IMG/VR virus record: IMGVR_UViG_3300032285_003852
Location: 1 to 24,758 of that record
DNA length: 24,758 nucleotides
Strand: one strand, 5' to 3'
Source: a virus
Shown: positions 1-24,758 of the stretch, one piece after another
Numbering within the stretch: position 1 is the first letter of the stretch
Layout: the number at the start of each line of letters is the position of its first letter
Notes under the pieces: model-generated
Databases searched by the model: none
Seen by the model: the letters and a program-made list of their open reading frames with translations, nothing else
Told to the model about the DNA's origin: nothing
Made by a program: the position numbers and the translations under genes

Positions 1-1
1 A

Positions 2-94
2 CAAGGTCTTGCAAATTTTGCAGCGGATAGACAAGATAAACTTGAATTCTGGGCTTGGTGGTTAAGATCAAGTTTAAAACAAACAATAAATTAG
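2..94 (+). CDS. 3' end of an unidentified phage protein (partial)
   Basis: An open frame enters from the left edge and stops with TAG at 92-94. The 30 visible C-terminal residues are rich in Trp, Ala and Gln (ending LKQTIN). The stop lies 9 bases before the endolysin ATG and inside that gene's AGGAG ribosome site, so the two genes are probably co-transcribed. Position just upstream of a lysin would suit a late structural protein, but too little is visible to name a family. Confidence 0.6.
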   Translation, partial: QGLANFAADRQDKLEFWAWWLRSSLKQTIN

Positions 95-103
95 GAGATT
101 AAA

Positions 104-850
104 ATGGCAGCAGCAAAAGGAACAGCAGCACTTCTCGTTGAGATTGCTTTAAAAGAAGAGGGTTATGTAGAAGGCCCTAAAGATAATGAAACAAAATATG
201 GAGCTTTTACAAAAGCAAACTTTTTGCCTTGGTGCGGAAGTTTTGTAATGTGGTGTGCAAACCAGGCTGGAGTTAAGATTCCTAATACCGTATCAACTAT
301 GGCTGGAGCAGCAGCATTTAAAAAGATGGGCACTTGGACGGATGCAAATGTTGCAAAGCCAGAGCCTGGAGACATTGTTTATTTTGACTTTATGGCAGGA
401 GGAGCTCCAATTGAGCACGTTGGAATTGTTGTAAAAGACAATGGAGATGGCACAGTAACAACAATTGAAGGAAACACAGCTGGAGATAAAAAGAAATCTG
501 GATCACAGGCAAATGGCGGAGAAGCTGTAAAAAAGATTCGTGCATATAAGAAAAATCCTAAAGGTATACCAGTATTTATTGAAGGATTTGGACGCCCTAA
601 TTATAAAGGTAATGATGTAAATGCATCAGTTCCAGCAGCAATAATTCCAGCGTTCCCTGGCCAAATAAAGCCTGGAGATAAAGGAGATGCTGTTAAGATT
701 GTACAGCATGCTTTAACTTTAGTTGAAGATGGCGATTATGGTCCAGCTACTAAAGCAAAGGTAGTTGCATTTCAAGATAACCATGACTTGGTAGATTCCA
801 ATGGAATAATTGGTCCTAAAACTTGGGCGGAGCTAGTTAAACTTCTATGA
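104..850 (+). CDS. Endolysin: CHAP peptidase plus peptidoglycan-binding domain
   Basis: Predicted lytic enzyme of 248 residues that cuts peptidoglycan peptides at the end of infection. Residues about 5-150 look like a CHAP (NlpC/P60-type) cysteine peptidase: Cys44 in LPWCGSFVMW, His105 in PIEHVGIVV and Glu122/Asn124 in IEGN fit the catalytic set, and PEPGDIVYF is a typical core strand. Residues about 186-248 form a PG_binding_1-like repeat (GDAVKIVQ, DGDYGPATKAKV, GIIGPKTW). There is no signal peptide, so it needs a holin; two candidates lie at 5044-5509. The start has a good AGGAG 7 bases upstream. Its stop overlaps the next start (ATGA). Family call is confident; exact bond specificity (amidase or endopeptidase) cannot be read from sequence. 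Confidence 0.9.
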   Translation: MAAAKGTAALLVEIALKEEGYVEGPKDNETKYGAFTKANFLPWCGSFVMWCANQAGVKIPNTVSTMAGAAAFKKMGTWTDANVAKPEPGDIVYFDFMAGGAPIEHVGIVVKDNGDGTVTTIEGNTAGDKKKSGSQANGGEAVKKIRAYKKNPKGIPVFIEGFGRPNYKGNDVNASVPAAIIPAFPGQIKPGDKGDAVKIVQHALTLVEDGDYGPATKAKVVAFQDNHDLVDSNGIIGPKTWAELVKLL

Positions 851-1428
851 AAATAAAAGATCTGTTAGAAGAAGCCAGATCTGAAAATAAGTTAGCATTT
901 GTTAAAGGTTATGCAAACATAAACGTAGACTGGAATTACCTTGTAGAGCAAATTGATATTGCATTATCTACCAAGAAAAAAGAAGAGCTTGGAGATTTTG
1001 GAATTTGTTTACAAGAAAATAATTTAGTTGTAAGAGATTTATTTTATATGACAGTTGTGTCTTCATATCCAACTAAAAGTAAAGAAATCAATGCTATTGC
1101 AAACACTTTATCAAAAGACATTTGGGATGTTGAAGAATATAGAATGCCTCAAGTTTCTTATTTTGTAAACTTAGTTTCTAAAAACACTAATGTTTTTAAT
1201 AAGACTACAGTTGGACCTCATACAGATCCAACAGATGCAATATTTTTACAATTAGTAGGTAATGCAACTTGGAATACCTATAGTAAAGATAACCTAAAAG
1301 ACCCAATTGCTTCAGAAGTGGTTTACCCAGGAGACATAATTATAATACCTACTGGTGTATATCATGAGGTAGATGCTGTTAATCCGAGAGCTGGAATACA
1401 GTTTTGTTTCCCAGAGTTTATAGAATAA
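847..1428 (+). CDS. JmjC/cupin-like Fe(II)-dependent oxygenase-family protein
   Basis: A 193-residue protein with a likely double-stranded beta-helix fold. His125-x-Asp127 in VGPHTDP and His173 in PTGVYHEVD could form the 2-His-1-carboxylate iron site, and VVYPGDIIIIPTG is a typical cupin strand before the distal His. The N-terminus (DLLEEARSENKLAFVKGY) resembles those of the two minus-strand proteins at 20849-21409 and 21406-21984 (EAKSEGKHYAVFKNW), so the three look like paralogues. It overlaps the endolysin stop by 4 bases, so translation is likely coupled. The substrate is unknown; virion, nucleotide or small-molecule hydroxylation are all possible. A non-catalytic cupin is the alternative. 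Confidence 0.6.
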   Translation: MKIKDLLEEARSENKLAFVKGYANINVDWNYLVEQIDIALSTKKKEELGDFGICLQENNLVVRDLFYMTVVSSYPTKSKEINAIANTLSKDIWDVEEYRMPQVSYFVNLVSKNTNVFNKTTVGPHTDPTDAIFLQLVGNATWNTYSKDNLKDPIASEVVYPGDIIIIPTGVYHEVDAVNPRAGIQFCFPEFIE

Positions 1429-1441
1429 AGTTAGGTGCTAT

Positions 1442-1627
1442 ATGCCAGTATATGAGTATAAGTGTAAATTAGATTCTGCACATGCAACTCTTTCTGTTAC
1501 TAGATCAATTTCTGAAGAAGATCCAGGGTACAGATGTGAGGAATGTGAATCTGAAATGACCAGGCACTTTAGTCCCTTTGGAATTCAGTTTAAAGGTAAT
1601 GGATTCTATAAGACAGATAATCGTTAA
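1442..1627 (+). CDS. FmdB-like zinc-ribbon protein
   Basis: A 61-residue protein whose start MPVYEYKC is the signature of the FmdB/CxxC_CxxC_SSSS putative regulatory zinc ribbons. Cys32-x2-Cys35 is intact, but the first knuckle has only Cys8, with His14 as a possible substitute ligand, so the usual first CxxC is degenerate. The C-terminal FSPFGIQFKGNGFYKTD also fits the family, whose members end in a GxGFYxTD-type motif. It sits 13 bases after the cupin gene. The role is unknown in general; nucleic-acid or protein binding is assumed. Confidence 0.75.
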   Translation: MPVYEYKCKLDSAHATLSVTRSISEEDPGYRCEECESEMTRHFSPFGIQFKGNGFYKTDNR

Positions 1628-1632
1628 TAGGG

Positions 1633-1638
1633 TATAAT
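1633..1638 (+). promoter_or_regulatory. -10 box of a predicted leaderless promoter
   Basis: TATAAT ends exactly 6 bases before the ATG at 1645, so transcription would start at or next to the A of the start codon. No Shine-Dalgarno sequence is present. A possible weak -35 (AAGACA, 1610-1615) is 17 bases upstream. Confidence 0.6.
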
Positions 1639-1644
1639 AAATAT

Positions 1645-2334
1645 ATGACTGATCCCAATTACCCATATCGTGCTGCCACCGCTCAAGAATTAGAACTGCT
1701 TGCTGCTCCTAATGCTCTTAATTCAATTAAAGAATTAGCAGATGCAATTGTAGACGTTTCTGCAATCAATAAAAATGTTCTTCCTTCTCAAGATAACCAA
1801 TATACACTTGGAAATTCACAAAAAAGATGGAAATCCATCTCAATTGGTGAAGGTACGATATATATTACAGATGCTGTATTGGGCACAGAAGTGGGATTGA
1901 CAATCAACAATGGAATATTTTTTATTAATGGTATTTCTCAAGCGCAGCTTCCAAATGTTAAAGTTACTAATTTAACATTTAATGATAGTACAGTGCAAAC
2001 TACTGCTTATGTTCCAGGAAATATAAATATTCGTACCCCAGCCATGGGTAACACATTAACCGTAGATTTAGCAACAGATACTTATGTTCATCAACATGTG
2101 AATAGCGGAAATTTAAATATTACCTTGATTAACCCAACTGCTGGAAGAACGGTAGAAGTTTTATTGATGTGGGGAAATACTTCGGGCGGATCGATTAGCA
2201 TTAATGGTATTTCTGGCAGCAATATAAGCAATGGAAGCAATGGGTTTTCAATTAGTAAACGTTTAAATTCTATTCGTTTTTACTGTATTGACAACAATTT
2301 TACAGAAACCTTTGCAATAGTTACCACTTCATAA
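1645..2334 (+). CDS. Tail-fibre-like virion protein
   Basis: A 229-residue protein with features of phage fibre proteins: a short N-terminal region, then YTLGNSQKRWKSISIG followed by GTIYITD (about residues 54-74), a motif common in fibre shafts, then beta-rich Asn/Ser/Thr/Gly repeats to the C-terminus (SGGSISINGISGSNISN). No catalytic motif is visible. It is transcribed from its own leaderless-type promoter and precedes the secreted PA14 protein. A role in host recognition is inferred from composition and motif only; receptor and chaperone are not identifiable. Confidence 0.6.
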   Translation: MTDPNYPYRAATAQELELLAAPNALNSIKELADAIVDVSAINKNVLPSQDNQYTLGNSQKRWKSISIGEGTIYITDAVLGTEVGLTINNGIFFINGISQAQLPNVKVTNLTFNDSTVQTTAYVPGNINIRTPAMGNTLTVDLATDTYVHQHVNSGNLNITLINPTAGRTVEVLLMWGNTSGGSISINGISGSNISNGSNGFSISKRLNSIRFYCIDNNFTETFAIVTTS

Positions 2335-2352
2335 TTAAACTAACATATCTGC

Positions 2353-2358
2353 TATAAT
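2353..2358 (+). promoter_or_regulatory. Extended -10 promoter of the PA14 protein gene
   Basis: TGCTATAAT (2350-2358) is an extended -10 element (TGnTATAAT). The predicted start near 2365 falls inside the left arm of the dyad at 2361-2390. Confidence 0.6.
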
Positions 2359-2360
2359 TA

Positions 2361-2390
2361 CTAAGTAAGCAAAAATATTGCATTACTTAG
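2361..2390 (+). promoter_or_regulatory. Dyad/5' hairpin overlapping the transcription start and ribosome site
   Basis: CTAAGTAA (2361-2368) is perfectly repeated in reverse as TTACTTAG (2383-2390). With a single bulged A at 2382 the stem extends inward by GCAA/TTGC, leaving a 5-base loop. The right arm shares its last two bases with the AGGAG (2389-2393) of the TTG-start gene. It can act as a DNA operator or as a hairpin at the very 5' end of the mRNA. Confidence 0.6.
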
Positions 2391-2401
2391 GAGATACCTA
2401 G

Positions 2402-5047
2402 TTGACTAGAAAGTTACAGTATTCTTTAACCAGCCTTTTTATAATCGGCTGGCTTTTCCTTTTTGGGCCAAGTAATGCTCATGCTGATGAAGTTACAGTT
2501 CAAGTAACTCCAATTGATCCTTCAGTTATAGACACAGCAACAGTAACCACTCCTATTACAATTCAGATAGTAGAAAGTAAAATTACTACTGCTCAAGAGA
2601 CTTTAAATAATGCATCTCAAACTCAGGGTAATGCTATCATTCAAACTATTCAATCTAATGTGCCAAATACAGACACAACAACAGCCATATCAATTGCCAC
2701 AACTCAACAACCAATTAAGGAAGCAGTTGAGTCAGCAACAGCAATTATTTCAGAAGCACATAATGCTATTCAAGCAGCACAAACTGCAATTCAAATTTCA
2801 GTATCTGCACAAACAAATGTTGAAACTCAAACTGCAGTAGTAACGCAAGCCGTTACTACTTTAGAAACAAAAAAAACAGAATTAAAAACTACAACAGTAA
2901 CTAATCAAGCAGCAGAAGTTGCTTTAAATACACAGACCCCAATTACTATTGCAGCTCAAGAAGCTAATGCTGTAGCACGTACAGCCAATGATGTTGCACA
3001 AGCTGCTGTAACTCCAGCTAATGAAGCTGTTGCTGCACAGGTTCCTGTTGTTACTGCAGCTCAAGAAGCTAAAGATGCAGCGCAAGTACCCGTTGATGCT
3101 AATACAACTCCAGGATTAAAGGTAGAGGTTTACAATGTACAGGGTCAGAACAACGCTCCAGTACTTCCAGCAAACGCTGTTCCTATTCGTACATTTACAG
3201 ATACAAATGGTATTAATGAGCAATGGGGCAGCGGACTAGTTGCTGGTTCTAATCGTTCTGAAGATGTGATCGTTAAGTACTCTGGCAATATTACTTTTCC
3301 AGTTGGTGGAACTATACGTTTTTATGCTCCAGGAGATGACGGAGTAAGAGTAATTATTGATGATAAAACAATTATAAATGACTGGTATGACAAAGGCGGT
3401 GGAGGATCAACATCCATGGAAAATTTTAATTCTAACACACCTTATCCATTCACACTTTGGTACTATGAAAATGGCGGAGGAGCCTGGGTGCAGTTTTATT
3501 GGCACATTGGACAGGGATACACAATTGTTCCTGGTTCAGCTTTCTCACAGTCATCTGCTACTCCAGAACAGTTAGCTATTCTTGCAGCTGCTCAAACAGT
3601 ATTAACAACAGAAAAAACAACTTTAACTCAGTTACAACAAACAGCTACTACTGCACAACAAAATGCTGATAATGCTTTACAGACATATATAAGTGCTAAT
3701 CAAGCTATGGTTCAAGCTGAATCTATTCAGGCACCAATACAGCAAGCTGCTTGGGATACTCGTGCTGCAGTTCAAACCGCACAGCAAAACCTAACAACGG
3801 CTCAACAAAACCTAACAACAGAACAACAAAACCTAACAATTGCAAATCAAAACCTAACAATTGTTATTCAGACTGCAGACTCACTTGCTAATATAGCAAC
3901 AACAAAAGTAAATGAAGCAGTAACTGCAATGACAAATGCCGCTCAAGTTACAACAAATTATTATGCAGAGCAACAAAGAATAGCTGCAGAAAATGCTCGT
4001 ATTGCAGCAGAACAAGCAGCAGCACAAGCAGCAGCGGATGCTGCAGCAGCAGAAGCCAGAGCTGCAAGAGCAGCAGAATTAGCAGCACAAGCGGAAGCAA
4101 ATAGAATTGCAGCAGAAGCAGCAATTGCTGAAGCAAAAGTAGCACAAGAAAAAGCAGCAGCAGAGGCTAAAGCTGCAGAAGAAGCACGTATTGCTGCAGA
4201 ACAAGCTGCTAAAGAAGCTCAAGCAGCAGCAGATAAAGCAGCAGAAGATGCAAAAATTCAAGCAGAAAAAGATGCACAAGCAGCAGCAGACGCTGCAAAA
4301 GCAGAAGCTGAAAAAGCTGCAGCTGAATTAGCTGCTAAAGAAAAAGAAGCAGCAGATGCTGCATTGGCAGAACAAAAAGCTAAAGATGAAGCTGCTAAAG
4401 CAGAGCAGGAAGCTGCAAATGCAAAAGCTGAAGCAGATAAAAAAGCTGCAGCAGAAGCTGCAATAAAAGCAGATCAAGAAGCTAAAGCAGCAGAACAAGC
4501 AGCTAAAGATAAGGCAATAGAAGATGCTAAAAAAGCAACAGAGTCTGGAAAAGAATTAAGTAAAGAAGAAAAAATTGCAGTTGTAGCAGCATTGGTTGAA
4601 AACTTAAAACCAGGTGAATCAATTTCAGCAGCAGAAATTAAGTCTTCTGGAGTTGAATTTAAAGATTTGCCTCCAGCTACACCAGTTGAAATGAGAACTT
4701 CAGAAAGCGGAGAAGTATTAGTTATAACAGCAGAAGTTGCTGCAAATGTTGCTCTTGTGCAAGATCCAGCGGCTTTAGCAACAGCTTTATTTACAGACCC
4801 AGGAGCTGCATTAGCCGCTCTTGGAAGCATTGGTGCAGATATGACACCAGGAGAAAGAAAAGAAGCAACAGATATGGTTGTTGCAACAGTTGTGGCAGCA
4901 GGTGCAGCAATGAATGCTGTAGGTGTTGCAGCAGGTTCCACTGGAGGATCTACAGGTGGCTCTCGTTCAGGCGGGGGTAATTCTGGAGGATCAGGTGGAG
5001 GAGGAGCCTCTGGTGAATCCAAGGGTGTAAGAAGGAGAAAGCCATGA
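2402..5047 (+). CDS. Secreted PA14-domain coiled-coil protein
   Basis: An 881-residue protein with a TTG start, chosen because AGGAG lies 8 bases upstream and a signal peptide begins there (hydrophobic residues 10-22, likely cleavage after SNAHA near 28). Residues about 30-235 are Gln/Thr/Ala-rich helix. About 237-370 is a PA14-like beta-sandwich (VRVIIDD, DDGVRV, WVQFYW), a family that binds carbohydrate. About 395-720 is coiled coil, first with heptads NLTTAQQ, then a long Ala/Glu/Lys stretch. The tail ends in Gly/Ser-rich linker and basic RRRKP. Its stop overlaps the start of a small membrane protein. A cell-surface or virion adhesin is likely; lysis or exclusion roles cannot be ruled out. 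Confidence 0.7.
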   Translation: MTRKLQYSLTSLFIIGWLFLFGPSNAHADEVTVQVTPIDPSVIDTATVTTPITIQIVESKITTAQETLNNASQTQGNAIIQTIQSNVPNTDTTTAISIATTQQPIKEAVESATAIISEAHNAIQAAQTAIQISVSAQTNVETQTAVVTQAVTTLETKKTELKTTTVTNQAAEVALNTQTPITIAAQEANAVARTANDVAQAAVTPANEAVAAQVPVVTAAQEAKDAAQVPVDANTTPGLKVEVYNVQGQNNAPVLPANAVPIRTFTDTNGINEQWGSGLVAGSNRSEDVIVKYSGNITFPVGGTIRFYAPGDDGVRVIIDDKTIINDWYDKGGGGSTSMENFNSNTPYPFTLWYYENGGGAWVQFYWHIGQGYTIVPGSAFSQSSATPEQLAILAAAQTVLTTEKTTLTQLQQTATTAQQNADNALQTYISANQAMVQAESIQAPIQQAAWDTRAAVQTAQQNLTTAQQNLTTEQQNLTIANQNLTIVIQTADSLANIATTKVNEAVTAMTNAAQVTTNYYAEQQRIAAENARIAAEQAAAQAAADAAAAEARAARAAELAAQAEANRIAAEAAIAEAKVAQEKAAAEAKAAEEARIAAEQAAKEAQAAADKAAEDAKIQAEKDAQAAADAAKAEAEKAAAELAAKEKEAADAALAEQKAKDEAAKAEQEAANAKAEADKKAAAEAAIKADQEAKAAEQAAKDKAIEDAKKATESGKELSKEEKIAVVAALVENLKPGESISAAEIKSSGVEFKDLPPATPVEMRTSESGEVLVITAEVAANVALVQDPAALATALFTDPGAALAALGSIGADMTPGERKEATDMVVATVVAAGAAMNAVGVAAGSTGGSTGGSRSGGGNSGGSGGGGASGESKGVRRRKP
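3785..3868 (+). repeat. 21-bp tandem repeat encoding heptads
   Basis: The core CAAAACCTAACAA begins at 3785, 3806, 3827 and 3848, exactly 21 bases apart, and encodes four copies of a QNLTxxx heptad inside the coiled-coil part of the PA14 protein. Conservation at the DNA level suggests recent tandem duplication and possible length variation by slippage. Confidence 0.85.
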
Positions 5048-5214
5048 TGAAATTGATCAAAGACATAATAGATCAACTATGGACTCTCCTGGGCATGTTT
5101 ATTGCTTGGGTGGTTCTAGATGGGTCAGCAAAAACAATAGTTGGATATGCAATTATAATGACATTAGTTGTATGGGTAATTACATATTCAATTAGAAATA
5201 GAGAAGAGGAATAA
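5044..5214 (+). CDS. Small two-TM membrane protein, candidate holin
   Basis: A 56-residue ORF (MMKLIKDIIDQLW start, RNREEE end) with two hydrophobic segments, residues about 13-25 and 31-50, joined by a short VLDGSAK turn, and a charged C-terminus. That is the layout of a small class II-like holin. Its ATG overlaps the stop of the PA14 gene (ATGA), and its own stop is 1 base before the next ATG, so the three are translationally coupled. An accessory anchor for the preceding secreted protein is the alternative. No family motif is recognised. Confidence 0.6.
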   Translation: MMKLIKDIIDQLWTLLGMFIAWVVLDGSAKTIVGYAIIMTLVVWVITYSIRNREEE

Positions 5215-5215
5215 A

Positions 5216-5509
5216 ATGGCAAAAGCGTATATAGAAAAAGAACCAACACAGGTTGGCTCAGGAGCAATTGCAAGCATAAATAATATTATTGCCAGGATAG
5301 TTGCAGTATTTGCAGCATCTGGCTTATCAGTAATTGGAGCAGGAGCAGTTGTAGGAATTAGTACAATCAAAGCAGTAATATTGGCTGGAACTTTGGGAGT
5401 TGCTACAGTAGTTGAAAAACTTGCTCGTGGATTCCTAGACGATGGTAAATTAACTGTAGATGAGATTAATTCAGCATTTTCAGCAGTAGATAAAAAAGCT
5501 GCTAAATAA
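5216..5509 (+). CDS. Holin-like membrane protein
   Basis: A 97-residue protein with a short hydrophilic N-terminus, a continuous hydrophobic region of about residues 22-66 that can form two helices rich in Gly/Ala/Val (FAASGLSVIGAGAVVGI and AVILAGTLGVATVV), and a C-terminal segment FLDDGKLTVDEINSAF. Size, topology and adjacency to another small membrane protein fit a phage holin or antiholin pair serving the endolysin at 104-850. The endolysin is 4.4 kb away, so pairing is inferred. The DDGKLTxDEI segment has an EF-hand-like look but is too short to claim calcium binding. Confidence 0.55.
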   Translation: MAKAYIEKEPTQVGSGAIASINNIIARIVAVFAASGLSVIGAGAVVGISTIKAVILAGTLGVATVVEKLARGFLDDGKLTVDEINSAFSAVDKKAAK

Positions 5510-5512
5510 TGA

Positions 5513-5518
5513 TATAAT
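5513..5518 (+). promoter_or_regulatory. Extended -10 of a predicted leaderless promoter
   Basis: TGATATAAT (5510-5518) is followed by exactly 6 bases and the ATG at 5525. No Shine-Dalgarno is visible. Confidence 0.65.
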
Positions 5519-5524
5519 TGTATT

Positions 5525-5668
5525 ATGAATAAGTATCGCATTAAATTAGATATAGAGGTAGAAGTAGAAGCCTTTAATACAGAAGATGCATCAGAATATA
5601 TTCATGATATTTTTAATATAGATGACGAAATTAAAAAAGTTAATATTGTTAAAATAACAACTAAATAG
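5525..5668 (+). CDS. Small phage protein of unknown function
   Basis: A 47-residue acidic/basic alternating protein starting MNKYRIKLDIEVEVEAFN, with a beta-alpha-beta feel (two beta strands of alternating charged/hydrophobic residues around a helix with EDASEYIHDIF). Similar tiny proteins are frequent in phages but no function is known to me. The leaderless-type promoter directly in front and clean termination before the tRNA promoter support it as real. Confidence 0.6.
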   Translation: MNKYRIKLDIEVEVEAFNTEDASEYIHDIFNIDDEIKKVNIVKITTK

Positions 5669-5671
5669 TCG

Positions 5672-5701
5672 TTGACAAACCCGCTGTTTTCCGTGTATAC
5701 T
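5672..5701 (+). promoter_or_regulatory. tRNA promoter
   Basis: TTGACA (5672-5677) and TATACT (5696-5701) are separated by 18 bases, the best sigma70-like match near the tRNA genes. The tRNA-Asn begins 28 bases downstream. Confidence 0.7.
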
Positions 5702-5716
5702 TACATAGTACAGCGG
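5681..5716. promoter_or_regulatory. Inverted repeat flanking the tRNA promoter -10 box
   Basis: CCGCTGT (5681-5687) is repeated in reverse as ACAGCGG (5710-5716), with AAA and TTT extending outward after one mismatch. The arms bracket the -10 box, so this may be an operator; the right arm followed by TTTT could also form an early termination hairpin. Confidence 0.45.
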
Positions 5717-5728
5717 TTTTGTGCATAT

Positions 5729-5801
5729 TGGTCCATAGCTCAGTTGGTAGAGCGCCAAACTGTTAATTTGGATGTCCCAGGATCGAGACCTGGTGGACCA
5801 G
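5729..5801 (+). tRNA. tRNA-Asn (anticodon GUU)
   Basis: Cloverleaf by eye: acceptor TGGTCCA/TGGACCA (7 bp), D-arm GCTC/GAGC with AGTTGGTA loop, anticodon stem CCAAA/TTTGG with loop CTGTTAA (anticodon GTT), T-arm CCAGG/CCTGG with loop ATCGAGA. Base 54 is A rather than the usual T. Discriminator G. The 3' CCA is not fully encoded, so host CCA addition is needed. Confidence 0.9.
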
Positions 5802-5806
5802 CATAT

Positions 5807-5888
5807 GCCCGAATGGTGGAATCGGTATACACGACAGACTTAAAATTTGTTGCTTCACAGCATGTCGGTTCAAGTCCGACTTCGGGTA
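5807..5888 (+). tRNA. tRNA-Leu (anticodon UAA)
   Basis: Class II cloverleaf: acceptor GCCCGAA/TTCGGGT (first pair G-U), D-stem GTG/CAC, anticodon stem ACAGA/TTTGT with loop CTTAAAA (anticodon TAA), variable arm TGCT-TCAC-AGCA, T-arm GTCGG/CCGAC with TTCAAGT loop, discriminator A. It reads UUA, a codon abundant in this AT-rich window. Five bases separate it from tRNA-Asn, so both share a promoter. Confidence 0.9.
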
Positions 5889-5903
5889 CTAGAAAAGGTT
5901 AAA

Positions 5904-6137
5904 GTGTTAAATTTAACAGAAAAAGGAGTTGAAGTCTTTATTAAAAGATTTCAATCAAAAATTCAAGAATCATTTTGGAACAACTACGATCTTGTAATTT
6001 GGAAAAAAGATAGTGGCGGCTATACTGATACAAAAGGTATGTATAGAAAAGATGCTTGGGGTAAGTCAGAAAAAATTTCTGTCGACCAAAAAGGAATCTG
6101 GAAGTTGCCAAAAAAATATGTCAAATATTTTAGATAA
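5904..6137 (+). CDS. Small phage protein of unknown function
   Basis: A 77-residue basic protein. The frame is open further upstream into the tRNA-Leu gene, so the start is set at GTG 5904, which has AAAGG five bases upstream (5894-5898). Visible features are an N-terminal helix (GVEVFIKRFQSKIQESFW) and a Trp/Lys-rich centre (LVIWKKDSGGYTD, GIWKLPKKYVKYF). No family is recognised. It overlaps the WhiB-like gene by 20 bases. Confidence 0.55.
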   Translation: MLNLTEKGVEVFIKRFQSKIQESFWNNYDLVIWKKDSGGYTDTKGMYRKDAWGKSEKISVDQKGIWKLPKKYVKYFR

Positions 6138-6429
6138 TTTAGGTATAGAAAAAGATAACATAAAATGGTGGGACCTAGCTTTATGTCATGGAATGGATAC
6201 TGATCTTTTTTTTGATAAATACGAATCAGATATAAATATAGCAAAGAGCATTGATGAGGCTTGTTTGTCATGCCCAGTAATTAAATTGTGTCACGATAGT
6301 GGTATAGATAATGCAGATTACGGAGTATGGGGTGGTGTATACCTATCTTCTGGATCTACAGATAAATCAAGGAATGCACATAAAACAAAAGATGTTTGGA
6401 AAAGAATAAAGGAAAAACATGTTTATTGA
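6118..6429 (+). CDS. WhiB-family Fe-S transcription factor
   Basis: A 103-residue protein with the full WhiB signature: Cys23 (ALCHGMDTDLFF), Cys49-x2-Cys52-x5-Cys58 (EACLSCPVIKLC) to bind a [4Fe-4S] cluster, and GVWGG at 69-73, the turn typical of the family. WhiB proteins are restricted to actinobacteria and their phages, where they act with the primary sigma factor. ATG 6118 was chosen over an upstream frame extension because the family normally begins shortly before the first Cys. It overlaps neighbours on both sides. It may redirect host transcription; the target is not visible. Confidence 0.88.
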   Translation: MSNILDNLGIEKDNIKWWDLALCHGMDTDLFFDKYESDINIAKSIDEACLSCPVIKLCHDSGIDNADYGVWGGVYLSSGSTDKSRNAHKTKDVWKRIKEKHVY

Positions 6430-6736
6430 TAAAAATAAAAATCATTTTAAATATGGTATAAATCAATGGACTGGTGAGCCAAACAAACCAGTTTTTTATA
6501 ACAAAGAGATGGCTAAAAAAATAAGAGAAATTATAAAGCCTACTCCTACACTTGAAATGGATATAGTTAAGTATCCAGAATTTTTAGCAATAAGGCTGTA
6601 CGAAAATAATTTTGCACAGTATGATGGTTCAATGAGAATTAGGGTAATAGAATACGTAGAAATGGTAAAAAATATTTTGGAATCATATGGGGTAAGAGTT
6701 GAACTTGAAGGAAAACCAGGAGGGTCTGTAAAATGA
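6419..6736 (+). CDS. Conserved-type phage protein of unknown function
   Basis: A 105-residue protein. It starts inside the end of whiB (11-base overlap) and ends 4 bases into the next gene. It has an N-terminal NQWTGEPNKPVFYNKEMAKK segment and a C-terminal helix with hydrophobic spacing (IRVIEYVEMVKNILESYGVRVE). No catalytic or binding motif is seen. Tight coupling places it in one operon from 5904 to about 7474. Confidence 0.65.
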   Translation: MFIDKNKNHFKYGINQWTGEPNKPVFYNKEMAKKIREIIKPTPTLEMDIVKYPEFLAIRLYENNFAQYDGSMRIRVIEYVEMVKNILESYGVRVELEGKPGGSVK

Positions 6737-7245
6737 GTGACGATAATTATAAAAAAAGAAACTATGATGTGGCGCCCTTTAATCAAAAGCATCATGAAAC
6801 TATAGAAAATTGGAAACAAAGAACTTCAAATCGAGAATTTAGCAAAGAATTTCTTTTGGGAATTGCAAGAGATGGTGAGTATCCACCTAGAACACTTTAT
6901 AGGTTTCATGATCCAGTTGAGGCTGTTAATGCATATAATGGTTATAAAGATTGGGGTTATTCAAAAGACTTTTTAACAGTAACTCTATACAGGCCTGACG
7001 GTGAGATAACTGAAAAAGTTTTAAAAAATCCAAAAGCTTACGAGTCTTATTTTGAAAGACATCAGTTTTGGCTTATTGCAAAATATTTAAAGGAAATAAA
7101 AGATTTTATTCCAGAAAAAGAATACGACATTCTTTTAAATAAACTGGCCAAGATTTTTTATGAAGATAATTTAAGATTTAACCCAGTAAGATTTTTTGAA
7201 AATGCTGGATCAAAAATGACGGAGGCTATTGAATATAATGGATAA
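6733..7245 (+). CDS. Phage protein of unknown function
   Basis: A 170-residue soluble protein, overlapping its upstream neighbour by ATGA. It is rich in aromatic and charged residues, with motifs RDGEYPPRTLYRFHD, NAYNGYKDWGYS and VTLYRPDGEI suggesting a compact alpha/beta domain, followed by helices. I do not recognise a family. Overlap on both ends supports it as a real gene in the whiB operon. Confidence 0.65.
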   Translation: MSDDNYKKRNYDVAPFNQKHHETIENWKQRTSNREFSKEFLLGIARDGEYPPRTLYRFHDPVEAVNAYNGYKDWGYSKDFLTVTLYRPDGEITEKVLKNPKAYESYFERHQFWLIAKYLKEIKDFIPEKEYDILLNKLAKIFYEDNLRFNPVRFFENAGSKMTEAIEYNG

Positions 7246-7474
7246 AGTTTTGTGTTATTCATGTAATAAAAGTAAAAATCAGCTAACTGCAAAAAAATCT
7301 ACTTTACTTGCAATTAATTTATTGCTTTGCCAAACATGTACGGATAATAAATTTGAGCCTAGATGGATAATAATCCTAGCTGGCAGACAATACGGTTCAG
7401 ATCATGTTAAAGAGCATATAGCAAAAAAGAAATATGTGGGATTAGAAATAACAGCCTCTGAATTATTAATTTAA
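7238..7474 (+). CDS. Zinc-ribbon phage protein
   Basis: A 78-residue protein with Cys6-x2-Cys9 (LCYSCNKSK) and Cys31-x2-Cys34 (LLCQTC), a four-Cys zinc ribbon seen in many actinophage small proteins, followed by EPRWIIILAGRQYG. ATG 7238 overlaps the upstream stop; a TTG at 7229 is an alternative and lies closer to GGAGG (7221-7225). The role is likely nucleic-acid or protein binding, by fold only. Confidence 0.7.
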   Translation: MDKVLCYSCNKSKNQLTAKKSTLLAINLLLCQTCTDNKFEPRWIIILAGRQYGSDHVKEHIAKKKYVGLEITASELLI

Positions 7475-7488
7475 TATACATATTAAGG

Positions 7489-7494
7489 TATAAT
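7489..7494 (+). promoter_or_regulatory. -10 box, near-leaderless promoter
   Basis: TATAAT ends 10 bases before the ATG at 7505, so the leader would be only about 4 bases. No Shine-Dalgarno is visible. Confidence 0.5.
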
Positions 7495-7504
7495 TGTATT
7501 TATA

Positions 7505-7813
7505 ATGAATATAGATTTATACCAAATAATAATAACTTTAGCTGCTTCCGCCGTTAGCGGAATGGCCACTGCTGCATTTTCAATTCATAAAACAAAAAAA
7601 CAAAGAGCTGAGATGGTAGCAGATAAAGCTCGTGATAACATGTTGCTTGAAATTAAAGATTTGCAAATAAAGCTTTATAAATTGGAAAAAGACCTTTCTG
7701 AATGGAAAGAAAAATATTATGAGGCTATTCAGGAATTAATTAGAGTTAAATCTGAGCTTGAAGAAACAGTTATTAAATTAAGCCACGCAGAAATTCATTT
7801 AAATCAGGACTAG
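7505..7813 (+). CDS. Membrane-anchored coiled-coil protein
   Basis: A 102-residue protein: one N-terminal hydrophobic segment (residues about 5-27, IIITLAASAVSGMATAAF), a basic stop (HKTKKQR), then a long amphipathic helix with heptad-like Leu/Glu/Lys spacing to residue 98. The layout resembles i-spanin-type or lysis-accessory proteins, but spanins act on an outer membrane, which an actinobacterial host lacks in that form. The function is therefore left open. Confidence 0.6.
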   Translation: MNIDLYQIIITLAASAVSGMATAAFSIHKTKKQRAEMVADKARDNMLLEIKDLQIKLYKLEKDLSEWKEKYYEAIQELIRVKSELEETVIKLSHAEIHLNQD

Positions 7814-7833
7814 CGCTTTAAATTTATAAATAG

Positions 7834-7839
7834 TATACT
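7834..7839 (+). promoter_or_regulatory. -10 box of a predicted leaderless promoter
   Basis: TATACT is followed by exactly 6 bases and the ATG at 7846. No Shine-Dalgarno and no clear -35. Confidence 0.55.
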
Positions 7840-7845
7840 GATACT

Positions 7846-8403
7846 ATGACATGTATCGTAGCCATAGCTCAGAACGGAACCGTTTATATGGGTTCTGATC
7901 ATGCAGCATCTGATGACAAAACGGGTTGGATTCTTTCAAGAAAAGAACCAAAGTGTTTTAAGGTTGGACAGTATGGAATTGCTTTTACAGATTCGTTTAG
8001 AATGGGACAAATTCTTCAGTATAACTGGACGCCACCCAAGTACACTCCAACAAAAACAAACTCAGGATTAGATAAGTTTATGAGAACAAAGTTTATTGAT
8101 TCTGTAAAACAAGCTTTTAAAGATCATGGATATGGAAGCATAGGCTCACCATCAGAGGAAGATACTGGTGGAATTTTTATTGTTGGCTTAGAGGGAAGAA
8201 TATTTACAATAGATGAAGATTTTCATGTAGGTGAAAATGTTGTAAACTACATGGCTGAAGGCAGCGGTGGACAAATTGCCCTTGGTGCTCTTTATGCAAC
8301 TAAAAATCAAAAGAATCCTAAGTTAAGAATTAAAGCTGCTTTAGAAGCAGCATCTGAGTTTAACATGTCAGTTGCACCACCATTTACATATATTCAAGTT
8401 TAG
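7846..8403 (+). CDS. HslV/proteasome-beta-like Ntn hydrolase
   Basis: A 185-residue protein that begins MTCIVAI, so removal of Met1 would expose Thr2 as an N-terminal nucleophile, and continues with YMGSDHAASD, GIAFTDSFRMGQIL and a C-terminal AEGSGGQIALGALYAT, all in the positions of proteasome beta/HslV subunits. The family forms rings and cuts peptides. No HslU-like ATPase lies in the window, so a partner would be the host's or absent. It is preceded by a leaderless-type promoter, which suits an enzyme that needs an exact N-terminus. The possible role is trimming of phage or host proteins; the substrate is unknown. Confidence 0.75.
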   Translation: MTCIVAIAQNGTVYMGSDHAASDDKTGWILSRKEPKCFKVGQYGIAFTDSFRMGQILQYNWTPPKYTPTKTNSGLDKFMRTKFIDSVKQAFKDHGYGSIGSPSEEDTGGIFIVGLEGRIFTIDEDFHVGENVVNYMAEGSGGQIALGALYATKNQKNPKLRIKAALEAASEFNMSVAPPFTYIQV

Positions 8404-8405
8404 TG

Positions 8406-8411
8406 TATAAT
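8406..8411 (+). promoter_or_regulatory. -10 box of a predicted leaderless promoter
   Basis: TATAAT is followed by exactly 6 bases and the ATG at 8418; no Shine-Dalgarno. Confidence 0.6.
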
Positions 8412-8417
8412 TAAATT

Positions 8418-8783
8418 ATGAAAACCTTGCTGTTAATTGTTAGCACACTTATTTTAACAACCATTTTAATTTTTTTTGTACAGTGGTTTAGAGCAAGATA
8501 CAAAGTTGGAATCTATTACATAAACTTGGTAGAAGAGGCCATAGAGCAAATTAAAAACTCAGGTCCAATAAGCATAAATGATTTAAAACCAGAAAATTAT
8601 GATCATGCCATGGATCTTAGGGGAACTCCAACTCATTTATGTCCATGCGGGTGCAATATTTGGAACGTAAAAGTTATTTTTGAAAATTTTGAAATTGCTA
8701 CTTATTTTTTGGATATGGAGTGTGCAAACTGTGGCAGTAGAGCGACTGCCCCTACTTTACTAGATATAGAGACAATGGAATGA
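8418..8783 (+). CDS. Membrane-anchored zinc-ribbon protein
   Basis: A 121-residue protein with an N-terminal transmembrane helix (residues about 3-24) and a cytoplasmic or extracellular domain holding CPCGC (Cys75, 77, 79) and CANC (Cys102, 105), probably one zinc site. The region between has beta-strand character (WNVKVIFENFEIATYFLDM). No family is recognised. The stop overlaps the next ATG (ATGA). Confidence 0.65.
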   Translation: MKTLLLIVSTLILTTILIFFVQWFRARYKVGIYYINLVEEAIEQIKNSGPISINDLKPENYDHAMDLRGTPTHLCPCGCNIWNVKVIFENFEIATYFLDMECANCGSRATAPTLLDIETME

Positions 8784-8941
8784 GAAAAGCAGACAGACTT
8801 AGAGAATTAGAAATTAAAGTTGCACAAATGGAAATATATGTAAACCTAATGGCAATATCTATTGAAAACCTTTTGCAAAAAGAACAAATGAATGTTGAAT
8901 CAGATCTAGATTCTGGTAAATGGTATAACGTACAAGATTAA
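8780..8941 (+). CDS. Small coiled-coil protein of unknown function
   Basis: A 53-residue ORF, MRKADRLRELEIKV at the start and GKWYNVQD at the end, overlapping the upstream stop by 4 bases. Residues 3-37 form a likely amphipathic helix or coiled coil. The -35 element of the next gene begins 5 bases after its stop. Confidence 0.6.
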   Translation: MRKADRLRELEIKVAQMEIYVNLMAISIENLLQKEQMNVESDLDSGKWYNVQD

Positions 8942-8945
8942 GGTA

Positions 8946-8973
8946 TTGACATCCTGCCATTATTTAGTAGAAT
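8946..8973 (+). promoter_or_regulatory. Complete leaderless promoter of the subtilase gene
   Basis: TTGACA (8946-8951), 16-base spacer, TAGAAT (8968-8973), then exactly 6 bases to the ATG at 8980. One of the clearest leaderless promoters here because both hexamers are strong. Confidence 0.75.
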
Positions 8974-8979
8974 AGATTC

Positions 8980-10089
8980 ATGAATAAAAAACTAATAACT
9001 GCGTTAATCGCATTAACACTTGCTGTTTCCCCAGCTGCTAATGCAGCTTTGAAGAATCAAACAGATTCTACACCAACTATTGCAATTCTTGATACAGGGA
9101 TTGATACATCGCTACCAGCTTTTAATGGAAAAATCATTCAAGAAGTATGTATTCTAGAATGGTCTACTTGTCCTAATGGCAAATCATTTATGGAAGGGCC
9201 AGGCGCAGCTTCAATGCCTGCAAACCTCATCAACTTAAATGGATTTGATCATGGAACTCTTATGACATCTGTATTTTTGCAAACAAATCCAAATGCCAAT
9301 GTTGTTTTTATTAAAATTATTGGAAATACATCTACAGGATTGCGACAAAATGCAGGAGAAGCATCAGTGTATAACGCACTTAATTGGGTAAAATCAAACG
9401 CATTGAAATACAATATTCAAGCAGTTAGCATGTCACAAGGACATCACACTCTAGGCGCAGCAGGAACAGACTACTGCCCAAAAACTCCAATTACTGAACA
9501 GGCAGTAAAAGATTTGATGGCTATACAGATACCAGTATTTTTTCCATCTGGAAATGGTCGTGACTACACACGTATTGATTGGCCTGCATGTCTGGACGCA
9601 TCTGTCTCTGTTGGATATGTAGATCAACAAAATGAAATTTCTGCTTCAAGCAACAATGATTCTGAAAAATTAGATTTTTTTGCTCCAGGTTTCTTTTCAG
9701 TTGCTGGCCCAGGAAATGTTTTAAAGAATATTTCAGGTTCATCTGCAGCAATTCAAGTAGCAGCAGGACAGTGGCTAAAATTAAAAACAGCAAAGCCAAC
9801 CTACTCCTATGATCAAATTTTTACTGCAATTAAATCTACAGCATCTAGCACAGTTGGAAGACAAGGTACATTTAATAAGCTAATTAATATTAATGCTGCT
9901 ATTTCTTACACAACACAACAGGCTGGACCAAGCCAACAAGAAATTGCTGCACAGGCAAAAGCAAAATTAAAAGCAGAAGTTGATGCAGCAATTGCAGCAG
10001 CAGAAGCTCAATATCAATTAGAATTAAAGACTGCACAAGACAAGCTTGCTGCAACTAAAGCACAATGGTTGGCAAAACTTAATGGCTGA
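8980..10089 (+). CDS. Secreted subtilisin-like serine peptidase (S8)
   Basis: A 369-residue protein with a signal peptide (hydrophobic 5-20, likely cleavage after AANA, residue 22). The catalytic triad is visible: Asp38 in AILDTGID, His91 in GFDHGTLMTS, Ser255 in SGSSAA; Asn192 in PSGNG supplies the oxyanion hole. Asp38 lies only about 15 residues after the cleavage site, so there is no room for the usual I9 pro-domain. After the catalytic domain (to about 310) comes an Ala/Lys/Gln-rich helical tail ending QWLAKLNG, similar in style to the tail of the 10823-11824 protein. It likely acts outside the cell on surface proteins or a receptor. The stop overlaps the next start. Confidence 0.88.
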   Translation: MNKKLITALIALTLAVSPAANAALKNQTDSTPTIAILDTGIDTSLPAFNGKIIQEVCILEWSTCPNGKSFMEGPGAASMPANLINLNGFDHGTLMTSVFLQTNPNANVVFIKIIGNTSTGLRQNAGEASVYNALNWVKSNALKYNIQAVSMSQGHHTLGAAGTDYCPKTPITEQAVKDLMAIQIPVFFPSGNGRDYTRIDWPACLDASVSVGYVDQQNEISASSNNDSEKLDFFAPGFFSVAGPGNVLKNISGSSAAIQVAAGQWLKLKTAKPTYSYDQIFTAIKSTASSTVGRQGTFNKLININAAISYTTQQAGPSQQEIAAQAKAKLKAEVDAAIAAAEAQYQLELKTAQDKLAATKAQWLAKLNG

Positions 10090-10294
10090 ACAAACAGTTC
10101 TTGAAGGAATCATAGAAGATGTAGCAACAGAACTATATAATAAATGGTCTGCTGCTCTTCCAGAAGATGAAAGAAATCAACAAGCATTTAGCGCAATGTC
10201 AAAAAATGCACATGAAACAACTTTATTTGTAATTCAAAATTTTATGAATAAATTTAATAGCGCAGCAGAACAGCTAAAAGGAGAAAAGGATTGA
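10082..10294 (+). CDS. Small helical protein of unknown function
   Basis: A 70-residue all-helical protein (MAEQTVLEGIIEDVATELYN start). ATG 10082 overlaps the subtilase stop by 8 bases and was preferred over an upstream in-frame CTG/TTG region. Its end carries the AAGGAG (10278-10283) that serves the thioredoxin gene. No family is recognised. Confidence 0.6.
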   Translation: MAEQTVLEGIIEDVATELYNKWSAALPEDERNQQAFSAMSKNAHETTLFVIQNFMNKFNSAAEQLKGEKD

Positions 10295-10596
10295 TTAATC
10301 TTACAGATGAGAATTTCTTTGAAGTAGTAAACTCATCACCCCTGATCCTAGTTGACTTCTGGGCTGAATGGTGCGGACCTTGTAAAAAAATGCTTCCAAT
10401 ACTAGAAGAAATTGATTTGGAAGGCAAAGTACTCATCGGTAAGCTAGATGTTGATGCAAATCCTAAAAAATCTGAAGAATTTTCAGTAATCTCAATACCT
10501 ACTATGATACTATTTAAGTCTGGCCAAATGGTTCATACAATTGTTGGTGCAAAGCCCAAGCATTCTATTCTAAAGGAATTAGAGGCATGGATATAA
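10291..10596 (+). CDS. Thioredoxin
   Basis: A 101-residue thioredoxin-fold protein with the canonical WCGPC active site (Cys28, Cys31) and a cis-proline at Pro70 in SIPTMILF. It is a general cytoplasmic disulfide reductase; in phages it can serve ribonucleotide reductase, polymerase processivity or redox control. It uses a TTG start overlapping the upstream TGA (TTGA), with AAGGAG 7 bases away. No thioredoxin reductase is in the window, so it must rely on a host reductase. It may also supply electrons to the GPx at 18676-19191. Confidence 0.92.
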   Translation: MINLTDENFFEVVNSSPLILVDFWAEWCGPCKKMLPILEEIDLEGKVLIGKLDVDANPKKSEEFSVISIPTMILFKSGQMVHTIVGAKPKHSILKELEAWI

Positions 10597-10775
10597 ACAA
10601 CGAAGATTTCTTAGAGTTTGAAATATGGCTCAAGAATGGATATGACCGTGGTTGGATATCTGATGTATTTTGCAATACTCATGATGGACCACCAATGTCA
10701 GATGAAGAAATGCAAGAATGGGATGAAGGCGGAGATCCGTGTTCTTTTCAAGTTAGAGTAAATCACTTAAACTAA
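10587..10775 (+). CDS. Small acidic phage protein
   Basis: A 62-residue acidic protein overlapping the end of the thioredoxin gene by 10 bases. GYDRGWISDVFCNTHDGPPM and GGDPCSFQVRV resemble a short conserved phage protein with two Cys and one His that could hold a metal. Function unknown. Confidence 0.65.
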   Translation: MDINNEDFLEFEIWLKNGYDRGWISDVFCNTHDGPPMSDEEMQEWDEGGDPCSFQVRVNHLN

Positions 10776-10822
10776 AATTCTGTGCTCATATAGAGGCAGA
10801 GGAAATAAGGAGAATAAATTAA

Positions 10823-11824
10823 ATGAAATCATTTAAGAAAATCGCAGTAGGCGTAGTTGCAGCTATGTCAATTGCAACAATCGTAGCTACACCTGCTAGT
10901 GCAGCAACAACAACACTTACGGTAGGCGGGTCATCAGTTTCAACTGGTACAACTGCAGCAAATCCTGTTGTTTTGCCAGTACCAGCGGACAACTCAGTTG
11001 ATTCAGCAGATGCTCTAAAGATTGCTATTACTGGTCTTGATACAGGGACAGTAGTTTCAGCAGTCGCATCTAATGCATCAATCGTACCAGCATTAGCAAC
11101 AGTTTCTACACCAGTAACTGCTTCAGCAGGAACTGCATCACTATCAATTAACACAGGAACAGGCACAACTGCTGATTTCTATGTGTTTACAAAGACAGTT
11201 AATGCAGGAACAGTTGTTGTTACTATTGGCGGAAACGTCACAACTTACTACGTAAAGGGCTCTGCTGGATCAGCATATAACCTTTCTGTAGTAGCAGCAG
11301 ATACAGCAAATGTATCATCAATAAATAAAGTTTATGTAAAGACGACAGACGCTTTTGGCAACCCAGTTGTTACATCAACACCTGCGATTACTGTAATCGG
11401 AGCAACAGCAGGTTCAGTTTCTGTATCAGATACAGCAACAGGAACATTTGTTTTTGATTTAACAGCACCAACAACTGTTGGCAATGCTGCATTTACAGCA
11501 GCAATCACAGCAACAGATGTAACTGGATTTGCAGCAGCAGCAAAATCTGCTACTAAGTTCGTTGCAATTACAAGCGTTGCAGATGCTCTAGCACTTGCTA
11601 ATGCACAAATTGCTTCTCTAACTGCACAACTTGCAGCAGAAAAAACAGCTCGCACAGCAGATGCAGCAGCAGCAACAGCAGCAGCAACAAAGGCAGCAGC
11701 CGATGTAGCAACAGTAAAGGCAGCAGCGGATCTTGCAGCAGCAGCTTACAAGGCAGAGTACAATGCTCTTGCTACAAAGTGGAATAAAGCCAATCCAAAG
11801 GCTAAGGTTGCACTAAAGAAGTAA
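10823..11824 (+). CDS. Secreted Ala/Thr/Val-rich surface-type protein
   Basis: A 333-residue protein with a clear signal peptide (KSFKKIAVGVVAAMSIATIV, cleavage after ASA near residue 28). Residues about 29-245 are beta-rich Thr/Val/Ala sequence in Ig-like style (one cycle ends VFDLTAPTTVGNAAFTAAI). Residues about 255-333 are a helical Ala-rich coiled coil ending in AEYNALATKWNKANPKAKV and KK. The gene has a strong AAGGAG, is monocistronic and ends in a strong terminator, so it may be highly expressed. Looks like a host-type cell-wall or S-layer-like protein acquired by the phage. No enzyme motif is seen. Confidence 0.65.
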   Translation: MKSFKKIAVGVVAAMSIATIVATPASAATTTLTVGGSSVSTGTTAANPVVLPVPADNSVDSADALKIAITGLDTGTVVSAVASNASIVPALATVSTPVTASAGTASLSINTGTGTTADFYVFTKTVNAGTVVVTIGGNVTTYYVKGSAGSAYNLSVVAADTANVSSINKVYVKTTDAFGNPVVTSTPAITVIGATAGSVSVSDTATGTFVFDLTAPTTVGNAAFTAAITATDVTGFAAAAKSATKFVAITSVADALALANAQIASLTAQLAAEKTARTADAAAATAAATKAAADVATVKAAADLAAAAYKAEYNALATKWNKANPKAKVALKK

Positions 11825-11834
11825 ATATTGTGAT

Positions 11835-11860
11835 TAAGGGGGCGGGAAACCGCCCCCTTA
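11835..11860 (+). terminator. Rho-independent terminator
   Basis: An 11-bp perfect stem TAAGGGGGCGG (11835-11845) / CCGCCCCCTTA (11850-11860) with a GAAA tetraloop, followed by GTTGTTT. It closes the secreted-protein gene and isolates the next module. By far the most GC-rich hairpin in the window. Confidence 0.95.
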
Positions 11861-11883
11861 GTTGTTTAATTATAGGAGAATAA

Positions 11884-12675
11884 TTGAGATTTCATTGGAT
11901 GCTTAGAGGTGAAAATAACTCTATTGAATATTTATCTAAACTTTCAAAACAATTAAATGATTCGGGGTATTATTCAATTCTTTTAGTTTATCATTCCAAA
12001 GAAAATGATTTTTTAACAAAAGCAATAAGAGTTATGTCAGAAAAAGAAAAAATTAAATATATGATTGCCATAAGAACATATGCAATTAGCCCTGAATATT
12101 TATCTATGATTATTAGATCTGCTAATGAGATAGCTAAAGACAAAATAATTTTAAATATTGTGTCAGGAGATATTCATTCTGATGAAACCTCTTTAGAAGA
12201 TATTGTAAATAAAAATGATTTTAATACTAAAGAAAAAAGATTAAAGTATACCGATCAATGGATTAATAAATTTATTAAATTAAGCCCAAGTACAGAACTT
12301 TTTATTGGAGGAAACTCAGATATAACTGAGTCTATAGCAAATAAATATAATATTAATAATATATTAATGATAGATAAGTATCAAAATAAAATTAAAAAAT
12401 CTGAATTTAAAAAAAATAAAAAACAAACTATTTGTTCTATTGTAACAATAAGAGAGACTCAAGATGAAGCAAATGCTTTTTATGAAAATTTTTTACATGA
12501 AACGCAAAAGCAAACTTTTATTTTCGGCACAAAAGATATGTTTAAATCAACTGTAAAGTATTTAGAGGGTTTAGGGGTTACCGATATGCTTATACATTCT
12601 CACGATAGCGATCTTGAATCTTATAGAATTCATGATATAATTAAGGAAATACTGGAGGAACAAAATGGAATCTAG
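11884..12675 (+). CDS. Luciferase-like (LLM class) flavin-dependent protein, copy 1
   Basis: A 263-residue paralogue of the 13866-14642 protein. It begins with a TTG, chosen because TAGGAG lies just upstream and the paralogue starts at the same residue (RFHWM versus KFHWM). The block KYMIAIRTYAISPEYLSMI followed by KIILNIVSGD matches the central strands of the bacterial luciferase / alkanesulfonate monooxygenase (SsuD) fold, and TICSIVTIRETQDEANAFY and FIFGTKDMFKSTV match later ones. It is shorter than SsuD (about 380). It may cleave organosulfonates or act on another substrate with FMNH2 or F420. Overlaps the DUF2061 gene by 11 bases. Confidence 0.65.
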   Translation: MRFHWMLRGENNSIEYLSKLSKQLNDSGYYSILLVYHSKENDFLTKAIRVMSEKEKIKYMIAIRTYAISPEYLSMIIRSANEIAKDKIILNIVSGDIHSDETSLEDIVNKNDFNTKEKRLKYTDQWINKFIKLSPSTELFIGGNSDITESIANKYNINNILMIDKYQNKIKKSEFKKNKKQTICSIVTIRETQDEANAFYENFLHETQKQTFIFGTKDMFKSTVKYLEGLGVTDMLIHSHDSDLESYRIHDIIKEILEEQNGI

Positions 12676-12865
12676 AAAAAAAAGTTTATTTAAAACTATA
12701 ACTTGGCAGATTGTGCATATGGTAATGGTGGCGGGAACCATACTTATCCTCACTGGTGAGTGGGAGATTGCTGGAATTGCAGCAATTGCAGAATTGTTTT
12801 GGGAATCAGCTTTATATTTTGTACATGAAAGAGCGTGGGCAAAATTTGGAAATAAGGTTAAATAA
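12665..12865 (+). CDS. DUF2061 membrane protein, copy 1
   Basis: A 66-residue protein with two hydrophobic helices (about residues 14-30 and 34-52), the family start KSLFKTITWQIVHM and the family end ALYFVHERAW. DUF2061 proteins have no proven role but are often found near sulfate-activation genes such as cysC, which fits the APS-kinase-like gene downstream. Coupled by overlap to the LLM gene upstream and by TAATG to the next ORF. Confidence 0.85.
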   Translation: MESRKKSLFKTITWQIVHMVMVAGTILILTGEWEIAGIAAIAELFWESALYFVHERAWAKFGNKVK

Positions 12866-13008
12866 TGGGAAAACATCACGATAAGATTAAAAAGGCCCTG
12901 GAGCAAAGAATTGCAGCAACTCCAAATGGCTCAGGATATAAAAAGCCTGGCTCTATGAATAAAAAAAAGACAGGATACAGAGGCCAAACTGCAAAAGGCT
13001 CAAAATAA
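12865..13008 (+). CDS. Small basic protein of unknown function
   Basis: A 47-residue Lys/Gly-rich ORF (MGKHHDKIKKALEQRIAATP start, TGYRGQTAKGSK end) whose ATG overlaps the DUF2061 stop (TAATG). Basic and probably disordered; nucleic-acid contact is possible. It has the same style as the 13654-13860 ORF. Confidence 0.55.
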   Translation: MGKHHDKIKKALEQRIAATPNGSGYKKPGSMNKKKTGYRGQTAKGSK

Positions 13009-13011
13009 TAT

Positions 13012-13131
13012 ATGGGGAATGAAGTTTGTGAAGTAAAAGGTTGTCAAAAATCAGCAACTAAAATAACAAGCACTGAGAGTCGATTTATACAGGTATGCTC
13101 TGATTGTTATTATGATAAATACAAATCTTAA
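13012..13131 (+). CDS. Small four-Cys zinc protein
   Basis: A 39-residue ORF with Cys6-x4-Cys11 and Cys29-x2-Cys32, a minimal zinc-finger layout (VCEVKGC ... VCSDC). It starts 3 bases after the preceding stop. The spacing of the Cys pairs makes chance coding unlikely. Confidence 0.6.
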   Translation: MGNEVCEVKGCQKSATKITSTESRFIQVCSDCYYDKYKS

Positions 13132-13140
13132 TCAACTAAA

Positions 13141-13199
13141 TGCTATAATAGAACCATAAGCGGATTACTAGTCCCGCTTAAATAAACAACCTATAGGAG
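13141..13199 (+). promoter_or_regulatory. Extended -10 promoter with a 5'-terminal hairpin and SD
   Basis: TGCTATAAT (13141-13149) predicts a start near 13156. The mRNA would open with the hairpin TAAGCGG (13157-13163) / CCGCTTA (13174-13180), 10-base loop, then AGGAG (13195-13199) seven bases before the ATG at 13207. A 5'-terminal hairpin of this type could protect the mRNA from decay. Confidence 0.6.
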
Positions 13200-13206
13200 T
13201 AACAAA

Positions 13207-13362
13207 ATGACAGATGGAAACAATTTAACAGGTTTTAATGAAACAAAGCCAGCAGGAACTAATGATATTAACGCACACTACTCAGACAATCCAGGAGCAG
13301 CTTTTGCTGCAACAGATAAGTCAACACAAGATAGCGCTGGCGTAAATCAAGGCGGAAAGTAA
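13207..13362 (+). CDS. Small hydrophilic protein of unknown function
   Basis: A 51-residue ORF rich in Asn, Gly, Ala and Thr (MTDGNNLTGFNETKPAGTND start, VNQGGK end), no predicted helix of note and no Cys. Its dedicated promoter, 5' hairpin and good ribosome site suggest strong expression despite the lack of a recognisable fold. Confidence 0.6.
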   Translation: MTDGNNLTGFNETKPAGTNDINAHYSDNPGAAFAATDKSTQDSAGVNQGGK

Positions 13363-13364
13363 CA

Positions 13365-13535
13365 ATGGGTCTTTTTGATAAAGAAGAAGTTACTGCTCCA
13401 ACAATTCAAGCAGCAGTAGCAGAAGCAATTAAGCCAGCTGTAGTTGCTGCGCCAGTTAAACCTGAAGCAGAGTGCACAAGAGATACAAGAGGCGATGCGC
13501 CATGTGCAGTTAAAGATTGTGAGAACTGCAACTAA
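13365..13535 (+). CDS. Small Cys-tailed protein of unknown function
   Basis: A 56-residue ORF, starting 2 bases after the previous stop. An acidic/Ala-rich helix (MGLFDKEEVTAPTIQAAVAE) is followed by a C-terminal cluster of four Cys (residues 37, 47, 52, 55; AECTRDTRGDAPCAVKDC), able to bind one metal ion. Its stop overlaps the next ATG. Confidence 0.6.
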   Translation: MGLFDKEEVTAPTIQAAVAEAIKPAVVAAPVKPEAECTRDTRGDAPCAVKDCENCN

Positions 13536-13654
13536 TGTGTATTGAATGTGGTTGCGGTAGTGATTCAGTTGGATCTGCATCAGGAATGATGTCTATTGAG
13601 ATAGAAGAATCTTCTCAACATGAGATGGCAGAAGGAATGGTAGACCCAGACTAA
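13535..13654 (+). CDS. Tiny CxxCxC protein, copy 1
   Basis: A 39-residue ORF starting MCIECGCGSDS, overlapping the stop before it and the start after it by one base each. The MCxxCGxC start is shared with the ORF at 15685-15774, and the rest is acidic. A possible metal- or Fe-S-binding mini-protein; function unknown. Confidence 0.55.
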   Translation: MCIECGCGSDSVGSASGMMSIEIEESSQHEMAEGMVDPD

Positions 13655-13860
13655 TGTCAGAAGCTTTTAAAAAAGAAGACGGCACTGGCATGACCCCACC
13701 GCCAAACAGCGGTGCGGCTGCTGGAGCTGTTACAAGTAGAGAAACGCCTAAAAAATATCCAAGACAAGGTGTAAAGATAGATACAAATAAACATGGTATT
13801 AGAAGAGAGACAAGCTTAATTCCTAAGCCTGCTAAAAAAACGGGTAGAAAAAAAGTATAA
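13654..13860 (+). CDS. Small basic, probably disordered protein
   Basis: A 68-residue Pro/Gly/Lys-rich ORF with an acidic start and a basic end (KPAKKTGRKKV). No fold is recognised. It ends 5 bases before LLM copy 2 and overlaps the previous ORF by one base, so it belongs to this operon. Nucleic-acid binding is possible from charge alone. Confidence 0.6.
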   Translation: MSEAFKKEDGTGMTPPPNSGAAAGAVTSRETPKKYPRQGVKIDTNKHGIRRETSLIPKPAKKTGRKKV

Positions 13861-13865
13861 GTTAA

Positions 13866-14642
13866 ATGAAGTTTCATTGGATGCAGAAGTATAGTAAAAC
13901 TCCATCTGAATTAAAAAACACTTTAATTAAAATAAATGAAGTCGGATATGAATCCGTGTTGGTTACATTCAATACTGGAATGTCCGATCCTTTTACAAAA
14001 TGTGCAAATGCTTTTATTCCAAATCAAAAAACTAAATTTATGGTTGCAATAAGACCATATGTTTTGACTCCAGCTTACCTTTTGATGATAATAAAAACAT
14101 TTAATCAAATATGTAAAGATTTTCTCATACTGAATATAGTAACTGGAACAAGTGATGAAGAAAATTTAATATTTGGAGAATCAACATCTTTGCAGGAAAG
14201 AAAAATCTATGCTGGTAAATTTGTAGAAAATATGAAGAGTGTAAATAATCAACATAATTTTTGTAATGGTGGGCTGCCTACAATATTTTTTAGTGGTGGT
14301 TCTGATGAAAACATAAATAATGCAGCTGAATACGGTGATGGGTTAATATATTTATTAGAAGATCATTTGACTAATCCAAGCAGATTTGATATTATTAAAG
14401 GAAGAAAGATATTAAAAATATTTTTAATAATATGTGAAACTCAAGATGAAGCAAATTTAATATATAGTAGAGTGGATGGCCCTCAAGTTGGAAGCTCAAT
14501 TTATGGAACAAAAGATTATGTTAAGCAAAAACTTCTTGAATTACAAAATTTTGAAATTTTGCTTTCATCATCAACAATTTATGATTGCGATGACGCCATT
14601 CATAGCCTAATAAAAGAAATAAATAAAAAGATAAATAAATGA
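13866..14642 (+). CDS. Luciferase-like (LLM class) flavin-dependent protein, copy 2
   Basis: A 258-residue paralogue of copy 1. The central block KFMVAIRPYVLTPAYLLMI with FLILNIVTG is close to the SsuD/luciferase-fold pattern FLVALRPG...NVVTG, and the downstream QERKIYAGKFVENM, FSGGSDENINNAAEYGDG and CETQDEANLIY segments fit the same fold. The C-terminal part after about residue 230 is short compared with SsuD. It overlaps the APS-kinase gene (ATGA), which links it to sulfur metabolism. FMNH2 or F420 use cannot be told from sequence. Confidence 0.7.
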   Translation: MKFHWMQKYSKTPSELKNTLIKINEVGYESVLVTFNTGMSDPFTKCANAFIPNQKTKFMVAIRPYVLTPAYLLMIIKTFNQICKDFLILNIVTGTSDEENLIFGESTSLQERKIYAGKFVENMKSVNNQHNFCNGGLPTIFFSGGSDENINNAAEYGDGLIYLLEDHLTNPSRFDIIKGRKILKIFLIICETQDEANLIYSRVDGPQVGSSIYGTKDYVKQKLLELQNFEILLSSSTIYDCDDAIHSLIKEINKKINK

Positions 14643-15400
14643 TTATTCAAATAATTGGACTTCCAGGATCTGGTAAAACAGAACTTGCAAAAGCCCTTAA
14701 AGAAAGAATTAATGCCATCCATCTTAATGCGGATGAAGTTCGTGCTACAGTTAATTCTGACTTAGGCTTTACTCCTGAAGATAGAATTGAGCAAGCAAGA
14801 AGAATGGGCGAAATGGCTCGTCTTATTGCAAAACAAGGAGTGGCTCCAGTTATAGTTGATTTTGTTTGTCCAATAGAACTAACTCGTACAGCATTTGGCA
14901 AGCCAGATATTCTAGTATTTATGGATACAATTGCAGAAGGTCGCTTTGAAGACACAAATAAAATTTTTGAGCGGCCAACAGGCTTTGATGTATCTTTTAT
15001 TAGCCATAATTTAAATGCAGAAGAAAAAGCATCTCATATTATTAAAAAATTTGGTCTACACGACTGGTCTGCACCCACAACACTAATGCTTGGTCGCTAC
15101 CAGCCTTGGCACGAAGGCCACCACGCTCTTTACAAAGAGGCGGGTAACAGAACAGACCAAGTGCTACTTGGAGTTCGTAATACATACAATACAAGCGAAA
15201 AAGATCCTCTTAAGTTTGATCAAGTAAAAGAATATATTGCTAAAGATGAGTTTATGGATGGTGCAATGGTTTTGCGTCTTCCAAACATAACTAATATTGT
15301 TTATGGTCGTGATGTAGGTTATAAAATTGAACAAGTAAAGTTAGGAGATGAAATTGAAGCTATTTCAGCAACTGAAAAACGTAAGCAAATGGGTATTTAA
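14639..15400 (+). CDS. APS-kinase-like / nucleotidyltransferase fusion
   Basis: A 253-residue two-domain protein. Residues 1-135 resemble adenylylsulfate kinase (CysC): P-loop GLPGSGKT at 7-14, HLNADEVR at 28-35, LGFTPEDR at 42-49, and a FERPTGFDVSFISH lid region. Residues about 145-253 form an HIGH-type nucleotidyltransferase: GRYQPWHEGH at 152-161 and ISATEKRK at 242-249, the two signatures of the NMNAT / cytidylyltransferase / ATP-sulfurylase fold. The kinase makes PAPS from APS; the second domain could make APS (a compact PAPS synthetase) or another nucleotide product. Its end overlaps DUF2061 copy 2. Domain calls are firm, the second substrate is not. Confidence 0.78.
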   Translation: MIIQIIGLPGSGKTELAKALKERINAIHLNADEVRATVNSDLGFTPEDRIEQARRMGEMARLIAKQGVAPVIVDFVCPIELTRTAFGKPDILVFMDTIAEGRFEDTNKIFERPTGFDVSFISHNLNAEEKASHIIKKFGLHDWSAPTTLMLGRYQPWHEGHHALYKEAGNRTDQVLLGVRNTYNTSEKDPLKFDQVKEYIAKDEFMDGAMVLRLPNITNIVYGRDVGYKIEQVKLGDEIEAISATEKRKQMGI

Positions 15401-15683
15401 TCAATTTGAAAAATCTGGTAAAGCAATTAGCGATGCAGAAGAAAGATTATATTTTGATGATACACCTCATGAACCAATTAAATGGGTATCTCATGGCAGA
15501 TCGTTAGCAAAAGCAGTAAGTTGGAGATTTTTTGGCAACCTAATTTCTTTCATTATTATTTATGGATTAACCCATGATGGCAAGCTGGCCCTTGCTGCAT
15601 CTGGAATTGAGCTTATAGTTAAAATTGTTCTTTATTATTATCATGAACGTGCCTGGAATAAAATTAAATGGGGAAGAGAATAA
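15354..15683 (+). CDS. DUF2061 membrane protein, copy 2
   Basis: About 109 residues. TTG 15354 is preferred because AGGAG (15343-15347) lies six bases upstream; ATG 15348 is possible but touches the AGGAG. The gene overlaps the APS-kinase fusion by 47 bases. Residues 1-45 are a hydrophilic extension absent from copy 1, then the DUF2061 unit: HGRSLAKAVSWRFFGNLI, two hydrophobic helices and VLYYYHERAWNKI. The deep overlap with a cysC-like gene argues that the two proteins act together. Confidence 0.83.
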   Translation: MKLFQQLKNVSKWVFNQFEKSGKAISDAEERLYFDDTPHEPIKWVSHGRSLAKAVSWRFFGNLISFIIIYGLTHDGKLALAASGIELIVKIVLYYYHERAWNKIKWGRE

Positions 15684-15684
15684 A

Positions 15685-15774
15685 ATGTGTTTCAACTGCG
15701 GAAATTGCTCAAAAGAACATCAAAGTAATATTGATGATGCAATGGATGCAGTTTTAGATTCTTCTGTATTATGA
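15685..15774 (+). CDS. Tiny CxxCxxC protein, copy 2
   Basis: A 29-residue ORF, MCFNCGNCSKEHQSN at the start, followed by an acidic helix. It sits after DUF2061 copy 2 as copy 1 (13535-13654) sits after DUF2061 copy 1. Overlaps the next gene by ATGA. Very short, so held with caution. Confidence 0.5.
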   Translation: MCFNCGNCSKEHQSNIDDAMDAVLDSSVL

Positions 15775-15989
15775 AAAAAAGAAAACTATTAAATAATGTA
15801 TATTCATTTCTTCCTAGAATGTATCAGGGTTCAGAGGTAAGAGAATTAGATGCACCTATAGATTTGATTATACATACAAAAGCTCCAGGCAAGTGGTTGC
15901 TAATAGATTTAGAAACAGGTCAGGAATATATAGGCCTAGATCAACCAGATCAGTACGGTGTTTGGAAAAGAATAAAAGAAAAAGATTAA
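15771..15989 (+). CDS. Small phage protein of unknown function
   Basis: A 72-residue basic protein; the C-terminal half (GKWLLIDLETGQEYIGLDQP and YGVWKRIKEK) looks like a small beta-sheet domain seen in phage hypotheticals. The last motif WKRIKEK also ends the WhiB-like protein. Its 3' end overlaps the convergent sulfotransferase gene by 4 bases. Confidence 0.6.
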   Translation: MKKRKLLNNVYSFLPRMYQGSEVRELDAPIDLIIHTKAPGKWLLIDLETGQEYIGLDQPDQYGVWKRIKEKD

Positions 15990-16639
15990 TCTAAGATGGG
16001 AGTCCAAAATATTTTTTTGGCTTCTTCGTATAATTCAAAATCCATATAGTTAATTTTTTTTATTTTATTGATATCGGATTTAGATAAAGAATTATATATA
16101 TCTTTTACTCCCTCTGTTCTAAACTCATCTGTATCCTTTATTCCGTCATCAAAAGGTAATGAATTTATATTAAGGTCTAAACAAATTTTTTCTCTTAAAG
16201 ATTTAATAGTTTTAATGTTTATATCTTTTGAATCAATTAAAAGATTTACTCTTTTTAATCTATTTAATATTAAATCTTTATCAAAATTTATATCTGAATG
16301 AGGGTCAACTTTATTTTCTTTCCATGTAATAAAACTTCTTGCTTGCAAATTTTCAATTGAGTTAATTCTTTCAATCAAATCACTTTTTGTTTTAACATTT
16401 GAAAAAGCAACGTGATAGCTTATAAGACATTCTAGGGGATCACGAAGCAGGCAAATTATGTATGAAGAATCTTCAATCTCAGAGCTCCAACCCCAATGGG
16501 TCCAATCATCTGGATCTGCATTAGGTCTAATTAATTTAATATTTTCATCTTTAGACCAACGAACTATGTGTCTAAATACATATTTATGAAAAAATCTTCC
16601 AGCTGTTCTATTCACATGTAAGAAATAAACTGATTTCAT
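15986..16639 (-). CDS. Sulfotransferase-like protein
   Basis: A 217-residue protein. FLHVNRTAGRFFHKYVF (residues 6-22) matches the 5'-phosphosulfate-binding loop pattern of sulfotransferases (FIHIPKTGGTS), although the Lys is replaced by Arg11. LLRDPLECLISYHV (64-77) matches the 3'-phosphate-binding motif RDPxxRxxSxY with Arg66 and Ser74. The rest is Lys/Ile-rich helix. Such enzymes move sulfate from PAPS to sugars, lipids or proteins; the adjacent APS-kinase fusion could supply PAPS. It is convergent with that operon and has its own leaderless-type promoter. GC is very low (long A/T runs). The acceptor is unknown. Confidence 0.68.
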   Translation of the reverse strand: MKSVYFLHVNRTAGRFFHKYVFRHIVRWSKDENIKLIRPNADPDDWTHWGWSSEIEDSSYIICLLRDPLECLISYHVAFSNVKTKSDLIERINSIENLQARSFITWKENKVDPHSDINFDKDLILNRLKRVNLLIDSKDINIKTIKSLREKICLDLNINSLPFDDGIKDTDEFRTEGVKDIYNSLSKSDINKIKKINYMDFELYEEAKKIFWTPILD

Positions 16640-16645
16640 AAATTA

Positions 16646-16674
16646 ATTATATCATTATAAATAAGCATTGACAA
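16646..16674 (-). promoter_or_regulatory. Leaderless promoter of the sulfotransferase gene
   Basis: Minus strand: TTGTCA (16669-16674), 17-base spacer, TGATATAAT extended -10 (hexamer 16646-16651), 6 bases, ATG ending at 16639. It shares its -35 bases with the divergent promoter below. Confidence 0.65.
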
Positions 16675-16696
16675 TAATTTATTAATATAGTATATT
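16668..16696 (+). promoter_or_regulatory. Divergent leaderless promoter of the DUF1660-like gene
   Basis: TTGACA (16668-16673), 17-base spacer, TATATT (16691-16696), 6 bases, ATG at 16703. Its -35 overlaps the minus-strand -35 by five bases, so only one polymerase could occupy the site at a time. Confidence 0.7.
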
Positions 16697-16702
16697 TGTC
16701 AT

Positions 16703-16852
16703 ATGCTTAAAATGTTATTAAAAATAATAAAGTGTAAAGCTGTTGGGCACACGCTTGTAGAAGCTGGAAGCTGTCCATTTACAGGTCTTTCCTACAATTA
16801 TTGCGAAAGATGTGAATTAATGTTGCCAAAGGAAGGTCAATATGTCGAATAA
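16703..16852 (+). CDS. DUF1660-like zinc protein
   Basis: A 49-residue protein with Cys11, His16, Cys24, Cys34 and Cys37 in the pattern KCKAVGH...GSCPFTGLSY..CERC, which I recognise as similar to DUF1660 phage/prophage proteins. It is likely zinc-binding; role unknown. It is leaderless by prediction and overlaps the first 2OG oxygenase gene by 11 bases, providing the GGAAGG ribosome site for it. Confidence 0.7.
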   Translation: MLKMLLKIIKCKAVGHTLVEAGSCPFTGLSYNYCERCELMLPKEGQYVE

Positions 16853-17423
16853 ACTAGTTAAAAGAGAAAACGGAATTTGGCAATGGAATTCTGTATTTAA
16901 TAATCCAAGTGAGCTTTTGTCAAATGTTTTATCAAAAAATTGGAAGCCATACAATAATGACGGCGGAGGAAGTACATTAATAGGAAGATCAACAATTGTA
17001 TATGATAATGAAGAAGTATACGATCAAATATTAAATGTATTTTTAAAATGTTTAGAAGAGTATATTGATGAAAACAATTTAGATATAACCACAGGTAACT
17101 TGGGAATTGGTTGGTGGCTAGTAAGAGATTACGCAGCTGGATCAGTAATGACAGCTCATGAAGATGCTTATAGTTATGTTAAAGATGGAGAACATGAAGT
17201 TAAGCCTAAACTAACAATGCTTCTTTATATAAATGAAGATTATGAAGGTGGAGAAATTTCTTTTCCAAATGAAAATGTAATGATAAAGCCACAGGCTGGC
17301 TCAGTTGTAATTTTTCCAAGTAATTTATCTCATGAGGTTAAAACAGTAATTTCAGGAAATAGATATATGACTCAAACTTATATTTATGAGAAACATTTTT
17401 CTCATTATCAAACAAAATTTTAG
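16842..17423 (+). CDS. Fe(II)/2-oxoglutarate oxygenase, P4H-like (copy A)
   Basis: A 193-residue prolyl-4-hydroxylase-like protein with an intact iron site: His106-x-Asp108 in TAHEDAYS and His164 in NLSHEVK; Arg174 in SGNRY would bind 2-oxoglutarate. DYEGGEISFP and KPQAGSVVIFPS are the family's core strands. Such enzymes hydroxylate protein, nucleic-acid or small-molecule substrates. A GGAAGG ribosome site lies inside the preceding gene. First of five related genes up to 20848. Confidence 0.85.
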   Translation: MSNKLVKRENGIWQWNSVFNNPSELLSNVLSKNWKPYNNDGGGSTLIGRSTIVYDNEEVYDQILNVFLKCLEEYIDENNLDITTGNLGIGWWLVRDYAAGSVMTAHEDAYSYVKDGEHEVKPKLTMLLYINEDYEGGEISFPNENVMIKPQAGSVVIFPSNLSHEVKTVISGNRYMTQTYIYEKHFSHYQTKF

Positions 17424-17431
17424 GGATATAA

Positions 17432-17698
17432 ATGATCTATAATATTGTAGAAAAATATTTAATGCGCCCGAAACGACTTAGAGAAGCAATTCAAGCGGTA
17501 GTTAGAGAAAATGATGAGTTGTTACGCAGACTTGCAGCATATAAAGAAGAAATGCCAACTAATCTTACATGGGCAGAAGGCAATAGATGGTACGGTTGGA
17601 CTTACAATTCAATAAAAAAACGCTACTATTTTGATGATATTGGCAATGAATCTCTCATGGGCTTATGGGAAGATCAATGGAAAAGAGAAGAGGATTAA
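17432..17698 (+). CDS. Coiled-coil / Trp-Tyr-rich phage protein
   Basis: An 88-residue protein: N-terminal helix with coiled-coil character (REAIQAVVRENDELLRRLAA), then an aromatic C-terminal domain (NRWYGWTYNSIKKRYYFDDI). No family is recognised. It sits 8 bases after copy A and 1 base before the CDGSH gene, so it is part of the operon. Confidence 0.6.
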   Translation: MIYNIVEKYLMRPKRLREAIQAVVRENDELLRRLAAYKEEMPTNLTWAEGNRWYGWTYNSIKKRYYFDDIGNESLMGLWEDQWKREED

Positions 17699-17699
17699 A

Positions 17700-17843
17700 A
17701 TGGGTGTATGTAAGTGCGGACTATCAGCACAATATCCAGAATGCGACGGTACACATAAGGCAGTTATAAATAATGAGATTTTAAGACAATCAATTATTGA
17801 AGCGTATAAAAAATGGGAAACAGACAATTCTAATATAGTATAA
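17700..17843 (+). CDS. CDGSH-type iron-sulfur mini-protein
   Basis: A 47-residue protein with a complete CDGSH motif: Cys4-x-Cys6-x2-Ser-x3-Pro-x-Cys15-Asp-Gly-Thr-His19 (CKCGLSAQYPECDGTH). In mitoNEET-family proteins this set of three Cys and one His holds a redox-active [2Fe-2S] cluster. The rest is one helix (LRQSIIEAYKKWE). ATG 17700 is used because it directly precedes the motif and has AGAGGA upstream. A possible role is electron or Fe-S transfer to the neighbouring iron enzymes; that is inference. No membrane anchor. Confidence 0.85.
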   Translation: MGVCKCGLSAQYPECDGTHKAVINNEILRQSIIEAYKKWETDNSNIV

Positions 17844-17844
17844 T
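17839..17844 (+). promoter_or_regulatory. -10 box, near-leaderless promoter
   Basis: TATAAT overlaps the CDGSH stop and ends 8 bases before the ATG at 17853, giving a leader of about 2 bases. Confidence 0.5.
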
Positions 17845-17852
17845 AGAACTAT

Positions 17853-18017
17853 ATGGGTAATCCTAAGTACACTAATGAGTCCTGGTTGAGGGATCAATAT
17901 GTGACACAAGAGATAGAGATTGTCGATATAGCGGCATCTTGCAAGGTAGATAAATCGGTCATAATAAGATGGCTAGATGAATATGGGATATATAGAAACT
18001 GGAAGAGGTTCGGATGA
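17853..18017 (+). CDS. Solo helix-turn-helix protein
   Basis: A 54-residue ORF. The core (WLRDQYVTQEIEIVDIAASC, then KVDKSVIIRWLDEYGIYR) matches the small HTH found at the end of phage HNH and homing endonucleases and in solo phage HTH proteins (IA..C.V....I..WL...GI). It may bind DNA and control the operon it begins. Stop overlaps the next ATG (ATGA). Confidence 0.72.
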   Translation: MGNPKYTNESWLRDQYVTQEIEIVDIAASCKVDKSVIIRWLDEYGIYRNWKRFG

Positions 18018-18676
18018 TAGAGGCAATAAAGCTTGCTGAAAAAGTATGGTATTTTAAAAATGCTATAGAAAATCCAAAAGAGATTTTTGAATCATTGGAT
18101 TCTTGGATGCCAGTTGCTAATCAGGACTATATGGAAACATCAATTGTTTCAACAAAATCTTATCTAGAAGATAGCGATAATGCAATATTTAAATGTTTAG
18201 ACATTTGGTACAATGCAAACCAACATTTAAATCCTGATAGCTATAAGCTAATGCCAAAAACACATTTTTACAAAAGAGGTGCAGGTGGTGGATACAGCCC
18301 TCATACAGACTTTGCAGCGATGCCAGACGGCACATATGAGGAAGTAACTGCAACTATATTGGGATATTTTGCAGATCCTGCCGACTTTGGTGATGGAGAA
18401 ATAACCTTTCCAGATTACGACATAGTCTTAAAACCAGAAATTGGCAGTATAGTTATTTTTGGTAATAAGGTAAGACATGGAGTAAACGATGTTGCATTTG
18501 GACAAAGAGGGCTTGGAAGCACATTTCTTGTAAAAAATAATATATTTTATAAGAGCATAATGGTTGATCCAAAAAATATTTCAAAGCAAGAAGAATTACA
18601 TATTAGGGAAGAATTTCCTCAATATGAATCTAAAAATGGTAATATAGATTTATCAAAACAAATAGGAGAAGAATAA
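18014..18676 (+). CDS. Fe(II)/2-oxoglutarate oxygenase, P4H-like (copy B)
   Basis: A 220-residue protein with an intact site: His97-x-Asp99 in YSPHTDFAAM, His155 in KVRHGVN, Arg165 in GQRGLG as the likely 2-oxoglutarate ligand; strands FGDGEITFP and KPEIGSIVIFG. It has a longer C-terminal tail (PKNISKQEELHIREEFPQYE) than its neighbours. GGAAGAGG lies upstream. Coupled to the HTH gene before and the GPx gene after (one-base overlap at 18676). Confidence 0.83.
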   Translation: MIEAIKLAEKVWYFKNAIENPKEIFESLDSWMPVANQDYMETSIVSTKSYLEDSDNAIFKCLDIWYNANQHLNPDSYKLMPKTHFYKRGAGGGYSPHTDFAAMPDGTYEEVTATILGYFADPADFGDGEITFPDYDIVLKPEIGSIVIFGNKVRHGVNDVAFGQRGLGSTFLVKNNIFYKSIMVDPKNISKQEELHIREEFPQYESKNGNIDLSKQIGEE

Positions 18677-19191
18677 TGTCAGTATATGATTATGAAGTAA
18701 GATTAAGCAATGGCGCATTGTTGCCACTTTCAGATTTTAGAGATAAAGTTCTGCTTTTAGTAAATACAGCAAGCAAATGTGGATTTACTAAGCAGTATGA
18801 AGGCCTACAAGAACTTCACAAGAAGTATGCTGATCGTGGTCTTGTTGTAATTGCATTTCCTTCAAATCAATTTGGTGGACAAGAGCCTGGATCTGATGCA
18901 GAAATTCAAGAATTTTGCAAAACAAATTACAACGTAACATTTACTGTAGCGGCTAAAGTTGGAGTAAAGGGAGAAGATGCAGACCCACTATTTTCATATA
19001 TCATGTCTGTAGTTGGACACGAAGTTCCTTGGAATTTTACCAAATTTATCGTTGATAATGATGAGATCACAGTAAACTCTCCAGATACTGAACCAACCGA
19101 TATGGATGCTTTAATTGATCACTTGCTATTAAAAAAAGCAAGTGCTGTAGATAGCTTGAATGCAGAATCAATTACTGATGAGCAGCTTTAA
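18676..19191 (+). CDS. Glutathione-peroxidase-family thiol peroxidase
   Basis: A 171-residue GPx with Cys35 (NTASKCGFTKQY) in place of selenocysteine, Gln69 in FPSNQFGGQEPG and Trp119-Asn120 in PWNFTKF, which complete the catalytic tetrad. FCKTNYNVTFTVAAKV carries a second Cys (81) where thioredoxin-dependent members have the resolving Cys, so the thioredoxin at 10291-10596 could be its reductant. It would reduce peroxides, possibly protecting the oxygenases or host during infection. The last 15 residues form an acidic tail. AGGAGAAGA precedes the start. Confidence 0.93.
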   Translation: MSVYDYEVRLSNGALLPLSDFRDKVLLLVNTASKCGFTKQYEGLQELHKKYADRGLVVIAFPSNQFGGQEPGSDAEIQEFCKTNYNVTFTVAAKVGVKGEDADPLFSYIMSVVGHEVPWNFTKFIVDNDEITVNSPDTEPTDMDALIDHLLLKKASAVDSLNAESITDEQL

Positions 19192-19741
19192 TCCAGTTCA
19201 AATTATAGGCGATTTTGGAGCTTATATACAAAATTGCGCTACCAAAGAATCTATGGAAGAAATGCTGCAAACCATTCAAACATTTGAATCCATGCCGCTA
19301 AGATTTGGTACAAGATATACCGTTCATAGTTTCAGAACTTCACATGCTCCATTTTTTAAGGGAATACGTGAAATAATGACAGAAGGAATTAAAATATTTT
19401 TAGAAAAAACTGATAGATCTATAGATGATTATAAGCCATCAAATGATTATTATGCTGTTGTAAAATGGAATCAAGAGAGAATGGGTCGTCATCAGCAAAG
19501 CGTTGATACTAAAAATGAAGTTTTAATAATTCCAGAAGTAAGTTCTTATTTGTTTATGACAGACGATTATGAGGGTGGAGAGTTTAACTTTACAGATTTA
19601 AATATAAGCATCAAGCCAAAAGCTGGTGATATGATTGTATTTAACTCAAATGCTTTTATAAGTATCAACCCAATGAAAGATGGCGGAAGAAAAATTGAAG
19701 TTAATATGCCCATGTATTTAGCATCAAAAGATATAGATTAG
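19178..19741 (+). CDS. Degenerate 2OG-oxygenase-fold protein (copy C)
   Basis: A 187-residue paralogue of the 20294-20848 protein (FGAYIQNC...MPLRFGTRY versus FGIFIENC...IDMRFGTYK). The fold strands remain (DDYEGGEFNF, KPKAGDMIVFNS) but the iron site is broken: HxD is His105-Gln-Gln107, and the distal His position reads AFISIN (Ile161). Arg171 is retained. It is therefore unlikely to be a normal Fe/2OG enzyme and may be a regulatory or binding pseudoenzyme. Start ATG 19178 overlaps the GPx end by 14 bases; the frame is intact and the gene sits within the operon, so it is not simple decay. Confidence 0.75.
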   Translation: MSSFNPVQIIGDFGAYIQNCATKESMEEMLQTIQTFESMPLRFGTRYTVHSFRTSHAPFFKGIREIMTEGIKIFLEKTDRSIDDYKPSNDYYAVVKWNQERMGRHQQSVDTKNEVLIIPEVSSYLFMTDDYEGGEFNFTDLNISIKPKAGDMIVFNSNAFISINPMKDGGRKIEVNMPMYLASKDID

Positions 19742-19748
19742 ATACATT

Positions 19749-20294
19749 ATGGCACAACCAAATGTAGTAAAAGATTTTATTTCAAAAGAAACAGCAAAGT
19801 ATTTAAATGATTACTTAAGGCCTAAATCATATTTAAATCCAAGAGGTCTTTTGAATGTTTATCTTAAACCATTAGACATATCAAAAAATGGCGCAGTAGA
19901 AGATCACGTTGTTCATGACTTAATTAATATGATAGAAAACTCCATATCTGCTCAGTTTGGATTTAAAAAATCAGAGATCTTTTTAGATAGAATGAACTAT
20001 CAGGTTTTGCAAAAAGGTGAAGAGCTGGGATGGCATGCAGATGCATATGGCGGTGTTGATGGATATGAAGACAACTATTATTCTGCCCTATTGTATTTAA
20101 CTGATAATTATGAAGGTGGAGAAATTCATTTTTATGAAAACAATTCTGGTGATAAAGCAGACAGCACTGCGTATAAACCACAGGCTGGCACACTTATATT
20201 CTTTAAGGGTGACAGAGATTATCCGCACTCAGTAAATGAAGTTATTGATGGAGAAAGATCTAACATAATACTATTCTATGGAGTCAAAAAGTAG
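19749..20294 (+). CDS. Fe(II)/2-oxoglutarate oxygenase, P4H-like (copy D)
   Basis: A 181-residue protein with intact His96-x-Asp98 (LGWHADAYGG), distal His160 (DYPHSVNEV) and Arg170 (DGERSNIILFYG). It has the full prolyl-4-hydroxylase core, with SALLYLTDNYEGGEIHF and YKPQAGTLIFFKG. This is the most canonical member of the block. The N-terminal VVKDFISKETAKYLNDYL is a typical P4H lead helix. It follows copy C by 7 bases and its stop shares a base with the next start. Confidence 0.87.
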   Translation: MAQPNVVKDFISKETAKYLNDYLRPKSYLNPRGLLNVYLKPLDISKNGAVEDHVVHDLINMIENSISAQFGFKKSEIFLDRMNYQVLQKGEELGWHADAYGGVDGYEDNYYSALLYLTDNYEGGEIHFYENNSGDKADSTAYKPQAGTLIFFKGDRDYPHSVNEVIDGERSNIILFYGVKK

Positions 20295-20848
20295 TGGAGC
20301 TACTTCTAAAAGATTTTGGTATTTTTATTGAAAATTGTGTAGATAAAGAATCAATAGAATCATTCTTAAAATCAATTTCTAGTTTAGAAGATATAGATAT
20401 GAGATTTGGAACATACAAAAGATTAGATATTAATGATAAAACAGTTATAGATAAATATAATTATATAGAGTCTATTATAATCGAAACTGCAAAAAATAAC
20501 TTAAGCAAAATTGGTAAAAATATAGAAGATTATGAAAAATGTAATAACATATATAAAATAAAAACTTGGGGTTTAGATCAAGAAATTGGTTTTCATAAAG
20601 ATAGTGTGGGGGTAGAGGTCACACAAATAAAAAGCCCAGCAATTAGTATTGTTTTTTATTTAACTGAAGATTTTGAAGGTGGAGAAATAATCTTTCCTAA
20701 TAAAGATAATGAGTATTCAGATGAAGACATAATCATAAAGCCAAAAGCTGGAAGCATTATTATATTTCATTCAGATATAACTCATAGAGTAAATAAGCTT
20801 ATAAGCGGCAGAAGAATAGCAACAGATTTATTTTTATCTAAAAAATAA
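20294..20848 (+). CDS. Fe(II)/2-oxoglutarate oxygenase, P4H-like (copy E)
   Basis: A 184-residue protein starting with GTG, one base overlapping the previous stop. Iron ligands His101-x-Asp103 (GFHKDSVG) and His164 (DITHRVN) are intact, with Arg173/174 (SGRRIATDL). FEGGEIIFP and KPKAGSIIIFHS are family strands. It is the closest relative of the degenerate copy C, so one of the pair lost its metal site after duplication. Its stop abuts the minus-strand gene with no spacer and no terminator. Confidence 0.83.
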   Translation: MELLLKDFGIFIENCVDKESIESFLKSISSLEDIDMRFGTYKRLDINDKTVIDKYNYIESIIIETAKNNLSKIGKNIEDYEKCNNIYKIKTWGLDQEIGFHKDSVGVEVTQIKSPAISIVFYLTEDFEGGEIIFPNKDNEYSDEDIIIKPKAGSIIIFHSDITHRVNKLISGRRIATDLFLSKK

Positions 20849-21409
20849 TTATTCCCACAATGGTCCAGCATCAAATATAATAGAGTACTTTTCTGAGAGG
20901 TTTTGTGTTCTATGCCAAGTACCAGCTCTAAGCCATAGAAGATCACCTGGCTCAAGCATGATTGTCTCTGGCTCTTTTCTCCAAGCTGTTTGCCATTCCC
21001 AACCTTGTCGTTCTTGATATTTAAATTCTTTTGGCACACCAGTCATCTCACCATAAAGCCCAACTTGCCATTCTGTAACACCTTTGCAGTGCCAATGAAG
21101 TATGTCGTAAGGGTCTTTGTGAAGCGGCTCTCCTGGCCATACAGAGTCTAAATTTCTGTATCTTTTGCCTTCAAATATGTAGTATTGATATTCAATATCT
21201 GGGTATGCTTTTTTTGACTCATCTAAAAAGTATTGCATAGGTTCAGGAAGCGGAACATCCTGAATAAACTTACGAACACCAGTGCTTGCTGGATCAATTA
21301 TTTCCTCAAACTCTTTCCAGGTTGGTACGGGGTGGTGCCAATTGCGTAATACTGCATAGGGAAGATTATCCCTTTTTGCATTACTAACAAACTCAGCCAA
21401 TGTTGTCAT
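20849..21409 (-). CDS. JmjC/cupin-like Fe-dependent oxygenase-family protein
   Basis: A 186-residue protein. His97-x-Asp99 (PLHKDPYDILHWHCKG) and His166 (AGTWHRTQN) fit a JmjC-type iron site; MLEPGDLLWL is the strand before the distal His. It is a paralogue of the next gene and, more distantly, of 847-1428. It overlaps that gene by ATGA. GGGGAT precedes its ATG. Its base composition is visibly less AT-rich than the plus-strand oxygenases, hinting at a separate origin. Substrate unknown. Confidence 0.72.
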   Translation of the reverse strand: MTTLAEFVSNAKRDNLPYAVLRNWHHPVPTWKEFEEIIDPASTGVRKFIQDVPLPEPMQYFLDESKKAYPDIEYQYYIFEGKRYRNLDSVWPGEPLHKDPYDILHWHCKGVTEWQVGLYGEMTGVPKEFKYQERQGWEWQTAWRKEPETIMLEPGDLLWLRAGTWHRTQNLSEKYSIIFDAGPLWE

Positions 21410-21984
21410 TTTTTATCCCCGTCCTTGTATATTTTGCCAGCCTGCATGATCACTGAGTATTTATCGCAAATATTTTCTGTTTCATGCCATGACATATTAT
21501 CAAACCAAAGAACATCGCCAGGCTCTAAGATAAATGTATCGTAAGGTCCAGTCCAATGAGCATCCCAATCAAAGTATGTTCCAACATCTGGTTTGGCCTT
21601 TCTATAATCATTCTTTGCTTCTGCATGAATACCAACATTCCATTTGGTAACCCCAGTACAGTGCCAATGAATTACATCAAACATGTCGTGATGAAGCTTA
21701 GATCCAGGCTTGTTATAGTAAAAGTTTCTATAATAAATATTGGAGAAAATATAAAAATCATTATCTGATTCAGGATAAGCCTTATTTGCCTCATCAATAA
21801 AATATTGTATCTTTGAATTAACTTCTCTATTTTCTAGCTGGAGGCGTCTAAACCACTCGTCTTCTGGACCGTACATGGCGTCTATTTCTTTTCTGGTAGG
21901 AGTAGGTTGATGCCAGTTTTTAAATACGGCATAATGTTTTCCTTCAGATTTAGCTTCTTTAATTAGATCAGATAATGTAGTCAT
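21406..21984 (-). CDS. JmjC/cupin-like Fe-dependent oxygenase-family protein
   Basis: A 192-residue protein that begins MTTLSDLIKEAKSEGKHYAV, close to its downstream paralogue. His98/His99-x-Asp100 in KLHHDMFDVIHWHCTG and His167 in NMSWHETEN give an iron-binding set; ILEPGDVLWF is the preceding strand. It starts from a near-leaderless promoter and is first in a two-gene minus-strand operon that runs against the P4H block. Role unknown; a cupin without oxygenase activity is the alternative. Confidence 0.72.
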   Translation of the reverse strand: MTTLSDLIKEAKSEGKHYAVFKNWHQPTPTRKEIDAMYGPEDEWFRRLQLENREVNSKIQYFIDEANKAYPESDNDFYIFSNIYYRNFYYNKPGSKLHHDMFDVIHWHCTGVTKWNVGIHAEAKNDYRKAKPDVGTYFDWDAHWTGPYDTFILEPGDVLWFDNMSWHETENICDKYSVIMQAGKIYKDGDKK

Positions 21985-21992
21985 ATACCTAT

Positions 21993-21998
21993 ATTATA
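21993..21998 (-). promoter_or_regulatory. -10 box, near-leaderless minus-strand promoter
   Basis: TATAAT on the minus strand ends 8 bases before the ATG of the 21984 gene. No Shine-Dalgarno is visible in that interval. Confidence 0.5.
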
Positions 21999-22068
21999 CT
22001 ATATGGTAAATATTGCTCGCAATTAGTGAAGCGAAAAAGTGAAAAAGTTCGGCGGTAGAGACAATCTG

Positions 22069-22081
22069 GTCACTACGTGAC
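22069..22081. promoter_or_regulatory. Perfect dyad between -35 and -10 positions
   Basis: GTCAC-TAC-GTGAC lies 9 bases upstream of the TATAAT at 22091, covering the -35 region. A likely repressor or activator site for the 22103 gene. Confidence 0.5.
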
Positions 22082-22090
22082 ATTAAATGC

Positions 22091-22096
22091 TATAAT
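22091..22096 (+). promoter_or_regulatory. Extended -10 of a predicted leaderless promoter
   Basis: TGCTATAAT (22088-22096), then exactly 6 bases to the ATG at 22103; no Shine-Dalgarno. Confidence 0.65.
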
Positions 22097-22102
22097 GGCT
22101 AT

Positions 22103-22339
22103 ATGGATAATATAGAATTAACAGATGAAGAGATTTCAAAGAATTATATCTCAGATGATGAGCATATGGATAAATGGAATAATCTTGAAAAAGCTTGCTG
22201 GAAAGGCTATAAGCAAGTAGGAATGAAAGATAAAAATGGTAAGCAAGTACCTAACTGCGTACCTATTAATAAATCGACGGGATTACCAGAAGAGCCAACA
22301 ACTTCTTGGGATGGCGTATTTAAACCAAAGGTAGATTAA
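22103..22339 (+). CDS. Small phage protein with a CWxGY...VPNCVP motif
   Basis: A 78-residue protein. ACWKGYKQVGMKDKNGKQVP followed by NCVPINKS is a motif that recurs in many unrelated phages, mostly as a short stand-alone or C-terminal domain, without a proven function. The N-terminus is acidic (ELTDEEISKNYISDDEHMDK). First gene of a three-gene plus-strand group. Confidence 0.78.
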   Translation: MDNIELTDEEISKNYISDDEHMDKWNNLEKACWKGYKQVGMKDKNGKQVPNCVPINKSTGLPEEPTTSWDGVFKPKVD

Positions 22340-22341
22340 TC

Positions 22342-22509
22342 ATGGGTATATTAGATAACCTAAAAACTTCTTTAGAAAAAGCGGAAAAGGCAGAGAAATG
22401 CCATTACTGTCAAGCTATAGCTACATATAATGATATAGCAGAGATAGATAGAACATATAAGATCGTAGGCGTATGTTCATGTCATTCATATAAAGGATTA
22501 GCATCCTAG
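22342..22509 (+). CDS. Small zinc-binding protein
   Basis: A 55-residue ORF, 2 bases after the previous stop, with Cys20-x2-Cys23 (KCHYCQ) and Cys45-x-Cys47-His48 (VCSCHSYK) making a likely zinc site after an amphipathic helix (LDNLKTSLEKAEKAE). Unknown role. Confidence 0.62.
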   Translation: MGILDNLKTSLEKAEKAEKCHYCQAIATYNDIAEIDRTYKIVGVCSCHSYKGLAS

Positions 22510-22525
22510 TCGACTACAATTATGG

Positions 22526-22531
22526 TATAAT
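22526..22531 (+). promoter_or_regulatory. Extended -10 of a predicted leaderless promoter
   Basis: TGGTATAAT (22523-22531), exactly 6 bases, ATG at 22538; no Shine-Dalgarno. Confidence 0.65.
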
Positions 22532-22537
22532 ATATAA

Positions 22538-22729
22538 ATGATAACTTTAATATTAATAGCTTTATCCTGGTATGTAACTAAACTATATTACACCAGAGAT
22601 CCTTTGATCCATATGTCAGAGTTAGATGATTTTGGTTTAATGACTGCAAAGTGCCATGGATGCTCTCAATATATGGTAATTAGCCAAGAGCATATGCGTA
22701 ATCCATTTTACTGTAACCTCTGTAAATAG
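22538..22729 (+). CDS. Membrane-anchored four-Cys zinc ribbon
   Basis: A 63-residue protein with an N-terminal hydrophobic helix (residues 2-17) and a C-terminal zinc ribbon, Cys39-x2-Cys42 and Cys59-x2-Cys62 (KCHGCSQYM, FYCNLCK). The TM-plus-ribbon layout echoes the 8418-8783 protein, also leaderless by prediction. Function unknown. It is the last plus-strand gene before the non-coding region. Confidence 0.65.
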   Translation: MITLILIALSWYVTKLYYTRDPLIHMSELDDFGLMTAKCHGCSQYMVISQEHMRNPFYCNLCK

Positions 22730-22803
22730 AGCAAATAGGCACTTAACTCCTATATCCCCCTCCCAATTATCTCCTCTCCTATAGCCCTTAGAAGGCTTAT
22801 ATA

Positions 22804-22829
22804 GTGGAGTAAAGTGGAGCATTGTGGAG
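22804..22829. repeat. GTGGAG x3 with 10-bp period
   Basis: GTGGAG occurs at 22804, 22814 and 22824, one helical turn apart, so the copies face the same side of the DNA. Possible cooperative protein-binding site. Confidence 0.6.
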
Positions 22830-22833
22830 AATT

Positions 22834-22864
22834 TATACTATAGATTAGTTTTCATATACTATAG
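22834..22864. repeat. TATACTATAG x2 with 21-bp period
   Basis: Copies at 22834-22843 and 22855-22864, two helical turns apart. Each contains the -10-like TATACT. Confidence 0.55.
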
Positions 22865-23073
22865 TTATATCTATTTTATTATATATGTGTAATTGAGCAT
22901 ACCCCATCTTAAACGTAATGTCAATAGGACAATTCGGACATATATAGCAGCATATTGATCCATATTTGTCAATAGTTTTTATGAGGAATTTTGATCTATT
23001 TTGCCATATTCTCTACAGATTTGTCGACATTTATAATGTATATTAGATTATTCTGACATATTCTGTAGCAAAT

Positions 23074-23166
23074 TTCAGGGATTTTGTCAACCTTTCGTAA
23101 ATGCAAAATTTGGCCCATGTTCAGGGATTTTGATTAATTGGTCGTAAATAGAAAAATTTGCCCTTA
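23074..23166. repeat. 46-bp imperfect direct repeat (iteron-like)
   Basis: TTCAGGGATTTTG begins at 23074 and again at 23120, each followed by CGTAAAT and then AAATTTGGCCC or AAATTTGCCC. A related block (CGTAAG, then AAATTTTGGCCC and ATTTTGATC) lies at 23947-23980. Confidence 0.6.
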
Positions 23167-23180
23167 TGCCCACAGATACA

Positions 23181-23219
23181 AAGATATCCACAAGCTGTGG
23201 ATAAACTTGTGGATATCTT
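23181..23219. promoter_or_regulatory. 14-bp dyad with three DnaA-like boxes
   Basis: AAGATATCCACAAG (23181-23194) is perfectly repeated in reverse at 23206-23219 with an 11-base centre. DnaA-like boxes fall at 23184-23192 (ATATCCACA), 23196-23204 (TTATCCACA on the minus strand, perfect consensus) and 23208-23216 (ATATCCACA on the minus strand), each 12 bases apart. Candidate DnaA-dependent replication or control site. Confidence 0.6.
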
Positions 23220-23273
23220 GGGCTATATATGTTTATCTATATAACCAGGCATGCTTCTCTCATTGTATATGCC

Positions 23274-23642
23274 TTAATTGAATGGATCTAGTTCTTCACT
23301 CCGCCATCCAAATTTGTATTGCTTTGGTTCCACCCGCTTTACCTGGTAGGAACGGGAAGGAAGTTTAAGATTAACTAATCTATTATCTTCCTGATATGCT
23401 TTGATACATTCGTTTAACTCATTAGCAAGAGATAGACCTTCGGTTGTCTCATTTCTATTTAGATATACATTGTACATCTTGGCTTGCTCAGATATAATTG
23501 ACACAACCATTTCCATAATTCGGTCAATGGTGTGCAATGGCTGTTCAGCCATATATCGACCAAATACTGTTGGATTAAACCAATGGTCATCTGTTAGATT
23601 TACTAATGATTCTGCTACTTTTAGTTCAGGTGATTTACTCAT
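23274..23642 (-). CDS. Phage protein of unknown function
   Basis: A 122-residue soluble protein. ATG 23642 (MSKSPELKVAESLVNLTDDH) is used because GGAAGG lies 6 bases upstream; the frame extends to a TTG at 23660. Mostly helical (HTIDRIMEMVVSIISEQAKM), ending in a basic strand region (SYQVKRVEPKQYKFGW). No family is recognised. Base composition is clearly less AT-rich than the genes at 11884-20848. A TGATACAAT-like extended -10 lies at 23667-23675 on this strand. Confidence 0.65.
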   Translation of the reverse strand: MSKSPELKVAESLVNLTDDHWFNPTVFGRYMAEQPLHTIDRIMEMVVSIISEQAKMYNVYLNRNETTEGLSLANELNECIKAYQEDNRLVNLKLPSRSYQVKRVEPKQYKFGWRSEELDPFN

Positions 23643-23673
23643 ACTCCGCCTTCCGCCCAACTGTCGATTGTAT

Positions 23674-23715
23674 CAAAAAAGAAAGAGGAGGTCAAGGACC
23701 AACGAAGCCTTGACC
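23674..23715 (-). terminator. Rho-independent terminator, minus strand
   Basis: On the minus strand, GGTCAAGG (23715-23708) pairs with CCTTGACC (23697-23690) and is followed by a T-rich tract (CTCTTTCTTTTTT). It lies just after the small basic protein gene. Confidence 0.75.
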
Positions 23716-23728
23716 CCCCCTCAAAGTT

Positions 23729-23875
23729 TTACTTAGCCTTGCTTGCTGTTTCCTTGGTGAAGACAACGCCTGCCTTCTCAGCTTCCTGGAGAGCTACCTT
23801 AGCTGCTCCTGAGAAACGTCCACGTACACCAACTGTAATGCCTTGCTGCTTTAGATATTCACGCTTTGTTGCCAT
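23729..23875 (-). CDS. Small basic DNA-binding-type protein with RGR motif
   Basis: A 48-residue protein, MATKREYLKQQGITVGVRGR at the start, then FSGAAKVALQEAEKAG. The RGRF motif (18-21) between two short helices resembles the C-terminal DNA-binding part of Lsr2 (AT-rich minor groove via RGR) and short actinophage proteins of this pattern. GAAAGGGG precedes the ATG and a strong terminator follows the stop, so this is a compact single-gene unit, likely well expressed. A nucleoid-type or silencing role is inferred; full Lsr2 has an extra N-terminal dimer domain that is missing here. Confidence 0.68.
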   Translation of the reverse strand: MATKREYLKQQGITVGVRGRFSGAAKVALQEAEKAGVVFTKETASKAK

Positions 23876-23911
23876 TTGTTTATCCCCTTTCAAGAGATGA
23901 TATTTGTTCTA

Positions 23912-23940
23912 ATTATATAAGATATCCACGAATTTGTAAA
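23912..23940 (-). promoter_or_regulatory. Promoter of the RGR-motif gene
   Basis: Minus strand: TTTACA (23940-23935), 17-base spacer, TATAAT (23917-23912), start near 23905 and a leader of about 30 bases with GAAAGGGG. A DnaA-like TATCCACG lies in the spacer. Confidence 0.6.
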
Positions 23941-23967
23941 TACCTCCGTAAGACCAAATTTTGGCCC

Positions 23968-24108
23968 TCAATTTTGATCGCTTGGTTCCATTCTATCTTT
24001 AATTAATTTAGCAATGATGTTGTGAGCCTCGATGTTTTCAGTTTCGCTGCCACCCCATAAAAGCTTTTGTGCTTTATTTAATTGATCATTGATGTACTGG
24101 TCACTCAT
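23968..24108 (-). CDS. Small phage protein of unknown function
   Basis: A 46-residue helical protein (MSDQYINDQLNKAQKLLWGG start, MEPSDQN end). The start at 24108 gives an 8-base overlap with the upstream stop (ATGAGTGA); an ATG six bases earlier is also possible, and the Glu-coding GAGGAAG repeats of the upstream gene serve as ribosome site. No family is recognised. Confidence 0.58.
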   Translation of the reverse strand: MSDQYINDQLNKAQKLLWGGSETENIEAHNIIAKLIKDRMEPSDQN

Positions 24109-24415
24109 CTTCATCTTCTTCCTCTTCTTCCTCAAACATGGTATCAACAATATAATCACGATTCATCATCCATTCAAGGACGTCCTCTTGATGTTGTTCG
24201 GCACCATACTCCAAGGAAAACCCTTGCCCAGCCTCTACAGCCTCGCATAGGTGGTCCCACATTTGGTTTTTTGTTACCTTTGCCTTGTAGGTCTCATCCT
24301 GCAAAATGTTGTCGATTGTAGACCAGGTCCACAGCCACACCAGGGATAAACCCAGGTCGGTGGTATCTAGAATCTCTAAACATTTGTTTAGTTTATCTTT
24401 GTCATCAGGCTTCAT
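24101..24415 (-). CDS. Acidic-tailed phage protein of unknown function
   Basis: A 104-residue protein; ATG 24415 is chosen for its AAAGGAG ribosome site. It has a helical, Trp-containing body (LSLVWLWTWSTIDNILQDET, FSLEYGAEQHQEDVLEWMMN) and ends in an unbroken run of Glu/Asp (EEEEEEDEDE), which can mimic DNA charge or bind basic proteins. It overlaps the upstream gene by 11 bases. No family is recognised. Confidence 0.6.
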   Translation of the reverse strand: MKPDDKDKLNKCLEILDTTDLGLSLVWLWTWSTIDNILQDETYKAKVTKNQMWDHLCEAVEAGQGFSLEYGAEQHQEDVLEWMMNRDYIVDTMFEEEEEEDEDE

Positions 24416-24677
24416 TCTTTGCTCCTTTCGCAAAAGCAATGTCATATGTTAGTCTGTATAGTTCGCCATAAGTATCTAGAACACCTTCCCAATATTTGCG
24501 TTCCATTGAATCCATTGCTTCTTCGGATTCATCCTCCGCCTCTTGGGCTAAGGCCAACTGCTGTTCGGCCTCTACCATGAGGACCTTTAGTTCACCGTGC
24601 ATGATGTCTGCTCCGTCCATACCGAGGTTGACCATGCGTTGCAAATGGGGTGGGAGCCCAATATCTTCTGAGTTCAT
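24405..24677 (-). CDS. Acidic helical phage protein of unknown function
   Basis: A 90-residue protein, first of a coupled minus-strand group. The N-terminus (MNSEDIGLPPHLQRMVNLGM) is followed by a strongly acidic helical segment (EAEQQLALAQEAEDESEEAM) and an aromatic C-terminal helix. AAAGGG precedes the ATG. No motif is recognised. Confidence 0.6.
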   Translation of the reverse strand: MNSEDIGLPPHLQRMVNLGMDGADIMHGELKVLMVEAEQQLALAQEAEDESEEAMDSMERKYWEGVLDTYGELYRLTYDIAFAKGAKNEA

Positions 24678-24703
24678 ATTATTCCCTTTCGTTTGAAGAC
24701 GTT

Positions 24704-24734
24704 AGTATATCACGAGCCACTGACAATAAGTGGC
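24704..24734 (-). promoter_or_regulatory. Minus-strand promoter with an upstream dyad
   Basis: TATACT on the minus strand (24709-24704) would start transcription about 20 bases before the 24677 ATG. GCCACT-N7-AGTGGC (24716-24734) covers the -35 region and may be an operator; the -35 itself is weak. Confidence 0.45.
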
Positions 24735-24758
24735 GGGTAGCAATGAGTTCTCCAGTAT

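Follow-up and report, generated by a model that had tools for sequence, protein, structure and literature searches.

A phage fusion of an APS-kinase-like domain and a NadM-like nucleotidyltransferase is a candidate compact PAPS synthetase

PAPS is the sulfate donor of the cell. In a lake virus of bacteria we found a 253 amino acid fusion protein (14639-15400) that combines an APS-kinase-like domain with a small nucleotidyltransferase (NT) domain. We propose, at a probability of roughly 0.58, that this protein represents a compact PAPS synthetase whose NT domain is an unrecognised ATP sulfurylase. The NT would join sulfate to AMP from ATP to yield APS and PPi, and the APS-kinase domain would phosphorylate the 3'-OH of APS to yield PAPS. 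We know of no ATP-sulfurylase activity within the nucleotidyltransferase family to which the NT belongs.

The fusion lies within positions 11884-16639 of the window, the whole analysed stretch of 24,758 nucleotides, among the following features:

11884-12675, plus strand: LLM flavoprotein 1; TTG start, paralogue of LLM flavoprotein 2, TIGR03565 match of 3e-10 over residues 11-96
12665-12865, plus strand: DUF2061 membrane protein a, the more divergent type; PF09834 match of 1.7e-13
13866-14642, plus strand: LLM flavoprotein 2; Bac_luciferase match of 5e-8, profile match to SsuD of 9e-18
14639-15067, plus strand: APS-kinase-like domain of the fusion, residues 1-143; Pfam APS_kinase match of 1.3e-15, AlphaFold model
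15068-15400, plus strand: NadM-like HxGH nucleotidyltransferase domain (NT), residues 144-253 and stop codon; profile match to MJ0541 of 1.5e-12
15348-15683, plus strand: DUF2061 membrane protein b; PF09834 match of 4.2e-16
15771-15989, plus strand: small ORF; phrog_4098 match of 3.7e-8, 85% identical in loci L001 and L080
15986-16639, minus strand: sulfotransferase of the heparan-sulfate 2-O/6-O-sulfotransferase type; phrog_3347 match of 8e-5, AlphaFold fold match

Results

Sequence and predicted fold place the kinase domain in the APS-kinase family

The kinase domain scored 58.2 bits against Pfam APS_kinase (PF01583; cut-off 21.1), and its profile matched PAPSS1 in the PDB at 6e-23. Using the AlphaFold model of the fusion (pLDDT 91), APS kinases were retrieved with Z scores of about 18, and the next-best family, gluconate kinase, reached a Z of about 15. 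The domain carries the P-loop GLPGSGKT (14657-14680) as well as the APS-binding-type motifs DxxR, LGF and EDR/RR, and D32, R35, F44, R49 and R55 were invariant among 30 sequences. As the earlier note on this DNA had assumed, the domain is thus, by sequence and modelled fold, a member of the APS-kinase family and not of another P-loop family. The canonical lid (KGLYKKAR...GFTG) is absent from the phage kinase, the lid being shortened, and the score against NCBIfam apsK (59.5 bits) remains below the cut-off of 138.7. The haloarchaeal fusion possesses the canonical lid and passes the apsK cut-off, which makes its kinase domain a complete APS kinase.

An APS-kinase domain joined to an HxGH-type nucleotidyltransferase is also the architecture of PAPS synthetases, namely animal PAPSS1/2 and bacterial SAT/APS-kinase fusions (e.g. 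Aquifex 2gks), whose kinase fold the phage domain matches with a Z of about 17-18. In contrast to these enzymes, the second domain of the phage protein measures about 110 amino acids and is NadM-like, whereas the Sat domain is much larger. The phage fusion further differs by the shortened kinase lid and by having no Sat sequence match (no hit to the Sat catalytic domain PF01747 at E values up to 0.1).

The NT domain is a modified NadM-like core

The NT domain, which the first reading had missed, is the most interesting part of the fusion. Its motifs GRYQPWHEGH (15092-15121), GRDVGY (15305-15322) and SAT..R (15365-15382) are invariant or nearly so among the relatives aligned. The NT profile is closest to archaeal NMN adenylyltransferase (NMNAT; NadM of MJ0541), followed by phosphopantetheine adenylyltransferase, and the phage domain shares GRxQPxHxGH, NPF and SxTxxR with MJ0541. 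Unlike NadM, it has lost most of the NMN-site segment (about residues 76-110 of MJ0541, for which only about ten NT counterparts exist), has gained GRxVGY and two extra conserved arginines, R180 (codon at 15176-15178) and R224, and occurs either joined to or alongside an APS-kinase-like protein; in SAR86 the kinase and the NT are split. Against the NadM family model it reached 25 bits (cut-off 127). On these sequence grounds the NT is an HxGH nucleotidyltransferase core with SxTxxR, NadM-like but not a complete NadM. No sequence match of the NT to Sat or CysDN was found; the latter pairs an ATP-pyrophosphatase-type subunit with a GTPase in a heterodimer and is unrelated to the NT in sequence. 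Fold comparison was performed with the whole fusion, and the resulting list was filled by matches to the kinase domain.

Cellular relatives are found next to sulfotransferase genes and in genomes without a known ATP sulfurylase

Genes for kinase-NT proteins lie beside sulfotransferase genes on three haloarchaeal plasmids as well as in a haloarchaeal (L136), a Rhodospirillaceae (L097) and a SAR11 locus (L122), and the same applies to a kinase-only relative from SAR11 (L165). A Microvirga nod cluster combines kinase-NT with a sulfotransferase, cysD and cysN::DUF2061, and clusters of CysDN/NodPQ with the sulfotransferase NodH contain relatives of both the fusion and DUF2061. In genomes scanned with Sulfotransfer_3, three sulfotransferase neighbours of kinase-NT were seen when 0.23 were expected (P=0.0017). 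Six marine alphaproteobacterial loci carry cysQ about 12 bp upstream of kinase-NT. Because relatives of the fusion accompany sulfate-transferring genes in archaea, rhizobia and ocean bacteria, they probably represent an unrecognised route to PAPS.

We analysed which ATP sulfurylases the carriers encode. Sat and a clear CysD were each present in one of 26 cellular genomes with kinase or kinase-NT, and Sulfotransfer_3 was present in 21. Most marine carriers tested have neither of the known ATP sulfurylases, yet possess sulfotransferases. Among 148 Pelagibacterales genomes, 116 encode the NT and six encode CysD, all six being devoid of the NT (p=7e-5, not corrected for phylogeny). Sat was found in seven of these genomes, five with and two without the NT, a distribution that is uninformative. 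NT and sulfotransferases were not associated within the 148 genomes (p=0.64), and about 18 genomes carry a sulfotransferase but lack both NT and CysD.

These data bear on two other explanations. First, the kinase might be an APS kinase supplied with APS by host CysDN, while the NT is no sulfurylase and binds or adenylylates another molecule or acts as a regulator. The fusion indeed co-occurs with CysD in Microvirga and in Rhodospirillaceae G001, whose genome encodes an intact NT as well as CysD/CysH-like proteins; Rhizobium, Methylosinus and SAR11 (L165) have relatives that consist of the kinase alone, and the NT resembles NMNAT rather than Sat. However, the NT of marine carriers retains its invariant catalytic motifs, which were lost only in the Microvirga copy, adjacent to CysDN. 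Moreover, since most marine carriers encode neither Sat nor CysD, a supply by CysDN leaves APS without a known source, and we consider this explanation unlikely.

Second, the pair might produce a different 3'-phosphoadenylyl compound or cofactor, with the NT adenylylating some molecule that is not sulfate before the CysC-like kinase phosphorylates the product, in analogy to CoA synthesis or to CysC-like kinases with other nucleotide-linked substrates. The similarity of the NT to NMNAT and phosphopantetheine adenylyltransferase is in line with this idea. So are the SAR11 neighbourhoods of kinase-NT, which are mostly devoted to organosulfur and methylamine catabolism and not to sulfation, many copies lying among enoyl-CoA hydratase, DddP-like, demethylase-like and methanethiol-oxidase-like genes. 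The location of kinase-NT in DNA-metabolism or lysis regions of isolated phages would fit as well. Nevertheless, sulfotransferase, CysQ and CysDN neighbours in several lineages, the complete APS kinase of the haloarchaeal form, and an NT acceptor site that is shortened and has acquired arginines all speak for sulfate, and we regard another cofactor as improbable.

DUF2061 is the constant partner in viral loci

The kinase-NT gene (14639-15400) followed by a DUF2061 gene forms the constant unit, which was found in 85 of 92 non-redundant viral loci; DUF2061 lies 3' of the kinase in 78/80 and 55/73 viral loci. In the window, the two reading frames overlap by 53 nt. Both DUF2061 proteins exceed the PF09834 cut-off of 23.1 bits (51.2 and 59.5 bits). 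Fusions of DUF2061 to CysN or CysN-CysC in alphaproteobacteria and its location inside nod sulfation clusters support a link of the family to sulfate activation. DUF2061 may therefore be viewed as a small membrane protein that assists sulfate activation, perhaps serving as an anchor or sulfate conduit. Within 1.5 kb downstream of the SAR11 or SAR86 NT, no DUF2061 gene was found. Many alphaproteobacterial copies stand alone with no obvious sulfur neighbours, and in Caulobacter and Shewanella DUF2061 responds to iron (PMC3751524, PMC12442407), so that membership of the family does not by itself mark sulfation.

The sulfotransferase and the LLM flavoproteins are occasional neighbours

The earlier note had read 11884-16639 as a single phage sulfur module. 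Its account of the gene content was accurate, as all six genes are intact ORFs with family matches, and they are packed together. The unity of the module did not withstand comparison: window-type sulfotransferases lie near the kinase-NT gene in only 5 of the 92 viral loci, an LLM gene is found no farther than 3 kb from the kinase in 13, and three loci have both. The six genes do not form one conserved module, as the kinase-DUF2061 pair is accompanied only occasionally by LLM or sulfotransferase genes. The sulfotransferase is encoded on the opposite strand and therefore belongs to a separate transcript from the kinase-fusion genes. A search of isolated phages yielded no sulfotransferase. A recognisable sulfotransferase was present in 12 of 20 kinase-NT phage records and none was seen in the other eight, counting kinase-NT records only. 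A motif search of the viral flanks detected no PP-loop (PAPS-reductase-like) proteins.

The window sulfotransferase (217 amino acids) matched Pfam with an E value of 0.0026 and 18.4 bits, below the cut-off of 22. Its AlphaFold model (pLDDT 87) matched HS2ST with a Z of 11.7 (rmsd 4.4, 197 residues) and HS6ST with a Z of 11.5, and the top matches were all sulfotransferases. According to this model, the protein has a PAPS-sulfotransferase fold. At the level of family and fold, neither of the two refutations named beforehand, a kinase of another P-loop family or a sulfotransferase without a PAPS pocket, came about. The phage enzyme resembles heparan-sulfate 2-O/6-O-sulfotransferases and phrog_3347 (galactose-3-O-sulfotransferase) with Z scores of 11.4-11.7 over about 195 residues and a conserved RDP...S motif, a candidate PAPS-binding site, but shows 16-20% identity and has an unusual 5' loop ([RK][TSAC]xGRF). 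PAPS made by the fusion would feed sulfotransferases of this kind, which would probably sulfate a cell-surface or phage glycan to the benefit of the phage. Phages that lack a recognised sulfotransferase would have another PAPS user.

Both LLM flavoproteins share N-terminal and central sequence with the alkanesulfonate monooxygenase SsuD. They matched SsuD/SfnG models (NCBIfam TIGR03565) at 3e-10 and 7e-12, and the profile match of both proteins plus phage relatives to solved SsuD makes the remote homology clear. Their scores of 39.7 and 45 bits, confined to the N-terminal part, are far below the curated score of 518, and with about 260 amino acids they are about 120 shorter than SsuD (about 380). 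Isolated phages gave weak LLM matches only, to alkanesulfonate monooxygenases, and a back-translated peptide search for relatives yielded 17 pattern matches, zero of which were confirmed. The role in freeing sulfur that had been assigned to the LLM proteins was not borne out: the genes are sporadic, much of SsuD is missing and no substrate evidence was found. A single module in which the LLM proteins release sulfonate sulfur, the kinase produces PAPS and the sulfotransferase consumes it would agree with the SsuD profile match (9e-18), with the 4-nt overlap (ATGA) of LLM2 and the kinase fusion, with an upstream LLM gene whose end is at most 30 bp from the kinase in 3/92 loci and with a weak LLM-sulfotransferase association across viral loci (p=0.019), but is very improbable given the rarity and shortness of the LLM proteins, their absence among the neighbours examined in cellular kinase-NT loci, and the fact that SsuD gives sulfite, not sulfate, with no sulfite-oxidising enzyme among the genes scanned. 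Both LLM genes are probably unrelated neighbours outside the pathway.

Discussion

The established ATP sulfurylases are of two kinds, Sat and CysDN (PMC4220642, PMC3779200). We found no description of the kinase-NT enzyme in SAR11 or phages in the open-access literature. Beyond the phage fusion itself, we give even odds to the wider proposal that the NT is a third kind of ATP sulfurylase which arose from a NadM-type adenylyltransferase. Under this proposal, the NT and an APS-kinase-like partner, joined in one chain or encoded separately, would make up a compact PAPS synthetase that serves haloarchaea, most SAR11 bacteria and many phages of fresh water, and in phages and rhizobia DUF2061 would be the membrane component. 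If this holds true, sulfate activation would have been overlooked in most sampled SAR11 (116/148) and likewise in SAR86, haloarchaea and hundreds of phage contigs. It would explain the source of PAPS for sulfotransferases that otherwise have no known one. Phages would bring their own PAPS supply, and the DUF2061 family would gain a pathway.

A conserved viral pair within the 4.8-kb region

We re-examined the 4.8 kb that the earlier note had read as a single sulfur-activation pathway, in which LLM proteins free sulfur, a kinase makes PAPS and a sulfotransferase uses it. Each of its six genes proved to be an intact open reading frame:

11884-12675, + strand, LLM1
12665-12865, + strand, DUF2061a
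13866-14642, + strand, LLM2
14639-15400, + strand, fusion of an APS-kinase-like domain and an HxGH nucleotidyltransferase (NT) domain
15348-15683, + strand, DUF2061b
15986-16639, - strand (opposite to the others), sulfotransferase

LLM2 and the kinase gene overlap by ATGA, and the DUF2061b frame as listed shares 53 nt with the kinase gene. Many relatives instead have a short ORF of its own overlapping the kinase end, followed by the DUF2061 gene; in the window this ORF and DUF2061 are fused. Both DUF2061 proteins score above the family cut-off. As the window (24,758 bases, an IMG/VR virus record) encodes WhiB, a marker for assigning freshwater phages to Actinobacteria (PMC6802176), its virus is likely an actinophage; several of its relatives are contigs of 114-118 kb. 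Elsewhere the window carries a run of genes, about eight in number, that look 2OG-Fe(II)-oxygenase- or JmjC-like (847-1428 and 16842-21984; four tested by Pfam, the others by eye), with a glutathione peroxidase among them (18676-19191). A subtilase (S8; 8980-10089) and an 881-aa protein with a PA14 domain and long stretches rich in Ala, Lys and Glu (2402-5047) both have relatives in other kinase-carrying phages.

DUF2061 lies downstream of the kinase in 78 of 80 viral loci retrieved with the kinase protein (85-93% identity) and in 55 of 73 loci of a second, more divergent and partly overlapping set. Neighbours were counted in 92 non-redundant viral loci whose flanks extend 3 kb or more on either side of the kinase. 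Within 3 kb, DUF2061 was found in 85, an LLM gene in 13, a sulfotransferase of the window type in five and the latter two together in three. The conserved viral unit is therefore the kinase fusion plus DUF2061, and the 4.8 kb does not hold together as one pathway. Among 20 kinase-NT phages, the only phages covered by this count, 12 encode a recognisable sulfotransferase anywhere in the record, several of them by weak matches.

LLM1 and LLM2 are SsuD-related paralogues of about 260 aa, yet they are remote from SsuD and about 120 residues shorter. Their genes are sporadic around the viral kinase, and the cellular neighbourhoods examined contained none. Sulfite, the product of SsuD, would have to be oxidised ahead of activation, and no sulfite-oxidising enzyme was identified among the scanned genes. 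These observations speak against the LLM proteins as the sulfur source; most likely they are unrelated auxiliary genes.

The fusion combines an APS-kinase-like domain with an overlooked nucleotidyltransferase domain

The earlier note assigned the kinase and the sulfotransferase correctly, and its suspicion of PAPS chemistry was justified. Residues 1-143 of the fusion match APS kinase (Pfam 1.3e-15; kinase-domain profile against the human PAPSS1 domain 6e-23), and in the model (pLDDT 91) the top structural matches are APS kinases (Z 16-18), with gluconate kinase next at 15. D32, R35, F44, R49 and R55 are invariant; they are part of the DxxR, LGF and EDR/RR motifs with which APS kinases bind APS. 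The lid, including its KGLYKKAR...GFTG stretch, is absent from phage, SAR11 and rhizobial members and present in haloarchaeal ones, and a haloarchaeal fusion kinase exceeds the curated apsK cut-off. The sulfotransferase has a weak Pfam match below the cut-off (0.0026), but its model (pLDDT 87) has the fold of heparan-sulfate 2-O-/6-O-sulfotransferases (Z 11.4-11.7 across some 195 residues); all structural matches listed are sulfotransferases. It keeps the RDP...S motif, and its 5' loop is unusual.

The C-terminal 110 residues of the fusion, which the earlier note did not describe, form an HxGH nucleotidyltransferase whose profile matches the archaeal NMN adenylyltransferase MJ0541 (1.5e-12). 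The GRxQPxHxGH and S.T..R motifs of MJ0541 are retained. Its residues ~76-110, which hold much of the NMN site, have only about ten NT counterparts, with a new GRxVGY motif. R180, at the position of a glycine-serine in MJ0541, is invariant and R224 nearly so. Because known ATP sulfurylases bind sulfate via arginines and use an HxGH/HxxH motif, the NT residues appear compatible with a small oxyanion acceptor. The motif has been described for human ATP sulfurylase (PMC3779200). By sequence NT belongs to neither known ATP-sulfurylase family, Sat or CysDN, and the claim is therefore one of functional likeness.

Some cellular relatives lie beside sulfation genes

On haloarchaeal plasmids, full-length fusions directly follow a sulfotransferase gene or are one small gene away. 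Microvirga lotononidis has the order nodC-like, nodI-like, nodJ-like (by eye), sulfotransferase, fusion, cysD, cysN, and its cysN product ends in a DUF2061 domain. In Mesorhizobium, DUF2061 sits between the nod-cluster sulfotransferase and cysD/cysN, and other alphaproteobacteria encode CysN-CysC-DUF2061 and CysN-DUF2061 fusions. The extracted loci with C-terminal DUF2061 fusions are:

L314:1-1701, fused to CysN-CysC
L086:11172-12761, fused to CysN (Microvirga)
L318, L319 and L313, further loci of this kind

This nod-cluster placement and these fusions tie one DUF2061 type to sulfate activation; many other copies stand alone, and the family is iron-responsive in two species.

Marine bacteria, SAR11 and SAR86 among them, usually encode kinase and NT in two genes that adjoin or overlap, although a few kb occasionally lie between them; in two SAR11 loci (L127:8995-14480, L109:8989-12121) one or two large genes with ~760-aa products separate them. 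A sulfotransferase gene overlaps the NT gene in SAR11 locus L122 and the kinase gene in L165 (8977-10489). The L165 kinase lacks NT and the pair adjoins surface-sugar-synthesis-like genes (by eye), which suggests that some SAR11 bacteria sulfate a surface glycan. A Rhodospirillaceae and a haloarchaeal genome each have their only Sulfotransfer_3 match 1-3 kb from the fusion. Three such sulfotransferase neighbours were seen against 0.23 expected by random placement (P=0.0017). A true CysQ gene, whose product clears the PAP remaining from sulfation, ends about 12 bp upstream of the kinase in six alphaproteobacterial loci that are probably closely related.

SAR11 NT genes (L106, L126, L133, L164 and others), together with the kinase or close to it, often lie amid enoyl-CoA hydratase, DddP-like, GcvT/demethylase-like, glycine-betaine-oxygenase-like and methanethiol-oxidase-like genes, an organosulfur/methylamine setting that the PAPS reading leaves unexplained.

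NT and the known sulfurylases

Among 26 cellular genomes that carry the kinase(-NT), Sulfotransfer_3 matches occur in 21, Sat in one and clear CysD/CysH-like proteins in one; one haloarchaeon has an unassigned PF01507 protein. NT is present in 116 of 148 Pelagibacterales genomes, sampled solely for at least 80% completeness, and all six with CysD fall among the 32 lacking NT (p=7e-5, kinship ignored). Functional replacement predicts such exclusion, which two or three gains could also explain. Sulfotransferase presence was not associated with NT presence in these genomes (p=0.64), about 18 of which, at this completeness, have a sulfotransferase with neither NT nor CysD. In a Microvirga fusion (L086:8992-9774) the kinase motifs are intact and the NT motifs lost (GLDLGY, VSPTAVQ) beside intact cysDN, as expected for a redundant sulfurylase. 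A Rhodospirillaceae genome with intact NT and CysD/CysH-like genes is a counter-example.

The best-supported reading, to which we give a probability of just under 0.6, is that the fusion would act as a compact PAPS synthetase, its NT being an ATP-sulfurylase domain that has so far gone unrecognised. The open-access literature searched describes no such enzyme; a Lake Baikal virome paper gives viral cysC and nadM as separate items (PMC8066274), each of which may be one half of a gene of this type. NT, overlooked before, is the most interesting part of the region. SAR86 CP097973.1, titled a complete genome, has the kinase, NT and two sulfotransferases, and its scan returned neither Sat nor PF01507 matches; such cells would be without a known PAPS route unless NT provides APS.

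Follow-up and report, generated by a model that had tools for sequence, protein, structure and literature searches.

Why would a virus devote seven oxygenase-fold genes to 5 kb of its genome, and on what would their products act? Among the accessory genes of aquatic phages that lack an explanation, those for 2-oxoglutarate (2OG) oxygenases are some of the most frequent. We addressed this question in a linear IMG/VR virus record of 24,758 bases, which was analysed at its full length and is referred to below as the window.

Gene content and layout of the cluster

All eight oxygenase ORFs, seven within 16842–21984 and an eighth at 847, were recovered with a simple longest-ORF rule at, or at most one start codon away from, the positions given by an earlier, sequence-only reading, and none of them carries a frameshift. 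Pfam profiles assign five to the P4H-like (PF13640) and three to the JmjC_2 (PF08007) fold family, so that the count made in that reading (seven in 5 kb, eight in the window) stands. Four of the P4H-like proteins exceed the PF13640 cut-off of 27 bits and hold the HDHR signature (the catalytic triad and a downstream basic residue for 2OG), and the three JmjC_2 proteins all exceed the PF08007 cut-off of 22 bits (Table 1). Judged by these motifs, the window holds eight oxygenase folds, of which seven are plausible catalysts.

The cluster genes follow one another head to tail, with spacings between −14 and +9 bases; the run on the plus strand stops at 20848, and a convergent minus-strand JmjC pair (39% identity to one another) starts at 20849. 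We read this layout as two convergent gene runs, which are probably translationally coupled and may be co-transcribed. The small ORFs of the cluster are conserved and, by eye, not precursor-like, and a RiPP-like precursor was rejected as a candidate.

Table 1. Oxygenase genes of the window and the features surrounding them.
Coordinates	Strand	Feature	Profile match	Remarks
847..1428	+	Third JmjC_2 oxygenase	PF08007, E 7e-9, 35.7 bits	HTD...H; adjoins endolysin gene
11884..12675	+	Relative of the luciferase-like monooxygenase at 13866		About 27–30% identity to its group
13866..14642	+	Luciferase-like monooxygenase	PF00296, E 5e-8	
14639..15400	+	APS-kinase-like domain fused to NMNAT-type nucleotidyltransferase-like domain		
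15986..16639	-	Sulfotransferase-like protein	PF03567, 18.4 bits (below cut-off); phrog_3347	Next to cluster
16842..17423	+	P4H-like 2OG-Fe(II) oxygenase	PF13640, E 1.5e-12	HED/H; triad H106/D108/H164, R174; widest orthologue set among members
17432..17698	+	88-aa conserved protein in operon, function unassigned		84–85% identity in G017–G019
17700..17843	+	Small CDGSH-type iron-sulphur-like ORF	PF09360, 27.3 bits (just under 29.5 cut-off; half of domain)	CKCG...CDGTH
17853..18017	+	54-aa conserved ORF		81–85% in G017–G019; helix-turn-helix-like by eye only
18014..18676	+	P4H-like 2OG oxygenase	PF13640, E 6.6e-7	HTD/H; triad intact
18676..19191	+	Glutathione peroxidase (GSHPx, GPx)	E 1.4e-38	Inside cluster
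19178..19741	+	Putative pseudo-oxygenase, PF13640 fold	PF13640, E 9e-4, 20.5 bits (below cut-off)	HxQ replaces HxD, I/T replaces distal His
19749..20294	+	P4H-like 2OG oxygenase	PF13640, E 1.2e-13	HAD/H; triad intact
20294..20848	+	P4H-like 2OG oxygenase	PF13640, E 3.4e-9	HKD/H; triad intact; fast-evolving; clade shared with 19178
20849..21409	-	JmjC_2 oxygenase	PF08007, E 4e-6, 26.8 bits	HKD...H
21406..21984	-	JmjC_2 oxygenase	PF08007, E 2e-6, 27.9 bits	HHD...H; ATGA-type overlap with 20849

A conserved paralogue without the catalytic triad

The remaining P4H-like ORF, at 19178, matches its family weakly, but its paralogues and orthologues align end to end. It reads HQQ at the HxD site and isoleucine at the site of the distal histidine (HQIR), and Asp and the distal His are missing in all six viral records carrying this lineage. 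In a local profile alignment of 601 PF13640-like proteins (overlapping loci not de-duplicated), about 520 retain the complete set of three triad residues (H, D, H) plus the basic residue, and the HQ–I/T state is confined to the 19178 lineage. The start used here, which overlaps the upstream GPx gene by 14 bases, agrees with that of the L131 orthologue; the longest ORF would begin at 19160.

Pairwise dN/dS within the 19178 lineage is 0.07–0.23, similar to the active genes. The values for 16842, 18014 and the JmjC pair lie mostly at 0.03–0.25, and 20294 evolves faster than the other cluster genes (0.45–0.6); values at dS >1 are saturated and indicative only, and the one ratio of 1.76 (L131/L132) rests on almost no synonymous change. 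Loss of the triad in every carrier, together with purifying selection, argues that 19178 is a conserved, maintained pseudo-oxygenase.

Conservation of the cluster, phage identity and host

Two contigs from different metagenomes, G020 (41.6 kb) and G021 (116.2 kb), hold exactly the order 16842–18014–GPx–19178–19749–20294–JmjC–JmjC, and three others (G017, G018 and G019) hold a variant order, in which 18014 is missing and 19749/20294-like genes lie past the JmjC pair. G001, L055 and L058 retain 16842 and GPx alongside other P4H copies, four of which lie within one stretch in L058. Orthologues of 16842 are 83% identical in G017–G019 and 46–55% identical in G001, G020, G021, L055 and L058, those of 18014 were found in G001, G020 and G021 and not in G017–G019, 19749 is 93% identical in G020/G021, and the JmjC gene at 20849 is 81–89% identical in G017–G021.

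The JmjC gene at 847 has no close relative among the compared phages. No relative of the JmjC pair was found in INPHARED by tblastn at that sensitivity, or in bacterial genomes by a scan limited by its short degenerate patterns; a scan of the same kind gave no confirmed match to the 16842 profile in bacterial genomes, and a pattern search of viral contigs gave none for 20294, though relatives of the latter occur in the fetched loci.

Because the gene order recurs across separate contigs, the arrangement is not a product of chance, and an assembly artefact, which the sequence-only reading had itself named as a possible undoing, is excluded, and, with purifying selection and eight intact reading frames added, the probability of an artefact or a decaying gene junkyard, to which the loss of the triad in one of eight genes might be taken to point, becomes negligible.

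Nearly every window gene is present, in order, in G017 (115,655 bases). Since window gene 2402 matches both ends of this contig, G017 probably represents a genome that is nearly complete and circularly permuted, of which the window would make up about one fifth; the phage would then be a tailed one of roughly 115 kb. A WhiB-like gene (44.3 bits, in the window) and structural relatives among actinophages (the G017 capsid protein is 55–60% identical to those of Streptomyces phages of the Stanwilliamsviridae) are both present, which suggests that the host is probably an aquatic actinobacterium. Judged by the major capsid protein, the closest annotated phages are Sham and Mildred21 of that family, which have a similar genome size; they differ in that neither holds a PF13640 gene.

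Oxygenase islands in other aquatic phages

A Pfam search detected 11 PF13640 places in G017, to which a local profile added 13788 and 16853 and a sub-threshold match added 57228, giving at least 13 PF13640-like genes plus two JmjC genes in 115.7 kb. The same PF13640 search gave 5 genes in P-SSM4, 12 each in S-SSM7 and S-SCSM2R, 14 in S-SCSM1 and 13 in G021. Counts ranged from 1 to 13 among 30 viral records chosen for holding one relative, and some aquatic viral loci carry 8–10 PF13640 genes within about 10 kb; as the compared records were selected for oxygenases, these counts indicate that dense islands exist widely rather than how frequent they are. Cyanophage S-SCSM1 has been reported to carry 24 2OG oxygenase genes across several Pfam families, which was termed uncommon (PMC9602691), the usual cyanophage range being 1–5 (PMC9602691; PMC3037559).

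The description of the cluster as unusual thus holds against the capsid-nearest cultured phages, which have none of these genes, and fails against S-SCSM1 with its 24 and the many aquatic contigs with 5–13. Dense oxygenase islands are widespread among aquatic phages, and the window is a variant of that phenomenon. T4-like cyanophages (S-SCSM1, S-SSM7, S-SCSM2R, P-SSM4) are alike in carrying many divergent PF13640 genes per genome, some of them clustered next to a tail-fibre gene. In contrast to these cyanophages, the lineage described here is actinophage-like, with a Stanwilliamsviridae capsid relative and a higher density (11 PF13640 hits in the 115.7 kb of G017), and its cluster includes a JmjC_2 pair, a GPx and a conserved inactive paralogue. 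The multi-oxygenase phenomenon, described for cyanophages in the papers retrieved, thereby also extends to actinophage-like viruses, in a lineage whose closest relatives in culture have none of these genes.

Origin of the P4H-like genes

In a 59-sequence tree, the five P4H-like genes of the window need five separate placements, each grouping first with its G017 and/or G021 orthologue, and an AU test rejects a tree that unites the five in a single clade (p-AU 5e-86). The clustered radiation of the sequence-only reading, taken as a single local one, is thereby ruled out. Only 19178 and 20294 fall into one 12-row clade (support 99/98), together with tandem copies of L058, and these two look like products of local duplication; as to duplication versus separate gains, the tree thus supports duplication for this part of the cluster and not for the five as one clade. 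The second oxygenase island of G017 falls on other branches.

Neighbouring genes

Proteins of 116 viral loci were grouped into families, and proximity was defined as lying within two genes of an oxygenase. The families most frequently in proximity were DUF6065 (116 of 124 copies), a 118-aa family without assigned function (25/25), GPx (21/21) and a LamG-type appendage protein (20/20), with a background of 43% (809/1874); the contigs are mutually related, so that Fisher p-values overstate the significance. Counted by locus, each of the 19 analysed loci holding GPx shows it in such proximity. DUF6065, for which the literature gave no match together with phage, is absent from the window and located in the second oxygenase island of G017 (55–60.5 kb), among tail-fibre and LamG-type appendage genes; the window cluster itself does not adjoin tail genes. 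The recurring glutathione-peroxidase and DUF6065 partners are new here, as are the conserved dead paralogue and a JmjC pair for which no cultured-phage or bacterial-genome relative was found.

Candidate functions of the cluster

We tentatively propose that 16842–21984 is a putative protein-hydroxylation module, a reading to which we give somewhat less than an even chance and in which protein as the substrate class comes from family knowledge. It is favoured because most of the nearest solved relatives are protein hydroxylases, namely prolyl 4-hydroxylase and PKHD-type hydroxylases for 16842 and 18014 (weak PDB matches of ∼25 bits over part of the domain) and NO66/MINA for 847; the JmjC pair weakly matches YxbC (a putative asparaginyl hydroxylase) and the enzyme that hydroxylates an arginine of ribosomal L16. 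Folds and triads, tight spacing, conserved order, purifying selection and GPx proximity were counted in support, as was the position of the second G017 island amid tail-fibre and appendage genes. Against this reading, the window cluster lies away from tail genes, collagen-like repeats are not enriched near oxygenases (see below), PF13640 members can act on small molecules too, and the fast evolution of 20294 is unlike that of a housekeeping hydroxylase. Two structure predictions were poor (pLDDT 53 and 46) and their pocket shape is uninformative, and a Foldseek search started from the model of 19178 matched oxygenase folds with TM values of only about 0.2–0.3, which is not substrate evidence.

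The module would comprise four active P4H-type and two active JmjC-type oxygenases, one dead P4H paralogue and one glutathione peroxidase. With Fe(II), O2 and 2OG, every active enzyme would hydroxylate side chains of its own target protein, of host or phage, in infection; 19178 might serve as a substrate-binding or regulatory partner for an active enzyme, and peroxide damage would be limited by the peroxidase, perhaps assisted by the CDGSH-type protein and a phage thioredoxin. A modification in several steps, of proteins or of some host molecule, which the sequence-only reading had suggested, may also apply. As a small, ordered and conserved set with a dead paralogue as internal control and defined partners (GPx, and elsewhere DUF6065), such a locus makes the target of phage oxygenases directly testable. 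That 19178 is the specificity subunit of a peroxidase-protected complex of the P4H set and the JmjC pair, placing several hydroxylations on one host protein complex, is a long shot; if true, this would be a phage-encoded combinatorial hydroxylation machine with its own peroxidase.

Like ROXA/YcfD, NO66 and MINA, the three JmjC_2 ORFs score higher than the PF08007 cut-off and have an intact HxD...H motif. They differ in length (186–193 aa versus 373–489 for the solved chains), and the sequence match of the JmjC pair to ROXA is E 1.2 or worse. All three end 10–14 residues past the cupin match, leaving no room for the dimerisation and winged-helix C-terminal region of ROXA/NO66/MINA, and are therefore not classed as ROX proteins.

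Alternatively, the cluster could control host metabolism, acting on free amino acids, lipids or small molecules or draining 2OG and thereby shifting carbon/nitrogen signalling, as has been proposed for cyanophages (PMC3037559). Metabolic-looking neighbours (the luciferase-like monooxygenases, the APS-kinase/NMNAT-like fusion, GPx and thioredoxin) are in line with this explanation, which we consider unlikely though worth keeping in view. A 2OG shift would require neither a large number of divergent active sites, each conserved on its own, nor the upkeep of a dead paralogue, and several specific protein targets fit these features better than bulk 2OG consumption does; moreover, JmjC_2 relatives of known function act on proteins.

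Stepwise tailoring, in which a glycan, peptide or surface molecule would first be hydroxylated and then sulfated, with PAPS supplied with the aid of the APS-kinase-like protein, appears rather improbable. The APS-kinase-like domain and the weak sulfotransferase match of the window would suit it, as would the three sulfotransferase-like genes of G017 and the Trp halogenase next to one of its oxygenases. However, G020 and G021 share the oxygenase cluster and its order, yet sulfotransferase and APS-kinase fusion are missing from that region and are therefore separable from the cluster; a sulfation partnership is not constant across relatives. In G017, a halogenase would contribute to such tailoring as well.

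Modification of phage DNA bases, one of the options raised by the sequence-only reading and here taken as TET/JBP-like or AlkB-like action, is very improbable: the Tet_JBP match of 16842 (17.8–18.4 bits, below the cut-off of 34.9) and a low-quality fold match of the 19178 model to Naegleria TET (TM about 0.27) are of the weak kind expected from superfamily membership alone, and neither a C5-methyltransferase, a thymidylate-synthase family gene or hmU pathway, nor a Tet_JBP match >34.9 bits was found in the window or in three relatives, including those of 115.7 and 116.2 kb, by which a TET/JBP DNA oxygenase was rejected.

Collagen-like repeats are the classical P4H substrate. The ORFs at 16842 and 18014 share Pfam family and triad with bacterial and animal prolyl 4-hydroxylases and PKHD-type hydroxylases and differ from them in that the window holds no collagen-like substrate, its only G-X-Y run being a GNSGGS linker. 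Collagen-like ORFs (n=25) are not enriched near oxygenases (median distance 2190 versus 1708 bases, p 0.97), which speaks against a collagen hydroxylase. In G017, a G-X-Y repeat lies next to the second island.

Neighbours and variants of phage oxygenases

Among the viral loci compared, the most frequent neighbour of phage 2OG oxygenases was DUF6065, which lies at most two genes away in 116 of its 124 copies; a literature search combining DUF6065 with phage found no paper. A second oxygenase lineage, in which the Asp of the iron-binding triad is replaced by Asn (HxN...H), was found in loci L094 (at 3959), L098, L109, L113, L117, L120 and L129, and may represent another inactive or altered class. 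Perfect GFFGPP repeats were observed in collagen-like proteins of oxygenase-island loci L065, L072, L077, L082, L088 and L089.

In G017, a relative of the window, a stretch of ~7 kb holds a tryptophan halogenase gene, three sulfotransferase-like genes and one 2OG oxygenase. A tryptophan halogenase homologue has been reported in lake actinophage DSL-LC01 (PMC10611076).

Coordinates of the genes described
Feature	Location	Basis or remark
Tryptophan halogenase	L034:14078-15574 (G017)	PF04820, E 7e-103
DUF6065 protein	L035:15805-16515 (G017)	further copies in ~70 viral loci
PA14-domain protein	window 2402-5047	signal-peptide-like start
Subtilase-family protease	window 8980-10089	signal-peptide-like start
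Repetitive protein	window 10823-11824	signal-peptide-like start
DUF2061 membrane protein	window 12665-12865	Pfam
APS-kinase-like domain (N-terminal) fused to NMNAT-type domain	window 14639-15400	HEGH and ISAT motifs in the NMNAT-type domain
Relative of DUF2061 membrane protein	window 15348-15683	blast, in related contigs G018/G001
Small conserved protein	window 22103-22339	motif ACWKGYKQVGMKDKNGKQVPNCVP

Further genes of the window

The APS-kinase/NMNAT fusion protein shows 92-93% identity in the related contigs G017-G019, and a shorter protein takes its place in G020 and G021. The DUF2061 gene and the gene for its relative each adjoin a luciferase-like or a kinase gene. In other phages, the small conserved protein occurs inside larger proteins of 165-291 aa. 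One and the same phage encodes three proteins with signal-peptide-like starts: the PA14-domain protein, the subtilase-family protease and the repetitive protein.
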